Source of the DNA: an uncultured Bacteroides sp.
Lineage (GTDB): Bacteria; Bacteroidota; Bacteroidia; Bacteroidales; Bacteroidaceae
DNA length: 64,000 bases
Reading direction: 5' to 3'
NCBI GenBank assembly: GCA_944320865.1
Contig: CALUJC010000017.1
Location: 1 to 64,000, forward strand
In this document: piece by piece, positions 1 through 64,000 of the stretch
How the letters are laid out: each line of letters begins with the position of its first letter
How positions within the stretch are numbered: position 1 is the first letter of the stretch
Notes under the pieces: generated by a model
Told to the model about the DNA's origin: nothing
Database searches by the model: none
Seen by the model: the letters and a program-made list of their open reading frames with translations, nothing else
Translations under genes and position numbers: made by a program

Positions 1-78
1 GTCAGATATAAAGTTACGAAAAATACTTGTGATTACCTATTTTTTTTAGAACTTTATTATCCCGAACTCACGTAAGTA

Positions 79-693
79 TTGGAAAAGCGGCGCACGTACC
101 GCGACTTTTCCGACCGCGAAGTGAGCGATGAGATTTTGAAACGAGTTATTGGTGCGGCGTTCAAAGCACCGACCAACGACCATTTGCGTCAATTCGAGTT
201 TGTCGTGGTGCGCGGACGGGAAAACATAGCCAAGATTATCGCTCCGTTGGCAAAGAATGTGGCTGCATTCAAGGAGCTGGTTGCCGAGGTGGACGAATCG
301 GGCGACAAAGACAAGATGGCGATGTTTGCCGATGCGCTGCCCAAGCAACAGAAGATGCTGATGGAAAGCGGACTGCTGATTATCCCATTCTTTCGCCAGC
401 TCACTTGTCCGCTACTCAAACCGACAGAACAAAGTTCACTCAATTATTTTGCCTCTGCATGGTGCGCAGTAGAGAACATGTTGCTTGCCGCTACCGCCGA
501 AGGTTTGGGAGCCGTGTTCCATATTCCCGTGGCGGACGAGGCAAAGCAGATAAAAGAACTTGTCCACGCCCCTGAAGGGTACGAGTTTGCCTGCCTGCTA
601 ACAATCGGGTATCCTGCTGAGAGTGCGTTCCTGCCCAAGCAGAAAGCCATCAATGTAGAAGAACGGATACATGAATTACAGATGTTACACTAA
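79..693 (+). CDS. Nitroreductase family protein, 5' end doubtful
   Basis: A 204-residue protein resembling FMN-dependent nitroreductases, which reduce nitro compounds or quinones with NAD(P)H in the cytoplasm. RRTYRDF at residues 4-10 matches the phosphate-contacting start of the FMN fold, a helix around residues 126-144 (AWCAVENMLLAATAEGLG) is typical, and IGYPAE lies at 177-181. No ATG is available: the frame opens with TTG at 79 directly after an in-frame TAA at 73-75. The same frame upstream reads LELYYPELT before that stop, which looks like the normal N-terminal segment, so the gene may use TTG or may carry a nonsense change. The physiological substrate cannot be told. Confidence 0.7.
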   Translation: MEKRRTYRDFSDREVSDEILKRVIGAAFKAPTNDHLRQFEFVVVRGRENIAKIIAPLAKNVAAFKELVAEVDESGDKDKMAMFADALPKQQKMLMESGLLIIPFFRQLTCPLLKPTEQSSLNYFASAWCAVENMLLAATAEGLGAVFHIPVADEAKQIKELVHAPEGYEFACLLTIGYPAESAFLPKQKAINVEERIHELQMLH

Positions 694-828
694 ATTTCGC
701 CCTCAAATCTATCCGCCGAACCATTGATAAGGTAATTTACGAAGGATTTTCATGACATTGGAATCTTCGTGGTACCGTTCCGTTTGAATGCGGGGTAAGA
801 ATTCTAATTTGGTATCGTATGAAACTAA

Positions 829-867
829 TGAACCCTAAAAGCCATTTTTTCAAGCTTTTAGGGTTCA
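829..867. terminator. Hairpin terminator between nitroreductase and metK
   Basis: A perfect 13-bp inverted repeat (TGAACCCTAAAAG at 829-841 and its complement at 855-867) with a 13-base loop containing a T run lies between two convergent genes, so it probably ends transcription in both directions. Confidence 0.7.
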
Positions 868-905
868 CTTCATAATACTTCGTTCTCTAACTAAGCAGCA
901 TGGCT

Positions 906-2201
906 TTACATCAGCCCGAAGGCTGCCTTTACCTTGTCCACATAGTCCAGTTTCTCCCAGGTGAAGAGCTCGACCTCGATGTCTTTGTCGCCTTCGTAGC
1001 GGCTGCGGAAGTGCTTCACCACCGTCTGCGGCTCGCGGCCCATGTGGCCGTAGGCGGCTGTCTCCTGATAGATGGGGTTGCGCAGCTTCAGCCGCTCCTC
1101 AATGGCGCGGGGACGGAGGTCGAACAGCTGGCTTATCTTGCGGGCAATCTCGCCGTCGCTCATGGTCACGTGGCTGCGCCCGTAGGTGTTGACGTAGATG
1201 CTGACGGGCTGCGCCACGCCGATGGCATAGCTCACCTGCACCAGTATTTCATCGGCCACGCCGGCAGCCACCAGGTTCTTGGCAATGTGCCGTGCGGCGT
1301 AGGCTGCCGAGCGGTCTACCTTGGAGGGGTCTTTGCCGGAGAAGGCGCCGCCACCGTGCGCACCCTTGCCGCCGTAAGTGTCGACAATGATTTTGCGCCC
1401 CGTCAGCCCCGTGTCTCCGTGCGGGCCGCCGATGACGAACTTGCCCGTGGGGTTCACCAGGTACTTGATGTCGTCGTTGAACAGGGCCAGCACCTTCTCG
1501 TGGTGTATGGAGGCGATGACGCGCGGCATCAGCGTGTGGATGACGTCGTGGCGGATGACGGCCAGCATCTCCTCGTCGGCCTTCAGTTGGGCCTCCGGAG
1601 TATCGTCGGCCGGGCGGATGAAGTCGTCGTGCTGCGTGGAGACCACGATGGTGTCGATGCGCACGGGCACGCCGTTGTCGGCATACTCTATGGTGACTTG
1701 GCTCTTGGAGTCGGGCCGCAGGTAGGTCATTACCTTGCCCTCGCGGCGGATGTCGGCCAGCACCTGCAAGATGCGGTGGGCCAGGTCGAGCGACAGGGGC
1801 ATGTAGTTCTCGGTCTCGTTGGTGGCGTAGCCGAACATCATGCCCTGGTCGCCGGCGCCCTGCTCCATGGGGTCGCTGCGCTCCACGCCGCGGTTGATGT
1901 CGGGGCTTTGCTCGTGTATGGCGCTCAGCACGCCGCACGAGTTGCTTTCGAACATGTATTCGCCCTTGGTGTAGCCCACCTTCTTGATGACCTCGCGGGC
2001 AATGAGCGGCATGTCCACGTAGGCCTTGGTCTTCACTTCGCCGGCCAGGATGACTTGCCCGGTGGTGACGAGCGTCTCGCAGGCCACCTTCGACTGGGGG
2101 TCGTAAGCCAGCAGTTTGTCGAGCACGGCGTCCGATATTTGGTCGGCCACTTTGTCGGGGTGTCCTTCAGACACCGATTCGGATGTAAACAGATATCCCA
2201 T
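906..2201 (-). CDS. metK: S-adenosylmethionine synthetase
   Basis: Makes S-adenosylmethionine from methionine and ATP in the cytoplasm, supplying methyl groups to the cell. The 431-residue length is right for bacterial MetK from this phylum. Family motifs are intact: GHPDK at 13-17, GAGDQG at 115-120 and the glycine-rich loop GGGAFSGKD at 283-291. The ATG at 2199-2201 is the only sensible start and is preceded by a long AT-rich leader. It is divergent from aroK and convergent with the nitroreductase. Confidence 0.97.
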
Positions 2202-2365
2202 TTTTAAATTAAAAATTAAGAGTTAATAATTAAAGAATGGGAAAGAGGGGGAAGCTGGTTTCCGCGCCACGGGGCGACGGAAGGGGTTTCAGAAAAGCAT
2301 GTGTTTTAGCATTTTTTTCTGTGGTTGCAAGCTACTCAAATCTTTCCACATTTTTATTCCGGGGG

Positions 2366-2373
2366 CAAAGATA
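2366..2373 (-). promoter_or_regulatory. metK promoter -7 element
   Basis: Read on the minus strand this is TATCTTTG, a perfect match to the Bacteroidetes -7 consensus TAnnTTTG. No clear TTTG at -33 was seen. It implies a leader of about 160 bases before metK. I did not recognise a riboswitch fold in that leader. Confidence 0.6.
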
Positions 2374-2428
2374 CGCAAAGTTTGCGGATTATAGGCAAGA
2401 AAAGGGGATAAATCATAATCTATTTGCT

Positions 2429-2436
2429 TACCTTTG
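2429..2436 (+). promoter_or_regulatory. aroK promoter -7 element
   Basis: TACCTTTG matches the -7 consensus TAnnTTTG about 58 bases before the aroK start. The -33 element is weak. Confidence 0.55.
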
Positions 2437-2493
2437 CCCCCCGGACAGCAATGAGCACTACAAAAACAGTATACCTATAATATCTGCATAATT

Positions 2494-3021
2494 ATGACAC
2501 GCATCTTCCTCATCGGCTATATGGGTGCAGGAAAAACCACCCTGGGCAAAGCGCTGGCGCGCGCGCTGGGCGTGCCCTTCATCGACCTCGACTGGTACAT
2601 CGAAGAACGTTTCCACAAATCCATCCCCCAGCTCTTTGCCGAGCGGGGCGAAGAGGGCTTCCGCACCTTGGAGCGCAACATGCTGCACGAGGCGGGCGAG
2701 TTTGAGAATGTCGTCATCTCCACCGGCGGGGGGACCCCTTGCTTTTTCGACAACATGGACTACATGAACGCGCAGGGCGCCACCGTCTTCCTGGACGTGC
2801 CCACCGACGTGCTCTTCCGCCGCCTGCGGGGGGCCACACAGCAACGGCCCATACTGCAAGGCAAGACCGACGGGGAGCTGCGCGACTTCATCAGCCAGGC
2901 ACTGGCCGGACGCCTGCCATACTACACCCGGGCGCGCTACCGCCTGGACGGGAGCCAGCTGGAGAGCCGCGCGCAGATAGCCGAATCGGTAGTCCGCCTC
3001 AGGGAGCTGCTGGGCATCTGA
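2494..3021 (+). CDS. aroK: Shikimate kinase
   Basis: Phosphorylates shikimate at the 3-hydroxyl with ATP, the fifth step of the shikimate pathway to aromatic amino acids. At 175 residues it has normal family length. Walker A is GYMGAGKTT at 8-16. The shikimate-binding aspartates lie in DLDWY at 31-35, an arginine follows at 57, and the GGG loop (TGGGTP) sits near 77-82. The ATG at 2494 follows the promoter directly. It is a single gene ended by the hairpin before rpsO. Confidence 0.95.
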   Translation: MTRIFLIGYMGAGKTTLGKALARALGVPFIDLDWYIEERFHKSIPQLFAERGEEGFRTLERNMLHEAGEFENVVISTGGGTPCFFDNMDYMNAQGATVFLDVPTDVLFRRLRGATQQRPILQGKTDGELRDFISQALAGRLPYYTRARYRLDGSQLESRAQIAESVVRLRELLGI

Positions 3022-3062
3022 GTCCCTGCCCGGGTCGCCCCGTGGCGCGCGGGCGCAAAAAG

Positions 3063-3114
3063 AAGAGCGCGGGAGGCATCCCCTACAGGATGCGCCCCGC
3101 GCTCTCGCTTTTTT
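3063..3114. terminator. Bidirectional terminator between aroK and rpsO
   Basis: A long GC-rich inverted repeat (arms about 3063-3081 and 3088-3105) is followed by a T run on the plus strand and preceded by an A run, as expected for a terminator shared by two convergent genes. Confidence 0.75.
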
Positions 3115-3136
3115 GTGTCTCTGCCGTAAGCTACGG

Positions 3137-3406
3137 TTACTTACGCAAGCCCAATGCCTTAATCAGGTTACGGTAGCGCTCGATGTCGCGGTCCTTCAGG
3201 TAGTCCAGCAGGGCGCGGCGCTTGCCTACCAACATGGTCAAGGCTCTTTCAGTGCTATAATCTTTTCTGTTGAGCTTCATGTGCTCAGTCAGACGGGCAA
3301 TACGGTAGGAGAACAGAGCTACTTGGGACTCCACAGAGCCGGTATCCGTGTTGGACTTTCCGTACTTGCCGAAGATTTCTTGCTTTTTAGCAGCGTCTAA
3401 ATACAT
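3137..3406 (-). CDS. rpsO: 30S ribosomal protein S15
   Basis: Primary binding protein of the central domain of 16S rRNA. The 89-residue length is exactly typical and the sequence shows the conserved blocks DTGSVESQVALFSYRI and the C-terminal RRALLDYLKDRD. It stands alone on the minus strand, divergent from typA and convergent with aroK. A promoter match lies about 53 bases upstream of the ATG. Confidence 0.98.
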   Translation of the reverse strand: MYLDAAKKQEIFGKYGKSNTDTGSVESQVALFSYRIARLTEHMKLNRKDYSTERALTMLVGKRRALLDYLKDRDIERYRNLIKALGLRK

Positions 3407-3458
3407 AAATGTTTAATTAAAAATGTTATTAGTGAAAATGAAAATGCTTTTCAGCGCG

Positions 3459-3466
3459 CAAAGGTA
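3459..3466 (-). promoter_or_regulatory. rpsO promoter -7 element
   Basis: Minus-strand TACCTTTG matches TAnnTTTG and is well placed upstream of rpsO. Confidence 0.6.
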
Positions 3467-3535
3467 AGGAGAATCTTCCAAACGGCAATGACTTCCGGCC
3501 AAAAAAACTTGCCGGCGGCACGCGGAAAGCCCCTT

Positions 3536-3600
3536 TGGCAGCGTTTCAACCCCAGCGAGCGGGCGTTGAAACCCTACCGCGCTGGCATAGGAAGGCTGCC
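3536..3600 (-). repeat. Dispersed 65-bp repeat, family D, copy 1
   Basis: The reverse complement of this stretch aligns without gaps to 36811-36875 at very roughly 70% identity by eye, with the shared core GCCAGCGCGGT followed by AACGCCCGC. Both copies lie between divergent genes (rpsO/typA here, dut/dgt there). The rest of the 319-base gap holds the two promoters and AT-rich low-complexity sequence. Confidence 0.45.
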
Positions 3601-3692
3601 AAACGGGGGTTATAAGACTGGCGGACGGGGCTTTTCGCGTTAAAACAGGCCGATTCTTCACTCTTCGTTCTTCATTCTTCATAGAAATGCAC

Positions 3693-3700
3693 TATCTTTG
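3693..3700 (+). promoter_or_regulatory. typA promoter -7 element
   Basis: TATCTTTG matches TAnnTTTG. It lies after an in-frame ATG at 3687, so that ATG cannot be the start and 3726 is preferred. Confidence 0.65.
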
Positions 3701-3725
3701 CACCCCGAAAACAATAGGTATTTGT

Positions 3726-5528
3726 ATGCAGAACATTAGAAACATTGCCATCATCGCCCACGTGGACCATGGCAAAACAACGCTCGTAGACAAGATGTTG
3801 CTGGCAGGAAACCTTTTCCGCAGCAACCAAAGTACAGGTGAATTGATGCTGGACAACAACGACCTGGAGCGTGAACGCGGCATCACTATCCTCTCCAAAA
3901 ACGTTTCCATCAACTATAAAGGGACTAAAATCAACATTATAGACACCCCGGGACACAGCGACTTCGGCGGCGAAGTGGAGCGCGTGCTCAACATGGCCGA
4001 CGGCTGCCTGCTGCTGGTCGACGCCTTCGAAGGCCCCATGCCGCAGACACGCTTCGTGCTGCAGAAAGCCCTCGAAATAGGGCTGAAGCCCATCGTGGTG
4101 GTCAACAAGGTGGACAAGCCCAACTGCCGCCCCGAGGAGGTCTACGAGATGGTGTTCGACCTCATGTTCAGCCTCAATGCCACCGAGGAACAGCTGGACT
4201 TCCCCGTCATTTACGGCTCCGCCAAGAATGGCTGGATGAGCACCGACTGGCAGAAGCCCACCGACAGCATCACCCCGCTGCTGGACTGCATCCTGGAGCA
4301 CATCCCCGCCCCGCAGCAGCTGGAAGGCACGCCGCAGATGCTCATCACCTCGCTCGACTACTCCTCGTACACGGGCCGCATCGCCGTGGGCCGCGTGCAC
4401 CGAGGCACGCTGAAGGAGGGCATGAACGTCTCCCTGGCCAAGCGTGACGGCACCATACTCAAGACCAAGATTAAAGAACTGCATACCTTTGAAGGCATGG
4501 GGCGTGTCCGCGTGCCCGAAATCTCCTCCGGAGACATCTGCGCGCTGATAGGCATCGAGGGCTTCGAGATAGGCGACACCATCTGCGACTACGACAACCC
4601 CGAACCCCTGCCGCCCATCGCTATAGACGAGCCCACGATGAGCATGCTGTTCACCATCAACGACTCGCCCTTCTTTGGCCGCGAGGGCAAGTACGTCACC
4701 TCGCGCCACATACACGACCGCCTGATGAAAGAGCTGGACAAGAACCTGGCCCTGCGCGTCACCAAGAGCGAGGAAGACGGCAAGTGGATTGTCTCCGGCC
4801 GTGGCGTGCTCCACCTCTCCGTGCTCATCGAGACCATGCGCCGCGAGGGCTACGAGCTGCAAGTAGGACAGCCGCAAGTAATCTATAAAGAAATAGACGG
4901 CGTGCGCTGCGAACCCGTGGAAGAACTTACGGTGAATGTACCCGAAGAATATGCCAGCAAAATAATAGACATGGTGACCCGCCGCAAGGGTGAAATGGTA
5001 AAGATGGAAACCGCCGGAGACCGTGTGAACCTGGAGTTCGACATGCCCTCGCGCGGCATCATCGGGCTGCGCACCAACGTGCTCACCGCCTCGGCAGGCG
5101 AAGCCATCATGGCTCACCGCTTCAAGGAATACCAGCCCTACAAGGGCGAGATAGAACGCCGCACCAACGGCTCCATGATTGCCATGGAGAGCGGCACCGC
5201 CTTTGCCTACGCCATAGACAAGCTGCAGGACCGTGGACGCTTCTTCATCTTCCCGCAGGAGGAAGTCTATGCCGGGCAGGTGGTAGGCGAGCACTCGCAC
5301 GAGAACGACCTCGTGGTGAACGTCACCAAGTCGAAGAAGCTGACCAACATGCGTGCCAGCGGCTCCGATGAAAAGGCGCGTCTCATCCCACCCGTGCAGT
5401 TCTCGCTGGAAGAAGCCCTGGAGTACATCAAGGCCGACGAATATGTAGAAGTAACGCCCAAGTCCATGCGCATGCGCAAAGTCATCCTCGACGAGATAGA
5501 ACGCAAGCGCGCCAACAAGAACGCATAG
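3726..5528 (+). CDS. typA: Translational GTPase TypA/BipA
   Basis: Ribosome-associated GTPase of the elongation factor family, needed for 50S assembly and growth under stress or cold. The protein has 600 residues. The G motifs are AHVDHGKT at 11-18, RGITI at 51-55, DTPGH at 73-77 and NKVD at 127-130, followed by the EF-G-like domains and the BipA-specific C-terminus ending in a basic tail. The start at 3726 (MQNIRN) is chosen because the more upstream ATG overlaps the promoter. No partner genes lie in an operon with it. Confidence 0.96.
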
Positions 5529-5647
5529 GGCCGGGAGTCCTCCTTTTAAGAAAAACTCACCAAAAGAATACTTTTAAGTTATAAAGGGACATTGCAATGC
5601 CAGAAGTTTTGCGTTCCTTTGCTTTGTACTTAAAAGGAGGACACATT

Positions 5648-5851
5648 ATGAACCTAAGCCTGATTAAAACCAACAGCCGGCAAGTGTACAACATCTTGCT
5701 GCACTACACCCGTTGCACGTTCAACCAATTGCAGAAGCTCTGCAACCTGGCGAGCACCGACCTCTGCCTGGCCCTTGCACAGCTGATGCGGGAAAACAAG
5801 ATAGAGCAAGTCAGCGAAAAGCAAGTGGTGTACTACTGCCTGCCTGCTTGA
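5648..5851 (+). CDS. Small winged helix-turn-helix protein (DUF2582-like)
   Basis: A 67-residue protein that looks like a lone winged helix-turn-helix domain. The pattern is a first helix (RQVYNILLHY), a recognition region (LQKLCNLASTDLCLALAQLMRENKI) and a short beta wing (IEQVSEKQVVYYCLPA). This resembles the DUF2582 type small proteins common in Bacteroides. A strong AAAGGAGG lies just upstream of the ATG at 5648, which sets the start. Presumably DNA-binding, but the target is unknown. It is monocistronic and closed by the terminator that follows. Confidence 0.7.
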   Translation: MNLSLIKTNSRQVYNILLHYTRCTFNQLQKLCNLASTDLCLALAQLMRENKIEQVSEKQVVYYCLPA

Positions 5852-5869
5852 AGCAGCCGGCAATGAAAA

Positions 5870-5933
5870 GGCGCGGATTGCGCGGAGTTCACGGACGGTT
5901 TTGCATCCGTGTCTTTTCCGCGCAATCCGCGCC
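5870..5933. terminator. Nested hairpin terminator
   Basis: Perfect 17-bp arms at 5870-5886 and 5917-5933 enclose a second hairpin (CACGGA/TCCGTG at 5890-5895 and 5906-5911), followed by CTTGTTTT. It lies between convergent genes. The outer arm shares its GGCGCGGATT/AATCCGCGCC core with the terminator at 60968. Confidence 0.8.
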
Positions 5934-5962
5934 CTTGTTTTATGCGCTTGCGCTACGACGCG

Positions 5963-6622
5963 TCAATCTACGAACCTCACCTTGGCAGCATTGCGCGGCT
6001 TGGCGGCAGGCGTCTCGTCGGGATAGCCGAAGGCAATGCAGAGCAGCAACTTGTAGCCCTCGGGGAAGTCCAGCTTCTTCAGGTACTCCGCAGCGGCAGG
6101 CGAGGTGGTCATAAAGCGTGCCGGCCCGCCCAGGCAGCACGAGCCAATGCCCATGGACCATGCCGACAGCATCATGTTGCCGGCCAGCAGCCCGCAGTCC
6201 ACTTGCGAGAAGTCGTAAGCCCCGTCGTTGGCCACGAATACCACCGTAGGCGCGTTGCGGAACATATTCTTGAAGCCCGGGTCGTTGGCAGCCTGCGGGT
6301 TCTCCTTCTTGTAGATTTCCGTCAGCCCGTTGATGAAGTCCGGATTATCCACCACGCGCACCTCCCACGACTGCTTGTTCTGCCCGTTGGGCGCATTGAT
6401 GCCGCAGTTCAAGATGACTTGCATGGTGTCCCTGTTCACTGCCTGCGGCAGGTACTTGCGTATGCTGCGGCGCGACAAGATGTTCTCAATCACGGCGTTC
6501 GTCCCCTTTTCTGTGCTTGCTTCACTTGTGGCGGCATCCTTCTGTGCAGCCGGAGCGCTGCATCCTGCCAAGGCTGCGCACATCAGGCACAGCCCTCCAA
6601 TCATTCCTTTCAGTCTTTTCAT
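5963..6622 (-). CDS. Nitroreductase family lipoprotein
   Basis: A 219-residue protein with a type II signal peptide (basic MKRLK, hydrophobic core, lipobox LAGC with Cys21), followed by a Ser/Ala/Thr-rich linker and a nitroreductase fold starting at RRSIRKY (51-57). NAPNGQNKQSWEV is the usual FMN-contacting segment, and GMGIGSCCLGG-like sequence around 155-165 is typical. A lipid-anchored flavin reductase outside the cytoplasmic membrane is inferred; the substrate is unknown. It is convergent with the winged-helix gene, and the nearest upstream gene on its strand is a small lipoprotein 115 bases away. Confidence 0.85.
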   Translation of the reverse strand: MKRLKGMIGGLCLMCAALAGCSAPAAQKDAATSEASTEKGTNAVIENILSRRSIRKYLPQAVNRDTMQVILNCGINAPNGQNKQSWEVRVVDNPDFINGLTEIYKKENPQAANDPGFKNMFRNAPTVVFVANDGAYDFSQVDCGLLAGNMMLSAWSMGIGSCCLGGPARFMTTSPAAAEYLKKLDFPEGYKLLLCIAFGYPDETPAAKPRNAAKVRFVD

Positions 6623-6737
6623 TGCTTTTTCTTTTTAAGTTAGAATACTATTGGGTAAAGTTACGAGGTTACAAGTGGACGAGGTCACGGGGCAGCAAGG
6701 TCACCTTGTCTCCCGGTATTCTTATCCCCCTATAACA

Positions 6738-7127
6738 CTACTTGTTTCTGTCTTCTTCCCCGCTCAAGCCTTCGTCCATGCCGTCCATAAAACCTTCCAG
6801 CATTTTTCCGGCCTTTTCAATCTCCTGCTGGAACTGCTGCCCGTGCCTTTTGAAGGCCTCGGCGGCATACTGCCCCTGCAGGCGGGCAATCTCGTTCAGT
6901 TCTTCCGGCGTCAGGTCGTCATACGCCTCCAGCTTGTCCAGCAGCTTGCTGAACTTGTCGTTCACCTTCTCCCATTGTTCCTCGGTATACGTACCGCCTT
7001 CTTCGGCCACCTGCTCCACCAGGTCCTTCAACTCGTCCACACGGCTTTTCTCCTGGCAAGCGTTAAAGGCCACTGCCGCCACAAGCAACAGCAGGCCCAT
7101 CAGATACTTTTTCATTGTCTTTCGCAT
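6738..7127 (-). CDS. Small helical lipoprotein (DUF6565-like)
   Basis: A lipoprotein of 125 or 129 residues (ATG at 7115 or 7127) with lipobox FNAC (Cys24 from the longer start). The mature part is highly charged and helical, with a repeating pattern ending in EGFMDGMDEGLSGEEDRNK. It resembles small DUF6565-type lipoproteins of Bacteroides, whose function is not known. It lies 34 bases downstream of the Rpn-family gene on the same strand and could be cotranscribed with it. Confidence 0.75.
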   Translation of the reverse strand: MRKTMKKYLMGLLLLVAAVAFNACQEKSRVDELKDLVEQVAEEGGTYTEEQWEKVNDKFSKLLDKLEAYDDLTPEELNEIARLQGQYAAEAFKRHGQQFQQEIEKAGKMLEGFMDGMDEGLSGEEDRNK

Positions 7128-7161
7128 TTTTATTTATTACAATCTATATGATAAGGAATCC

Positions 7162-8130
7162 TCATAGTGCATTTATCTCCTCCGCCGTCAATCCGGTAGC
7201 CCCTGCAATCGCTTCCATGGGCATCCCCAGTTGCTTCATATTTCGGGCTATCTGCAGGCGTTCTTCTGCACGGCCTTTCTCCAGGCCTTTCTCTAGACCT
7301 TTCTCCATGCCTTTTTCCAGACCTTTCTGCATGCCCTCGGCTATGCCTTTCTCCATGCCCTCGGCTATGCCTTTCTCCATGCCCTCGGCCAGCCCTTTCC
7401 GCAAGCCTTCGTCATACCTGCGCTTCACACTGCCTATCAGGGTACGCTCCACACTGATGATGTCCCAGAACTTGTCGTAGCCCAACAGCTCAGCATCCGT
7501 GAAGGCCGACTCTTCCAGCTCGGTCAAGGCCTTTTTCACCTCCGGATTGTCCAGCAGCTCCTGGGGGGCCTGGCGTGTCCGCTCGGTAATTTCTGTCAGG
7601 TAGCGCAGCCACAGCACCTGCATCTTCTTCTCGCTGTAGTTGTGGGGCTTGAATTTGGGCAACTCGATGAATATCAGGTGCAGGCCGTCTATCACCTTGT
7701 CGGTGCGCTCGCTGTGCACCAGGCGGTAGTAATGGTAATACTGCTCCATGTCCGGCTCGAATATCTCGTTCACCAGGTTGAGCGAATACACGGGCTGCAG
7801 CAACTCATAGTCCTGCCCCTCGCCCAGCTGGCGCACGTAGGCCTTCGAGGCGTTGAACAGCACCCGCATCTTGAACTCCTGCGACCACACCATCTGCATC
7901 TCTACAATGAACTGGCGGCCACGGGCGTCCTTGCAACGCACATCCACGATGCTGTTTTTGCGCAGCGGGTTTTCCGGCACCATCTCCGCAGGCAGGTACT
8001 CCACGCTCACCACCTCCTCTTCGGGCTTGTCGAAGGGCAGCAGGGCATTGAGCAAGCTTATCACCAGGTCGGGATGCTCGCCAAACACTTTCTTAAAAGT
8101 CAGGTCGGCCTTGGGGTCTAAGTATCTCAT
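7162..8130 (-). CDS. Rpn family PD-(D/E)XK nuclease / putative transposase
   Basis: A 322-residue protein beginning MRYLDPKADLTFKKVFGEH, the classic start of Rpn (recombination-promoting nuclease) proteins, which nick DNA and promote RecA-independent recombination in E. coli. The catalytic signature is a D in DVRCKDARG followed by VEMQM. The C-terminal 80 residues contain a tandem motif (GMEKGIAEGMEKG, GLEKGLEKG), coded by a 24-bp DNA repeat at about 7290-7395, then a short helical end. The start at 8130 is chosen because a full promoter lies just upstream; a longer frame to 8184 would run through that promoter. Confidence 0.85.
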   Translation of the reverse strand: MRYLDPKADLTFKKVFGEHPDLVISLLNALLPFDKPEEEVVSVEYLPAEMVPENPLRKNSIVDVRCKDARGRQFIVEMQMVWSQEFKMRVLFNASKAYVRQLGEGQDYELLQPVYSLNLVNEIFEPDMEQYYHYYRLVHSERTDKVIDGLHLIFIELPKFKPHNYSEKKMQVLWLRYLTEITERTRQAPQELLDNPEVKKALTELEESAFTDAELLGYDKFWDIISVERTLIGSVKRRYDEGLRKGLAEGMEKGIAEGMEKGIAEGMQKGLEKGMEKGLEKGLEKGRAEERLQIARNMKQLGMPMEAIAGATGLTAEEINAL

Positions 8131-8159
8131 AACGGCATATCTTACAGTTCTTCCGTTTG

Positions 8160-8190
8160 CAAAGATAGCACAAACCGCAAGCAATACAAA
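8160..8190 (-). promoter_or_regulatory. Promoter of the Rpn gene
   Basis: Minus strand TTTG (8187-8190), a 19-base spacer and TATCTTTG (8160-8167): a full match to the Bacteroidetes primary sigma consensus. Confidence 0.8.
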
Positions 8191-8229
8191 ACAAGCCCGC
8201 CGCTTTTTTTACAACCCCCGGACAGACCC

Positions 8230-8310
8230 CAGTCGTACCCGAGTCGTACCCCATTCGGTACTCGTTCGGTCGGCCTTCGGCCCTATGGACCGGAAAAAGA
8301 GCGGACAAAG
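8230..8310 (-). repeat. Dispersed GTACGA-rich repeat, copy 1
   Basis: Read on the minus strand, it has the order TTTGTCCG, CGGTCCATAGGGCCGAAG, GACCGAACGAGTACCGAATG, GGTACGACT. It closely matches 31325-31407, 42471-42552 and 63462-63553. It sits between the divergent promoters of the Rpn gene and the fimbrial operon. The whole gap, 8131-8528, otherwise holds only those promoters and an AT-rich tract at 8341-8375. Confidence 0.8.
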
Positions 8311-8385
8311 TAGGGCTCGGGACGCTACTATGCCGATACAATTTTATCAAAAAATGATATTATATATATTTTCGCAACATTTTGA

Positions 8386-8417
8386 TTTGCGATTTCTGAA
8401 ATTGCATATTACCTTTG
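8386..8417 (+). promoter_or_regulatory. Promoter of the fimbrial operon
   Basis: TTTG at 8386-8389, a 20-base spacer and TACCTTTG at 8410-8417. It leaves an A/C-rich leader of about 105 bases before the first gene at 8529. Confidence 0.8.
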
Positions 8418-8528
8418 CAGCCAAAACACTGCAAACACAGCAGCCGGCACAAGCGCGCCACGTGCCAATAGGCACAAACAAACATCAACAAACACAACAG
8501 ACAAACGATATAGTCAATACATGCAAAG

Positions 8529-9116
8529 ATGAAAGCATTGTTCACTGCCTTGCTCTTTTGCGTGGGGGTTGGGCTCTCCCCAGCTATCCGCGCCCAACAG
8601 GTGGCCGTCAAGACCAACCTGCTCTACGATGCCATGCTCAACATCAACGGAGGCATTGAGGTGGGGCTGGCTCCGCGCTGGAGCCTCGACTTCTCCGCCA
8701 ACTACAACAACTGGACCTTCTCCGGGGGCAAACGCTGGAAAAACTGGTTTTTGCAACCCGAAGCCCGCTATTGGCTGTGCGACCGCTTCAGCGGCCACTT
8801 CCTGGGCCTGCACCTCCACGGGGGGAAATACAACGTGGGCGGACTGGACAACGGGATAAACTTCTTGGGGTCCGACTTCTCGCAACTCGGCGATTACCGC
8901 TACCAGGGCTGGTTTGCCGGCGCGGGCGTGGCCTACGGCTATGCCTTCATCCTCGGCATGCACTGGAACCTGGAGCTTGAACTGGGCCTCGGCTATGCCT
9001 ATACGCGCTTCGACAAGTTTGAGTGCGTGGGCTGCGGCCGCCGCATGGAACGCGACAAGACCCACCACTACGTAGGCCCCACCAAGGCGGCGGTCAACCT
9101 GGTGTACGTCTTCTAA
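8529..9116 (+). CDS. DUF3575 outer-membrane-like protein of fimbrial locus
   Basis: A 195-residue protein with a signal peptide (MKALFTALLFCVGVGLSPAIRAQ) and alternating beta-strand sequence rich in Trp, Tyr and Gly, ending in aromatic residues (NLVYVF) as small outer membrane barrels do. It starts VAVKTNLLYDAMLNINGGIE, the usual DUF3575 opening. Such genes regularly head Bacteroides fimbrillin loci before a DUF3868 gene, as here. A role in anchoring or exporting the fimbria at the outer membrane is an inference. First gene of the operon, directly after the promoter. Confidence 0.85.
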   Translation: MKALFTALLFCVGVGLSPAIRAQQVAVKTNLLYDAMLNINGGIEVGLAPRWSLDFSANYNNWTFSGGKRWKNWFLQPEARYWLCDRFSGHFLGLHLHGGKYNVGGLDNGINFLGSDFSQLGDYRYQGWFAGAGVAYGYAFILGMHWNLELELGLGYAYTRFDKFECVGCGRRMERDKTHHYVGPTKAAVNLVYVF

Positions 9117-9199
9117 ATATACTATGGATAAGCAAAGGCCACGCCCCCGCAAGGCCGGCAAAGCCTGAAACAACAAACGAACGAACAAACCACAACCTT

Positions 9200-10633
9200 A
9201 TGAACAAGACTTACTGCATAATTCTGCTTGCCCTTTGCATCCTTGCACTGCCCGCACGGGCACAAGGAGTAGCCCAAGCCCCCGAAGGCATCGGCGTGGA
9301 CAGCCTGCGCCTGGAGCGCAACGGCAAGTACCTCACCGTGGCCATGAACCTCGACCTGGGCGGCCTGGAGGTGAAAGGCGACCGCGCCGTGCTCTTCACC
9401 CCCGTGCTGCATGGCTCCACGGACAGCGTAGAGCTGAAGTCGGTAGGCATCTACAGCCGCAGAAGCTACTACCGCTACGCCCGCCTCACCAAGAGGAACA
9501 TGATTACTGGCCCCCGGGAGCTGTCCTACAAGGCTTCGCAGACCCCCGACAGGCTGGATTATGAAGTCATCCTGCCCTACCGGCGCTGGATGGACGGCGC
9601 CACCCTGACCCTGCGCCGCGCCGACTATGGCTGCTGCGCCACCCTGCTGGCCCGGCAAGACAGTCCGCTGGCCACCTTCCGCGACCGCAAGCCCGACTAC
9701 ATGCCCCTGGCTGCCTACGTGCAGCCCCAGGTGGAGGCCGTCAAAGCACGTGCGCTGACCGGCACCGCCTACATCGACTTCCCTGTCAACCAGACGGATA
9801 TCCGTCCCGACTACCGCAACAACCGGCGCGAGCTGGACAAGATACTGGCCACCATCGACTCCGTGCGCACCGACCGCGACATCACCATCACCGCCCTCAG
9901 CATCAAGGGCTACGCCTCGCCCGAAGGCAGCTACGAACTGAACACCCGCCTGGCCGCACAGCGCACCGAGGCCTTGAAACAATATGTGTCGCGCCTCTAC
10001 CGCTTTGACAACGGATTCATACAGACGGCCTACGAGCCCGAAGACTGGGCCGGACTGCGCCGCTACGTCGAAGCCTCCGGCCTGGAGCACCGCGCGGAAA
10101 TCCTCGCCCTGATAGACGGCGACCGCGAGCCTGACAACAAGGAGTGGAAGCTGAAATCCACCTACCCCGACGACTACCGCCACCTGCTGGCCCACTGCTA
10201 CCCCGGCCTGCGCCGCAGCGACTACCGCATAGACTACGTGGTGCGCGCCTTCAGCGATGTAGACGAGATTCGCGCCCTGATGCACACCCGCCCGCAGAAG
10301 CTCAGCCTGCAAGAGTTGTTCCTCGTGGCGCAGCAGTGCGAGCCGGGCAGCGACGAGTTCAACGAAGTGTTCGAGCTGGCCGTGCGCCTCTTCCCCGACG
10401 ACCCCGTGGCCAACCTCAATGCCGCCAACACCGCCCTGCGCCGCGCCGATGTGCAGACCGCCCGCCGCTACCTGCAGAAGGCCGGCGACATGCCGCAAGC
10501 CACCTACGCCCTTGGCATCTGCGCCCTGCTGGAGGGAGACACAGACCGGGCCAAAGCCTTGCTCTTGCAAGCACAAGCGCAGGGAGTGACGCAAGCCAAG
10601 CAAGCACTGGATGAACTGGCCGTGGAAGACTGA
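9200..10633 (+). CDS. DUF3868 / OmpA-like fimbrial locus protein
   Basis: A 477-residue secreted protein: signal peptide 1-22 (ending PARAQ), an N-terminal DUF3868-like beta domain to about 185, an OmpA-like peptidoglycan-binding segment around 191-265 (YIDFPVNQTDIRPDYRNN, then IKGYASPEGSYELNTRLAAQR), and a helical TPR-like C-terminus from about 380. It probably ties the fimbrial base to the cell wall; this is inferred from the domain order and its fixed place after DUF3575. The start at 9200 gives a proper signal peptide; the same frame stays open upstream but lacks one. Confidence 0.85.
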   Translation: MNKTYCIILLALCILALPARAQGVAQAPEGIGVDSLRLERNGKYLTVAMNLDLGGLEVKGDRAVLFTPVLHGSTDSVELKSVGIYSRRSYYRYARLTKRNMITGPRELSYKASQTPDRLDYEVILPYRRWMDGATLTLRRADYGCCATLLARQDSPLATFRDRKPDYMPLAAYVQPQVEAVKARALTGTAYIDFPVNQTDIRPDYRNNRRELDKILATIDSVRTDRDITITALSIKGYASPEGSYELNTRLAAQRTEALKQYVSRLYRFDNGFIQTAYEPEDWAGLRRYVEASGLEHRAEILALIDGDREPDNKEWKLKSTYPDDYRHLLAHCYPGLRRSDYRIDYVVRAFSDVDEIRALMHTRPQKLSLQELFLVAQQCEPGSDEFNEVFELAVRLFPDDPVANLNAANTALRRADVQTARRYLQKAGDMPQATYALGICALLEGDTDRAKALLLQAQAQGVTQAKQALDELAVED

Positions 10634-10692
10634 GGACACGCCATGCAAACAAAGGAAACAAACAAATTCCATAATCAATAAAACAAACAACT

Positions 10693-12435
10693 ATGAGACT
10701 AAGTAATTTTTTAGTGATGTTTTCGGCATGTGCCCTGTTCGCCGCATGTGCCAACGATGAAACGCCCGACGGCAACAACCTGTCCCAAGGCAATGGCGAG
10801 CAAGCGTTTATTGCTGTAAGATTGGCGGCGCCCAATGCTATGACGCGCGCCACTTATGAAGATGGATCAGCTGCAGAAAGCGATGTAGACGACATCCGCT
10901 TCTACTTCTTCGACAACGACGGAAAGGATGTATCTGTCAGCGGAATTGGCACAGAAAGCAGCGTCAACTTTATCACACTGAATGCGAGTTCTACTCCTAC
11001 GGTCCCTTCTTTCGATGACGCCGGTACAGACGTGAACGTAGACAAAAAAGCTACCGTTCTTGTACTGAACAATGTAGACCTGGACAACCGTCCTGCCAAG
11101 ATGATGGTGGTACTGAACACCGGTGATGCCTTGGGTAACACCAGCCTGAGCTTAAGTTCTCTGAAAGATAAGGCTGAAGATTACCTGAAAGACAAGACCA
11201 GTGAAGGCAAGTTTGTCATGTCCAACTCTGTTTACATGGATGGTAACCCGCTGGCAACAGTCGATGCCATAGACGTAGCTGATTACATTTCCGAAAATCA
11301 GTCCGGTGCCGAAACCAATCCTGTTAAAGTATATGTGGAAAGAGTAGTAGCCCGCGTAGATGTAAAGCAAAAGAGTAATAATAACAGCTTGCAGGGCTAT
11401 ACCGATGATACTGATGTAGCCGCCACTAATATCAACGGTTACCAAGACCCGAGTACTCATAAAGTCATAGCTAATGTTAAGGGTTGGGCGATTGCCAACC
11501 AGAATGCAAAATCCTACCTTATCAAGCGACTGGATGATAAAAACTGGAATGCTACCTCCCCCTTCACCGGCTGGAACGACGCCACCAACCACCGCAGCTA
11601 TTGGGCAAACACTACCCAATTAAACACCGGTGCTTCGGCTTTGGCCACTAATCCCGATTACAACAGCATCACAAAGGCACAAGAAACTACTATTCCCAAC
11701 AGCCAATACTGCCAGGAGCGCACAGAAATCACCGACATTGACGACAACCCCACCGAACTGATTGTCTTCGCACAACTGACAGTAAACAATAACCCTACAA
11801 CCATCGCACGTTATGGCGGACAATACTATACAGTAGATGCTTTAATGAGCACATTCCTGGCACAGTTGGGCGACATCTACATCAAGTCTAAAGAGGGAGG
11901 CAGCGGCTCAACCAACATTGACAAATGGACAGCCCTATCTGCCGACCACCTCAAACTCCGCCCGGCAGAAGACGGTGAAGACGGCGTAGCCGCCTACGAG
12001 GCCGTGCTCGACCTGCAAGACGAGTTTGCCAACGGCGATAACTACGAATTTGCATCGAACAGCGAAGGTACCACCAGCATGGAACTCTCTGCTGTAGAGA
12101 AAGCCCTTAACGCCTTCACCGCCCAGCTGTGGTACAATGGCCGCACCTACTACCACGTGCCCATCACCCACGACACCGACGGCGCTACAGCTACCGACCC
12201 CGGCCGCTTCGGCGTAGTGCGCAACCACTTGTACAACATCGCCATCTCGGGCATCACCGGCCTGGGCACACCCATACCGGGCGACACCGAAGGCGGTGAA
12301 GAAGATCCGGATGACCCGGGCAAAGACCCCATCGACCCCGAAGACCCCGAGGACAGCAACTCCTACCTCGCCGCCGAAATCAACATCCTCTCGTGGAACG
12401 TTATCGGACAGAATGTAGAGCTGGGCAAGGACTAA
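10693..12435 (+). CDS. Mfa1-type major fimbrillin lipoprotein
   Basis: A 580-residue lipoprotein (lipobox FAAC, Cys19) of the Mfa1/FimA type V pilin superfamily. AMTRATYED around 49-57 supplies a candidate arginine processing site (Arg52). In Porphyromonas, cleavage at such a site frees the groove for strand exchange; use of this site here is inferred. The C-terminus has RNHLYNIAISGI, an acidic Pro/Asp linker (DPDDPGKDPIDPEDPED) and the conserved end EINILSWNVIGQNVEL, all typical of Mfa1 major subunits. It likely forms the shaft. It is followed by a 365-base repeat-filled gap before the Mfa2-like gene. Confidence 0.9.
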   Translation: MRLSNFLVMFSACALFAACANDETPDGNNLSQGNGEQAFIAVRLAAPNAMTRATYEDGSAAESDVDDIRFYFFDNDGKDVSVSGIGTESSVNFITLNASSTPTVPSFDDAGTDVNVDKKATVLVLNNVDLDNRPAKMMVVLNTGDALGNTSLSLSSLKDKAEDYLKDKTSEGKFVMSNSVYMDGNPLATVDAIDVADYISENQSGAETNPVKVYVERVVARVDVKQKSNNNSLQGYTDDTDVAATNINGYQDPSTHKVIANVKGWAIANQNAKSYLIKRLDDKNWNATSPFTGWNDATNHRSYWANTTQLNTGASALATNPDYNSITKAQETTIPNSQYCQERTEITDIDDNPTELIVFAQLTVNNNPTTIARYGGQYYTVDALMSTFLAQLGDIYIKSKEGGSGSTNIDKWTALSADHLKLRPAEDGEDGVAAYEAVLDLQDEFANGDNYEFASNSEGTTSMELSAVEKALNAFTAQLWYNGRTYYHVPITHDTDGATATDPGRFGVVRNHLYNIAISGITGLGTPIPGDTEGGEEDPDDPGKDPIDPEDPEDSNSYLAAEINILSWNVIGQNVELGKD

Positions 12436-12456
12436 CAGAATGTTTCATCACGCCCC

Positions 12457-12532
12457 GTCATGCTGAACGGAGTGAAGCATCTCCTGCAAGCAGTAATCAG
12501 CCGGAGATCCTTCACTTACGTTCAGGATGACA
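12457..12532. repeat. TGTCAT...ATGACA palindromic repeat, copy a
   Basis: GTCATGCTGAACGGAGTGAAGCATCTC and a near-complementary right arm (GAGATCCTTCACTTACGTTCAGGATGAC) form an imperfect long hairpin just after the Mfa1 stop. Related copies are at 16891, 25155 and 48024. It may serve as a terminator or attenuator here. Confidence 0.75.
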
Positions 12533-12545
12533 GGGAAAAACGAGC

Positions 12546-12752
12546 CGATACACCATTGCATACTCGGACGATACACCGACGCATACTCGGACGATGCACC
12601 GACGCATACTCGGGCGATACACCATTGCATACTCGGACGATACACCGACGCATACCCGGACGATGCACCGACGCATACTCGGGCGATGCACCGCCACATA
12701 CCCGGGTGGCACACCGCCACATACCCGGGTGGCACACCGCCACATACTCGGG
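12546..12752. repeat. 23-bp minisatellite, nine units
   Basis: Nine contiguous 23-base units of the type CGATACACCGACGCATACTCG plus two bases, with a partial tenth to about 12759. Units 1-3 and 4-6 are the same triplet with one change, giving a 69-bp higher-order repeat; units 7-9 drift to a CCGCCACATACCCGGG form. Because 23 is not a multiple of 3, open frames arise in several phases, but they show no sign of being genes. It lies between the Mfa1 and Mfa2 genes. Confidence 0.9.
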
Positions 12753-12800
12753 TGGCATAAACGAAAACAGTAAACCGAGAACAGACACCACATAAGGACA

Positions 12801-13814
12801 ATGAAAAGATTCTTCATTCTTCACTCTTCATTCTTCATTTCCCTGTTGCTCGCCTCGTGCAGCATCATGGACTATGAGGGCGACTGCACGCCTTACTACC
12901 GCGCGCGCTTCACCTACGACCACCACCTGCACTACAGCGACGCCTTTGCGCAGCAGGTGCAGAGCGTGGCCCTCTATGCTTTCGACGAAGGGGGGCGCTA
13001 CGTGGCCTGCTTCCGCGACCGGGGCGAGGCACTGGCCCGCGAGGGCTACACGCTGCCCGTCGACCTGCCCGCCGGACGCTACCACTTCGTGGCCTGGTGC
13101 GGACTGGAGGATGAACGGCAATCGCACGCCGTGCCCACGCTGCAACCCGGCACATCGACACTGAGCGACCTGACGTGCACCGTGCAGCGCGAACATGCCG
13201 ACGGGACGACGGCCACTGCCGGCGAGCTGGCGCCCGCCTTCCACAGCCTGGTGACGGACGTGGAGCTGACGGACACCTACGGCACGCACTACATCGACAT
13301 CCCGCTGGTGAAGGACACCAAGACCGTGCGCGTGGTGCTGCAACACCTCGACGGCTCGCCCGTGCCTGCCGACCGGTTTACCTTCAACATTGCCTGCGCC
13401 AACGGCCTCATGGCCCACGACAACAGCCTGTTGCCCGACGAGGTGCTGAACTACCGGCCCTACTACACAGCCTCGGGCACTGCCGAGACCCAGGCCGACG
13501 GCACGCGCGCCACCACGTCCATCTCTACCGCCCTGGCCGAAATGTCCACCGGGCGGCTGGTGTGGGACAACGGCACGCCCGCCACCCTCAGCGTCACCAA
13601 CAACGAGACGGGCCAGGTGGTGCTCTCCATCCCGCTCATGGACTACGCCCTGCTCGTCAAGGGCTACTACAACCGCGACATGCCCGACCAGGAGTACCTC
13701 GACCGGCAGGATGAGTACAACCTCACCTTCTTCCTCGACGAAAACAACCGTTGGGTCAGCTCCACCATCATCATCAACTCGTGGCGCGTGGTGCTGAGCG
13801 AGGAGGAACTCTGA
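12801..13814 (+). CDS. Mfa2/FimB-like fimbrial anchor lipoprotein
   Basis: A 337-residue lipoprotein (lipobox LASC, Cys20) with the family opening SIMDYEGDCTPYYRARFTYDHH and a conserved C-terminal strand (NNRWVSSTIIINSWRVV). In Porphyromonas, Mfa2 ends the fimbria at the outer membrane and limits its length; the same role is likely. The signal peptide FFILHSSFFISLLLASC is encoded by a TTCTTCATTC-type repeat that elsewhere in this window occurs between genes. The ATG at 12801 is the only start giving a lipobox. Confidence 0.88.
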   Translation: MKRFFILHSSFFISLLLASCSIMDYEGDCTPYYRARFTYDHHLHYSDAFAQQVQSVALYAFDEGGRYVACFRDRGEALAREGYTLPVDLPAGRYHFVAWCGLEDERQSHAVPTLQPGTSTLSDLTCTVQREHADGTTATAGELAPAFHSLVTDVELTDTYGTHYIDIPLVKDTKTVRVVLQHLDGSPVPADRFTFNIACANGLMAHDNSLLPDEVLNYRPYYTASGTAETQADGTRATTSISTALAEMSTGRLVWDNGTPATLSVTNNETGQVVLSIPLMDYALLVKGYYNRDMPDQEYLDRQDEYNLTFFLDENNRWVSSTIIINSWRVVLSEEEL

Positions 13815-13840
13815 GGATAATGAAGAATTAAGAATTAAGA

Positions 13841-15682
13841 ATGAAAGACGAAACAATGAGACAGAATACATCATACATAGCATGGACGGTAGAAAGGCTT
13901 CGCACCCTCTGCAAAGCCCGGAAGGTGCTTTCCGCCTCCACCAGATTCTTCATTCTTAATTCTTCATTCTTCATTTTATTGTCCTGCTCCATCATGGACG
14001 ACGGCCCCGACGCCCTGTCGCTGCAAGACGGCAGCACGGCGCAAGTGGCCTTCACCCTGAAGCTGGACAAGGCACAGCCCGCCACGCGCACCACGTGGGG
14101 CGACAACTACCCGGACAAAGCCGGCACCGGCTATGAGAACCGCATAGACCAACTGCAAGTGGTGCTCTACAGCAAAGATAACGCCGCCTACCCCCTGCAC
14201 AACCTGTGGCAGGAAACCTCGGCCACCCAGGGTGGCGGACAAGACACCTACACCTTTGTGGGCAGCATCGACACCAACAATGACGATAGTCCCCGGGCAG
14301 GCAAGTACAAGATTATGGTGTTTGCCAACTGCGAAGATATTTCCGAGGAAAACAATTTGGGTAACCTTACCTACCAATATACCTACACCGACAGCGAGGC
14401 CGACCCCGCCATCCCCATGTGGGGAGTGACCACCACCACGCTGAACCTGACGCCCGGCGAACGCGAAGAAATAGGGAACATTGACCTGCTCCGCGCCGTG
14501 GCCAAGGTGGAGGTGCAGCTACAAGACAACAACGACACCCAAGGCTTCTCGCTAACAGGCGTCACCATCAGCACCGCCAACACGCAGGGGTATTGCCTGC
14601 CTGCAGGCTATGCCAATGTAAACCATACCAAGGAGCTGGATAGAGAAGACGGTAATACCAATTACACCTTCCACCCCTACCCCGGCAGTACGACCACGAC
14701 AGCCCTTGCCTTTGTTGAAAGCAACGGCACCTACACCCTCTACCTGCCCGAATACGACAACGGCACAGGCAACACACCCGCCACCCTGTCCGTCACCGTG
14801 ACCGACGAGGACAACCGGCAAGACACCTATACCCTTGAGTTCAGAGACTACACCGACGGCCGGCCCACCGGCGAGGCCTACGACATCGTGCGCAACCACC
14901 TCTACCGCTACACCATCACCAAGATAGACAACGGGCAGCTGACCGTGCAGCACCGCGTGATGCCTTGGGACAAGGTGTCCACCGCGTGGGGGGCTGGGGG
15001 CTATGCCTGCCAACTGCTGCCGGAAGGCTATGAGCCCGGCAACACCTCGGAGATGGGGGATATAGAATCGCGCCTGTGCATACTGTATCGCCCATCATAC
15101 GCCGACAACGGCGCAGCTGCAGGTACAGAGGGGTATCACGCAGAACTTAAAACAGGCAGCGCCGGGGCACGGTACGAATTCACGTTGACCGCCCCCGAAG
15201 GAGCCGTGTGGACAGCACACCTCACCAACACCGACGTATTCAGCTTCTCGCAAAGCACTGAAGGCGGACAGAAAATGGTATCCACCGGCATTGCCAGAAA
15301 AGAGCCATACCTGCTGCAAATCAACGTCAATGGCTCTAAGGCATGGACGGAAGGCACGTCTTTCGACGACCTTGCCGAGTGGGGACAGCAGATGGAGGCC
15401 AGCCACGACATAGATGCCATATCGACCTACTTCTACATCACCGTCTCTGTGGACGGCGGGCACGAAGAAGAGCTGGTCATCAACCCCGCCAATGCGCTAC
15501 AGGAAGGCGAGCCCACCTATTACCGCGACAGACGACGCTATGCCGGCACAGACACGAGGATATGGATACGCCAAGTGCCTGCCCAAAGCGGATGGAGCTA
15601 CGATGAACTGGCCGAAGATACCTCCCCCACCGATGAAAGCGGATACTACTGGTGGCGCGTCAACCCGTATTGGTCGCACTAA
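13841..15682 (+). CDS. Large fimbrial accessory lipoprotein
   Basis: A 613-residue frame with lipobox LLSC (Cys49) after an unusually long N-terminal stretch. A GTG at 13925 would give a normal 21-residue signal peptide, so the true start may be there. ATRTTWGDNYPDKAG near 70-85 carries an arginine processing-type site, then a fimbrillin-like domain ending in RNHLYRYTITKIDNGQLTV, then a second beta-rich half (from about 395) finishing in a Trp/Tyr-rich end (SGYYWWRVNPYWSH). Probably a minor subunit; the exact position in the fimbria is unknown. Its signal-peptide DNA is again the TTCTTCATTC-type repeat. Confidence 0.75.
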   Translation: MKDETMRQNTSYIAWTVERLRTLCKARKVLSASTRFFILNSSFFILLSCSIMDDGPDALSLQDGSTAQVAFTLKLDKAQPATRTTWGDNYPDKAGTGYENRIDQLQVVLYSKDNAAYPLHNLWQETSATQGGGQDTYTFVGSIDTNNDDSPRAGKYKIMVFANCEDISEENNLGNLTYQYTYTDSEADPAIPMWGVTTTTLNLTPGEREEIGNIDLLRAVAKVEVQLQDNNDTQGFSLTGVTISTANTQGYCLPAGYANVNHTKELDREDGNTNYTFHPYPGSTTTTALAFVESNGTYTLYLPEYDNGTGNTPATLSVTVTDEDNRQDTYTLEFRDYTDGRPTGEAYDIVRNHLYRYTITKIDNGQLTVQHRVMPWDKVSTAWGAGGYACQLLPEGYEPGNTSEMGDIESRLCILYRPSYADNGAAAGTEGYHAELKTGSAGARYEFTLTAPEGAVWTAHLTNTDVFSFSQSTEGGQKMVSTGIARKEPYLLQINVNGSKAWTEGTSFDDLAEWGQQMEASHDIDAISTYFYITVSVDGGHEEELVINPANALQEGEPTYYRDRRRYAGTDTRIWIRQVPAQSGWSYDELAEDTSPTDESGYYWWRVNPYWSH

Positions 15683-15696
15683 CAAATAAAGAGCGT

Positions 15697-17019
15697 ATGA
15701 CAATGAAACCTACCACACTCTACATATTCACCCTGATGCTGGCCGCCTGCCTGGCTGCCTGCACTGCCGACGACCTGCCGGGCGGTACCACCGTCCCCGG
15801 CAGCGGCACCCTGCGCATTGCCTACCGCGTGGCAGGAAACAGCGTGCAGACCAAGGCCGACAACACCGAAGCCGGTGTGGACGCGCTGAACGAAAACACG
15901 GTGACGAGGCTCGATTTCTTTGCTTTCAAGAGCGACGGCTCGCTGCTGTGCCCGGTAATATCTTTCACCCAAGGCACGTTCTATTCCGCCACCTATGCCC
16001 CTCTTACCATCAGCGAAGACCAGCTCTCATTGGAGGCCGTGCAAGACAACACCGACGGCAGCTACTACTTAGTGGCCAACTGCCCGTCCGTGGCCAATAT
16101 TACCACATTAAGTGACTTGCAGGCCGCCCTTACCAGCGGCACAGGCAACCCCGCCCTCATCACCACCGACGGCACCGTCCCCACGGCCTTCATCATGGAC
16201 GCCAAGGCCACACCCGCCACAAGCGGCAAAGACATCACCTTGAGCTTCGACCTGCGGCGGGCAGCGGCAAAGATACGCATCCGCGTCACTGGTGGAACTC
16301 CTAAGACTTTCCAGTTCTTCCACTATGCAGACGATGCGTATGTGATAAGCAGCGAAACTCCTTATCCCGATGAACTGCAATCTACGGCAGAAACAACCAT
16401 AACCGACAATATTCCCCTGCGCGACGGCGATGGCTACGTCTTCTACTCCTACCCCAACGACTGGTTCAACAGCACGCTCTACACCCAAGAAGAAAACGGC
16501 AACTATACTTGCAACGATGAAGGCCTGCACAACGGCGAGCCCATCGTGGCGGCCAAGCAGACCTACCTGCTGCTGCAGGCCACTTATGATAATAAGGAGT
16601 ATTACTACAAAATCCCCGTCAACCGCCGCCTGCCAGACTTCAACGACAACCCCAGCTTTACGGAAGATGAGTACGAGCAAATACACGACCTCTACCGCCT
16701 GAAGCGCAACCACCTGTACGACGTCGCCGTCACCATCAGCGGCCCCGGCGGCACAATGGACGACCCCGTGGTGCCCGCCTACACCATAACGATTAACGAC
16801 TGGGTGAACGGCCACCCCGATGGCGACGACGGCCGCTACGAACTGCCGCCCGATGCCTTTGTCGAGCCGAGCACGTCAAATGTTTCACCCTGTCATCCTG
16901 AGCGGAGGCGTCAGCCGCAGTCGAAGGATCTCACGTATCGCGCCGCACTCTCCGCGCTGAATGGGAGATGCTTCACTGACGTTCAGCATGACAGAGCCAA
17001 TGAATTTCTCAATTCTTAA
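15697..17019 (+). CDS. Fimbrillin-like lipoprotein with repeat-derived C-terminus
   Basis: A 440-residue lipoprotein (lipobox LAAC, Cys22; start MTMKP) with an Mfa-like body: DALNENTVTRLDFFAFKSDG, a central beta domain, KRNHLYDVAVTISGPGG and ITINDWVNG near the usual C-terminal end of this family. The last part, from about residue 399, is encoded by a copy of the dispersed TGTCAT repeat (16891-16993), so the tail HPERRRQPQSKDLTYRAA and following residues are not part of the ancestral protein. A minor fimbrial subunit is likely. Whether the altered protein still works is unknown. Confidence 0.8.
   Translation: MTMKPTTLYIFTLMLAACLAACTADDLPGGTTVPGSGTLRIAYRVAGNSVQTKADNTEAGVDALNENTVTRLDFFAFKSDGSLLCPVISFTQGTFYSATYAPLTISEDQLSLEAVQDNTDGSYYLVANCPSVANITTLSDLQAALTSGTGNPALITTDGTVPTAFIMDAKATPATSGKDITLSFDLRRAAAKIRIRVTGGTPKTFQFFHYADDAYVISSETPYPDELQSTAETTITDNIPLRDGDGYVFYSYPNDWFNSTLYTQEENGNYTCNDEGLHNGEPIVAAKQTYLLLQATYDNKEYYYKIPVNRRLPDFNDNPSFTEDEYEQIHDLYRLKRNHLYDVAVTISGPGGTMDDPVVPAYTITINDWVNGHPDGDDGRYELPPDAFVEPSTSNVSPCHPERRRQPQSKDLTYRAALSALNGRCFTDVQHDRANEFLNS
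16891..16993. repeat. TGTCAT...ATGACA palindromic repeat, copy b (inside an ORF)
   Basis: Starts TGTCATCCTGAGCGGAG and ends with ACGTTCAGCATGACA. It is 103 bases long and lies in the 3' part of the fimbrillin-like gene, replacing its stop codon region and adding about 40 codons. Confidence 0.8.
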
Positions 17020-17038
17020 TTCTCAATTCTCAATTTAA

Positions 17039-18010
17039 ATGACTCGTTCCCTCTACATAACCCTCCTGCTGATGCCACTCCTCCTGCCGGCCTTGACCGC
17101 CTGCACCGACGGCACCACCCCCCTGCCCGCCCCCGCCGCGCATCCCCGCTTCGTGCTGCAGCAGACGGTGCAGACACGCGTGGCGTACCCCACGGACAGC
17201 TACACCCAATCCCTGTTCGAGGAGGGCGACGTGCTGGGCGCCTTTGTACTCGATGGTAGCAATACTACGCTATCGGGCGAGCGTTCCAACGCCCGCTACG
17301 TAGTGACCCAACGCCAGGAAGGCGGCCCCTTGACGCTTGAACCCGAGCTGCCGCAAGACGCCTTCCCCGCCGATGCAGGCTACACCTACATTTTCTACTA
17401 CCCTTACAAAGAGGGCACGGAGTTTGACAAGGTGACCCACCTGGTAGAGGCCGACCAGCGCAGCCAAGCCCGCTACGAAAACTCCGACCTGCTGTGGGAT
17501 GCCGCCCAGGGCACAGGCACCAACGACAACCTGACCGTCAATGTGGCGATGGACCACGCCATGGCCAGCATCGTGCTGGAGGTGCCTACAGATATGATGC
17601 ACGCCGGCGCCGAGCCTTGGGCACAGATATTGGGCATCAAGTCGCTGGTGGCGGGCATCAACCTGAATGTGGACAGCCCCGACGACCTTACCGGGAACTA
17701 TGGCTACGCGGGCGAAACCGTGTTCAGCCAAAACATCTACATGTGGCTGTTCGACACGAAAGAGATAGATGGCAAGCAGATGCACGTGTATCGCGCCGCC
17801 ATCCCCGCACAGACCATAGCGAACAACAAGAAGATGTTCCGCATCCAAGGCAAGGATAAGGAACTGACCTACAACGCCGAGTTCACCGGAGGAAGCATCA
17901 GCTTCAAGCCCGGCAAATACTACCGCTTCACCGTGACCGAAACCGGCCTGCGCTTTGCCGGCCTGATAGAAGACTTAGAAGATGGAGGAGACCACTACTA
18001 TGAATACTGA
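17039..18010 (+). CDS. Fimbrillin family lipoprotein
   Basis: A 323-residue lipoprotein (lipobox LTAC, Cys22) of the Mfa-like/FimA-like family. QTRVAY at 45-50 followed by SLFEEGDVLG (58-67) is the same block seen in the next two genes. YIFYYPYKEG and FDTKEIDGK-type strands follow, and the end is SFKPGKYYRFTVTETG. Likely a minor subunit. The start ATG overlaps the AT-rich repeat region after the preceding gene, and the stop overlaps the next start by 11 bases, so the two are translationally coupled. Confidence 0.85.
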   Translation: MTRSLYITLLLMPLLLPALTACTDGTTPLPAPAAHPRFVLQQTVQTRVAYPTDSYTQSLFEEGDVLGAFVLDGSNTTLSGERSNARYVVTQRQEGGPLTLEPELPQDAFPADAGYTYIFYYPYKEGTEFDKVTHLVEADQRSQARYENSDLLWDAAQGTGTNDNLTVNVAMDHAMASIVLEVPTDMMHAGAEPWAQILGIKSLVAGINLNVDSPDDLTGNYGYAGETVFSQNIYMWLFDTKEIDGKQMHVYRAAIPAQTIANNKKMFRIQGKDKELTYNAEFTGGSISFKPGKYYRFTVTETGLRFAGLIEDLEDGGDHYYEY

Positions 18011-19352
18011 CAAATCATTACGCCGCTTCCGCCTGTGCCTCTGCGCCCTCGTGCTCGCACTGGCGGGCTGCACCGGGCAGGAATGGGAGGAGATGAATGC
18101 ACCGGAAGACAAAACGGCCGCATTCAGCTTTTCCGTGCAAGACATACAGACACGGGTGAACTACGACTTCGAACATTCTTTTTTCGACGAAGGTGACCTT
18201 GTGGGCTGCGTCATTGCGGAAGTGAATGCCGATGGCACATATACTTACCTCAGGAACTCTGCCTGGAAATACCAAAACGGAATGCTGGTTTTCCAATATT
18301 ATTGGGGATGGAAAATGGTTAGAGATCAATGGAACAATCCGTCAGTAATTTGGAATAAAATATATCCTACCGACACAGAAGTTCAAGGTCAAAACGACCA
18401 AACTGAAATAACCAACAAGATTATTGCCCCTGACACCGACAAAGGCGGGGAATACCTTACTTCTCCTTATCTTACTGCCAATCCGGACAAGAAATTGAGG
18501 TTCTTTTTCTTTTATCCGTATGTGGATAATGAGTTGCTGACTGCCGAATATCAACGCATGCAGGGTCTTTCTTATCAATTTTTAATCTATCCGAACTGCG
18601 CAACGGCTACAACAACTTTGCCTTCGTCACCTACTGATAATAGCTGGTCCCAACTCACTCTTTTAGGAGAAGTAAATGACGTAGACAATACTTCTACATA
18701 TTATAAGTACAACTGGACTGCTTATCCCTGCTTTGTCAACCACACCCAAGGCGATATAAATGCCGCAGGTCAGGCTAATGACCAACGCCTCCAGAACAGT
18801 GATTTTCTGTGGACAGCTTCACCGGATATAAACGTAAACTCTCAAAGCAGGGTATCCCTGCTGTTTCAGAAAAAGACAGCTACCATATTGGTATATAGTG
18901 AAACACAGCTTGATGACATTTATTTCATGGCAAATGAAGCTAATACGCTTCTCAGAGGTAACATAATTAATTTGGCAACAGGGACATTGACAGCCTACGA
19001 CGACCCGAATCCATATTATGAGCCCTCTGTACAAAAGAAAAACAAATATTTCAAAGCAGACGAGCGCATCATCCCCCGCTACCGGGGTCAGGACATAGCC
19101 GAAGGAAGTAATTATTACTTCTACCGCTTAGTGCTGCCCGCGCAAGAGGAGTGCAGCTTCAAGATGCACTTCGAAATTGCAGAAGGTGGCATCAATCAAG
19201 ACATCGACCTATCGGCCGATGACCACCTGTCTGCACTAAAAGAAGGCTACCTCTATTCTATCCGCATCTCGAAAGACGGCAAGACCGTGATACGGATAAA
19301 CGACTGGATAGACAACGGCAGCAGCGACTTGGAAGAAGTTACACAACCTTAA
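18000..19352 (+). CDS. Fimbrillin family lipoprotein, AT-rich centre
   Basis: A 450-residue lipoprotein (lipobox LAGC, Cys24). IQTRVNY at 49-55 and SFFDEGDLVG (60-69) repeat the block of the neighbouring subunits, and the end KEGYLYSIRISKDGKTVIRINDW is typical of the family. The middle, coded by about 18300-19060, is much more AT-rich than both ends, which suggests that a variable domain has been exchanged. The start MNTDKS at 18000 is preferred because it overlaps the upstream stop and leaves a normal signal peptide. Confidence 0.83.
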   Translation: MNTDKSLRRFRLCLCALVLALAGCTGQEWEEMNAPEDKTAAFSFSVQDIQTRVNYDFEHSFFDEGDLVGCVIAEVNADGTYTYLRNSAWKYQNGMLVFQYYWGWKMVRDQWNNPSVIWNKIYPTDTEVQGQNDQTEITNKIIAPDTDKGGEYLTSPYLTANPDKKLRFFFFYPYVDNELLTAEYQRMQGLSYQFLIYPNCATATTTLPSSPTDNSWSQLTLLGEVNDVDNTSTYYKYNWTAYPCFVNHTQGDINAAGQANDQRLQNSDFLWTASPDINVNSQSRVSLLFQKKTATILVYSETQLDDIYFMANEANTLLRGNIINLATGTLTAYDDPNPYYEPSVQKKNKYFKADERIIPRYRGQDIAEGSNYYFYRLVLPAQEECSFKMHFEIAEGGINQDIDLSADDHLSALKEGYLYSIRISKDGKTVIRINDWIDNGSSDLEEVTQP

Positions 19353-19375
19353 CCGATAAAAAACAGACCTGCATC

Positions 19376-21901
19376 ATGACACGGAACATATATTTCAGAC
19401 TAATAACCGCCCTGCTGCTGGCATCTGCCCTGACGGCATGCGAAGACGAAGACATCGTGCAAAGCAATGGAAGCCACGCTGCCAGCAATGCCTTTTGGGC
19501 GCAATATGACTTTGTATTGGGCGAAAACAGCTACATGACACGCGTAAGCTATGAAGACGACAAAGTGTCCCTGTTTGAAGAGGGGGACGAGATAGGGGTG
19601 TATGTGGTGAACGATGAGGGGAATCTGGTATCGGGCGAAACATATAACAGCAATGTCCGCTACGTGGTGCGGAACGCTACCCATTTGGAGAACAACGAAC
19701 AGCGCCAGGTGCTGCTGCCGTTCAATCCCAATGAGGCTGTCACCAAGAATCCGGCCTACCACTACGTGCTCTACTACCCGTATGATGCCGATATGACATT
19801 GAATCGCTTGAAGGATTATACCCATAGCGTGGCAACCGACCAAGGGGAAGCAGGGGCTTTCGAGGCTTCCGACCTGTTGTGGTGCTACTACACGCCCCCG
19901 GCTGGCAGCACGGAAGCCTACGAGGTGACATTCGACCACGCCATGGCACAGATAGTCGTACTGCTGGGCGGCATCTACATGCCCGGCGAAAACCAAGCCT
20001 CGGCAGTGCAACTTCTGAACATGTCAGTGCAGGCCACGGACATCAATATGGTACAGCCAGGAGGAACATCGTTTTCCTACACTACCTCCAACACAAAAGT
20101 GGAAGAAATAGGCGCCTGGTGGTTTGAAAAAGGCAGCACGAACGACCTCCTGCAATACCGCGCCTGCATCCCCGCGCAAGCCATCGGTGCAGGCGAACCT
20201 TTGGTGCGGATTCACTTCAACAGTGCCACCTATAAAGACTACAAGATAAACACCGAGCTTCAGTTGAAGCCCGGACATACCTACACCCTCACCCTCAGCA
20301 AGGAAGGTATCACCGAGATAGAAATCAATGACGATGACACCTGGGTGTATGATGTGCTCGACCCCGAAACCGGCCGCCCCGTAGGGTTGCTGTGCAGGGA
20401 GTATTTGAGGTATCAAGAAAAAGACGATACTGACGCGCACACCGGTACAGAAGGGACAAATACAGACGGCACTGCGACCAAATGGATTAACTCGCAAGCA
20501 TGGGTGTTCTACAATTTACAACCAGGTACGGATACTCCCGAATTAAGTAAAGGCAAGGTATTAAGATTTCTTTATGATATTGACAATAGATACAGTCCTA
20601 ATGGAGGAAACGGAACTACAAGATGGCCTGCTCCTCATTATAAAAAAAGTCAACTTGGCCTCTTTACGCCCATGCATGGTTATTTGTGGGCTGACGGAAA
20701 AGAATCATATAATTGGGATTATGGAAAAGAATCTGAAAAGCCAGAAAACTATCAAGAATACTACATGCATGGTGGAACAATTTATTGGGATGGAGAACAC
20801 AACAAAATTATTAAATTCGAACTCCCTAAAGAAAACATAACAAATTCTCAAGCAGCAGCACAAGGGCATATCGCCATCAGCCAAGAAGGCACAGTAGACA
20901 TCTCTTATGACAATATTTATGCAGAAAATGCAAAAATAGGGCTCATCACCCCACATTATCTTATAGATACCCGCACAACTTCAAGCGGCACAACAGAGAT
21001 CAACCAGTATCCATTGGTAAAGATTGGATATAATCAATTCTGGATGTCCAAACCTTTACGGACAACTATTTTTACAGACGGTACACCTATCACTTGCTAC
21101 AACAAAACTGATGGCACAATGGGAATAAGTTTTAACTCCGATGAAAGAATCGGAGCAGGATATATATTCCCTTTTTGGACAGAACAAGGTAATACAACAA
21201 ATTCATACGACCCTTATAATAATGAAGATGAAATGTATCCTGAAAATACAACTTTCCGCCCCGCACCATTTTACAACAAAATAACAATCGACCATGAAAA
21301 TTTTATCCCTGTCCCCATGAATGACCAAATAGAGTATCTTATGCCCGGACAGGATGACATAAAAGAAATAGGGAACTATTTCGGGCCTTATTTTGCTGCA
21401 AAAATGTGTACAAGAGAAATTGCCAAATATAATGGTGACAATTTCGAATACGACAAATACACTGCAGTATGCAAAGGAGAAACATATAGCGGAAGTGCAA
21501 CTGCCAACGCCTATGTTGCCAACATCAGTGGTCTCAATTTACACGCATTAGGACAGTTAGCACCGGCAACAAGCCTTAACAGTTGCTCGGAGGTAACAGC
21601 AAACGCCACCATCATGCTAAAATCATCTCAAGCAGAATATGTTGACTTATTTATGATACATGTTTATGACCCGTGGAATGCAACACTTGATGTGGGAGGG
21701 GGAAACTCTAGTACACTCCAAAGCTCAAACCACCAAGGTGCCACGTACCGCATAACTCAAGAATTCGCCCAAGTCCGCCTGTTCATGCGCTTCAAGAATC
21801 CTACAGCCGGCGGCACTTCGGTGTCCTACCACACCCGCTCCGCCTCCCCGCAGCAGCCGGAAAGCCGCAACGTGTATGTGCCGCTGGAGGCAGTGGAGTG
21901 A
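19376..21901 (+). CDS. Large fimbrillin-family lipoprotein, probable tip adhesin
   Basis: An 841-residue lipoprotein (lipobox LTAC, Cys22). Residues 1-320 are a fimbrillin module with YMTRVSY (53-59), SLFEEGDEIG (65-74), HYVLYYPYDAD and LKPGHTYTLTLSKEGITEIEI. A second large region from about 330 to 795 is unlike the other subunits and is coded by AT-rich DNA (about 20500-21740). The last 45 residues (FAQVRLFMRFKNP to the end) return to GC-rich DNA and are duplicated at 22645. As the last and largest gene of the operon it is a good candidate for the tip adhesin; the ligand is unknown. Confidence 0.8.
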   Translation: MTRNIYFRLITALLLASALTACEDEDIVQSNGSHAASNAFWAQYDFVLGENSYMTRVSYEDDKVSLFEEGDEIGVYVVNDEGNLVSGETYNSNVRYVVRNATHLENNEQRQVLLPFNPNEAVTKNPAYHYVLYYPYDADMTLNRLKDYTHSVATDQGEAGAFEASDLLWCYYTPPAGSTEAYEVTFDHAMAQIVVLLGGIYMPGENQASAVQLLNMSVQATDINMVQPGGTSFSYTTSNTKVEEIGAWWFEKGSTNDLLQYRACIPAQAIGAGEPLVRIHFNSATYKDYKINTELQLKPGHTYTLTLSKEGITEIEINDDDTWVYDVLDPETGRPVGLLCREYLRYQEKDDTDAHTGTEGTNTDGTATKWINSQAWVFYNLQPGTDTPELSKGKVLRFLYDIDNRYSPNGGNGTTRWPAPHYKKSQLGLFTPMHGYLWADGKESYNWDYGKESEKPENYQEYYMHGGTIYWDGEHNKIIKFELPKENITNSQAAAQGHIAISQEGTVDISYDNIYAENAKIGLITPHYLIDTRTTSSGTTEINQYPLVKIGYNQFWMSKPLRTTIFTDGTPITCYNKTDGTMGISFNSDERIGAGYIFPFWTEQGNTTNSYDPYNNEDEMYPENTTFRPAPFYNKITIDHENFIPVPMNDQIEYLMPGQDDIKEIGNYFGPYFAAKMCTREIAKYNGDNFEYDKYTAVCKGETYSGSATANAYVANISGLNLHALGQLAPATSLNSCSEVTANATIMLKSSQAEYVDLFMIHVYDPWNATLDVGGGNSSTLQSSNHQGATYRITQEFAQVRLFMRFKNPTAGGTSVSYHTRSASPQQPESRNVYVPLEAVE

Positions 21902-21909
21902 GCGAAAGG
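21764..21909 (+). repeat. 146-bp direct repeat, copy in the adhesin 3' end
   Basis: Identical to 22645-22790 except for three positions. It begins in frame at the codon for Phe797 and extends 8 bases past the stop codon. Confidence 0.95.
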
Positions 21910-21963
21910 GGTAGAACGGGAACTTGAAGCACTGCGCGCATGGGCTGAAGTATGCGCCACTCG

Positions 21964-22242
21964 TCATTTATCCCCGTAATGTCCTTTCAACGAAACGACA
22001 AACACGGTGACAACATCTTCATCTATCCGGTAAATAAGGCGCGAGCCTTTGTCAATTCTACGGCTCCAATAGCCTTGCAGGTTACCCCTAAGTTGCTCAA
22101 CCTGCCCCGTGCCTGTAGCTGGGTGTTGCTGCAATTCCTCAAAGAGAGAAACAATCTTCTGAAGAATCTTTTTTTGCCCGGATTTATGCCACTCCTTTAG
22201 CTGTTGCTCCGCCTTGGGCACCAATACTAACTTATAACTCAT
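21964..22242 (-). CDS. YoeB/Txe-like toxin
   Basis: A 92-residue RelE/ParE-fold protein very similar in layout to Txe/YoeB mRNA interferases, which cut mRNA in the ribosomal A site: KAEQQLKEWHKSGQKKILQKI, QLRGNLQGYWSRRIDKG, SRLIYRIDED and the C-terminal HYGDK with the catalytic-type His. It overlaps the antitoxin by four bases (ATGA). The pair lies between the adhesin gene and the orphan copy of its 3' end. Confidence 0.88.
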   Translation of the reverse strand: MSYKLVLVPKAEQQLKEWHKSGQKKILQKIVSLFEELQQHPATGTGQVEQLRGNLQGYWSRRIDKGSRLIYRIDEDVVTVFVVSLKGHYGDK

Positions 22243-22532
22243 ACACCCAAAAGAGCTTTTATTTCATCTATGGAATAAGCCTTTCCCTTGCCGGCTTTCA
22301 TGTCGGCTATCCCTTGGTAAAGGCCTTTCATGTTCTCCGCATCGTTGAACCATTCATCGCCCGAAGGAGAAGGATTCTCGCTCACCTCCACCGATATGCT
22401 GTCTGCCTTTGATATAAGCAACTGCTCGATGTAGGTTTTCAAGCTCTTGCCCTGCGCCACAGCAATCAATGATAATTTCCTCAACGTGTCTTCCGGAAGA
22501 TCTATGTTCTTCCTTTTCAATGTCATATCCAT
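22239..22532 (-). CDS. Antitoxin partner of the YoeB-like toxin
   Basis: A 97-residue protein with an N-terminal part that looks ribbon-helix-helix-like (NIDLPEDTLRKLSLIAVAQG, then SLKTYIEQLL) and an acidic C-terminal tail for toxin binding (EWFNDAENMKGLYQGIADMK, YSIDEIKALLGV). It is first in the bicistron, as usual for such pairs. It probably represses its own promoter through the palindrome just upstream. The exact antitoxin family was not recognised. Confidence 0.8.
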   Translation of the reverse strand: MDMTLKRKNIDLPEDTLRKLSLIAVAQGKSLKTYIEQLLISKADSISVEVSENPSPSGDEWFNDAENMKGLYQGIADMKAGKGKAYSIDEIKALLGV

Positions 22533-22555
22533 TTCAATGCTATTTTTGTATAAGG

Positions 22556-22593
22556 CAAAGGTATAGAATATATCTGATGTATATCATATATTC
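22556..22593 (-). promoter_or_regulatory. Promoter and operator-like palindrome of the toxin-antitoxin pair
   Basis: Minus strand TACCTTTG at 22556-22563 fits the -7 consensus. Directly upstream, perfect arms GAATATAT (22566-22573) and ATATATTC (22586-22593) form a dyad overlapping the spacer, where an antitoxin-toxin complex could bind. Confidence 0.65.
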
Positions 22594-22644
22594 GTGCAAT
22601 TATTTCGTCTGCAGACGGTAAAAAACGGCATTTACACCCACTTC

Positions 22645-22790
22645 TTCGCCCAAGTCCGCCTGTTCATGCGCTTCAAGAATCCTACAGCCGGCGGCACTTC
22701 GGTGTCCTACCACACCCGCTCTGCCTCCCCACAACAGCCGGAAAGCCGCAACGTGTATGTGCCGCTGGAGGCAGTGGAGTGAGCGAAAGG
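22645..22790 (+). pseudogene. Orphan 3' end of a fimbrial adhesin gene
   Basis: A second copy of the last 45 codons and 8 downstream bases of the 841-residue adhesin. The three differences (TCC/TCT, CCG/CCA, CAG/CAA) are all synonymous. The frame stays open upstream only to 22567, where it runs into the antitoxin promoter, so no start or signal peptide exists. It looks like the remnant of an earlier adhesin gene or a donor end for recombination. The rest of the gap to 23267 holds the hairpin at 23025 and the deaD promoter. Confidence 0.85.
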
Positions 22791-23024
22791 CTGAAATGAG
22801 TGTTTACGATGGCACGCAAAACGTGCTTGCCCCCGCACAGACAAACCATGCAAGAACGAGAATGTAAACATATTAAAATTCCTGCATCCTCCGCGCCAAA
22901 ATCCATAAATGTTTACGTGAAAAATCTTGACTGTTTAATTTTCCTTACAAAAAACGCTCCAAAAAGTACCCGTAACCAGCTATTATTCAACATATTGCCG
23001 CAACAAACACGCCCCGGCTACGTA

Positions 23025-23097
23025 CCACCTCCGACTCTCCTCCGATACAAGTCCGACTCAAGTCCGATAATCCATGGGCGTATTGGGTCGGAGGTGG
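23025..23097. repeat. Inverted repeat between antitoxin and DEAD-box helicase genes
   Basis: Perfect 11-bp arms CCACCTCCGAC (23025-23035) and GTCGGAGGTGG (23087-23097) enclose short repeats of the type AGTCCGAC/AGTCCGATA. It lies between divergent genes like the GTACGA repeats, but its sequence is different. Confidence 0.6.
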
Positions 23098-23203
23098 ACC
23101 GTAGAAAATACGGACATGTCCGGGAGGAAATAGGGAGATGACAGCCTTTGGAATGGTTGTTTTTGTAAATATTCCTTTTTCGCACTAACCTTTCGGAGGG
23201 GAA

Positions 23204-23235
23204 TATTGCAATCCCACGGAAAATGCGTACCTTTG
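23204..23235 (+). promoter_or_regulatory. deaD promoter
   Basis: ATTG (23204-23207, one change from TTTG), a 20-base spacer and TACCTTTG (23228-23235), 32 bases before the start codon. Confidence 0.65.
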
Positions 23236-23266
23236 CACCCGAATTTCAAGTAACACAAGATTTTAA

Positions 23267-25129
23267 ATGAAGACATTTGAAGAACTTGGTGTGTCGGCCG
23301 AGATACGCCAAGCCATTGAAGAAATGGGCTACGCGCAACCGATGCCCGTGCAAGAAGAAGTAATCCCCTACCTGCTGGGCGAGAATAACGACGTGGTGGC
23401 GCTGGCGCAGACCGGCACCGGCAAGACAGCCGCCTACGGGTTGCCGCTCATCCAGAAGACGGACGTGACGCGCAACGTGCCCCAATCGCTCATCCTCTGC
23501 CCCACGCGCGAACTGTGCCTGCAGATAGCGGGCGACCTGAGCGACTACTCCAAATACATCAGCGGGCTGCGCGTGCTGCCCGTATACGGCGGCTCGTCCA
23601 TCGAGAGCCAGATACGCGCGCTGAAGCGCGGCGTGCACATCATCGTGGCTACGCCGGGGCGCCTCATCGACCTGATGGAGCGCAAAACGGTATCGCTGGC
23701 CACCGTGCAGAACGTGGTGATGGACGAGGCCGACGAGATGCTGGACATGGGCTTCACCGACAGCATCAACGCCATCCTGGCCGACGTGCCCCAGGAGCGC
23801 AACACGCTGCTCTTCTCCGCCACCATGAGCCCGGAGATAAGCCGCATAGCCCGGCAGTACCTGCACAACGCCAAGGAAATCACCATCGGGCGGAAAAACG
23901 AGAGCACCAACACCGTGAAGCACGTGGCCTACTGCGTGCACGCCAAAGACAAATATGCCGCACTGAAGCGCATAGTAGACTACTATCCCCAGATATATGC
24001 CATCATCTTCTGCCGCACACGCGCCGAGACGCAGGAGATTGCCGACAAGCTGATGCAGGAAGGCTACAATGCCGACGCCCTGCACGGCGACCTCAGCCAG
24101 GCGCAACGCGACCAGGTGATGCAGAAGTTCCGCATACGCAACCTGCAGCTGCTGGTGGCCACCGACGTGGCAGCCCGCGGGCTGGACGTGGACGACCTGA
24201 CGCACGTGATAAACTACGGCCTGCCCGACGACGTGGAAAGCTATACCCACCGCAGCGGGCGCACGGGCCGCGCCGGAAAGACGGGCACCTCCATCGCCAT
24301 CATCAACCTGCGCGAGAAGGGCAAGCTGAAACAGATAGAACGCATCATCGGCAAGAAGTTTGAGGCAGGCGAAATGCCCACCGGCAAGCAAATCTGCGAA
24401 AAACAACTGATGAAGCAGATAGACGACCTGGAAAAGGTGAAAGTGAACGAGGAAGAGATAGCCGACTTCATGCCCGACGTGTACCGCAAGCTGGACTGGC
24501 TGTCGAAAGAAGACCTCATAAAGCGCATGGTGAGCCACGAGTTCAACCGCTTCCTGGACTACTACCGCGACCGCGAAGAGATACAAGTGGCCTCCTTCCT
24601 GGAGGGCGGCCGCAAGGAAAAGAAAGGCCGGGGCGAAAAGACAAACGCCAAGGGGCCACGCCGCGCGGAAGAAGGCTACACGCGCCTGTTCATCAACTTG
24701 GGCAAGGCAGACAACTTCTTCCCCACCGACCTCATCAGCCTGCTCAACAGCCACACACGCGGGCGCATCGCCGTGGGCCGCATCGACCTGATGCGCAACT
24801 TTGCCTTCTTTGAAGTGGAAGAAGGCGCCACAAAAAATGTACTGAAGGCACTGAACCGCGCTTCCTGGAGAGGGCACAAGGTATCGGTAGAAGTGGCCGA
24901 CGCCGACGACAAAGGACAGGGCGGCAAAGAAGGCGGCAAGCGCAAAGGCGGGAACAAGCCGGCTAAGGCAACAGCCCAAACCCGCCATGCCAAGCAGGAA
25001 TATGCCCCTGCCAACAAGAAGAAAGACGACTGGCGCCAATTCTTCCAACCCGGCAACGAGCTGCGCGGAATTGAACCGGACTTCAGCGAGGAGGGCTGGG
25101 CAAAACGGTCGAAGAAGAAAAAGAGATAA
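23267..25129 (+). CDS. deaD: DEAD-box RNA helicase with DbpA-type RNA-binding domain
   Basis: A 620-residue ATP-dependent RNA helicase of the DeaD/CsdA type, which remodels ribosomal precursors and structured mRNA, often in the cold. Motifs: Q-motif GYAQPMPVQ (21-29), AQTGTGKT (47-54), PTREL, DEAD (153-156), SAT (184-186), ARGLD (303-307) and HRSGRTGR (328-335). A DbpA-like RNA-binding domain spans about 470-545 (YTRLFINLGKADNFFPTDLI), and a basic Lys/Gly-rich tail ends the protein. The stop codon TAA is the left target duplication of the first repeat element downstream. Confidence 0.93.
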   Translation: MKTFEELGVSAEIRQAIEEMGYAQPMPVQEEVIPYLLGENNDVVALAQTGTGKTAAYGLPLIQKTDVTRNVPQSLILCPTRELCLQIAGDLSDYSKYISGLRVLPVYGGSSIESQIRALKRGVHIIVATPGRLIDLMERKTVSLATVQNVVMDEADEMLDMGFTDSINAILADVPQERNTLLFSATMSPEISRIARQYLHNAKEITIGRKNESTNTVKHVAYCVHAKDKYAALKRIVDYYPQIYAIIFCRTRAETQEIADKLMQEGYNADALHGDLSQAQRDQVMQKFRIRNLQLLVATDVAARGLDVDDLTHVINYGLPDDVESYTHRSGRTGRAGKTGTSIAIINLREKGKLKQIERIIGKKFEAGEMPTGKQICEKQLMKQIDDLEKVKVNEEEIADFMPDVYRKLDWLSKEDLIKRMVSHEFNRFLDYYRDREEIQVASFLEGGRKEKKGRGEKTNAKGPRRAEEGYTRLFINLGKADNFFPTDLISLLNSHTRGRIAVGRIDLMRNFAFFEVEEGATKNVLKALNRASWRGHKVSVEVADADDKGQGGKEGGKRKGGNKPAKATAQTRHAKQEYAPANKKKDDWRQFFQPGNELRGIEPDFSEEGWAKRSKKKKR

Positions 25130-25271
25130 GAGCTTGTTTAAGAATCGCTTTCCCTGTCATGTTAAGCAAGCGAAGCGAAGTCGAAACATCTCCTGAATGC
25201 CCTTACCGCATGAGGAGATTCTTCACTTCATTCAGAATGACAGAACAAATGAAAATTTAAACGACAAGCTC
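25130..25271. mobile_element. 142-bp MITE-like element carrying a TGTCAT palindrome
   Basis: Begins GAGCTTGTTTAA and ends in the complement of GAGCTTGTCGTTTAAATTTT. It is flanked by TAA at 25127-25129 (the deaD stop codon) and at 25272-25274. A copy of the TGTCAT...ATGACA repeat fills it (25155-25243). Ends and target duplication match the 173-bp element next to it, so it may be a derivative of the same family. Confidence 0.65.
25155..25243. repeat. TGTCAT...ATGACA palindromic repeat, copy c
   Basis: TGTCATGTTAAGCAAGCGAAG to CACTTCATTCAGAATGACA, nested inside the 142-bp element after deaD. Confidence 0.7.
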
Positions 25272-25274
25272 TAA

Positions 25275-25447
25275 GAGCTTGTTTAAATTTTGCTCAGCTT
25301 TATTTTGAGTGCTGTTTCCGAGGATATTTTTCTGTTGTCATGAGGAGCGTAGCGGGCTACGTGACGAATAACAACAGGAAAAGAGACCGGAAAGAGGCTC
25401 AAAAGGGGCTGAATAAAAATCTTTAAGAGGAAAATTTAAACAAGCTC
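25275..25447 (+). mobile_element. 173-bp MITE-like element, copy A
   Basis: Perfect 17-bp terminal inverted repeats GAGCTTGTTTAAATTTT, no coding capacity, and TAA duplications at 25272-25274 and 25448-25450. A near-identical copy (about six differences) lies inverted at 30245-30417. A 3-bp TNA duplication is known for IS5-family elements of the IS1031 type, so mobilisation by such a transposase is inferred. With the 142-bp element it fills the gap between convergent deaD and the sigma factor gene. Confidence 0.85.
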
Positions 25448-25453
25448 TAAACC

Positions 25454-26017
25454 TCAGCAGAAAAAGATGAGATAAAAGAGATAATCGCCAAGGGCAATGC
25501 GCAATGCTTTCAAGCCCTTGGTGATGTGATATTCCACTGCCTTGACGGATATACCCAGTGCGGAAGCAATCTCACGGTTGGGTTGCCCCCGGAAACGGCT
25601 ACGCACCAATACCTCGCGGGTCTGTGGGGGCAAGGCATTCAAGGCATGGCTTACCAACTGCTGAATTTCATCGGACAACAGTTTTTCGGGATTACAAGCC
25701 TCAAGGGTGGAAATTTTAAGCTGAAGCTCCCACTCTTCCAACGATTGCAGGCCTGCTACGGCTTGTGCTTCCATAGCCTGGTGCTTCAGTTGGTTGAGGC
25801 ATTTATGCTTGACTACGGAAAGCAGATAAGCAGGCAGGTTCTCGTCGGCAATGCTGTCCCGGTTTTCCCAATAGTACATGAAGCTATCGTTCACGACATC
25901 CTCTGCCGCCTCATCCGTCAGCATATAGGAACGGGCGAAACGAACAAAGCGGCCGTAATAAGCAGTATAAAACCGGTTAAAATTCAGCGAATATTCTTCC
26001 GATGCTTGTTGATTCAT
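25454..26017 (-). CDS. ECF-type RNA polymerase sigma factor
   Basis: A 187-residue sigma-70 family extracytoplasmic function factor. Region 2 is at about 10-75 (FNRFYTAYYGRFVRFARSYM, then AEDVVNDSFMYYWENRD). Region 4 with its helix-turn-helix is at about 120-175 (LNALPPQTREVLVRSRFRG, NREIASALGISVKAVEYHI). It resembles Bacteroides factors that normally pair with FecR-like anti-sigma and SusC/D genes, but no such genes lie nearby, so its regulon and signal are unknown. The start at 26017 is chosen because the promoter match overlaps the longer frame. Confidence 0.88.
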   Translation of the reverse strand: MNQQASEEYSLNFNRFYTAYYGRFVRFARSYMLTDEAAEDVVNDSFMYYWENRDSIADENLPAYLLSVVKHKCLNQLKHQAMEAQAVAGLQSLEEWELQLKISTLEACNPEKLLSDEIQQLVSHALNALPPQTREVLVRSRFRGQPNREIASALGISVKAVEYHITKGLKALRIALGDYLFYLIFFC

Positions 26018-26038
26018 TAGTAATGCCAAGGTTTCGCG

Positions 26039-26046
26039 CAAATATA
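26039..26046 (-). promoter_or_regulatory. ECF sigma gene promoter -7 element
   Basis: Minus strand TATATTTG fits TAnnTTTG, about 22 bases upstream of the chosen start. Confidence 0.5.
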
Positions 26047-26097
26047 AGCCAAATTTCCTGAAGAAAAAAGAAACAAGCTGAAAATGAAGATTTACCT

Positions 26098-27303
26098 TTA
26101 CCCGCCAAACCTGTACCCCAATCCAAGCATCAGGTTGTTGGGGTCTTTGAAGTTGCTCAGCTGGTAGCCCACGTGGAGGAAGAGCCGGCGGGTGACGAAT
26201 GCCTTGAGGGCCAATATCTGGTAGAGCTTGCTTGTATCCTCACCCTTGTAAAGCACGTTGTGCCCCACGCCCAGGTTGACCGAGAAGATGGGCATGTTGA
26301 GCTCCGCACGCACGGACAAGCCTACGGCAAACTGCTCGCGGAAGGGTGGGCGGTAAAACTTGATGTCGTCGCCACCCGTAAGCGGCACTACATGGTCTTT
26401 CAGGTTGGCACTCTCGTCATACTGCGCGTCGAGCGACACACCTGCGCGGAAGTATTTATTCACCCGGTACATGGGGTTGAAGTTCAGTCCCGCCACGCCA
26501 AACGAACCGGGAATCAAGTCGCCATCGTCGGCCGACCACATGATGCCCCGCTTGCGCGTGGAGCCATAGAGCACCAGGTCGTAGCTGAAGCGCGAGCCCT
26601 CTATCCGCCGTCCGGAGGCAGGAGCGTCTTCAGCCTCTACCCCGCCGCCGAACGAGCGCACCACGCCCACCCGCGCGGCAATGGTGTTAACGCCCGCATT
26701 GGGGTAGTTGGTATTGCCGTTGGAGTAATGTGACAGGTCTACCCCGGCCACTACGCTCCACTCCCGGGCAAGCTGCCAGTTCACGAAGAAGCCCACGTTG
26801 AGGAAGGCATTGATGCGCGAGCCTACAATGTCGTTGTAGTAATTGGTTTCTTCATCGTACTTCTTCCAGCCGAAGGAAGCCCCAAAGTTCCACTCATAGT
26901 TCAGCGTTAGGTTGCGGGCAAGCCGCGCCAAGCGGGAGCCTTGGAACACGTACACCGACACGGGGTTGCCCAGCTCACGGCGGTTGCCAAACGTGTTGTA
27001 GCCCACCCCTATCCCCTGGTAGGCATACGGGTAAAGTTGCCCCCAGCGCGAGCTTGGCGCAAAGCGGAAGGCATACCTCAGGTGGGCAGACATAGCAGGA
27101 TTGACAGGCTCTCCGGCCTCATTCTCCCCACGGAAGAAGCCGTGTGTGGGAAATACATAACCCGGGCGCACATCAAGCCCCACCATGTGTACGGGCTTAT
27201 CGCCCTTCATGCTGTCGGGTTCAGAGGTAGAAGTTATGGATTGAGCCGCCAAGCCAAAAGGCAGGCAAAGGAGCATGGAAATCAATACTAAGATAACTCG
27301 CAT
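26098..27303 (-). CDS. PagL-like acyloxyacyl hydrolase (lipid A deacylase)
   Basis: A 401-residue outer membrane protein with a signal peptide (1-20, ending LAAQ) and a beta-barrel pattern ending in GLGYRFGG. The segment GVDLSHYSNGN with His192 and Ser194 matches the catalytic His-x-Ser of PagL, which removes the 3-position acyl chain from lipid A. It is longer than classical PagL, as usual for Bacteroidetes members annotated acyloxyacyl hydrolase. It is last in a possible operon after an acyl-CoA ligase and a lipoprotein. The substrate is inferred from the family only. Confidence 0.78.
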   Translation of the reverse strand: MRVILVLISMLLCLPFGLAAQSITSTSEPDSMKGDKPVHMVGLDVRPGYVFPTHGFFRGENEAGEPVNPAMSAHLRYAFRFAPSSRWGQLYPYAYQGIGVGYNTFGNRRELGNPVSVYVFQGSRLARLARNLTLNYEWNFGASFGWKKYDEETNYYNDIVGSRINAFLNVGFFVNWQLAREWSVVAGVDLSHYSNGNTNYPNAGVNTIAARVGVVRSFGGGVEAEDAPASGRRIEGSRFSYDLVLYGSTRKRGIMWSADDGDLIPGSFGVAGLNFNPMYRVNKYFRAGVSLDAQYDESANLKDHVVPLTGGDDIKFYRPPFREQFAVGLSVRAELNMPIFSVNLGVGHNVLYKGEDTSKLYQILALKAFVTRRLFLHVGYQLSNFKDPNNLMLGLGYRFGG

Positions 27304-27370
27304 ATGTTGAGAAAACTGTTACTTTAAATCTTAAATGGTAATTTACCCTTTCTTTGCGTAGAGGTGCAGT

Positions 27371-28336
27371 CTAATTCCATGGCACAATATAAATCTCATA
27401 AGCCTGAGGCTTATAGAGATCAAGTTCCCCCTTAAATTCCTGCTTCCTACCTGTGCGCGGGTGGCTGGCATACACCGTGAAGTCCACCCCGTAGAATTTG
27501 TACCACCAGTAGGAACGGATTTCACAGGGAGAATGGGCTGGAATGGTTACCTGTTCTTCCACCTCCAGCAAGGAGTCCGGCACAGGCAACTCATGCACAT
27601 CGGCATCCAGCGGCATCTTCCGGTCGGTCACGTACGGCCAGCCAAAATCATCCACATCCACCAAAGGCACTTCCGGTTTATTTCCCCCGAAGATGGCCAG
27701 CGGATTATCGTCATAAAAGGTGAACTGCACTTGATAAGATTGCCTTTCATAAGGAGTGATAACATAAGTTGCCGGCTCCTCTTTAGGATAGGGTACAATC
27801 AACTCACTCTTTGAATGCCACGGCACACTGTCCTGCCCCAACCAAGAGTTCAGCCTATAGACAATGCTGTCCAACTGGTATGCCTCCGAAGGCTCCACCT
27901 CCACGCGGATGTAGCGGCGGTCGTAGTCGTTGCCCACGTCGATAAAGCACTCGAAGGGTTGGCCGCTGGCATTCTCCGTGGAGGTGACGCGCAGCTTATC
28001 CCTCTTCACCCGTTCCACAGTAAGCATCACTACGGGGTGGTCGAGCACAAACTTTGTCCAGCCCGGCTCCACATACATAGGGTCACTGCCCAGCCACTGT
28101 CCGTCGGCATCATACACATCGCCCTTTATCACGTCGCCGTTCAGCGTGTACACGTCAAACACATCCCAGTTGTCCGTCTTGAAGTCGATGACACGTGCAT
28201 GCCCGTCGCTGGGCACGAGGACACTTTCGTCGGAAGGGGCGAAATCGTCGATGAACACCTCGCTGTTGCAAGACTGCAGCCCAGGCAAGGCAACCATTGC
28301 CGCCACGAGGGCGGACAGGAAATATCTATTCTTCAT
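27371..28336 (-). CDS. Hypothetical lipoprotein
   Basis: A 321-residue lipoprotein (lipobox LQSC, Cys23 counting from MKNRYF). The rest looks like all-beta sequence with several immunoglobulin-like strand patterns (VIDFKTDNWDVFDVYTLNG, YIRVEVEPSEAYQLDSIVYR, SYWWYKFYGVDFTVY). No domain was recognised. Its start overlaps the end of the acyl-CoA ligase gene (by 11 bases from MKNRYF, or 23 from the alternative MKRCMK at 28348), so it is translationally coupled to that gene. It is followed after 67 bases by the PagL-like gene. Confidence 0.8.
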   Translation of the reverse strand: MKNRYFLSALVAAMVALPGLQSCNSEVFIDDFAPSDESVLVPSDGHARVIDFKTDNWDVFDVYTLNGDVIKGDVYDADGQWLGSDPMYVEPGWTKFVLDHPVVMLTVERVKRDKLRVTSTENASGQPFECFIDVGNDYDRRYIRVEVEPSEAYQLDSIVYRLNSWLGQDSVPWHSKSELIVPYPKEEPATYVITPYERQSYQVQFTFYDDNPLAIFGGNKPEVPLVDVDDFGWPYVTDRKMPLDADVHELPVPDSLLEVEEQVTIPAHSPCEIRSYWWYKFYGVDFTVYASHPRTGRKQEFKGELDLYKPQAYEIYIVPWN

Positions 28337-30131
28337 ACATCTTTTCAATCAAGTCTTTATAATGTTCCGCCACCACGGCACGACGCAGCTTCAGCGTGTT
28401 GGTCAGCTCGCCGCGCTCCATGCTGAAGGGGGCGGGTAGCAGGGTGAAGCGTTTCACCTGCTCGTAGTGGGCAAAGGGCTGCTGTAGCGTGTCGATGCGC
28501 GCGCGGAACAAGGCCTCCACCTTGGGGTTTTGCAGCAGCTCCTCGCGCGAGTGCCACTCCAGCCCCTTCTCCTTGGCATACGCCTCCACCAGCGGATAAA
28601 CGGGCACAATCAGTGCAGAGACAAATTTGCGCTGGTCGGCAATGATGGCAATCTGGTCGATGTAGCGGTCTATGCCTATACGCGTCTCCAACGCCTGCGG
28701 GGAGATGTACTTGCCGTTCGACGTCTTGAACAAGTCCTTCAGCCGTTCCGTCAGGTAGAGGTCGTTGCCCTTGCGGTAGCCTGCATCGCCCGTGTGAAAC
28801 CAGCCCTCGGCATCGAAAGCCTTCGCGTTGGCCTCGGGACGCTTGTAGTAGCCCGCCGTGATGGTCTTGCCGCGCAGCAATATCTCGCTATTCTCCCCTA
28901 TCTTTACCTCCAGGCCCGGAATGATGGTGCCCACCGAGCCTATCTCGTAGTGCGTCAGCCCGAAGCACGACACGGTGGCGGTAGACTCCGTCAGCCCGTA
29001 GCCCACCAGCAGGTTGATGCCCACGGAGTGGGCAAAGGTGCATATTTCATCGGACACGGTGGCGCCTGCCGTGGGGAAGAACGTGCCGTTTTCTATGCCG
29101 ATTATCTTCTTCAGCAAGTGGTACACCGTCTTTTCGTAGAACAGGTACTTCATGTGCAGCCCGAAGGGGGGCGTCTTGCCCACGCGCACATAGTCTATGT
29201 TGTGCGCGCGGCCCACACGGATGGCATCTTCTATGAGCCGGCGGCGCAGGCCCGACTCCTGCTCGATGCGCTCTTGCACGCCCGCATACACCTTCTCCCA
29301 AAAGCGGGGCACGCTGCACATGGCTGTGGGGCGCACCTCCTTTATCGTCATCTGGATGTCCTGCGGATGCAGGTTGACGCACACCTGGATGCCGCGGTGC
29401 AGGCAAAAGAACGTCCACGCCCTCTCGAAGATGTGCGTCAGGGGCAGGAAGTTCATCGACACGTCGCTGTCGGTGAGCGAGGTGAAGATGATGTCGTGGG
29501 CACGAAAGGCTTCCATGTAGTTGGAGTGGTGCAGCATCACGCCCTTGGGCTCGCCCGTGGTGCCCGAGGTGTAGAGTATGTTGGCCAAGTCCTCCTCCGT
29601 GGCGCGGGCCGTGCGCTCCTCCACCGCGGTGTCCAGTCCCTGCGCGTCGCCCATGGCCAAGAACTCGTGGAAGTAGAGCGAGGTGACGTCGCGCGCATCG
29701 CGCTGCACCCGGGGGTCGAATATTATCAGCCGCTGCAAGTGGTGGCAGAAGCCGAAGGCGTGGAAAGCCGTGTCATACTGGTATTGCTCGCCCACAAAGA
29801 GGTATCGTATCTGCGCGTCGTTCACAATGTACTGCACCTGCGCCGACGAGCTGGTGGCATAGAGCGGAATGGTCACCGCCCGGTTGGCAAAGGCCCCGAA
29901 GTCGGTGTACAGGCATTCGGGCTTGTTTTGCGAGAATACGCCCACATTCTCCTGCTCCGCCACCCCCAACGCCACCAGGGCACGCGCCACGCGGCGCACT
30001 GTAGCCGAAAACTCACGCCACGTCACCGGCATCCACTGCGCAGTGTCGTAATCACGGTACTTCAGGGCAATCTTCTCGCCATACTTCTCCGCCTGCCGGT
30101 GCACCAGGACGGACAAATGATGATAAGTCAT
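28326..30131 (-). CDS. Long-chain fatty acid-CoA ligase (AMP-forming)
   Basis: A 601-residue ANL-superfamily enzyme of the FadD/long-chain type, which activates fatty acids through acyl-AMP to acyl-CoA. The P-loop YTSGTTGEPKG is at 187-197. Further motifs are LPLTHIFERAW, VGYGLTESTATVSC (about 382-395), the hinge-region GWFHTGDAGYRKGNDLYLTERLKD and the conserved NGKYISPQALE. No transmembrane segment was seen. Coupling to a lipoprotein and a lipid A deacylase gene suggests a link to envelope lipid turnover, such as reuse of released acyl chains. Confidence 0.88.
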   Translation of the reverse strand: MTYHHLSVLVHRQAEKYGEKIALKYRDYDTAQWMPVTWREFSATVRRVARALVALGVAEQENVGVFSQNKPECLYTDFGAFANRAVTIPLYATSSSAQVQYIVNDAQIRYLFVGEQYQYDTAFHAFGFCHHLQRLIIFDPRVQRDARDVTSLYFHEFLAMGDAQGLDTAVEERTARATEEDLANILYTSGTTGEPKGVMLHHSNYMEAFRAHDIIFTSLTDSDVSMNFLPLTHIFERAWTFFCLHRGIQVCVNLHPQDIQMTIKEVRPTAMCSVPRFWEKVYAGVQERIEQESGLRRRLIEDAIRVGRAHNIDYVRVGKTPPFGLHMKYLFYEKTVYHLLKKIIGIENGTFFPTAGATVSDEICTFAHSVGINLLVGYGLTESTATVSCFGLTHYEIGSVGTIIPGLEVKIGENSEILLRGKTITAGYYKRPEANAKAFDAEGWFHTGDAGYRKGNDLYLTERLKDLFKTSNGKYISPQALETRIGIDRYIDQIAIIADQRKFVSALIVPVYPLVEAYAKEKGLEWHSREELLQNPKVEALFRARIDTLQQPFAHYEQVKRFTLLPAPFSMERGELTNTLKLRRAVVAEHYKDLIEKMYEE

Positions 30132-30157
30132 AAGCGGTAGCGTTGGTAAATACAGGA

Positions 30158-30165
30158 CAAAGATA
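30158..30165 (-). promoter_or_regulatory. Acyl-CoA ligase promoter -7 element
   Basis: Minus strand TATCTTTG fits the consensus 27 bases before the ligase start. No -33 match was found. Confidence 0.55.
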
Positions 30166-30244
30166 GGCGTTTATTTTGAAGTCCCTGTGAAGTTTGCATG
30201 AAAAGTGCCAAAGAAAGGCTGAAAGGACAGATGCAGAGGACTTA

Positions 30245-30417
30245 GAGCCTGTTTAAATTTTCCTCTTAAAGTTTTTTATTCAGCCCCTTTTGAGCCTCTT
30301 TCCGGTCTCTTTTCCTGTTGTTATTCGTCACGTAGCCCGCTACGCTCCTCACGACAACAGAAAAATATCCTCGGAAACAGCCCTCAAAATAAGGCTGAGC
30401 AAAATTTAAACAGGCTC
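30245..30417 (-). mobile_element. 173-bp MITE-like element, copy B
   Basis: Same length and about 96% identity by eye to copy A, in the opposite orientation. Terminal repeats are GAGCCTGTTTAAATTTT. The flanking duplication is TTA at 30242-30244 and 30418-30420 (TAA in element orientation). The right duplication is the stop codon of the PIN toxin gene. Confidence 0.85.
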
Positions 30418-30825
30418 TTAAAAGCGCAAATACTCCTCAGGAGTATAAACAGGTAGCAATGAAGGGCGAAAATCTTTCTTATTACGGGTGATGATTACCG
30501 TGGCACCGGCCTTCAGTGCCGAATGGTACTGAAGCGCGTCTTCAAAATCAGAAAAAACAGAATGCAGGGATTGGGTCACTTCTTCCGCCCCGACATTGGT
30601 CACTGTGCATAACGGAGTAAATTTCTTCATCTTTCCCATGACAAGTTCCCGTGGGTTGTAACGCACCAGGATATAGCTTGCCGTAGCATATGCAAGAGAG
30701 GACACCATCAGTTCTATTTCGCCCCGGTCAGCCTGGCTCACGATACGTGCAGCAGCGGCATAAAAGGGTTCCCTCTCACCCAGGAAATCAATCAGGACAT
30801 TGGTATCAATGAAAACCTTTCTCAT
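30418..30825 (-). CDS. PIN domain toxin (VapC-like)
   Basis: A 135-residue PIN-domain protein, probably a metal-dependent ribonuclease toxin. The acidic set is visible: Asp7 in FIDTNVLIDFL, an acidic residue in FSDFEDALQYHSAL (Glu95/Asp96) and Asp118 in TRNKKDFR. The gene starts four bases inside the upstream antitoxin gene (ATGA overlap) and its TAA stop is part of the MITE target duplication. It belongs to the Bacteroides PIN/antitoxin pairs rather than to a well-studied VapC. Confidence 0.85.
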   Translation of the reverse strand: MRKVFIDTNVLIDFLGEREPFYAAAARIVSQADRGEIELMVSSLAYATASYILVRYNPRELVMGKMKKFTPLCTVTNVGAEEVTQSLHSVFSDFEDALQYHSALKAGATVIITRNKKDFRPSLLPVYTPEEYLRF

Positions 30826-31073
30826 GAATATTTTTCATTAATATGTTCTTCACGCAGAGTCTTTATGTCCAGGTCGGCAGGCAACTTCATGCCCACCTTC
30901 ATGCTGTCCACATACGGGGTTATTCCGTCTTCCGACGACACGTTGCTGTTTTGCTGCAAAATATTTTTCACGGCAGCGACCAACTTTTCCAATAATCCCG
31001 TATCGCGGTCGTCTATACCACTGATAGTAGACAAGAGAGATTGTTTGATACTTATAGCTTCCATACTTTGCAT
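30822..31073 (-). CDS. Antitoxin-like partner of the PIN toxin
   Basis: An 83-residue protein (start MQSMEAISIKQ; a second ATG is at 31064) with a helical N-terminal half (LLSTISGIDDRDTGLLEKLVAAVKNIL) and a flexible acidic C-terminus (LPADLDIKTLREEHINEKYS). Size, position before the PIN gene and the four-base overlap make it the likely antitoxin. No standard DNA-binding fold is obvious. The longer frame to 31268 runs through the promoter and is not used. Confidence 0.75.
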   Translation of the reverse strand: MQSMEAISIKQSLLSTISGIDDRDTGLLEKLVAAVKNILQQNSNVSSEDGITPYVDSMKVGMKLPADLDIKTLREEHINEKYS

Positions 31074-31089
31074 TGATTGTTTAGCTTTG

Positions 31090-31097
31090 CAAAGATA
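31090..31097 (-). promoter_or_regulatory. PIN antitoxin promoter -7 element
   Basis: Minus strand TATCTTTG, 17 bases upstream of the ATG at 31073. It excludes the longer reading frame. Confidence 0.6.
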
Positions 31098-31324
31098 CAT
31101 TTTTCCGTTTAATATCCTGCACAAATCTTTCAAAGAGTGCTCCGCGTCATTCCATTTTATTCGCGCCATTTTCCCTTGCATTTCCCCACACCCATCCCCA
31201 ACCCTGCCAATTTCACATCGCCACCCCAGAAAAGTAGAATGAATCAATATTTTATTGTAAGTTTGCACAAAGAAAAGGGAACATCTTTGGTTCTTCCCCC
31301 TACATTGGCCTTACCTCCGACCTG

Positions 31325-31407
31325 CTTTGTCCGGCATTTTTTCGGTCTATAGGGCCGAAGCCGGACCGAACCAGTACCGAATGAGGTACGAATGGGGTAC
31401 GACTGAG
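31325..31407 (+). repeat. Dispersed GTACGA-rich repeat, copy 2
   Basis: CTTTGTCCGGCATTTTTTCG, CTATAGGGCCGAAGCC, GACCGAACCAGTACCGAATG, then two GGTACGA units. It lies between the divergent PIN antitoxin and M20 genes. The remaining part of the 380-base gap (31098-31324) shows nothing but the antitoxin upstream region. Confidence 0.8.
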
Positions 31408-31453
31408 ACAGGAAGCGGGCAGGACGAGGATTTATAACAAATATTTACCGATT

Positions 31454-32527
31454 ATGACATACGACCTGACTACGATGACCGACGAAGCTGTCGGCCTGCT
31501 GAAGACACTGATAGCCATCCCCTCCGTGAGCCGCGAGGAGACGCAGGCGGCCGACTGCCTGCAACAATACATCGAACTGCAAGGCATGGAGACGGGGCGC
31601 AAGGGCAACAACGTGTGGTGCCTGAGCCCGGCATTCGACCTGAAGCGGCCTACCCTGCTGCTCAACTCGCACATCGACACCGTGAAGCCAGTGGCCGGCT
31701 GGCGGAAGCCCCCCTTCGCGCCCACCGAGAGCAACGGCCGCATCTACGGGCTGGGCAGCAACGACGCGGGCGCCAGCGTGGTGAGCCTGCTGCAGGTGTT
31801 CCTGGCCCTGTGCCGCACGGCGCAGCCCTACAACCTGGTGTACCTGGCCTCGTGCGAGGAAGAGGTGTCCGGCGCGGGCGGCATAGAGAGCGCGCTGCCC
31901 CTGCTGCCCCCCATCAGTTTTGCCCTGGTGGGCGAGCCCACCGAGATGCAGCCCGCCATTGCCGAAAAGGGACTGATGGTGCTGGACGTCACGGCTACCG
32001 GCCGCTCGGGGCATGCGGCGAGGGACGAGGGCGACAACGCCATCTACAAGGTGCTGGACGACGTGGCCTGGTTTCGCGATTACCGTTTCCCCCGCGTGTC
32101 GCCCCTGCTGGGACCGGTGAAGATGAGCGTGACCCAGGTGAATGCCGGCACGCAGCACAACGTCATCCCCGACCGCTGCACCTTTGTGGTGGACATCCGC
32201 AGCAACGAGTGCTACACCAACGAGGAGCTGTTTACCGAAATCTGCCGGCACCTGCACTGCGAAGCCAAGGCACGCTCCTTCCGCCTGGGTTCTTCGCATG
32301 CGCCCGAGGAGCATCCGCTGGTGCAACGGGCCATCAAGCTGGGACGCGTGCCCTTCGGCTCGCCCACCCTGTCCGACCAGGCACTGATGCCTTTCCCCTC
32401 ACTGAAGATGGGGCCGGGCAAGAGCAGCCGCTCGCACACGGCGGACGAGTTTATCTTCATCAAGGAGATTGAGGAAGCCATCGGTTTGTACCTCCGGCTG
32501 CTGGACGGAGCCAGGATTACCGGCTGA
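31454..32527 (+). CDS. M20 family peptidase, ArgE/DapE-type deacylase
   Basis: A 357-residue zinc-dependent amidohydrolase of the M20 family. Metal ligands and catalytic residues are in place: His73 and Asp75 in NSHIDTV, Asp104 in GSNDAG, the CEEE acid pair at 134-137, and a late His in SSRSHTADEF. Similar Bacteroides enzymes remove the N-acyl group from acyl-ornithine or acyl-citrulline in arginine synthesis; DapE-type activity cannot be excluded. No arginine genes are adjacent. Its last 11 bases overlap the convergent EnvC-like gene. Confidence 0.85.
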   Translation: MTYDLTTMTDEAVGLLKTLIAIPSVSREETQAADCLQQYIELQGMETGRKGNNVWCLSPAFDLKRPTLLLNSHIDTVKPVAGWRKPPFAPTESNGRIYGLGSNDAGASVVSLLQVFLALCRTAQPYNLVYLASCEEEVSGAGGIESALPLLPPISFALVGEPTEMQPAIAEKGLMVLDVTATGRSGHAARDEGDNAIYKVLDDVAWFRDYRFPRVSPLLGPVKMSVTQVNAGTQHNVIPDRCTFVVDIRSNECYTNEELFTEICRHLHCEAKARSFRLGSSHAPEEHPLVQRAIKLGRVPFGSPTLSDQALMPFPSLKMGPGKSSRSHTADEFIFIKEIEEAIGLYLRLLDGARITG

Positions 32528-33806
32528 GCCAGGGTTCGGGGTTGAGCTTCTGCTTCTCCTTGCGCAGCTGGAAGTGGAGCACGGTGCGCCCGCCGTCGGC
32601 AGGATTGGAGAAGACGGTGCCCAAGGGCTGGCGGGTGGTGACGGCATCGCCCGTCTTGACGGACGCGGATGACAAGTTGCAGTAGACGGAGATGTAGGCG
32701 CCATGGCGCACCAGGATGTTGAACAGCCCGTTGAGCTGGAACACGGCGGCCACCTTGCCGCCAAAAATGGCACGCGCCTGCGCGCCGGGCTGGCCTTGGA
32801 TGTCGATACCCTTGTTGTCGAGCTTGACGTTGCGCAGCCCCTCTACGGTATATTGCCCGAAGTGGCTGGTGATGAGGTAAGGGCCGGTGATGGGCACGGG
32901 CAGCTTGCCCCGGTTTTCGGCAAAGGTGCCGGAGAGGGCACGGTCGGCTTTATCCATGGTGTAGGTTTTTACGGGGGCGGGCTTTTCCGCTTTTCCGGCC
33001 GGAGTGGTTTCCGTGGCCTGCTTTTTGCGGGCAGCGGCTTCGCGACGGGCCTCTTCTTCGGCACGCTTGCGGGCCTTCTCTATCTCCTCGGCAATGAGGC
33101 GGTCTATGCGGTCATTCAGCTGATTGGCTTCGCGGCGCTTCTTGGCCAGTTCGTTTTGCAGGCTGCGCTGCTGGCGGCGCAGGTTGTTCACCAGGTTGCG
33201 CTGCTGCTTCTCCTGGGCTTCGAGCTTGGCCTTCTCACCCTCGCGCTCCTGCAACAGCTTTGCCTTGGCATCCCTTACTTGCTGCAGTTCCTCCCGCTTG
33301 TCGGCCAGCAGTTGCTGCTGCTTCAGTATCTCCTCGCCTTGCAGGCGCTGGTAGGTGGCATATTCGCGCACGTAGCGCAGGCGGCGGTAGGTTTGCGCCA
33401 GGGTTTTGGCCGAGAAGATGAACAGCAGTTTCTCTTCGATGGACATGTTCTTGTAGAGGTAGCGTACGGAGGCGGCATACTGCTCGCGCCTGGCTTGCAG
33501 GTCTTGCTGCAGCTTGGCGGTCTGGCGCTGCAGGGAGGCCATTTCACGGTCTATCGCCTCCATATCGCCGTTGATGGTGAGGATGTAGCGGCGACGCTCC
33601 TCTATCTGTCCGGTCAGGGCAGCAAGGCCCGATAGCTGGCTGCCTACGTTCTTCTTTGTGGTCTGCAACAGGGTTTCCGACTCGGCAATCTGCTTCTGCA
33701 AGGTGCTGCGCTTGCTTTCCAACTCTTTTATCAGCCGGTTGGACTGTGCGGCGGCGGGCAGCAGCAGGCAGAGGCAGCCTATGCAGGCACAAAGCAGACG
33801 TTTCAT
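32517..33806 (-). CDS. EnvC-like murein hydrolase activator
   Basis: A 429-residue exported protein: signal peptide (1-21), a long coiled coil from about 22 to 275 (many Glu/Lys/Gln/Arg heptads), a Lys/Pro/Thr linker and a C-terminal LytM/M23 domain from about 320. The zinc site is degenerate: the usual HxxxD reads NKGID, and the usual HxH reads VLH in TVLHFQL. EnvC of E. coli is likewise inactive and activates amidases at the division site, so that role is inferred. It ends the dut-TPR-DUF4292 operon, with a four-base overlap to DUF4292. The frame is open further upstream, but 33806 starts the signal peptide. Confidence 0.87.
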   Translation of the reverse strand: MKRLLCACIGCLCLLLPAAAQSNRLIKELESKRSTLQKQIAESETLLQTTKKNVGSQLSGLAALTGQIEERRRYILTINGDMEAIDREMASLQRQTAKLQQDLQARREQYAASVRYLYKNMSIEEKLLFIFSAKTLAQTYRRLRYVREYATYQRLQGEEILKQQQLLADKREELQQVRDAKAKLLQEREGEKAKLEAQEKQQRNLVNNLRRQQRSLQNELAKKRREANQLNDRIDRLIAEEIEKARKRAEEEARREAAARKKQATETTPAGKAEKPAPVKTYTMDKADRALSGTFAENRGKLPVPITGPYLITSHFGQYTVEGLRNVKLDNKGIDIQGQPGAQARAIFGGKVAAVFQLNGLFNILVRHGAYISVYCNLSSASVKTGDAVTTRQPLGTVFSNPADGGRTVLHFQLRKEKQKLNPEPWLSR

Positions 33807-34393
33807 AGGCTCATCAGCATTTCCAGCAATTCGTAGAGTTGCACCTGCTCGTACTTGGCAGAGAGGCGGGTGGGCGTAAGGGTCAGGGACTTGTCGGAAA
33901 AGTCGGAGAAGGTGAGCTTGGCTTTCTCCAGGGAGTGGATGCCCAAGTCTTTGGCCGACAGCACGGCCGTGCCTTCCTTGGCTGCCTTGTAGAGTAGTTT
34001 CTCCAGGCGAGCATAGGTGGCCTTGCGGGGCAGCAGGTCTTTCAGTTCCTCGCGGGCGACGCGGACGTAGCGCTTGCCCATGCGGTCTACCAGCAGGGCC
34101 TCGTCGGGGGTGACTTCCACGCGCGCCACCTCCGTGCGCAGGATGGGCATCAGGAAGGAGAGCTGCATGCGCTCGCCCTTCACCAGCTTCAAGGTGCCGT
34201 TTACGGTGAGCACGGCATTCTTGCTGGGCACCGTGAGCTGCACCTTGGCGGAGAGGCAGCCGGTGTCTTCCGAAATGGGCCCTACGGCGCGCCTGGCCGT
34301 CTTGCACCCGGCCAGGCACACGGCCATGAGCAGCACGAGGGAGAGGAGGCGGAGGGATGTCCGCACGGCGGTATTATTCTGTAGTGGTTTCAT
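33803..34393 (-). CDS. DUF4292 lipoprotein
   Basis: A 196-residue lipoprotein (lipobox LAGC, Cys30) of the DUF4292 type: CLSAKVQLTVPSKNAVLTVNG, LSFLMPILRTEVARVEVTPDE and LLVDRMGKRYV resemble the LolA/LolB-like fold in outline. It may bind lipid or lipoprotein, which is inference. It overlaps the TPR gene by 20 bases upstream and the EnvC-like gene by four bases downstream, a gene order often seen in Bacteroides. Confidence 0.82.
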   Translation of the reverse strand: MKPLQNNTAVRTSLRLLSLVLLMAVCLAGCKTARRAVGPISEDTGCLSAKVQLTVPSKNAVLTVNGTLKLVKGERMQLSFLMPILRTEVARVEVTPDEALLVDRMGKRYVRVAREELKDLLPRKATYARLEKLLYKAAKEGTAVLSAKDLGIHSLEKAKLTFSDFSDKSLTLTPTRLSAKYEQVQLYELLEMLMSL

Positions 34394-36221
34394 CGGGGAT
34401 GTATTTCTTTTGGGCTATTTTCTCTTTCAGCGTAGGCGAGGTGCTGCCCATCTCCAAGGCTTGCTGCCAGAACTTCAAGGCACCCTCCACGTCGCCGGTC
34501 ATGTAGTAGATGTCGCCGCAGTGCTCCACGACTTCGCTGCTTTTCTCTCCGTCGGCCAGCATGGCATTGTCTATGTAGATGCGGGCTTCGGCATAGTTTC
34601 CCTTCTCGAAGAGAATCCAGGCATACGTGTCGAGGTAGGTGGCGTTGTTGGGCTCGGCCTTGATGGTCTTGTAGCTCATTTCCTCGGCCTTGTCCAGGTC
34701 GCGGCGTTCCAGCGAGAGGTAGTAGGCGTAGTTGTTCAGCGTGGCAATGTTGGAGGGGTTGTACACCAGGGCGGAGTCGTAGGCGGCATAGGCTTCCTGC
34801 ATCTGCATCTTTTCGTGGTAAGCGTCGCCTATGATGGAGTAGAAGTCGGAAATGACCTCCTTTTTGCTGTCTTTCGTCACCTGCTTCAGGGCACGCCGGC
34901 AGATGGAGAGGGCATCGTCGGTGCGCTCGTCGTGATTGTAGGCAATGGCGAGGTAGAAGTAATACTCCAGCATGTTGGGAGTGGCCTCCACGCCTGCCTC
35001 GCACAGGCGGATGATTTCGGGATAGTTTTCCTGGCGGATGGCTTCGCCAAGCAGCGTCATGCGGGCGGCGTTGTTGGTGGGGTCGATGTCGAGCACTTGC
35101 CACAACACGGGTATGGCTGCCTGGTTCATGCCTTTGGAGAGGAGGTATTGGGCGTAGAGCATGGGCAACTGCACATCGTCTTGCCCCTGCTCCATGATGC
35201 GGTCGAAGAGGCGGATGATGGCCAGGCTGTCTCCCCCCTCGCGTTCATTCTGCACAATGAGCTGGCGCATGACGTTCACCTTGGTGCCCGATGCCACCTT
35301 CTTGTTCACCAGCAGGGCATCAAGCTGCTTGCGGTAAAGTTCCTGTTGGCCCGTTTCTTCGTAATAGGAAGCCATGGAGTACATGGCCATGGCGTTGTCC
35401 GGCTCTTGGGCAAGCACGTCCTTGTACAGGGCATGGGCTTTGTCTTTCTTGCCGTTTTGCAGGTAGACATCGCCCAGCATGACCTTGTAGTTCAACTCAG
35501 TGGGATATTCTTCCACCAGGCTTTCCATCTCGCGGAAGGCGCTTTTCACATCGTCCTTCTGCAGATAGATGCGGAATTTCTCCATGGTGAGCTGTTCGCT
35601 CTTGCCCATCTTCTGCTCCAGGCGGTTCAGCACGTCTATCACTTGGGTGTAGTTTTCCTTCCGGTTATACAGGTCGAGCAAGCTGTAAAGCGGGTCGAGC
35701 TTGCCGGGAAAGCGGACGGCCATGTCTTCGAGCAAAGTGATGGCCTTGTCCTGCTCGTTCTGCTGCATATAGAGGTTGGCCAGTCCCTGGCAGTACCAAT
35801 AGTTGTCGGGGGCGCTGGCCACGGCCTGCTCCAGGGCGCGCACGCCCAAGTCCGGCTGCTTGAGGTAAAGGTAATATTGCGCCAACTCGTATTGCGCGGA
35901 TGCCGCCTTGGGGTTGATGGCCAGGCAATGTTGCAACAGCTCGAACGCCTCGTCATACTTGCCTTGCAGTTTCCGGCGGACGGCTTCGAGGTAGAAGTAG
36001 TCATACTTGCGCTGCGCCTCGGGCGACAGGGCCGGGCGCACCGGCGGGTGCACGGCTTGCGGATTCTTCTTCTTGGTATTCTTCTTTTTCTGCTGCAGGC
36101 CGGCCATGCGCGCCAAAGTTGTCCCAGCCGATGCCGGGGCTGCACCCATCGAGGCCTGCCCTTGCACGGGGCACAACAGGCTGCACAGCAGCAACAGCCA
36201 CAATATTCGTCGTTTCAACAT
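34374..36221 (-). CDS. Exported tetratricopeptide repeat protein
   Basis: A 615-residue protein with a signal peptide (MLKRRILWLLLLCSLLCPVQG), a Lys-rich stretch (QQKKKNTKKKN) and then tandem TPR repeats from about residue 60 to the end (for example AKYDEAFELLQHCLAINPKAA-like units and ATYLDTYAWILFEKGNYAEA). TPR arrays bind partner proteins. Its operon position next to DUF4292 and EnvC suggests envelope assembly. Bacteroidetes homologues are usually annotated only as TPR proteins. Confidence 0.87.
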   Translation of the reverse strand: MLKRRILWLLLLCSLLCPVQGQASMGAAPASAGTTLARMAGLQQKKKNTKKKNPQAVHPPVRPALSPEAQRKYDYFYLEAVRRKLQGKYDEAFELLQHCLAINPKAASAQYELAQYYLYLKQPDLGVRALEQAVASAPDNYWYCQGLANLYMQQNEQDKAITLLEDMAVRFPGKLDPLYSLLDLYNRKENYTQVIDVLNRLEQKMGKSEQLTMEKFRIYLQKDDVKSAFREMESLVEEYPTELNYKVMLGDVYLQNGKKDKAHALYKDVLAQEPDNAMAMYSMASYYEETGQQELYRKQLDALLVNKKVASGTKVNVMRQLIVQNEREGGDSLAIIRLFDRIMEQGQDDVQLPMLYAQYLLSKGMNQAAIPVLWQVLDIDPTNNAARMTLLGEAIRQENYPEIIRLCEAGVEATPNMLEYYFYLAIAYNHDERTDDALSICRRALKQVTKDSKKEVISDFYSIIGDAYHEKMQMQEAYAAYDSALVYNPSNIATLNNYAYYLSLERRDLDKAEEMSYKTIKAEPNNATYLDTYAWILFEKGNYAEARIYIDNAMLADGEKSSEVVEHCGDIYYMTGDVEGALKFWQQALEMGSTSPTLKEKIAQKKYIPDETTTE

Positions 36222-36270
36222 GATTCTTTACGGTTCTACTCTACTCATTGTCCACACTGCGGCACCGGAC

Positions 36271-36705
36271 TCATACGCCGGTATGGCCAAAGCCTCCCGC
36301 GCCGCGCGCGGTTTCGTCCAGCACCTCCACTTCCTGCCAGGCGGCCTGCTCGTGGCGTGCAATGACCATCTGGGCGATGCGTTCGCCGTCTTCAATGACA
36401 AACTCGTCTGCCGAGAGGTTGATGAGGATGATGCCTATCTCGCCACGATAGTCGGCGTCGATGGTGCCCGGCGAGTTCAGCACCGTGATGCCCCGCTTCA
36501 GCGCCAGGCCGCTGCGGGGGCGTATCTGCGCCTCGAAGCCCGGCGGAAGGGCTATGTAGAGGCCCGTGGGCACCAGGCAACGTTGCATGGGCGCCAGCAC
36601 CAGGGGCGCGTCTATGTTGGCACGGATGTCCATGCCGGCCGACTGGCCGGTGGCATAAGCGGGAAGGGGATGCTTGGAGCGGTTGATGATTTGTACGTTC
36701 AGCAT
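36271..36705 (-). CDS. dut: dUTP pyrophosphatase
   Basis: A 144-residue trimeric-type dUTPase that hydrolyses dUTP to dUMP. All five motifs are present: AGMDIRA (23-29), PRSGLALK (63-70), [11 protein letters not shown] (80-90), GERIAQMV and the C-terminal [10 protein letters not shown]. The ATG at 36705 is preferred over the in-frame ATG at 36729. First gene of the minus-strand operon and divergent from dgt, so two dNTP-sanitising genes share one regulatory region. Confidence 0.95.
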
Positions 36706-36810
36706 GCTTATTGTTGTTAATTTATTCATATCAAAGGCCTTGCAAAGCCTGCACCTATCCCCGGGCAAGGTGCCCGGAAGCACGTGCAAAGGCGCGTGGA
36801 AGCCCGCCGG

Positions 36811-36875
36811 GGTAGCGTAGGAACGCCAGCGCGGTGGGGTTGAAACGCCCGCCCGGTAGCGTTGGAACGCCGCCA
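36811..36875 (+). repeat. Dispersed 65-bp repeat, family D, copy 2
   Basis: Aligns to the reverse complement of 3536-3600 at equal length. Lies in the 318-base divergent gap between dut and dgt, which otherwise holds related GCGTxGGAACGCC fragments (36780-36900) and the dgt promoter. Confidence 0.45.
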
Positions 36876-36975
36876 AGGCAGCGATGCAACACCGGCCGAA
36901 GGGCACGGGACAGGAAAAAACCGACCGCCCCTTCATTTATCGGGCGAAAGTACGGATTTTGACGCAAAATAATCA

Positions 36976-36983
36976 TACATTTG
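36976..36983 (+). promoter_or_regulatory. dgt promoter -7 element
   Basis: TACATTTG fits TAnnTTTG, 40 bases upstream of the dgt start. Confidence 0.55.
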
Positions 36984-37023
36984 CAGTTAAATTATAACAA
37001 AGCCCCTTTCAACGCATACAAAA

Positions 37024-38367
37024 ATGGACTGGAGTACCCTGATATCGGCCAAACGCTTCGGCCTGGAAGAGTTTCACGAAGCACGGCGCGAAAACCGCTC
37101 GGAGTTTCAGCGCGACTATGACCGCCTCATCTTCTCGGCCCCCTTCCGCAGGCTGCAGAACAAGACGCAGGTGTTCCCCCTGCCCGGCAGCATCTTCGTG
37201 CACAACCGGCTGACACACAGCCTAGAGGTGTCGTGCGTGGGCCGCTCGCTGGGCAACAACATTGCCAAGGCGCTGCTGGAGCGCGACGCGGAGCTGCGGC
37301 ACACCTGCGTGTCGGAGGTGGGCTCCATCGTCTCTGCCGCCTGCCTGGCGCACGACCTGGGCAACCCTCCCTTCGGGCACTCGGGCGAAAGGGCCATCTC
37401 CACCTTCTTTTCTGAAGGGAAGGGGCTGGAACTGCGCGCCCCGCAACCTGACGGCACGCGGCTGACCGACGCGCAATGGCAGGACCTCACCCACTTCGAG
37501 GGCAACGCCAATGCCTTCCGCCTGCTCACCCACCAGTTTGAGGGGAGGCGCAAGGGGGGCTTCGTGCTGACCTACTCCACGCTGGCCAGCATAGTGAAGT
37601 ATCCCTACTCGTCGAGCCTGGCGGGGGAGAAGGGCAAGTTCGGCTTCTTCACCAGCGAGGAAAGCAGCTTCCGCCGCATAGCCGACGAGCTGGGCATGGT
37701 GCGCCTCAACGACGCTCCGCTGAAGTACGCCCGCCACCCGTTGGTGTACCTCGTGGAGGCGGCGGACGACATCTGCTACCAGCTTATGGACATAGAAGAT
37801 GCCTACAAGCTGAAGATTCTGACCCCGCAGGAGACGCGCGACCTGCTGATAGGCTACTTTGCCGACGAGCGGAAGGCCCACATAGAACGCACGCTGCACA
37901 TTGTGGACGATGCCAACGAGCAGGTGGCCTACCTGCGTTCGTCGGTCATCGGGCTGCTCACCGGCGAGTGCACCCGCGTCTTTCTGGAGCACGAGGCCGA
38001 CATACTGGCCGGCACCTTCGAGGGCAGCCTCATCAAGCACATCGCCTCCACGCCCGCCCAGGCCTACCGCCGCTGTGCCGAGGTGGCCGGGCAGAAGATA
38101 TACCGCTCGCGCGACGTGCTGGACATCGAGCTGGCCGGCTTCCGCATCATCAGCACCCTGCTCGAGCTGATGACCGATGCCGTGCGCTCGCCCTGGAAAA
38201 CCTACTCGCGGCTGCTCATCGACCGCGTGTCCAGCCAATACAACATGCAGGCGCCCACGCTCTACGAAAGGGTGCAGGCCGTGCTTGACTACGTGTCGGG
38301 CATGACCGACGTCTTTGCCCTCGACCTCTACCGCAAAATAAACGGCAACAGTCTGCCGGCCGTGTAG
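37024..38367 (+). CDS. dgt: Deoxyguanosinetriphosphate triphosphohydrolase
   Basis: A 447-residue HD-domain dNTP triphosphohydrolase that converts dGTP (and possibly other dNTPs) to the nucleoside and triphosphate. The HD metal site is visible as His65 in NRLTHSLEVS and His110-Asp111 in CLAHDLGNPPFGHSGE. Other conserved segments are HFEGNANAFRLLTHQ and the RxxR-rich start (FRRLQNKTQV). It is divergent from dut. The SLC13 gene follows after 62 bases and may be cotranscribed. Confidence 0.92.
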   Translation: MDWSTLISAKRFGLEEFHEARRENRSEFQRDYDRLIFSAPFRRLQNKTQVFPLPGSIFVHNRLTHSLEVSCVGRSLGNNIAKALLERDAELRHTCVSEVGSIVSAACLAHDLGNPPFGHSGERAISTFFSEGKGLELRAPQPDGTRLTDAQWQDLTHFEGNANAFRLLTHQFEGRRKGGFVLTYSTLASIVKYPYSSSLAGEKGKFGFFTSEESSFRRIADELGMVRLNDAPLKYARHPLVYLVEAADDICYQLMDIEDAYKLKILTPQETRDLLIGYFADERKAHIERTLHIVDDANEQVAYLRSSVIGLLTGECTRVFLEHEADILAGTFEGSLIKHIASTPAQAYRRCAEVAGQKIYRSRDVLDIELAGFRIISTLLELMTDAVRSPWKTYSRLLIDRVSSQYNMQAPTLYERVQAVLDYVSGMTDVFALDLYRKINGNSLPAV

Positions 38368-38429
38368 GCGCAGCCCCAAAGAATAGATAAAAGAATGCGA
38401 TAAACAACACTAAACCAACCCATAGCCCT

Positions 38430-40289
38430 ATGCTCATCACCCTCCTCACCCTGGCACTTGCCGCCATCTTCTTCATGAGCGGAAAAGTACGCTCCGACCT
38501 GGTGGCCGTCTGCTCCCTGCTCGTCCTGCTGATATGCCATGTACTAACCCCGGAAGAAGGGCTGTCGGGCTTCTCCAACTCGGTCGTCATCATGATGGTG
38601 GGACTGTTTGTGGTAGGGGGAGCCATCTTCCAGACCGGGCTTGCCAAGATGATAAGCAGCCGCATCCTCAAGCTGGCAGGCCAAAGCGAGCTGCGGCTGT
38701 TCCTGCTGGTCATGCTGGTCACCTCGGCCATCGGCGCCTTTGTCAGCAATACGGGCACGGTGGCGCTCATGCTGCCCATCGTGGTAAGCATGGCCATGAG
38801 CGCAGGCATCAGTTCGGGCCGCCTGCTCATGCCCCTGGCCTTTGCCAGCAGCATGGGCGGTATGATGACCCTCATCGGCACACCGCCCAACCTCATCATT
38901 GCCGACACCTTGGAGAAAGCCGGCTACGGGTCGCTCTCGTTCTTCTCGTTCCTGCCTGTGGGACTGGTATGCGTGGCCGTAGGCACCCTCGTGCTGCTGC
39001 CCCTCACCAAGTGGTTCCTGTCGAAAAAAGGGGAAACAGACAAAGATGCCCGGCACGGTAAATCGCTAAGCCAGTTGGTAAAAGAATACGGCCTGTCGAG
39101 CAACCTGTTCCGCCTGAACGTGGACAACAAAGCCACCATCATAGGGCAAACCGTCGCTGAACTGAACATACGGCATAAATACAGCCTGAACATTCTGGAA
39201 ATACGGAGGAAAACCACCTCGCAACAACGCTTCCTGCACACGGTGAAGCAATTCTCGGCACCGGACACCCTGCTGGAAGAAGGCGACGTGCTCTACGTGT
39301 CGGGCAACCCCGGACAGGTGGAACTGTTCTGCCGGGAATGCGGCCTCACCCTGATGGACGGGCACACCACGGAAGAAAACGCAGGGCAAAACGCCACGTC
39401 ATTGGACTTCTACGACATCGGCATTGCGGAAATCGTGCTGATGGCTTCCTCGCGCATCATCAACCGCACGGTCAAGGAAGCAAACTTCCGTGGCAAGTTC
39501 AACGTCAACGTGCTGGGCATCCGCCGCAAAAAAGAATACCTCCTGCACGACCTGGGCAACGTGAAGATGCACCACGGCGACGTACTACTGGTACAGGGAG
39601 ATTGGAAAGACATTGCCCGCCTCTCGGGCGAAGAAGACAACTGGGTGGTGCTGGGACAACCGCTGGAAGAAGCGGCCAAGGTCACACTGGACTACAAGGC
39701 GCCCGTGGCAGCCTTCATCATGCTGCTCATGGTGGCGATGATGGTGTTCGACTTCATTCCCGTGGCACCGGTGACCGCCGTCATGATAGCTGCCGTGCTC
39801 ATGGTCATCACCGGATGCCTGCGCAGCGTGGAAGCCGCTTACAAAACCATTAACTGGGAAACCATTGTGCTGTTTGCCGCCATGATGCCCATGTCGCTGG
39901 CGCTGGAGAAAACCGGCGCTTCCGATTACCTCTCCACTGCCCTGGCGCAACGGCTGGGGGAATATGGCCCCGTCGTACTGCTGGCAGGCATCTACTTCAC
40001 GGGGTCTATCATGACCATGTTCATCAGCAACACGGTGACGGCACTGCTCATGGCGCCCATCGCCTTGCAGAGCGCCCTGCAAATCGGGGTAAGCCCCATT
40101 CCTTACCTGTTTGCCGTGACGGTAGCGGCCAGCATGTGCTTTGCCTCCCCGTTCTCCACGCCGCCCAACGCCTTGGTCATGCCGGCAGGACAATATACTT
40201 TTATGGATTATGTGAAAGTGGGGTTGCCGCTGCAAGTCATCATGGGCATAGTCATGGTCATCGTGCTGCCCCTGCTGTTCCCCTTCTGA
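38430..40289 (+). CDS. SLC13-family permease with two RCK_C domains
   Basis: A 619-residue membrane protein: five or so N-terminal helices (1-190), two soluble TrkA-C/RCK_C-type regulatory domains (about 210-300 and 320-405), and five to six C-terminal helices (about 420-619). VSNTGTVALMLPIV, LIGTPPNLII in the first half and ISNTVTALLMAPIA, FSTPPNALVM in the second are the inverted-repeat substrate and sodium motifs of the divalent anion:Na+ symporter family. The substrate (dicarboxylate, sulfate or similar) cannot be told. Confidence 0.88.
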   Translation: MLITLLTLALAAIFFMSGKVRSDLVAVCSLLVLLICHVLTPEEGLSGFSNSVVIMMVGLFVVGGAIFQTGLAKMISSRILKLAGQSELRLFLLVMLVTSAIGAFVSNTGTVALMLPIVVSMAMSAGISSGRLLMPLAFASSMGGMMTLIGTPPNLIIADTLEKAGYGSLSFFSFLPVGLVCVAVGTLVLLPLTKWFLSKKGETDKDARHGKSLSQLVKEYGLSSNLFRLNVDNKATIIGQTVAELNIRHKYSLNILEIRRKTTSQQRFLHTVKQFSAPDTLLEEGDVLYVSGNPGQVELFCRECGLTLMDGHTTEENAGQNATSLDFYDIGIAEIVLMASSRIINRTVKEANFRGKFNVNVLGIRRKKEYLLHDLGNVKMHHGDVLLVQGDWKDIARLSGEEDNWVVLGQPLEEAAKVTLDYKAPVAAFIMLLMVAMMVFDFIPVAPVTAVMIAAVLMVITGCLRSVEAAYKTINWETIVLFAAMMPMSLALEKTGASDYLSTALAQRLGEYGPVVLLAGIYFTGSIMTMFISNTVTALLMAPIALQSALQIGVSPIPYLFAVTVAASMCFASPFSTPPNALVMPAGQYTFMDYVKVGLPLQVIMGIVMVIVLPLLFPF

Positions 40290-40307
40290 TGTCCAAGGCT
40301 CGTCCGC

Positions 40308-41288
40308 TCAAGCCTTGGGTGCACCGGCTATCTTGCAGCTCCCCGCCTCTTTCTTCAAGAACGACTCGATGTGGCGGATGCGCTTCTCTGCCAGTATTTC
40401 GTCCACGGCTATCAGGATACCCGTCTCCTCCACATCGCCAAACTCATCGTTGATGGCCGTGCCGAACACGCGCATCGTGGGGCTAAGGCTCATGTAGGCG
40501 TTGACCAGCGGCGGGATGTTGTAGCCCAGCTTGCGCACTTCCCCGTTCAGAATCTTATAGTCTTCCTTGAAGCTGTCTTTGCAAAAGATGGTCTCCAGTT
40601 CCTTCTCGTCGGCCTCTATGGTCAGCGGGTGGATGGGAGTGACCAGCCCGTCCTTGTCGGCAAAGTGCTTGCGTAGGAAGTACAGTATCATGTCGCGCCC
40701 CTTGCGGATGTAATTGGGATACATGGTCACCTTGCCGAAGAAATACTTCACGTTGGGCATGATGACCGTCAGCGCACCCAGCCCGTCCCACAGGTTGTCG
40801 AGGGCAAACAGCCCCTTGCTGTCGGCGCGTGTCGACTGGTATTCCACGGTGACAAACGAGCGTCCCAACTCTATGGTGGTAGGCATGTACTCCTTCAGGA
40901 AGTTCTCCGAGAAGTTGAACATGTGCGCCGTGGCAAGCACCGGCGCCCCCTTTTCGTCGTAGCGCACGTCGGTGCCCAAGATGTAGCGGTAGCCGCCCAG
41001 TATTTCCTCCGCCTCGGGATTCCATACTATCAGCTGCTTGCAAGGGTTGGGCATCAGGTCAAACTCGTCTATGTCCATCGACTTTCCCGTGCCCCCTCCT
41101 GCGGTGCGGAAGGCAATCTCGCGCAGACGCCCTATCTCCCTCATGGTGTTGGGGGAGTCGTGTGCCGTCACGATGTATATCTCGTTGTTGCTGCGGTTGG
41201 TCATGCGCAAGCGTTTGTCTTCAGTCAGCTCCGCCTTCAAGGCCTCTTTGCTTATCGGTGCTATGATTTCTTCCATACTGGTATGCAT
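40308..41288 (-). CDS. glsB: Glycine N-acyltransferase GlsB-like (GNAT fold)
   Basis: A 326-residue protein (322 if it starts at the ATG at 41276) resembling OlsB-type N-acyltransferases: RLREIAFRTAGGGTGKSMDIDEFD near the N-terminus, a central QLIVWNPEAEEILGGYRYILG and ELGRSFVTVEYQS. In Bacteroides thetaiotaomicron the GlsB enzyme acylates glycine to commendamide, the first step to glycine lipids; the sequence type and the adjacent GlsA-type gene support the same role. The start is 11 or 23 bases after the GlsA stop, so the two form an operon. Confidence 0.72.
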   Translation of the reverse strand: MHTSMEEIIAPISKEALKAELTEDKRLRMTNRSNNEIYIVTAHDSPNTMREIGRLREIAFRTAGGGTGKSMDIDEFDLMPNPCKQLIVWNPEAEEILGGYRYILGTDVRYDEKGAPVLATAHMFNFSENFLKEYMPTTIELGRSFVTVEYQSTRADSKGLFALDNLWDGLGALTVIMPNVKYFFGKVTMYPNYIRKGRDMILYFLRKHFADKDGLVTPIHPLTIEADEKELETIFCKDSFKEDYKILNGEVRKLGYNIPPLVNAYMSLSPTMRVFGTAINDEFGDVEETGILIAVDEILAEKRIRHIESFLKKEAGSCKIAGAPKA

Positions 41289-41299
41289 TATAATATGGT

Positions 41300-42133
41300 T
41301 CAGTCTTCTACTTTCAGTTTGTACACAATGTCCTTTACATATTGCGCCCATTGCAAGGGCGTCTTCGACTTGTCGAATGTCTGCCACGGGATGGGCTTCC
41401 CGATGGTGATGGTGAACGTCTTATGCCGGTTCTTCAGCATCTCGTCCGCCAGGTAGAGCATGGCAATGTTGAACTTGATGCCCAGCGTCTTGCACACGTT
41501 GGCCAGGTTGTAAAAGAAGTTGGAGTTCTGCCCGTCGAAGTGTATGGGCACCACGTCGCGGTGCGTCTGCACGCTTTTCACGATGAAGGTCTTTTTCCAC
41601 TCCACATCGCGTATCACCCCGCCCTGGCGTCGCGAGCAAAGCCCTGCGGGAAACATAATCATCTGGTTGTCCGATGCAAAGCCCGCCTCCACCATCCGGG
41701 GGAAATCCTTAGCCTGCTTGCCCGTCTTGTTGATGGGGATGCAAAGCGGCGCCAGCCCGTGCAGGTTCATCAGCAGGTCGTTCACCATGTACTTCACCTT
41801 GCCGTTGTAGTGCGTGCCCAGCACGTAGCCCAGCGCCAGGCCGTCTTGTCCGCCCAGGGGGTGGTTAGACACAAAGGTGCACAAGCGCCCGTCCGTCGGC
41901 AGGTTTTCCTCGCCCTTCACCACCAGTTTGGCGTCCAGGAAGTCCAGGCTGGCCTTCAGGAAATCCACTCCCACCTTGTCCTGCGCGTCACGCAGAAAGA
42001 CGTTCAATTCTTCTTGATGCACAATGCGTTTCAAGTACGACACCACAAAACGCGGCACATACTTTGCCTGCTTCGGGGCCTTCTCACGGAGTATCTTGTC
42101 GATGTCGATTAAAAACAAACTGTCGTCAGCCAT
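41300..42133 (-). CDS. glsA: PlsC-type O-acyltransferase GlsA-like
   Basis: A 277-residue acyltransferase of the PlsC/OlsA type. The catalytic block is NHPLGGQDG (His91, Asp97; an HX5D variant of HX4D), with MIMFPAGLCSRRQ as the substrate-binding motif near 165. In glycine lipid synthesis GlsA adds the second acyl chain to the 3-hydroxy group of commendamide. The gene is first in the glsA-glsB pair. The start at MADDSLF is preferred over an ATG nine codons upstream, which overlaps the promoter match. Confidence 0.72.
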   Translation of the reverse strand: MADDSLFLIDIDKILREKAPKQAKYVPRFVVSYLKRIVHQEELNVFLRDAQDKVGVDFLKASLDFLDAKLVVKGEENLPTDGRLCTFVSNHPLGGQDGLALGYVLGTHYNGKVKYMVNDLLMNLHGLAPLCIPINKTGKQAKDFPRMVEAGFASDNQMIMFPAGLCSRRQGGVIRDVEWKKTFIVKSVQTHRDVVPIHFDGQNSNFFYNLANVCKTLGIKFNIAMLYLADEMLKNRHKTFTITIGKPIPWQTFDKSKTPLQWAQYVKDIVYKLKVED

Positions 42134-42157
42134 GCTGTTTTCCTTACTATGAACGTG

Positions 42158-42190
42158 CAAAATTAAATTATCTTTTCTATTAATTGCAAG
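42158..42190 (-). promoter_or_regulatory. glsA promoter
   Basis: Minus strand CTTG (42187-42190), a 21-base spacer and TAATTTTG (42158-42165). Confidence 0.55.
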
Positions 42191-42470
42191 AAAATAGCAG
42201 AAAACTACACCACAAATTTGTCAAAATGCACTATTTCCTTTCAAATGGGCAATTATTGTTTCAAGGTCGCTATCATCAATACCGGATTACCTGCTCCCAT
42301 TAATTGCTCAGCAGTACAAACAGATAGGAGCGCAGCACCACATTATCTACAATGTCTGAAAAGAAAACCCCATGCTGACGGCCGAAGGGCATTATGAGGA
42401 TAAATAAGCTTTACCTCACATCATCATCTTCGCTCCATGCCGCCCTCCTCTGCCCCTACCTCCGCCCCAT

Positions 42471-42552
42471 CTTGTCCGTTCTTTTTCCGCTCCATAGGGC
42501 CGAAGCCCGACCGAACGAGTACCGAATGGGGTACGAATCGGGTACGACTGAG
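42471..42552 (+). repeat. Dispersed GTACGA-rich repeat, copy 3
   Basis: CTTGTCCGTTCTTTTTCCGC, TCCATAGGGCCGAAGCCCGA, CCGAACGAGTACCGAATG, GGTACGAATCGGGTACGACT. It lies between divergent glsA and the YhcG-type gene. The rest of the 575-base gap (42191-42470) is AT-rich with no convincing gene. Confidence 0.8.
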
Positions 42553-42678
42553 GTGCGCACCGGTCCGGAGGAAGATTTGTAAACATGCTTTACACCTGTA
42601 AAGTGCGGCAAAGGCATTCATCGGAAGGGGGACGGCAATAAAATGCGGGCAGCGATGGCATCTTTCCGCTCATTTTTG

Positions 42679-42686
42679 TATTTTTG
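42679..42686 (+). promoter_or_regulatory. YhcG-type gene promoter -7 element
   Basis: TATTTTTG fits TAnnTTTG, 22 bases upstream of the start at 42709. It excludes the longer frame from 42643. Confidence 0.55.
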
Positions 42687-42708
42687 TGCTACAAATCATT
42701 CTTTGCCA

Positions 42709-43767
42709 ATGAAAAAAGCTGATACGACATCTTTATATGCCCCCGATTTCGTGCGGGACATCAAGCAGATTGTAACGCAAGCCCGCCAAAAGGCATACGC
42801 CGCCATCAACTCGGCAATGGTAGAAGCATACTGGCAGATGGGCAAGCGCATTGTGGAGCAAGAGCAACAAGGGAAAGGCCGCGCCGACTACGGCACACAG
42901 TTGCTGAAATCGCTCTCGAAAGAGTTGACGGCAGAGTTCGGCAAGGGGTTCTCGGTCGGCTCATTATATTATTACCGCCAATTTTACCAGACTTTCCCTG
43001 AAATATTCGCTACACCGTGGCGAATATTGACTTGGTCACACTATAAGCGCTTAATGCAGGTGCCCAATGCTGATGCCCGCGCCTGGTACCTGAAAGAGGC
43101 GGCCGAGCAGATGTGGAGTTATCGCACGCTCGACCGCAACATCGGTTCGCAGTATTACGAGCGGCTGTTGCTGTCGCAGCACAAAGACGCAGTAGTGTCC
43201 GAAATGAAAGCGCTGACTAAGCCCACTGCGCAAGACCGGATGGAATTCATCAAGAATCCTACCGTGGCAGAGTTCATCGGCCTTTCGCCAAACAGCGACC
43301 TTACAGAGACGGAGCTGGAAGGGGCCATCATCGGCAACCTGCAAAAGTTTCTGCTTGAGTTGGGTAAAGGCTTCTCGTTCGTAGCGCGCCAGAAGCTAAT
43401 CCGCACCGAGAAAAAAGATTATTTCATCGACCTTGTGTTTTACAATTACATCCTTAAATCGTTTGTACTCATCGACTTGAAAACCAACACCATCACGCAC
43501 CAGGACGTAGGGCAAATGGACATGTACGTACGGATGTACGACGAGCGGGTACGCGGCGAGGACGATAACCCCACTATCGGCATCGTCCTCTGCTCGGAAA
43601 CGGACGAAGACATAGCCCGCTACTCCGTGCTGCACGACAACGACCGCCTCTTTGCCTCAAAATACATGCTTTACATGCCTACGGAGGAGGAACTAAGGCA
43701 GGAAATAGAACGGCAAAAGGATTTCTTCCGCCTGCAACACGGCAATTCCGCTAAGGAAGACTTGTAA
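42709..43767 (+). CDS. DUF1016/YhcG-type PDDEXK nuclease protein
   Basis: A 352-residue protein with the DUF1016 N-terminal domain (MVEAYWQMGKRIVEQEQQG, LLKSLSKELTAEFGKGFS) and a C-terminal PD-(D/E)XK nuclease-like domain (LELGKGFSFVARQ, then YFIDLVFYN, FVLIDLKT, DVGQMDMYVRMYD). The acidic set is the Asp in FIDLVFYN, the Asp-Leu-Lys in LIDLKT and a following Gln. Relatives are scattered accessory genes, some near restriction systems; the biological role is not settled. It sits alone just upstream of the mraZ regulatory region. Confidence 0.88.
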   Translation: MKKADTTSLYAPDFVRDIKQIVTQARQKAYAAINSAMVEAYWQMGKRIVEQEQQGKGRADYGTQLLKSLSKELTAEFGKGFSVGSLYYYRQFYQTFPEIFATPWRILTWSHYKRLMQVPNADARAWYLKEAAEQMWSYRTLDRNIGSQYYERLLLSQHKDAVVSEMKALTKPTAQDRMEFIKNPTVAEFIGLSPNSDLTETELEGAIIGNLQKFLLELGKGFSFVARQKLIRTEKKDYFIDLVFYNYILKSFVLIDLKTNTITHQDVGQMDMYVRMYDERVRGEDDNPTIGIVLCSETDEDIARYSVLHDNDRLFASKYMLYMPTEEELRQEIERQKDFFRLQHGNSAKEDL

Positions 43768-43814
43768 ACCGCCCCCTGTGGAAAACTTATTTGGAATATT
43801 TTCGATAAACATAG

Positions 43815-43870
43815 TGGGGAATTGTGGGGAATTGTGTAATTTTACCCCCGCTTATTATAACAAGGTGGGA
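43815..43870 (+). promoter_or_regulatory. MraZ binding boxes
   Basis: TGGGG at 43815 and again at 43825, exactly ten bases apart in the direct repeat TGGGGAATTG, with a further TGGGA at 43866 next to the mraZ start. MraZ is known to bind TGGGN-type repeats with ten-base spacing upstream of its own operon, so autorepression here is inferred. Confidence 0.7.
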
Positions 43871-43876
43871 AACAGC

Positions 43877-44338
43877 ATGCAATTCTTAGGAAACATAGAG
43901 GCGAAGACCGATGCCAAGGGCAGGGTGTTCATCCCCGCCGTCTTCCGCAAGCTGCTGCAGGCGGCTGGCGAAGAGCGGCTTGTGCTACGCAAGGATGTGT
44001 TTCAGGATTGCCTGGTGCTGTACCCCGAAAGCGTGTGGTTCAACACGCAAGACGTGCTGAGGCAACGGCTCAACCCGTGGAACGCGCGCCAGCAGGCGGT
44101 GTTCCGCCAGTTTGTAAGCGATGCCGAGGTGGTGGTGCCCGACGGCAACGGGCGCATCCTCATCCCCCGGCGCTACCTGCAGCTGGCCGGCATAAGGGAC
44201 GAGGTGCGCTTCATAGGCATGGACCAGACCATCGAGATTTGGTCAAGGGAGAAGGCCGAACAGCCCTTCATGGACCCGCAGGAATTTGGCAACGCCTTGC
44301 AGGAGGTGCTGGGCGGAGACGGCATAAACGAATACTAA
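43877..44338 (+). CDS. mraZ: Transcriptional regulator MraZ
   Basis: A 153-residue AbrB-like protein with two SpoVT/AbrB half-domains: FLGNIEAKTDAKGRVFIPAV at the start and a second DGNGRILIPRRYLQLAGI near 95-115. It is the first gene of the division and cell wall cluster and in other bacteria represses that cluster. The start MQFLGN at 43877 is chosen because the longer frame would include the MraZ boxes. rsmH follows after 12 bases. Confidence 0.93.
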   Translation: MQFLGNIEAKTDAKGRVFIPAVFRKLLQAAGEERLVLRKDVFQDCLVLYPESVWFNTQDVLRQRLNPWNARQQAVFRQFVSDAEVVVPDGNGRILIPRRYLQLAGIRDEVRFIGMDQTIEIWSREKAEQPFMDPQEFGNALQEVLGGDGINEY

Positions 44339-44350
44339 CGACGACAAGAT

Positions 44351-45283
44351 ATGGCAGACGAACCCATTTACCACATACCCGTGCTGCTGAAGCAAAGCGT
44401 GGACGGGCTGGACATTAACCCCGCAGGGACGTATGTAGACGTCACCTTCGGCGGGGGAGGGCACTCGCGCGAAATTCTTTCGCGCCTGGGGCCGGAAGGG
44501 CGCCTGCTGGGCTTCGACCAGGATGAAGACGCCGAACGCAACATTCCCGCCGACGGGCGCTTCACCTTCGTGCGCAGCAACTTCCGCTACCTGCGCAACT
44601 TCCTGCGCTACTACGGCATCGACCGGGTGGACGGCATTCTGGCCGACCTGGGGGTGTCGTCGCACCACTTCGACGACAGCGAGCGGGGCTTTTCCTTCCG
44701 CTTCGACGGGGCACTGGACATGCGCATGAACCAACGCGCCGGGCTGACGGCTGCCGACGTGGTGAACACCTACGACGAGGAGCGGCTGGCCGGCGTGTTC
44801 TACCTCTACGGCGAGCTGAAGAACAGCCGCAAGCTGGCGGCTACCCTGGCCAAGGCACGCGCGCAACGGCCCATAGCCACCATAGGGGAGTTTCTAGAGG
44901 CCATAAAGCCCTGCTTCGGGCGTGAACGCGAGAAGAAGGAGCTGGCCAAGGCATTTCAAGCCCTGCGCATCGAGGTGAACCACGAGATGGAGGCGCTGAA
45001 GGAGATGCTGAATGCCGCCACGGCCGTGCTGCGCCCGGGCGGAAGGCTGTGCATCATCACCTACCACTCGCTGGAAGACCGCATGGTGAAGAACCTGATG
45101 AAGGCCGGCAACGTGGAGGGCAAGGCGGAGAAGGACTTCTTCGGCAACGTCCGGGCACCTTTCCGCCCGCTGAGCAACAAGGTCATTACGCCCGACGCCG
45201 ACGAGGTGGAGCGCAATCCGCGCTCGCGCAGCGCCAAGCTGCGCATAGCCTGCCGGACGGACAACCCGGAAGACAACGTGTAG
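44351..45283 (+). CDS. rsmH: 16S rRNA (cytosine-1402-N4)-methyltransferase
   Basis: A 310-residue SAM-dependent methyltransferase that modifies C1402 in the ribosomal P site. The SAM loop is VDVTFGGGGHS (29-39), with DLGVSSHHFDD and RGFSFRFDGALDMRM following, then the conserved LRPGGRLCIITYHSLEDRMVK. Normal length. It lies between mraZ and ftsL with short gaps. Confidence 0.96.
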   Translation: MADEPIYHIPVLLKQSVDGLDINPAGTYVDVTFGGGGHSREILSRLGPEGRLLGFDQDEDAERNIPADGRFTFVRSNFRYLRNFLRYYGIDRVDGILADLGVSSHHFDDSERGFSFRFDGALDMRMNQRAGLTAADVVNTYDEERLAGVFYLYGELKNSRKLAATLAKARAQRPIATIGEFLEAIKPCFGREREKKELAKAFQALRIEVNHEMEALKEMLNAATAVLRPGGRLCIITYHSLEDRMVKNLMKAGNVEGKAEKDFFGNVRAPFRPLSNKVITPDADEVERNPRSRSAKLRIACRTDNPEDNV

Positions 45284-45296
45284 GGAGGAACAAGAT

Positions 45297-45632
45297 ATGG
45301 AACAAGCGAAAAAGAAACGCACGTCGTGGAAGAGCATCATAGGCGGCGACATTCTGGCCACGGGCTTCTTCCACCGCCAGGCCAAGCTGATAGCACTCAT
45401 CATGGTGCTCGTCATCTTCTACATCAGCAACCGCTACTCCGTGCAGCAACAGCTGATACGGATAGAGGAACTGAATATGAAGCTGACCGATGTGAAATAC
45501 AATGCCCTGACCCGCAGTTCGGAACTGATGGAGCAGAGCCGCCAGTCGCGCATCGAGGAGTATGTGGCCACGCAGGAAAGCGACCTGCAGACGGCTACCA
45601 CCCCGCCCTACGTGATAACAATGGACAATTGA
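45297..45632 (+). CDS. ftsL: FtsL-like cell division protein
   Basis: A 111-residue bitopic membrane protein: a basic cytoplasmic N-terminus (KKKRTSWKS), one transmembrane segment (about 29-43, LIALIMVLVIFYISN) and a short coiled coil outside (QQQLIRIEELNMKLTDVKY). Sequence similarity to FtsL is weak, as always, but size, topology and position between rsmH and ftsI identify it. It should join FtsQ and FtsI in the divisome. Confidence 0.85.
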   Translation: MEQAKKKRTSWKSIIGGDILATGFFHRQAKLIALIMVLVIFYISNRYSVQQQLIRIEELNMKLTDVKYNALTRSSELMEQSRQSRIEEYVATQESDLQTATTPPYVITMDN

Positions 45633-45759
45633 AAATTGACAATTGACAATTAGCAATTGACGATTGAAAATTGAGAATTGAGTATTAGAAATGATGAATT
45701 TAAAAGACAAACACTGACAATTGTCAATTATCCATTGTCAATTGTCAATTAATAAAGTT
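45633..45759. repeat. CAATTGAC-type palindromic spacer
   Basis: Many iterations of AATTGACAATTG and AAAATTGAGAATTG on the left half, and ACAATTGTCAATTA in inverted sense on the right half, fill the ftsL-ftsI spacer. The two halves could pair into a long AU-rich hairpin in the transcript. Confidence 0.7.
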
Positions 45760-47919
45760 ATGGCTGTCAACAAGAACAATATCATGCTGCGCTATTTCTT
45801 CATCGTGCTGGTGATGTCGCTCATAGGCATCGCAGTGGTGGTGAAGGCAGGCTTCATCATGTTTGCCGAAAGGCAATACTGGAACGATGTGGCCGACCGC
45901 TTCGTGAAGGAGAACAAGACAGTTCGCCCCAACCGGGGCAACATCCTCTCGGCCGACGGCAAGCTGATGGCCAGCTCGCTGCCTGAATACCATATATATA
46001 TGGACTTCATGTCGGGCGAGCGCGACCCTGAGCTGCGCCGTAAAGACCAGCACCGCCGCGACTCGCTGCTCAAGGCCAACCTGGACTCCATCAGCACGGG
46101 GCTGCACCGCATCTTCCCGGACAAGAGCAAGGCTTACTTCAAGAGCCGCCTGCAGGCCGGACGCAGGCAACGCAGCCGCCACTACCAGCTTTACCCCAAG
46201 CGCATCTCGTACATTGAGTTCCGCGAGGTGCAGAAGCTGCCCTACTTCCGCCTGGGCAAGTACCAGAGCGGCCTGCACGAGGTGCCCTACAACCAGCGGA
46301 AGAAGCCCTTCGGCTCACTGGCCTCGCAGACACTGGGACGCCTCTACGCCGACACCGCCATGGGGGCACGCAACGGCATTGAGCTGGCCTTCGACACCGT
46401 ACTGAAGGGGCGCAACGGCATCACCCACCGCCAGAAGGTGATGAACAAGTGGCTGGACATCATAGATATTCCGCCCGTGGACGGCTGCGACGTGGTGACC
46501 ACCATTGACGTAGGTATGCAGGACATCTGCGAGAAAGCCCTGGTAGACAAGCTGAAGGAAATTGATGCCAACGTGGGTGTGGCCGTGCTGATGGAAGTGA
46601 AGACGGGCGACGTGAAAGCCATTGTGAACATGACCAAGGACAGCGACGGCAACTACTACGAGATGAACAGCAACGCCATAAGCGACATGCTGGAGCCGGG
46701 CTCCACCTTCAAGACCGCCTCGCTGATGGTGGCGCTGGAGGACGGGAAAATCACCCCTGAGACAGTGGTGGAGACGGGCAATGGCATCAAGAACATGTAT
46801 GGCAGCCAGATGCGCGACCATAACTGGCACCGTGGAGGCTATGGCACCATCACGGCCACACGTGCCCTGGAGGTGTCGTCAAACATAGGCGTGTCGGCAC
46901 TGATAGACAAATATTACCGGAACGACCCGCAGAAGTTTGTAGACGGGCTGAAGCGCATGAGCATAGACCAGCCCCTGCACCTGCAGATAGGCGGCGAGGG
47001 CAAGCCGAACATCAAGGGGCCGAAGGAACGCTACTTTGCCAAGACTACCCTGCCCTGGATGAGCATAGGCTACGAGACGCAGATTCCGCCCATGAACATA
47101 CTGACGTTTTACAACGCCATTGCCAACGACGGCGTGATGGTGCGCCCCAAGTTCGTGAAAGAGATACTGCGGGGAGACGAGGTGGTGAAACGGTTTCCCA
47201 CCGAGGTCATCAACGGCAAGATATGCTCGGACAGCACGCTGGTGAAGATACGCAAGATGCTGCGGGGCGTAGTGACCGACGGATTGGCCAAGGCGGCAGG
47301 CAGCGACCAGTTTGCCGTGGCGGGCAAGACGGGCACGGCGCAGATTTCGCAAGGCAAGGACGGCTACCGTAGCGGCAAGCGCGAATACCTGGTGAGCTTC
47401 TGCGGCTTCTTCCCGGCCGAAGCGCCGAAATACAGTTGCATTGTTTCCATCCGCAAGCCGGCGGCCGGAGGCGCGTCGGGCGGACTGATGGCGGGCAGCG
47501 TGTTCAAGAAGATAGCCGAGCGGGTATATGCCAAGGATTTGCGTATCGACATGGCACAAGCCATAGACAGTACCAGCAACGTCATCCCCACCGTGAAGCC
47601 GGGCGAAATGAACGAGGCACTGGTGGTACTGAACGACCTGGACGTGCCCAGCCAGTCGCCCCTCGATGAAAAGGACGGGCAGGAATGGTGGGGGCGCACC
47701 GAGTCGACCGAAACAGCCGTGGTGCTGCACGAGACGGAGTATGCAGCCAACACCGTGCCCAACGTCATCGGCATGGGCGCCAAAGATGCCGTCTATCTGC
47801 TGGAAAGCAAAGGTTGGCGCGTCAGGCTGAGCGGCGTGGGGCGCGTAAGGCACCAGTCGCTCGCGGCAGGTACCCACGCAGCAAAAGGGGCAACCATAGG
47901 GCTGCAACTGAGGAATTGA
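45760..47919 (+). CDS. ftsI: Penicillin-binding protein FtsI (PBP3-type transpeptidase)
   Basis: A 719-residue septal peptidoglycan transpeptidase: an N-terminal membrane anchor (about 10-30), a pedestal domain (RPNRGNILSADGKLMA near 56-71) and the transpeptidase domain with STFK (Ser315), SSN (373-375) and KTG (523-525). A PASTA-like domain closes the protein (TVPNVIGMGAKDAVYLLESK, about 658-719). The start MAVNKNN is preferred; an ATG 13 codons upstream falls in the repeat spacer. Confidence 0.95.
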   Translation: MAVNKNNIMLRYFFIVLVMSLIGIAVVVKAGFIMFAERQYWNDVADRFVKENKTVRPNRGNILSADGKLMASSLPEYHIYMDFMSGERDPELRRKDQHRRDSLLKANLDSISTGLHRIFPDKSKAYFKSRLQAGRRQRSRHYQLYPKRISYIEFREVQKLPYFRLGKYQSGLHEVPYNQRKKPFGSLASQTLGRLYADTAMGARNGIELAFDTVLKGRNGITHRQKVMNKWLDIIDIPPVDGCDVVTTIDVGMQDICEKALVDKLKEIDANVGVAVLMEVKTGDVKAIVNMTKDSDGNYYEMNSNAISDMLEPGSTFKTASLMVALEDGKITPETVVETGNGIKNMYGSQMRDHNWHRGGYGTITATRALEVSSNIGVSALIDKYYRNDPQKFVDGLKRMSIDQPLHLQIGGEGKPNIKGPKERYFAKTTLPWMSIGYETQIPPMNILTFYNAIANDGVMVRPKFVKEILRGDEVVKRFPTEVINGKICSDSTLVKIRKMLRGVVTDGLAKAAGSDQFAVAGKTGTAQISQGKDGYRSGKREYLVSFCGFFPAEAPKYSCIVSIRKPAAGGASGGLMAGSVFKKIAERVYAKDLRIDMAQAIDSTSNVIPTVKPGEMNEALVVLNDLDVPSQSPLDEKDGQEWWGRTESTETAVVLHETEYAANTVPNVIGMGAKDAVYLLESKGWRVRLSGVGRVRHQSLAAGTHAAKGATIGLQLRN

Positions 47920-47958
47920 GAATCATAAATATAGAATATATGAGGAATTTAGCGTGCG

Positions 47959-48139
47959 TTTATTTTTCATCCGCAGATGACACGGATAACACGGATTTTC
48001 AAGAGGCTCCGCCCACGTGTATCTGTCATTCTGAGCGAAGCGAAGAATCTCCTTTCAATAGGGGAGATGCTTCACTTACGTTCAGCATGACAAAAGAAAA
48101 AATCTGCGTTATCCGTGTCATCTGCGGATGAAAAATAAA
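47959..48139. repeat. Composite palindrome between ftsI and murE
   Basis: Outer arms (TTTATTTTTCATCCGCAGAT from 47959 and its near complement ending at 48139) enclose a TGTCAT...ATGACA copy at 48024-48092. The whole 181-base block is one large nested hairpin filling most of the 260-base spacer. Confidence 0.8.
48024..48092. repeat. TGTCAT...ATGACA palindromic repeat, copy d
   Basis: TGTCATTCTGAGCGAAGCGA to ACTTACGTTCAGCATGACA, with an inner GGAGATGCTTCAC arm complementary to the GAAGAATCTCC arm. Confidence 0.75.
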
Positions 48140-48179
48140 ACATATAGCACAGCCTAATAAATTATAATAGACATTGCTT

Positions 48180-49631
48180 ATGAAGCTGAACGAACTACTG
48201 AAAAAGATACAGCCGGTGGACATCATCGGCAGCACGGACAAGGAGATAGCCGGCGTGTGCATCGACTCCCGCCAGACGGAGCAGGGCTACCTGTTCATGG
48301 CCATGCGAGGCACGCAGACCGACGGGCATGCCTACATCCCTGCGGCCATAGGGAAAGGTGCCGTGGCGGTGCTTTGCGAGGAACTGCCCCTGGAACTGGC
48401 CGGAGACGTGACCTACATCCGCGTGAAGGACAGCGAAGAGGCCGTGGGACTGGTGGCCACCACTTTCTATGGCGACCCGACGGACAAGATGGATCTGGTG
48501 GGCGTGACGGGCACCAACGGCAAGACCACCGTGGCCACGCTGCTCTACCATACCTTCCGCTACTTCGGCTACAAGGTGGGACTGATATCGACGGTGTGCA
48601 ACTACATAGACGACCAGCCCGTGCCCACCGAGCACACCACCCCCGACCCCATCACCTTGAACTGCCTGCTGGGGCAGATGGCCGACGCGGGATGCAAGTA
48701 TGCCTTCATGGAGGTCAGCTCGCACAGCATCGCACAGAAGCGCATCAGCGGGCTGCGCTTTGCCGGAGGCATTTTCACCAACCTGACGCGCGACCACCTG
48801 GACTACCACAAGACGGTGGAGAACTACCTGAGGGCTAAGAAAAAGTTCTTCGACGACCTGCCCAAGACAGCTTTCAGCCTGGTGAACCTGGACGACAAGA
48901 ACGGACTGGTGATGACGCAGAACACCCGCTCGAAAGTATATACCTACTCCTTGCGGAGTCTTGCCGACTTCAAGGGGAAGGTGCTGGAAAGCCACTTCGA
49001 AGGCATGCTGCTGGACTTCAACAACCGGGAGCTGGCGGTGCACTTCATCGGGCGATTCAATGCTTATAACCTGCTGGCAGTGTTCGGCGCTGCCGTGCTG
49101 CTGGGCAAGCGCGAGGAGGATGTGCTCATTGCCCTGAGCACCCTGCACCCCGTGGCCGGACGCTTTGATGCCGTGCGCTCGCCGCAAGGCTACACGGCCA
49201 TTGTGGACTATGCCCACACGCCCGACGCGCTGGCGAATGTGCTGAATGCCATACACGGCGTGCTGGAAGGTCGGGGCAAGGTCATCACCGTGGTGGGCGC
49301 AGGCGGCAACCGCGACAAGGGCAAGCGCCCCCTCATGGCCCAGGAGGCCGCAAGGCAGAGCGACCGCCTCATCATCACCAGCGACAACCCAAGGTTTGAG
49401 GAGCCGCAGGACATTATGAACGACATGCTGGCTGGCCTCAGCAAGGAGGACTTGCAGAAGACCCTCGCCATAGCCGACCGTCGCGAAGCCATACGCACCG
49501 CCTGCATGCTGGCGCAGAAGGGTGACGTAGTGCTGGTGGCCGGCAAGGGGCACGAGGACTACCAAGAGATAAAGGGCGTAAAACACCACTTTGACGACAA
49601 GGAGGAGGTGAGGAAAGTAATGAATCTATAA
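48180..49631 (+). CDS. murE: UDP-MurNAc-L-Ala-D-Glu:meso-diaminopimelate ligase
   Basis: A 483-residue Mur ligase adding the third residue of the stem peptide. The ATP loop GTNGKTT is at 111-117. The motif DNPR (in [11 protein letters not shown], around 402) marks specificity for meso-diaminopimelate rather than lysine. Other Mur motifs ([28 protein letters not shown]) are intact. The start MKLNELL at 48180 is chosen over an ATG two codons upstream; either is possible. Confidence 0.96.
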
Positions 49632-49736
49632 GAAAGTAGATAGTAGTCAGTAGCAAGTAGCCAGCACAAGATACAAGCACTGCCGACTACGGGCTACAGA
49701 CTACTGGCTACCAACTACTAACTACTGAAGAAAGAT
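49632..49736. repeat. AGTAG/CTACT palindromic spacer
   Basis: The left half is AGTAG-rich (AGTAGTCAGTAGCAAGTAGC) and the right half CTACT-rich (CTACTGGCTACCAACTACTA). Together they form an imperfect hairpin in the murE-mraY spacer. Confidence 0.65.
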
Positions 49737-51005
49737 ATGCTATACTACTTATTCAACTGGCTTGACCAATACGACTTCCCCGGGGCGGGAATGTTTGCCT
49801 ATACGTCGTTCCGCTCGTTGATGGCGGTAATCCTCGCATTGCTCATCTCGAGCATCTGGGGCGACCGCTTCATCAACCTGCTCAAGCGGAAGCAAATCAC
49901 CGAGACACAAAGAGATGCCAAGATTGACCCCTTCGGCGTGAACAAGGTGGGTGTGCCCTCGATGGGCGGATTCATCATCATTGTGGCGATACTCATCCCC
50001 TGCCTGCTGCTGGGGAGGCTGGGCAACATCTACATGGCGTTGATGCTTATCACTACCGTGTGGCTGGGCTCGCTGGGCTTTGCCGACGACTATATCAAGA
50101 TATTCAAGCGCGACAAGGAGGGACTGCATGGCAAGTTCAAGATTATCGGACAGGTGGGGCTGGGCCTCATCGTGGGCCTCACGCTGTACCTCAGTCCGCA
50201 GGTAGTCATCCGCGAGAACATCGAGGTGGAGAAGCCGGGCGGACAGGTGGAGGTGGTGCATGCCGCCAAGGAGATTAAGGCCACGCAGACCACCATCCCC
50301 TTCTTCAAGAGCAACAACCTGGACTATGCCGACATCATGGGCTTCCTGGGCGACCATGCGCAGGCGGCGGGATGGGTACTGTTCGTGCTGGTCACCATCT
50401 TCGTAGTGACGGCCGTGAGCAACGGGGCCAACCTGAACGACGGCATGGACGGCATGGCGGCAGGCAACTCGGCCATCATAGGCGTGACACTGGGCATATT
50501 GGCCTACGTGAGCAGCCACATAGAGTATGCGGGCTACCTCAACATCATGTACATACCGGGCAGCGAGGAGCTGGTCATCTTCATCTGCGCCTTCATCGGG
50601 GCGCTGATTGGCTTCCTGTGGTATAACGCCTACCCGGCACAGGTGTTCATGGGCGACACGGGCAGCCTGACGATAGGCGGCATCATCGCCGTCTTTGCCA
50701 TCATCATCCACAAGGAGCTGCTGATACCCATACTGTGCGGCGTGTTCCTGGTGGAGAACCTGTCCGTCATCATGCAGCGGGTGTACTACAAGGTAGGCAA
50801 GCGGCACGGACGGAAGCAACGAATGTTCAAGCGTACACCCATACACGACCACTTTCGCACCTCCATGAGCCAGGTGGAAGCGGGGTGTACAGTGCTCTTT
50901 CAAAAGCCTACGCAACTCTTCCACGAATCGAAGATAACCGTGCGCTTCTGGATTGTGACCATCGTGCTGGCGGCCATCACCATCATTACGCTGAAGATAC
51001 GATGA
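49737..51005 (+). CDS. mraY: Phospho-N-acetylmuramoyl-pentapeptide transferase
   Basis: A 422-residue integral membrane enzyme that transfers phospho-MurNAc-pentapeptide to undecaprenyl phosphate, giving lipid I. About ten helices. Conserved aspartates are seen in LGFADDYIKI, in NGANLNDGMDGMAAG and in FMGDTGSLTIGG, and the HHH-type motif near the end reads TPIHDHFR. It is longer than E. coli MraY through an inserted loop around 155-200, usual in Bacteroidetes. Confidence 0.96.
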   Translation: MLYYLFNWLDQYDFPGAGMFAYTSFRSLMAVILALLISSIWGDRFINLLKRKQITETQRDAKIDPFGVNKVGVPSMGGFIIIVAILIPCLLLGRLGNIYMALMLITTVWLGSLGFADDYIKIFKRDKEGLHGKFKIIGQVGLGLIVGLTLYLSPQVVIRENIEVEKPGGQVEVVHAAKEIKATQTTIPFFKSNNLDYADIMGFLGDHAQAAGWVLFVLVTIFVVTAVSNGANLNDGMDGMAAGNSAIIGVTLGILAYVSSHIEYAGYLNIMYIPGSEELVIFICAFIGALIGFLWYNAYPAQVFMGDTGSLTIGGIIAVFAIIIHKELLIPILCGVFLVENLSVIMQRVYYKVGKRHGRKQRMFKRTPIHDHFRTSMSQVEAGCTVLFQKPTQLFHESKITVRFWIVTIVLAAITIITLKIR

Positions 51006-51083
51006 ACTACGAGCTACGAGCTACGAGTAAGGAGATAAGGGATGAGTAAAAAGGATATACACATAAGACCCGCTTAGGAGGGC

Positions 51084-51193
51084 ACGCGTGGGTGTCAGTG
51101 ATACCCCACGCGTGGGGTACCCAAAGGGGTCACTCGTGGGGTACCGGCAAGGGTAACAGATACTCTTGACCAAGGGTAACAGATACCCTTGAC
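51084..51193. repeat. 23/24-bp palindromic repeat array between mraY and murD
   Basis: Two clean 23-base units (51148-51170 and 51171-51193), each a hairpin CAAGGGTA-ACAGA-TACYCTTG, follow two to three 24-base units of the type ACGCGTGGGGTACCC (51084-51147). The 301-base spacer has no gene; beyond the array it holds a CTACGAG repeat (51006-51030) and a GGCCTT inverted pair (51208-51250). Confidence 0.75.
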
Positions 51194-51306
51194 TACCCCC
51201 TCCAGAAGGCCTTGTAGGGCACATTCGCAAGAGTGACGGCAGGCCTTCGCAACAGAAGTAAGGAAACTATACAAAGTAAACGAAATTGAAAGGAGACAAT
51301 AGAGAT

Positions 51307-52644
51307 ATGAAACGAATCGTAATACTGGGTGCCGGCGAGAGCGGCTCGGGTGCCGCCGTGCTGGCACGGGTGAAGGGCTTCGACACCTTCGTGAGCGACA
51401 TGGGCACCATCAAGCCCAAGTACAAGAAGTTGCTGGACAGCTACCACATCCCCTGGGAGGAGGGACACCCGCACACCGAGGCCTTGGTGCTCAACGCCGA
51501 CGAGGTGGTGAAAAGCCCCGGCATACCCAATGATGCCCCCATCATCCTCAAGCTCAAGGAGCAGGGGACACCCGTCATCTCGGAGATAGAGTTTGCCGGA
51601 CGCTACACCGACGCCAAGATGGTGTGCATCACCGGCTCCAACGGCAAGACCACGACCACGTCGCTCATCTACCACATCTTCAAGAGCGCGGGGCTCAACG
51701 TGGGCCTGGCGGGCAACATCGGGCGCAGCCTGGCCCTGCAGGTGGCCACCGAGCAGCACGACTACTACGTCATCGAGCTCAGTTCCTTCCAGCTGGACAA
51801 CATGTATGACTTCCGCGCCAACATCGCCATACTGATGAACATCACCCCCGACCACCTGGACCGCTACGACCACTGCATGCAGAAGTACGTGGACGCCAAG
51901 TTCCGCATCACGCAGAACCAGACGGAGGACGACGCCTTCATCTACTGGCAAGACGACCCCATCATCCGCCGCGAGCTGGAGAAACACGGACTGCGGGCTC
52001 AACTCTACCCCTTCTCTGCCGTGAAGGAAGACGGGGCCATCGCCTACGTGGAGGACGACGAGGTGCACATCGACCGCCCCATCGCCTTCAACATGGAGCA
52101 GGAAGAACTGGCACTGCGGGGCACGCACAACCTCTACAACTCGCTCGCCGCAGGCATCTCCGCTAACCTAGCAGGCATCAAGAAGGAAGACATCCGCCGC
52201 GCGCTGAGCGACTTCAAAGGGGTGCCCCACCGCCTGGAGCGGGTGTGCGACGTGCGCGGCGTGCACTTCATCAACGACTCGAAAGCCACCAACGTCAACT
52301 CCTGCTGGTATGCCCTGCAAAGCATGACCACCAAGACGGTGCTCATCCTCGGCGGGAAGGACAAGGGAAATGACTACAACGAGATAGCCGACCTGGTGCG
52401 CCAGAAGTGCTCGGCACTGGTCTACCTGGGGCTTCACAACGAAAAGTTGCACCAGTTCTTCGACCCTATGGGCCTGCCCGTAGCCGACGTGCAGACGGGC
52501 ATGAAGGATGCCGTAGACGCCGCCTACCGCCTGGCCAAGAAGGGCGAAACGGTGCTGCTCAGTCCCTGCTGCGCCTCGTTCGACCTGTTCAAGAGCTACG
52601 AGGACCGGGGCGACCAGTTCAAGGAGTGCGTAAGGGCGCTGTAA
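51307..52644 (+). CDS. murD: UDP-MurNAc-L-alanine:D-glutamate ligase
   Basis: A 445-residue Mur ligase adding D-glutamate, the second residue of the stem peptide. Start MKRIVILGAGESG, ATP loop GSNGKTT at 110-116, then ELSSFQLDNM, NITPDHLDRYD, NDSKATNVNS and the end SPCCASFDLFKSYEDRG, all typical of MurD. The start at 51307 gives the normal N-terminal UDP-binding strand. Confidence 0.96.
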   Translation: MKRIVILGAGESGSGAAVLARVKGFDTFVSDMGTIKPKYKKLLDSYHIPWEEGHPHTEALVLNADEVVKSPGIPNDAPIILKLKEQGTPVISEIEFAGRYTDAKMVCITGSNGKTTTTSLIYHIFKSAGLNVGLAGNIGRSLALQVATEQHDYYVIELSSFQLDNMYDFRANIAILMNITPDHLDRYDHCMQKYVDAKFRITQNQTEDDAFIYWQDDPIIRRELEKHGLRAQLYPFSAVKEDGAIAYVEDDEVHIDRPIAFNMEQEELALRGTHNLYNSLAAGISANLAGIKKEDIRRALSDFKGVPHRLERVCDVRGVHFINDSKATNVNSCWYALQSMTTKTVLILGGKDKGNDYNEIADLVRQKCSALVYLGLHNEKLHQFFDPMGLPVADVQTGMKDAVDAAYRLAKKGETVLLSPCCASFDLFKSYEDRGDQFKECVRAL

Positions 52645-52748
52645 ACCTAAATGAAGAATGAAGAATTAAGAATGATGAACTTGCTCACAGCTTAATCCTT
52701 CATTGCACAGACATTCTTCGTTCTTCATTCTTAATTCTTCATTTATAT
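52645..52748. repeat. GAAGAATTAAGAATG-type palindromic spacer
   Basis: The left arm AATGAAGAATTAAGAATGAT (from 52651) and right arm ATTCTTCGTTCTTCATTCTT (from 52713) are complementary in outline and fill the murD-ftsW spacer. The same motif recurs at 3657-3682, 12808-12840, 13818-13842 and 13945-13978. Confidence 0.7.
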
Positions 52749-54077
52749 ATGGACCTACTAAAGAACATATTCAAAGGCGACAAAGTCATCTGGATAATCT
52801 TCCTGATGCTGTGCCTCATCTCGATAATCGAGGTGTTCTCGGCATCGAGCACCTTGATTTACCGGAGCGGCAACCATTGGGAGCCCATCACGCGCCACTG
52901 CATCTTCCTGATGGCGGGTGGACTGGTGGTGGTGCTGTTCCACAACATACCCTACAAGTGGTTCCAGGTGTTCCCGCTGTTCCTGCTGCCTTTCTCGGCG
53001 GTGTTCCTGCTGCTGTTGCTGCTGTTCGACAACCTCAACCTGGGCGGGCTGCTGGTCATCGAGAAGGTGAACGATGCCGGGCGGTGGGTACGGTTGTTCG
53101 GCTTCCAGTTCCAGCCGTCGGAGTTTGCCAAGATGGCGGTAGTCATTGTCACCGCCTTCATTCTGTCCAAGAACCAGGGAGAGCGGTCGGCCTCGCCCAG
53201 TGCCTTCAAGCACATCATGATTATTACTTGCGTCATCTGCGGGCTTATCCTGCCGGAGAACTTCTCTACCGCCTTCCTGCTGGCTGCCGTGGTATTCCTC
53301 ATGATGATTATAGGCCGTATAGCCACCCGTTACCTGCTATTGCTGGGAGGAGGCGTCATGGCAGTGGCCGTGGCGGGCGTCATCTTCCTGGAAGCCACCA
53401 AGGGGATAGAGAGCGACTTCTTGCACCGCTTCGACACATGGCGGGCGCGAGTAGAACAGTTCGTACACCCGGAGCAGGTGCCGCCCGAGAAGTTCGACAT
53501 CAACCACAATGCCCAAGTGGGACACGCGCGCATAGCCGTGGCGTCGAGCAACGTGCTGGGCAAGGGGCCGGGCAACTCGGTGCAACGCGACTTCCTGAGC
53601 CAGGCCTTCTCGGACTTCATCTATGCCATCATCATCGAAGAACTGGGACTGGTGGGGGGAGCTATCGTGATGTTCCTCTACATCTGGCTGCTGATACGGG
53701 CGGGCAAGATAGCCCAGCAGTGCGACCGCACCTTCCCGGCCTTCCTGGTGCTGGGCATCGGGCTGCTGCTGGTAGTGCAGGCGCTGTTCAACATGATGGT
53801 GGCCGTGGGCCTGGCGCCGGTCACCGGGCAGCCGCTGCCGCTCATCAGCCGGGGCGGAACGTCCACGCTCATCAACTGCGTCTACATAGGCATGCTGCTC
53901 AGCGTGAGCCGCTACACCGCCCGCCTGCGCGAACAGCAGGAGCATGACGCCCGCATCCCCCTCACCGTAGACGGGGGCGGGCAACCCGGCGACGAACTGA
54001 TACCCGCCGCCAGCGAAGCGCAGACGGCTGCCGAACCTACCGCCGCCGCGCTGAACAGCGACGACGAGTTCAAGTGA
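52749..54077 (+). CDS. ftsW: Septal peptidoglycan glycosyltransferase FtsW
   Basis: A 442-residue SEDS-family polytopic membrane protein that polymerises glycan strands at the septum with FtsI. The conserved segments LGGLLVIEKVNDAGRWVRLF, FQPSEFAKMAVV, FSDFIYAIIIEELGLVGG and the catalytic-loop region PLPLISRGGTSTLINC are present. The C-terminal 60 residues are a soluble Ala/Glu-rich tail. The stop codon TGA is followed at once by the 23-bp array. Confidence 0.94.
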   Translation: MDLLKNIFKGDKVIWIIFLMLCLISIIEVFSASSTLIYRSGNHWEPITRHCIFLMAGGLVVVLFHNIPYKWFQVFPLFLLPFSAVFLLLLLLFDNLNLGGLLVIEKVNDAGRWVRLFGFQFQPSEFAKMAVVIVTAFILSKNQGERSASPSAFKHIMIITCVICGLILPENFSTAFLLAAVVFLMMIIGRIATRYLLLLGGGVMAVAVAGVIFLEATKGIESDFLHRFDTWRARVEQFVHPEQVPPEKFDINHNAQVGHARIAVASSNVLGKGPGNSVQRDFLSQAFSDFIYAIIIEELGLVGGAIVMFLYIWLLIRAGKIAQQCDRTFPAFLVLGIGLLLVVQALFNMMVAVGLAPVTGQPLPLISRGGTSTLINCVYIGMLLSVSRYTARLREQQEHDARIPLTVDGGGQPGDELIPAASEAQTAAEPTAAALNSDDEFK

Positions 54078-54200
54078 CAGGCCGGTGAATAGGTATTCAA
54101 CAGACCGGTGAATAGATATTCAACAGGCCGGTGAATAGATATTCAACAGGCCGGTGAATAGGTATTCAACAGGCCGGAGAATAGATATTCAACATACCGG
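54078..54200. repeat. 23-bp minisatellite, five units, between ftsW and murG
   Basis: Five contiguous 23-base units of the type CAGGCCGGTGAATAGATATTC plus AA (54078-54192) and a partial sixth to 54200. Each unit holds the dyad TGAATA-GA-TATTCA and a CCGG. There are no spacers, so it is not a CRISPR array. Confidence 0.92.
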
Positions 54201-54278
54201 GACTCGGATATGTCCCCGGCAGGGATGGGAGGGAGTTTTGAAACGGAACATAAACATAACATTGCATACATCGTGAAT

Positions 54279-55463
54279 ATGGACAATAAACATACGACAA
54301 CGACCAACGAAGCCCCGCGCATCATCATCAGCGGGGGCGGCACGGGCGGGCACATCTTCCCCGCCATCTCCATAGCCAACGCCTTGCGCCAGCTGCGCCC
54401 GCAGGCCGAGATACTCTTTGTAGGCGCGGAGGGACGCATGGAGATGCAGCGCGTGCCCGACGCAGGCTACCCCATCATCGGGCTGCCGGTGGCAGGCTTC
54501 GACCGCCAGCACTTGTGGAAGAACTTCGGCGTGCTCGTCAAGCTGCTGCGCAGCCAGTGGAAGGCGAAGAAGATAATCAAAGACTTCCACCCCCAGGCAG
54601 CCGTGGGCGTGGGCGGCTATGCCAGCGGCCCCCTGCTGAAGACCGCCGCCATGATGGGCATCCCCACCCTGATACAAGAGCAGAACTCGTATGCCGGGGT
54701 CACCAACAAGCTGCTGGCCAAGAACGCGAAGAGAATCTGCGTGGCCTACGAGGGCATGGAGAAGTTCTTCCCCGCCGACAAGCTGCTGCTCACCGGCAAC
54801 CCCGTGCGCCAGAACCTGCTGGACCACCACATCACGCGCCAGGAAGCCGCCGCCTACTTCGGCCTCGACCCCGACAAGCCCACCATATTAATATTGGGCG
54901 GCAGCCTGGGCGCCCGCACGCTGAACGAAACGCTCATGGCCACGCCGGAGACCATACATGCCCGCGACGACGTCCAGTTCATCTGGCAGACGGGCAAGAT
55001 ATACATCGACCGGGTAAAGGCCGCCATCACCACCTTCACGGGCCAGCCCCTGCGCAACTGCCGCGTGCCCATGCTGCCCAACCTGTACGTCACCGACTTC
55101 ATCAAGAACATGGACCAGGCCTACGCCGCCGCCGACCTCGTGGTGTCGCGCGCCGGGGCAGGCTCCATCTCCGAGTTCTGCCTGCTGGGCAAGCCCGTCA
55201 TCCTGGTGCCCTCGCCCAACGTGGCCGAAGACCATCAGACCAAAAACGCCCTGGCCCTGGTGGACAAGGGCGCCGCCTTCTACGTGAAGGACAGCGAAGC
55301 CCACGACAAGCTGCTGGACCTGGCCATAGACCTCGTGTACGACCGCACGCGGCTGGACGAGCTGAGCCGCAACATCCGCCGGCTGGCCTTGCCCGACTCG
55401 GCACGCATCATTGCACAAGAAGTACTGAAACTCATAGACAACCCCAAGGAGGAGAAAGCATGA
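54279..55463 (+). CDS. murG: Undecaprenyl-PP-MurNAc-pentapeptide GlcNAc transferase
   Basis: A 394-residue GT28 glycosyltransferase that makes lipid II from lipid I on the inner face of the membrane. The start has GGGTGGH (19-25) for the lipid site, VGVGGYASGP follows, and the UDP-GlcNAc site RAGAGSISEFCLLGKPVILVPSP lies in the second half. The start at MDNKHTT is chosen over an upstream ATG at 54210 that lacks conservation. The stop overlaps the murC start (ATGA). Confidence 0.95.
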   Translation: MDNKHTTTTNEAPRIIISGGGTGGHIFPAISIANALRQLRPQAEILFVGAEGRMEMQRVPDAGYPIIGLPVAGFDRQHLWKNFGVLVKLLRSQWKAKKIIKDFHPQAAVGVGGYASGPLLKTAAMMGIPTLIQEQNSYAGVTNKLLAKNAKRICVAYEGMEKFFPADKLLLTGNPVRQNLLDHHITRQEAAAYFGLDPDKPTILILGGSLGARTLNETLMATPETIHARDDVQFIWQTGKIYIDRVKAAITTFTGQPLRNCRVPMLPNLYVTDFIKNMDQAYAAADLVVSRAGAGSISEFCLLGKPVILVPSPNVAEDHQTKNALALVDKGAAFYVKDSEAHDKLLDLAIDLVYDRTRLDELSRNIRRLALPDSARIIAQEVLKLIDNPKEEKA

Positions 55464-56848
55464 TGAACCTATCCGACATACAATCCGTTTACTTCATCGG
55501 CGCGGGAGGCATCGGCATGAGCGCCCTGGTGCGCTACTTCCTGTCGAAAGGCAAAGCCGTGGCCGGCTACGACCGCACGCCCAGCGAACTGACCGAATGC
55601 CTGGTGAAGGAGGGCGCACAGATACACTACGAGGAAAACGCCTCCCTCATCCCCGACACGTGCCGCAACCCCGCCACCACGCTGGTAGTCTACACCCCCG
55701 CCATCCCGCAGGAGCATGCCGAACTGGCCTACTTCCGCGCCGGTGGCTTCGAGATACACAAGCGCGCCCAGGTGCTGGGCCTCATCACGCGCGGCAGCAA
55801 AGGCCTCTGCGTGGCAGGCACCCACGGCAAGACCACCACCAGCACCATGGCCGCCCACCTGCTGCACCAGTCGCACGTGGGCTGCACGGCCTTCCTGGGA
55901 GGCATCTCGAAAAACTATGGCACCAACCTGCTGCTCTCGGCCGACAGCCCCTACACGGTGATTGAGGCCGACGAGTTCGACCGCTCCTTCCACCACCTCA
56001 GCCCGTGGATGAGCGTCATCACCGCCACCGACCCCGACCACCTCGACATCTACGGCACGCGCGAAGCCTACCTGGAGAGCTTCCGCCACTACACCACCCT
56101 CATCCGGCCCGGCGGCGCGCTCATCATCCACGCAGGGCTGGCCTTGCAGCCCTGCGTGCAACCAGGCGTGGCCACCTACACCTACGGGCGCGACGCGGGC
56201 GACTTCCATGCCGAGAACATCCGCATCGGAGGCGGGGAAATCTACCTGGACTTCGTGGCCCCGGACACGTGCATACGTGACGTGCGGCTGGGTGTGCCCG
56301 TCAGCATCAACATCGACAACGGCGTGGCCGCCATGGCCCTGGCCCACCTCAACGGGGTGACCGACGAGGAGATACGCCGCGGCATGGACAGCTTCGAGGG
56401 CGTGGTGCGCCGCTTCGACTTCAAGGTGAAGACGGACCGCGTGGTCTTCCTCAGCGACTACGCCCACCATCCGGCCGAGATAGCCCAGAGCGTGAAGTCC
56501 GTGCGCGAACTGTATCCCGACCGGAAAATTACGGGCCTGTTCCAACCCCACCTTTACACCCGCACCCGCGACTTCTACCAGGAGTTTGCCGACAGCCTGT
56601 CTTTGCTCGACGAGGTCATCCTCACCGAAATCTACCCGGCACGCGAGGAGCCGATTCCCGGCGTAAGCAGCCGCCTCATCTACGACCACTTGCGTCCCGG
56701 CATCGGGAAGACCCTTTGTCCCAAAGCCGAGGTGCTGGACCTGCTGGCCCGGAAACCCGTGGAAGTACTGATACTGCTCGGCGCAGGCGACCTGGACAAC
56801 TATTCGCCCCGGATAGCCAAGCTGTTGCTGGAAAAAAACGAGGAATAA
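55460..56848 (+). CDS. murC: UDP-N-acetylmuramate:L-alanine ligase
   Basis: A 462-residue Mur ligase adding the first residue, L-alanine. FIGAGGIGMSALVRY at 12-26 binds UDP-MurNAc, and the ATP loop is GTHGKTTT at 120-127. EADEFDRSFHHLSPW, DPDHLDIYG and DYAHHPAEI follow as expected. Two adjacent ATGs (55460 and 55463) are possible starts; the first overlaps the murG stop. The frame is open far upstream through murG, but only as a shadow. Confidence 0.96.
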   Translation: MMNLSDIQSVYFIGAGGIGMSALVRYFLSKGKAVAGYDRTPSELTECLVKEGAQIHYEENASLIPDTCRNPATTLVVYTPAIPQEHAELAYFRAGGFEIHKRAQVLGLITRGSKGLCVAGTHGKTTTSTMAAHLLHQSHVGCTAFLGGISKNYGTNLLLSADSPYTVIEADEFDRSFHHLSPWMSVITATDPDHLDIYGTREAYLESFRHYTTLIRPGGALIIHAGLALQPCVQPGVATYTYGRDAGDFHAENIRIGGGEIYLDFVAPDTCIRDVRLGVPVSINIDNGVAAMALAHLNGVTDEEIRRGMDSFEGVVRRFDFKVKTDRVVFLSDYAHHPAEIAQSVKSVRELYPDRKITGLFQPHLYTRTRDFYQEFADSLSLLDEVILTEIYPAREEPIPGVSSRLIYDHLRPGIGKTLCPKAEVLDLLARKPVEVLILLGAGDLDNYSPRIAKLLLEKNEE

Positions 56849-56873
56849 TCCGTCTTGCAAAACCACCACGCCT

Positions 56874-57608
56874 ATGTTCAAGAAGATATTACTTTCCGCC
56901 CTGCTGCTGCTCATCGCAGCCTACATCGTGGCAGCCGTCACCATCTTCAACCGGAAGCCGGCGGCACAAGTGTGCCACGACCTCCAGCTGGTCATCAAAG
57001 ACTCCATATACGCAGGCTTCGTCACCAAGAAAGAAGTAAGCGCCCTGCTCAAGAAGAAAGGCATCAGCCCGCTCGGCCGGCCCATCGACAGCGTGAGCAC
57101 CCGCGCCATCGAGCAGGAATTGTCCCTGCACCCCCTCATCGACCGCGTGGAGTGCTACAAGACGCCCGGCGGCTGCCTCAACATCGAGGTGAGCCAGCGC
57201 ATCCCCATCCTGCGCGTCATGGCCGATAACGGCGACAACTACTACCTGGACGACAAGGGAAGCATCATGCCCCCCGGCGCCAAGTGCGTGGCCCACCGCG
57301 CCATTGCCACCGGAAGGATAGAAAAAGCCTTCGCCGTGAAAGAGTTATATAAATTTGGCGTATTTTTGCAGCAAAATCCGTTTTGGGACGCGCAGATAGA
57401 GCAGATACACGTCTTGGCCGACGGCAACGTGGAACTGGTGCCCCGCGTAGGCAGCCACCTCATCTACCTCGGCCGGCTGGACAACTACGAGGGCAAGCTG
57501 CGACGGGTGAAAGCCTTCTACGAAAAGGCCCTCAACCGCGTGGGCTGGAACAAGTACTCGCGCATCAACGTAGAGTTCGACAACCAGATTATCTGCACGA
57601 AAAAATGA
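56874..57608 (+). CDS. ftsQ: Cell division protein FtsQ
   Basis: A 244-residue bitopic divisome protein: one transmembrane segment (about 4-22), then a POTRA-like domain (YAGFVTKKEVSALLKKKGI) and a beta domain with YYLDDKGSIMPPG and YLGRLDNYEGKLRRVKAFYEKAL. Size and place between murC and ftsA fit FtsQ/DivIB. It links early and late division proteins together with FtsL. Confidence 0.9.
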   Translation: MFKKILLSALLLLIAAYIVAAVTIFNRKPAAQVCHDLQLVIKDSIYAGFVTKKEVSALLKKKGISPLGRPIDSVSTRAIEQELSLHPLIDRVECYKTPGGCLNIEVSQRIPILRVMADNGDNYYLDDKGSIMPPGAKCVAHRAIATGRIEKAFAVKELYKFGVFLQQNPFWDAQIEQIHVLADGNVELVPRVGSHLIYLGRLDNYEGKLRRVKAFYEKALNRVGWNKYSRINVEFDNQIICTKK

Positions 57609-57690
57609 GCCTCCCACAACCAGCACGGTAGCGATACTAAGCTACCAACCTACTGATTTACAGAACCGAAACAAACTAAGAAAACAATAT

Positions 57691-59115
57691 ATGGCAACAA
57701 CAGAATTCATCGCCGCCATCGAGCTAAGTTCATCCAAAGCCACCGGCATCGCCGGACGGAAGAACAGTGACGGAAGCATCGAAATCCTGGCATACGCCCG
57801 GGAAGATGCCGCCCCCTTCGTCCATAAAGGCAACATCTACAACATAGACAAGGCAGCCCACACGCTGGCCACCCTCAAAGGCCGGCTGGAAGAACAGTTG
57901 GGACACCCCATAGCACAAGTGTACACCAGCATCGGCGGGCAATCGCTGCGCACGGTAAGCAACACCGTGAGCCGCACGCTCGACGAAGAGAGCATCATCT
58001 CCCCCGAACTGGTAGACGCCATCACCGACGAAAACCTCGGAACACACTACGCCGACATGTGCGTGCTCGACGTAGCCCCACAGGAATACAAGATAGACAA
58101 TGCCCTGCATGCCGACCCCGTAGGAGTGACCGGCACGCAAGTGACAGGGCAATTCCTCAACATCATGGCCCGCGCCTCGGTCAAGAAAAACCTCGAACTC
58201 AGCTTCGAGCAGGCGGGCATTGCCCTTGCCGACCTGTTTGTGGCACCTACCGCACTGGCCAAGGCGGCGCTGACGGAGGCCGAAATGCGCTCGGGCTGCG
58301 CACTGGTGGACTTCGGGGCAGACACCACCACCCTGCAGGTCTACAAGAACAACCTGCTGCGCTACCTCTGCGTGCTGCCCCTGGGCGGCAACAACATCAC
58401 CCGCGACATCGCCACCCTGAAAATGGAAGAGGAAGACGCCGAACACCTCAAGCTGGCCTACGGCAACGCCCTGCCCGACGAAGAAGCACAACCCCAGGAC
58501 GAAGACGAGCACACCACCTGCACCCTGCCGGACGGCCGTGCCATTGAACTCTCCACACTGGACGACATCGTCGGAGCACGTGCCGAAGAAATCGCGGCCA
58601 ACGTATGGCACCAGATAGGACTGTCGGGCTACGCCGACAAGCTCTTTGCCGGCATCGTGCTGACCGGCGGCGGCAGCAATCTGAAGAACCTGGACAACCT
58701 GCTGCGCAAAACCAGCAAGCTGGACAAAGTGAAAACCGCCCCCTTCGTCCACACCGACATCCGCGAAGCACAAATCCCCCTGCCCAAAGACGGCACCCAA
58801 TGCACCCTGCTGGGCTTGCTGGCCCTGGGCGATGACAACTGCTGCGGCGAAGAGCCGGAAGAAAAGCCGCAGCCCGAACAGCCGCACACACAAACCCGCA
58901 TAGGATTTGAAGACATGCCGGAAGAACCTCGACCCGCCCCCGAGCCCCACAAGCCCGAGCCGCCCAAAGAGCCCAAAGACAACAAGCAGACCGATAAGCC
59001 TCAAACGATCAAGAAGCCCAGTAAATGGAAGAAGTTCATCGAAGGCTTCAGCGGAGAGCTTTTCGGCGACAGCGACCTGCTTACCGACGAATCATCCAAA
59101 GACAAAAACAAGTAA
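57691..59115 (+). CDS. ftsA: Cell division protein FtsA
   Basis: A 474-residue actin-like ATPase that tethers FtsZ to the membrane. IAAIELSSSKATGIAGRK is the phosphate-1 region; the family SHS2 region includes VYTSIGGQSLRTVSN; VDFGADTTTLQVYKNN and GIVLTGGGSNLKNLDNLL are the phosphate-2 and adenosine motifs. A Pro/Glu/Lys-rich linker of about 65 residues separates the body from a C-terminal amphipathic helix (KWKKFIEGFSGELFG) for membrane binding. Confidence 0.95.
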   Translation: MATTEFIAAIELSSSKATGIAGRKNSDGSIEILAYAREDAAPFVHKGNIYNIDKAAHTLATLKGRLEEQLGHPIAQVYTSIGGQSLRTVSNTVSRTLDEESIISPELVDAITDENLGTHYADMCVLDVAPQEYKIDNALHADPVGVTGTQVTGQFLNIMARASVKKNLELSFEQAGIALADLFVAPTALAKAALTEAEMRSGCALVDFGADTTTLQVYKNNLLRYLCVLPLGGNNITRDIATLKMEEEDAEHLKLAYGNALPDEEAQPQDEDEHTTCTLPDGRAIELSTLDDIVGARAEEIAANVWHQIGLSGYADKLFAGIVLTGGGSNLKNLDNLLRKTSKLDKVKTAPFVHTDIREAQIPLPKDGTQCTLLGLLALGDDNCCGEEPEEKPQPEQPHTQTRIGFEDMPEEPRPAPEPHKPEPPKEPKDNKQTDKPQTIKKPSKWKKFIEGFSGELFGDSDLLTDESSKDKNK

Positions 59116-59165
59116 CCTCCTACGGAAGGCTGCACACAGCCTCCCCCCCCTAAACGCATAACATT

Positions 59166-60467
59166 ATGGACGACATAAAAATACAATTCGACTTACATAC
59201 CGATTCACCGAAAATCATCAAAGTAATCGGCGTAGGCGGCGGCGGGTGCAACGCCGTGAACCACATGTACAACGAAGGCATCAACGGCGTGACCTTCATG
59301 GTGTGCAACACCGACTCGAAGGCCCTCAACGACTCGCCCGTGCCCGACAAGCTGCTGCTGGGCGAAGGCCTCGGCGCCGGCAACGACCCCGATGAAGGCC
59401 GCCGCAAGGCAGAAGCCAGCATGGACGACATCCGAGACCACCTCAGCGACGGCACGCGCATGGTGTTCATCACCGCAGGCATGGGCGGAGGCACCGGCAC
59501 AGGCGCCGCCCCCATCATAGCCAAGACGGCCAAGGAAATGGACATACTCACCGTAGGCATCGTCACCATACCCTACCAATGGGAGGGCATCAAGAAGATA
59601 GACCAGGCGCTGGACGGAGTGGAAGCCATCAGCCGCCACGTGGACGCCCTCATCGTCGTGAAGAATGACAAACTAAGCGAGATATACGGCGACATGGGCT
59701 TTGAAGACGCCTACGACCGCGCCGACGACATCGTGCTGGTGGCCGCCAAAAGCATCTCGGACATCATCACCATGCACGGCAAGATAAACCTCGACTTCAA
59801 CGACGTGCGCATGGTGCTGAAAGACGGCGGAGTAGCCATCATGGGCACCGGCTACGGCAGCGGCGAAGGCCGTGTGACTGCCGCCATACGCAACGCACAA
59901 ACCTCGCCCCTGCTCAACAACAACGACATCTTCAACGCCAAGAAGGTGGCACTGTGCATCTCCTACAGCTCGCAAAGCCAGCTCATGATGAACGAAATGA
60001 GGGAAGTGGAAGAATTCATGACCCGCTTTAGCCGCGACATCGTGACCAAGCACGGCGTGGAACGCGACGAGTCGCTGGGCGACCAAGTGAAAATCACCCT
60101 GCTGGCCACCGGCTTCGGCATACAAGACATCCACCTCAAGGAGATGGACGACCGCATCGCCGCCAAAAGCGAGGAAGAACTGGAACGCCTGGCCGAGGAA
60201 GAAGAGCGCAAACGCCTGCGCCGCCAGAAGTACTATGGCAAAGAAACCGGCAGCCCCACACAGCGCATGCGCCGGCGCAACATCTACCTCTTCAAGCCCG
60301 AAGACCTGGACAACGCCGAGCTCGTCGCCCTCGTGGAAGACAGCCCCACCTACCAGCGTGACAAAATCACGCTGAACAACCTGAAGCGCAAATCGCAGCA
60401 AGATGCCCTCCAGGCCACCCCGCCAGAGCAGGAAGCCAACGAAGAAGGCGTCATCACCTTCGGATAA
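59166..60467 (+). CDS. ftsZ: Cell division protein FtsZ
   Basis: A 433-residue tubulin-like GTPase that forms the division ring. VGGGGCNAVNHM at 23-34, the tubulin signature GGGTGTG at 107-113, and the synergy loop region LNFNDVR-like DLDFNDVRMVL-type segment are present. After the GTPase core comes a charged, Arg/Glu-rich linker and a C-terminal end EEGVITFG. Last of the division genes in the cluster. Confidence 0.96.
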   Translation: MDDIKIQFDLHTDSPKIIKVIGVGGGGCNAVNHMYNEGINGVTFMVCNTDSKALNDSPVPDKLLLGEGLGAGNDPDEGRRKAEASMDDIRDHLSDGTRMVFITAGMGGGTGTGAAPIIAKTAKEMDILTVGIVTIPYQWEGIKKIDQALDGVEAISRHVDALIVVKNDKLSEIYGDMGFEDAYDRADDIVLVAAKSISDIITMHGKINLDFNDVRMVLKDGGVAIMGTGYGSGEGRVTAAIRNAQTSPLLNNNDIFNAKKVALCISYSSQSQLMMNEMREVEEFMTRFSRDIVTKHGVERDESLGDQVKITLLATGFGIQDIHLKEMDDRIAAKSEEELERLAEEEERKRLRRQKYYGKETGSPTQRMRRRNIYLFKPEDLDNAELVALVEDSPTYQRDKITLNNLKRKSQQDALQATPPEQEANEEGVITFG

Positions 60468-60502
60468 ACAAAAAACTCATAACCACAAAAAACAACCGCA
60501 CT

Positions 60503-60952
60503 ATGGATTTATTTGAAAAAGTCAGCGAAGACATTAAAACCGCCATGAAGGCCAAAGACAAAGTGGCCCTCGAAACCCTGCGCAACATCAAGAAAGTATT
60601 TCTGGAAGCCAAAACCGCCCCTGGCGCCAACGACACCCTGGCCGATGCCGATGCCGTGAAGCTCATCCAGAAACTGGCCAAGCAAGGCAAAGACGCCGCC
60701 GACATCTACATCCAGCAAGGACGCCAGGACCTGGCCGACGCCGAACTGGCACAGGTGAAGGTGATGGAGGCCTACCTGCCCAAGCAGATGACGCCCGAAG
60801 AACTGGAGGCCGCCCTGCGCGCCATCATCGCCGAGACAGGCGCCGCCAGTGCCAAAGACATGGGCAAGGTGATGGGCATGGCCACCAAGCGGCTGGCCGG
60901 ACAAGCCGAAGGCCGTGCCATCTCAGCCAAGGTGAAAGAGCTGCTGGGCTAA
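60503..60952 (+). CDS. GatB/YqeY domain protein
   Basis: A 149-residue helical protein of the YqeY family, which resembles the tRNA-binding tail of GatB. MDLFEKVSEDIKTAMKAKDK, LPKQMTPEELEAALRAIIAE and KDMGKVMGMATKRLAGQAEG are characteristic. Its cellular role is not known. It lies 35 bases after ftsZ on the same strand and is probably the end of the transcript, which stops at the hairpin after it. Confidence 0.92.
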   Translation: MDLFEKVSEDIKTAMKAKDKVALETLRNIKKVFLEAKTAPGANDTLADADAVKLIQKLAKQGKDAADIYIQQGRQDLADAELAQVKVMEAYLPKQMTPEELEAALRAIIAETGAASAKDMGKVMGMATKRLAGQAEGRAISAKVKELLG

Positions 60953-60967
60953 TACCTTTCTACATTG

Positions 60968-60995
60968 AGGCGCGGATTATACACAATCCGCGCCT
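60968..60995. terminator. Terminator at the end of the dcw cluster
   Basis: 11-bp perfect arms AGGCGCGGATT (60968-60978) and AATCCGCGCCT (60985-60995) with a six-base loop, followed by TGTTT. Shared by the convergent GH51 gene. Same core as the terminator at 5870. Confidence 0.8.
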
Positions 60996-61008
60996 TGTTT
61001 ATGCCGCG

Positions 61009-62556
61009 TCAGCGAATGCTGAGCGTCACAATGGACTTGGCAGGCAGGGTGACCTTCAGCGTACCCTTGACGAGGCGGGCATCGCTGAAGTCGGCAGGCT
61101 TCACCTTGTCCGGCTGCTCAAAGGTGTTGTGGTCATCAATGTTTCTGGTGGTGAGGATGATGCCCGACACAGACTTACCTTTCACGTCACCAAGGGCAAT
61201 TTCCACGTCGCACGTATTCTCCAGGTCAATGTTGGCCAACGAAATGTGCACCGTGCCCTCATCGTCGCGCGAGGCGGTGGCGCTCAGGGTAGGCACAATG
61301 CGGTCATCGCGCACCACGCGGCGCTCGCACTGCACATCCAGGGGAATGTAAGTGGCATCCTGGTGCACCTTGTACATGTGGAACACGTGGTAGGTGGGGG
61401 TCAGCACCATGCGGTCGTCCTTCGTCAGAATCATGGACTGCAGCACGTTGGCTATCTGGGCAATGTTGGCCATCTGTATGCGGTCGGTGTATTTGTGGAA
61501 GACGTTCAGCGTGAGGGCAGCCACCATGGCATCGCGCAGGGTGTTCTGCTGGAACAGATGCCCGGGGATGGTGCCCGGTTCCTGGTCCCACCACGTGCCC
61601 CACTCGTCCACCATCAACGCCACGTTGCGGTCGGGGTCATACTTGTCCATGATGCCGATGTGGCGTTGCAACACCTGCTCTATCTCCAGGCACTTGCCCA
61701 AGGTGCGATAGTATTCGGCGGCATCGAAGTCGGTGGCCGAGCCTTTTTGGTTCCAGTCCATCACCGTGTAGTAGTGCAGCGAAAGCCCATTCATGCGGTT
61801 GCCCACACGCTGCATCAGCACCTCCGTCCAGTTATAGTCATAGTCGCTGGCGCCGCTGGCTATCTTGAACAGCTGGTTGCCGTTATAATTCCGGCAATAA
61901 GTGGAATAGCGGCGGTAAAGGTCGGCATAAAACTCGGGGCGCATGCTGCCGCCACATCCCCAGCTCTCGTTGCCCACGCCGAAGAACTTCACCTTCCAAG
62001 GCTTTTCGCGCCCGTTCTGCTTGCGCAGCTTGGCCATAGGGCCGTCCTCGGCAGTCATGTATTCCACCCATTTGGCCATTTCCTCCACCGTGCCGCTGCC
62101 CACGTTGCCGCTGACGTAAGGCTCGCAGCCCAGCAGCTCGCACAGGTTGAGGAACTCGTGGGTGCCGAAGCTGTTGTCTTCCACCGTGCCGCCCCAGTTG
62201 TTGTTCACCATGCGCGGCCGCTGGTCGCGCGGGCCTATGCCGTCCATCCAGTGATACTCGTCGGCAAAGCAGCCTCCCGGCCAGCGCAGGTTGGGGATGC
62301 TGAGTTCCTTCAGCGCACCCAGCACGTCGTTGCGGTACCCTTGGGTGTTGGGGATGTCGGAGTCCTCGCCCACCCACAACCCGCCGTAGATGCAGGTGCC
62401 CAGATGTTCGGCAAATTGCCCGTAGATGTGCCGGCTGATGATGTTTTTCCCTTGGTCGGCATGGAGGGTGACAGTGGCTTTCTCTTGCGCCCGCAGTCCG
62501 GGCAAGGCGGCCAGCATCAAGGCCAGCGCGCCCAGTTTCAGGATGTATGTTTTCAT
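61009..62556 (-). CDS. GH51 alpha-L-arabinofuranosidase
   Basis: A 515-residue exported glycoside hydrolase family 51 enzyme, which releases terminal arabinofuranose from arabinan or arabinoxylan. Signal peptide 1-23 (ending LRAQ). [13 protein letters not shown] near 91-103 is a strong family block, the acid/base is Glu197 in GVGNESWG, and the nucleophile is Glu318 in MVDEWGTWW. The C-terminal part is a beta sandwich. No SusC/SusD, regulator or other glycosidase is nearby, so it is an isolated enzyme rather than part of a utilisation locus. The ATG at 62556 gives the signal peptide. Confidence 0.9.
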
Positions 62557-62577
62557 ATATTGCAAAGATTGTTTCTG

Positions 62578-62585
62578 CAAAGATA
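62578..62585 (-). promoter_or_regulatory. GH51 gene promoter -7 element
   Basis: Minus strand TATCTTTG, 22 bases upstream of the start codon. Confidence 0.55.
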
Positions 62586-62650
62586 ACCGGAAAAAAGCAA
62601 ATACGGGTATACCAAATGTTTCCGGATGGGATGCCAAGAGTCTTTTGCGC

Positions 62651-63379
62651 TTATCCAAACAAAGCCTTCAGCACGTCCAGCGATTTCAATTCCGGAAAGT
62701 CGGGCAAGTGCAGGCGGTAATATTCGTTGATGATGTCCAGGCAACGGGCGCGCTCCATGCGGTTCATGCCGAAGAGGTGCATGGTGGCATAGTTCATGCG
62801 CGTCAGGCTGAGCAGCCGTGCCGCCTCCTCGGGACCTATGTAGTGGCTGTGCCCCTGCGGACGCAGGGAGGTAAAACAGGCATTCTGCAAGTCGAAGTAA
62901 TCGCCCGCCCGGTAGCCCTCCAGGTTGGGCGCAAGCCCCAGGAAACGCGCAAGCCGCATCAGGAAAACCAGGTGGAAGTTGGCAAAGCCCTCGCGGCACT
63001 CGTCCAGCCACACGATGGAGTGCCACAGGTAGGCATAGAGCGGGTGGTTTTCGGCCTCCTCGCGCACGGCACGGCACAGGAATTCGGCCAGGAACAGGGC
63101 GATGGCCGACTTGCACGGGTCGTAGGGCAGACTGGCAAAAGGGTAGGCCGACTTGGCCTCGCGCACGCGGTAGATAGTGGCCGTGGGGCGGAAGTCGGCC
63201 ACCAGCTCCACCAGCGCCAGCGGCTGAAACAACACGGGCTTCACGGCCGACTTGCGCGTGCGGGGCAGGCGCACCACGAACGACGTCCGCCCCGACTCGC
63301 GGGTGTACAAGTCGGCTATCATCGACGTGTCGGCATACTTCACGGTGCGCAGCACGATGCCCTGCGTGGTTTGCAACAT
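62651..63379 (-). CDS. recO: DNA repair protein RecO
   Basis: A 242-residue protein of recombinational repair that loads RecA with RecR and anneals strands. The N-terminal OB fold is [20 protein letters not shown] and following strands, ending in [10 protein letters not shown]; the rest is helical ([34 protein letters not shown]). No clear Cys4 zinc site is present. The length is typical. Confidence 0.9.
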
Positions 63380-63410
63380 ACGATTCTCCTTTCTTACTGA
63401 TTCCTGCCGG

Positions 63411-63442
63411 CAAAGCTACAAAAAAGGCGCCGGATGCGCAAA
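63411..63442 (-). promoter_or_regulatory. recO promoter
   Basis: Minus strand TTTG (63439-63442), a 20-base spacer and TAGCTTTG (63411-63418). Confidence 0.75.
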
Positions 63443-63461
63443 TGTCCATATTCCTTACCCA

Positions 63462-63553
63462 CCCTGTCCGCATTTTCTACGCTCCCCCTTCGGTCCATAG
63501 GGCCGCAGCGCGAGCGAAGCAGTACCGAAGGAGGTACGAATGGGGTACGAAGG
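63462..63553 (+). repeat. Dispersed GTACGA-rich repeat, copy 4
   Basis: CCCTGTCCGCATTTTCTACG, CGGTCCATAGGGCCGCAG, AGTACCGAAGGAGGTACGAA, GGGGTACGA. The most divergent of the four copies, between divergent recO and the small ORF at 63842. The rest of the 462-base gap is AT-rich and holds half of an ATCCGTGTAATCTGCAT-type repeat (63588-63620) and a promoter. Confidence 0.75.
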
Positions 63554-63772
63554 AGAAACGGAGATGGCGTAGGTCTTATTTTTTTATCCGTGTAATCTGC
63601 ATCATCTTCGGGTGAAAAATTTATTTTCAGCATTTGCAACCGCGCTCATATGCAAGAATACTGTTTTAAAAATATTCATATAGAACATTCTATTTGTGAA
63701 TTATTTATGCGAAAAGTTTTATTTATAAGATAAAAATCTCACAGATTTGTTGCATAAACCAAAATCGCGTTT

Positions 63773-63780
63773 TATATTTG
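63773..63780 (+). promoter_or_regulatory. Promoter -7 element of the right-end operon
   Basis: TATATTTG fits TAnnTTTG. A TTTG at 63746-63749 is 23 bases upstream, slightly too far for an ideal -33. Confidence 0.5.
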
Positions 63781-63841
63781 CAGCGTGATTAAGCTTAATA
63801 CACGAAACAAACTATTATTTTAAACTAAACGAAAATAAACC

Positions 63842-63955
63842 ATGAACAAAATTAGCATTAATGAAAAACAAACGACGCAGACGGGAACGTCCGAAAACAA
63901 ATCCCGCAACGAGATGTTTAACATTTTAAAAACAAGACTTAACAATGGCAACTAA
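63842..63955 (+). CDS. Small ORF, 37 residues, unknown
   Basis: ATG to TAA frame encoding MNKISINEKQTTQTGTSENK followed by 17 residues ending LNNGN. It is polar and AT-rich, about 60 bases after a promoter match, and overlaps the next frame by 11 bases, which suggests a leader or first gene of an operon. No family recognised. Confidence 0.45.
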   Translation: MNKISINEKQTTQTGTSENKSRNEMFNILKTRLNNGN

Positions 63956-64000
63956 AATTTCAAAAAATCGAATTATGAAACGGACAATATTATTCAGTAT
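63945..64000 (+). CDS. Start of an unidentified gene, cut by the window end
   Basis: Frame from the ATG at 63945 (MATKISKNRIMKRTILFS) runs off the window. An alternative start at the internal ATG (MKRTILFS) looks like the beginning of a signal peptide. Too little is visible to name it. Confidence 0.4.
   Translation, partial: MATKISKNRIMKRTILFS

Follow-up and report, generated by a model that had tools for sequence, protein, structure and literature searches.

Two described systems come closest to the locus analyzed here. As given in the excerpted text of the respective reports, e14 in Escherichia coli K-12 has left behind a duplicate of the icd gene end (icdC), 165 nt long with 12 exchanges and an intact frame (PMC11148124), and Mfa5 of Porphyromonas gingivalis joins a conserved C-terminal half to N-terminal parts that differ, with tandem mfa5 genes (mfa5-1/mfa5-2) in some strains (PMC8313007). 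A precedent closer than either of these may exist beyond open-access text. Here, we describe a Bacteroides fimbrial locus in which the 3' end of an adhesin gene is duplicated around a toxin-antitoxin (TA) pair, an arrangement that is real and local, that is probably young, and that was not met again in the loci we examined (eight orthologue loci as well as other TA loci). We tentatively favor a one-off insertion scar over a switching device: DNA bearing the TA pair would have inserted such that the adhesin gene kept a complete 3' end while a surplus one became the orphan, in a geometry like that of e14 in icd.

The window, by which we mean the whole 64-kb stretch of DNA that was analyzed, is contig C17 in the draft genome of an uncultured Bacteroides sp. 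(3.03 Mb in 76 contigs, 94.8% complete). It carries a type V (FimA/Mfa1) fimbrial cluster comprising DUF3575 and DUF3868 genes, a major fimbrillin (10693-12435, Fimbrillin_C by family search) and an Mfa2 anchor (12801-13814, also by family search), followed by five genes, the last of which encodes an 841-aa adhesin (19376..21901, forward strand, defined by its open reading frame and a family search). Among these five, the genes at 17039 and 19376 match Mfa_like_1, marking them as fimbrillin-like accessory or tip proteins downstream of the anchor, those at 13841 and 15652 match FimD_tip_adhes below cut-off, and the one at 17982 has no family match. Within the adhesin, the Mfa_like_1 domain occupies residues 55-316 of the N-terminal part; the body of this member is without a Pfam match, and sequence and profile searches returned no PDB relative of the protein. 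We refer to it as tip-type, its placement at the fimbrial tip being predicted from gene position and domain only.

The stretch holding the fimbrial locus, the TA pair and the orphan gene end (8322..23213, forward strand) is absent at this site from G155, the genus genome that is closest by the neighboring helicase gene (93.5-94% nucleotide identity). There, the matches to window positions 7777-8321 and 23214-25129 sit 53 nt apart, and the stretch is therefore either an insertion here or a deletion in G155. The sequence upstream of the helicase in four other genomes (4.5 to 15 kb each) likewise gave no match to the major fimbrillin, Mfa2 or adhesin proteins.

The last 45 codons of the adhesin gene, together with its stop codon and the next 8 nt (the live copy, 21764..21909, forward strand), recur as an orphan copy at 22645..22790 on the same strand. 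Pairwise comparison reproduced to the base what a preliminary description of this DNA had reported, namely a 146-nt repeat at 881-nt spacing, with three mismatches that all fall at third codon positions (21841, C/T; 21850, G/A; 21853, G/A; live/orphan) and that are confined to 13 nt (P = 0.017). The two copies are 98% identical and have 77 nt as their longest identical run in common; the match of the orphan within its own genome lies far past chance (BLAST E = 1.2e-67), and among direct repeats of at least 45 nt in the window this is the sole near-identical, short-spaced pair that is not a tandem array. Frame and stop are intact in both copies, with the orphan, presumably untranslated, lying within a 62-aa frame that starts at GTG. 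The resemblance ends with the repeat, as the sequences beside one copy show no relation to those beside the other (shuffle fractions 0.45 and 0.81).

The genes between the copies consist of a TA pair alone, with no recombinase among them, and both run opposite to the adhesin gene. As the preliminary description had proposed, the pair is YoeB-like: the toxin gene (21964..22242, reverse strand, 92 aa) is of the YoeB/RelE type by both Pfam (YoeB_toxin E = 1.7e-18; PF06769 at 66.9 bits vs. a cut-off of 27) and TIGR02116 (68.0 bits vs. 51.8). The putative antitoxin gene (22239..22532, reverse strand, 97 aa) lies upstream of the toxin and overlaps its start by 4 nt; its frame matches no Pfam family at E 0.001 and reaches 23.6 bits for NF048017 against a cut-off of 50. 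The two genes are predicted to form an active pair. The cassette shared with two other genus genomes, G155 and G158, extends over 21964..22592 (reverse strand; 78.8 and 78.4% nucleotide identity), where the alignments end, and the antitoxin relatives in both are 85-86% identical to the window antitoxin. Neighbors of the G155 pair match endolysin, holin and phage protease families, and the G158 pair has the same protease-family gene on one side and a Phd/YefM-type antitoxin gene and an HTH antitoxin-type gene on the other, so that lysis genes stand beside the relative in G155 only and not in G158. Because homology to these genomes covers 21964-22592 only, and in gene settings such as these, the TA cassette occurs apart from fimbriae.

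We propose that a small TA cassette inserted at the adhesin 3' end and that the incoming DNA would have brought with it, or given rise to, a duplicate of the last 45 codons. The upstream reading frame would then have kept an intact end, which is the live tail, and the spare end would now lie beyond the cassette as the orphan. On this proposal, the cassette would have arrived as one insertion and the tail duplication would have arisen in the same event; either copy, live or orphan, might be the native one. Recombination between the repeats could in principle delete the 881-bp unit along with the TA genes; type II TA modules in general select against their own loss, and the pair may do so against such a deletion. 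The repeat cannot switch the adhesin, since it carries no alternative adhesin body. No att-like core remains at the repeat, and seven matches to PF00589 (tyrosine recombinase) in the genome, five of them above cut-off, include none on this contig; because a recombinase is also lacking between the copies, we liken only the geometry to that of e14 and do not claim membership in its class. The short segments beside the cassette, 54 nt between it and the live tail (21910..21963) and 52 nt between it and the orphan (22593..22644), have no convincing second place in the window's own genome (best other E 0.57 and 0.09, respectively).

We also searched for comparable arrangements around other TA genes. 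None of 29 other TA loci from the genus has a flanking gene-end duplication, and the one among them with a direct repeat (L068) contains a second TA copy. A wider survey of 137 TA loci (603 kb, counting places that overlap but not the 11 entries of the window locus) revealed direct repeats of at least 60 nt and at least 85% identity within 5 kb at five loci, four of them distinct (L129 and L136 are one place). These repeats we take to be the second TA copy in L068, an array without a clear gene in L119, a duplication of roughly 640 nt in L129/L136, and paralogous genes in L134. Exact repeats of at least 14 nt, scanned for in 25 of the 29 genus loci (L075, L081, L083 and L088 left out), were absent from 22 and measured 15 nt in L073 and L076 and 20 nt in L092, the last beside a second TA copy. 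As for a mobile source, phage and plasmid records showed no DNA match to the insert or its right flank, viral contigs no match to the 26-nt tail pattern or to the antitoxin, and phage records no antitoxin match; toxin matches were found in eight phage records, all below 60% identity.

To place the adhesin itself, we used samples with one genome per species, 158 from the genus and 399, including the window's own, from the family. Besides the own genome, G108 is the sole source of a full-length adhesin relative among the 158 (E = 5.9e-171, 44% identity) and of a whole-query match among the 399. For the 45-residue tail, significant matches across the 158 genus genomes are confined to the two copies of the own genome and to G108 (E = 9.3e-10), other listed matches being at E 0.03 or worse, and by DNA it was found in one of 41 genomes, its own. 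A profile scan of named genomes yielded eight orthologues, of which the nearest is that of Bacteroides sp. ET71 (L115, taken to be the same as G108) and the remaining seven come from Bacteroidales, Barnesiella and Porphyromonadaceae records. All eight align end to end and collinearly with the window adhesin, at identities of 30-39% (N-terminal part), 30-45% (body) and 15-51% (tail); from the latter two ranges and the narrow spread of the tail matches, we reject the tail as a cassette end shared across the family. In the DNA examined around each orthologue (short contigs for L120 and L121), none of the eight carries its tail twice or has a match to the window TA pair, and the second tail and the TA pair thus look like additions on the window lineage.

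The main rival to the insertion reading, and one we regard as unlikely, sees in the orphan what is left of a second adhesin gene that stood in tandem, with the TA pair having lain or come between the two genes, the rest of the second gene deleted, and the tails kept alike by recent duplication or gene conversion. Tandem tip genes with a common C-terminal half are known, according to the excerpted source (PMC8313007), and the sequence preceding the orphan is of the kind that such a gene might have left. Over the 17 codons leading up to the orphan there is no stop, the last of them (AAC GGC ATT TAC ACC CAC TTC) being in frame with it and GC3-rich, and 7 of the 9 nt directly before it match ET71 at the same place, compared with 4 for the live gene. 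A match as good to the best of the eight relatives occurs at 0.9% of 59,971 window positions (null fraction 0.009), in a comparison that is post hoc and spans three codons. We treat this as a lead, not proof, that the orphan could stem from another adhesin allele or a second gene; the nine nucleotides point to a different allele as the source, which counts against the insertion reading and is one point in favor of the other-allele origin advanced in the preliminary description. Against a tandem gene, the possible body amounts to only about 7 codons, just 9 of the last 30 nt before the orphan match the nearest orthologue, and a second tail was found in none of the eight orthologues in the DNA examined.

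The preliminary description had itself proposed that an older adhesin body gave way to a new one that brought along its tail and the TA pair, the old end being left behind; this would make it a cassette-type switching locus, a scenario that we consider improbable. The AT-rich live body beside a GC-rich tail, which it cited in support, is real (GC3 0.34 and 0.82), but the first 345 codons, which it did not mention, are also GC-rich (0.68), and the ET71 orthologue shows the same mosaic, with GC3 of 0.73 in the N-terminal part, 0.32 in the body and 0.63 in the tail. Since the window and ET71 proteins are collinear yet only 44% identical, this composition step is most simply old, and the argument from composition for a recent import of the AT-rich body fails. 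The other seven orthologues are mixed, and the step is not common to all: across the eight, the N-terminal part exceeds the body in GC3 in seven (the exception being L116), and the tail exceeds the body by at least 0.1 in only two (L115 and L117).

The synonymy of all three mismatches likewise fits a switching locus, and had been taken to mean that the orphan was functional until recently. The observation stands, but the argument from it is weak and depends on the model. With 25-30% of changes in the adhesin tail synonymous at transition weights of 1 to 4, three out of three has a probability of 0.016-0.026; with the orphan taken as derived, each of the three is a G:C-to-A:T transition, a class of change that is synonymous here in 44% of cases, giving P = 0.083; and with the live copy as the derived one, P = 0.010. 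At the one comparable mismatch site, the ET71 base, read by eye, is that of the live copy. A young and decaying orphan is a fair reading of these numbers, and one that was functional until recently is possible. An origin of the orphan in another allele, of which there is a weak hint, would suit switching as well. Speaking against it, tail identity lies above body identity in four of the eight orthologues and below it in the other four, the own genome (94.8% complete) yielded one body and two tails but no further body joined to this tail, and the eight orthologues are collinear without an extra tail. What survives of the proposal is that the orphan is a displaced or left-over gene end, from the window adhesin or one of its alleles, and that the TA pair lies between the two ends; replacement by a new body and cassette switching are unsupported. 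The novelty of adhesin switching in this fimbria class is also smaller than had been claimed, as Mfa5 variants and tandem mfa5 genes are in print (PMC8313007).

A simple duplication in place, followed by an unlinked insertion of the TA pair between the two gene ends, would account for 98% identical copies 881 nt apart, but it calls for two independent rare events, and the sequences around one copy bear no relation to those around the other, leaving it with a slim chance. We give little credence to two more specific ideas, in which the cassette would be an integrase-less minimal TA element that restores the adhesin gene end and is moved by enzymes from elsewhere (e.g., from a phage), or alleles would once have been exchanged at the repeat, with the 45-codon end as crossover point and the TA pair holding the new allele. 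An assembly artefact, conceivable in a draft of 76 contigs, is very improbable given that the copies differ at three sites and share no more than 77 identical nt, such that longer reads or k-mers separate them.

On the insertion reading, the duplication suggests how a small addiction module may settle behind a surface gene without breaking that gene. A duplicated gene end and a composition step are by themselves no evidence of adhesin switching, the same step being present in a collinear orthologue. If strains do vary in the adhesin body at this site, the repeat would offer a ready point of crossover for these Bacteroides type V fimbriae.

Compared with known systems, the locus resembles e14 in icd, as excerpted (PMC11148124), in that the insertion would lie at a gene's 3' end, with the end supplied on one side and an in-frame orphan on the other, the repeat being 165 nt with 12 exchanges in e14 vs. 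146 nt with 3 in the window. It differs from e14 in that the interval between the copies is 735 nt and holds only the TA pair, without an integrase or prophage genes. As with P. gingivalis Mfa5 in the excerpted account (PMC8313007), the window adhesin is an accessory component of the same fimbria class; unlike Mfa5, the locus shows only 45 recurring codons and a single body in the genome, and the protein matches Pfam solely through its N-terminal Mfa_like_1 domain. Finally, the TA pair shares with Txe/YoeB-RelE type II modules a toxin that passes the cut-offs of both TIGR02116 and Pfam YoeB and an antitoxin gene that lies upstream and overlaps it, and departs from those modules in having an antitoxin that rises above no family cut-off and in being flanked by a repeat of an adhesin gene end.

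We identified a 179-nt element in two oppositely oriented copies (window positions 25272-25450 and 30242-30420) that are 97% alike, each bounded by terminal inverted repeats of 22 nt that are 95% complementary. Because a search of the element's own genome listed 43 matches, a count that includes partial and weak opposite-strand matches, we classify it as a MITE-like dispersed repeat. Window positions 25130-26097, which include one copy of this element as well as a gene for an ECF-type sigma factor, are missing in the genome closest within the genus by the helicase gene beside the fimbrial stretch; there, the helicase gene runs straight into the match of window position 26098.

A second dispersed repeat occurs in four copies (8226-8316, 31298-31448, 42443-42593 and 63474-63568), which contain GTACCGAATGGGGTACGA or similar and are 76-91% alike among themselves; one copy lies immediately left of the fimbrial stretch boundary. 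The fimbrial cluster is flanked by a gene for a transposase of the PD-(D/E)XK nuclease family (PF12784), which lies on one side in the window (7162-8184) and on the opposite side in Bacteroides sp. ET71 (locus L115, 11610-12656). Additionally, 23-bp tandem repeats form two arrays (12546-12752 and 54077-54223), the former sitting between the major fimbrillin gene and the Mfa2 gene.

Comparing the live and orphan copies of the adhesin tail, we found all three differences clustered within 13 nt (21841-21853; P = 0.017 under random placement). In a second genome of the same genus, the relative of the toxin-antitoxin pair lying between these copies adjoins a Phd/YefM-type antitoxin gene and an HTH antitoxin-type gene, so that a small cluster of toxin-antitoxin-type genes is present there (locus L066, 186-1164).
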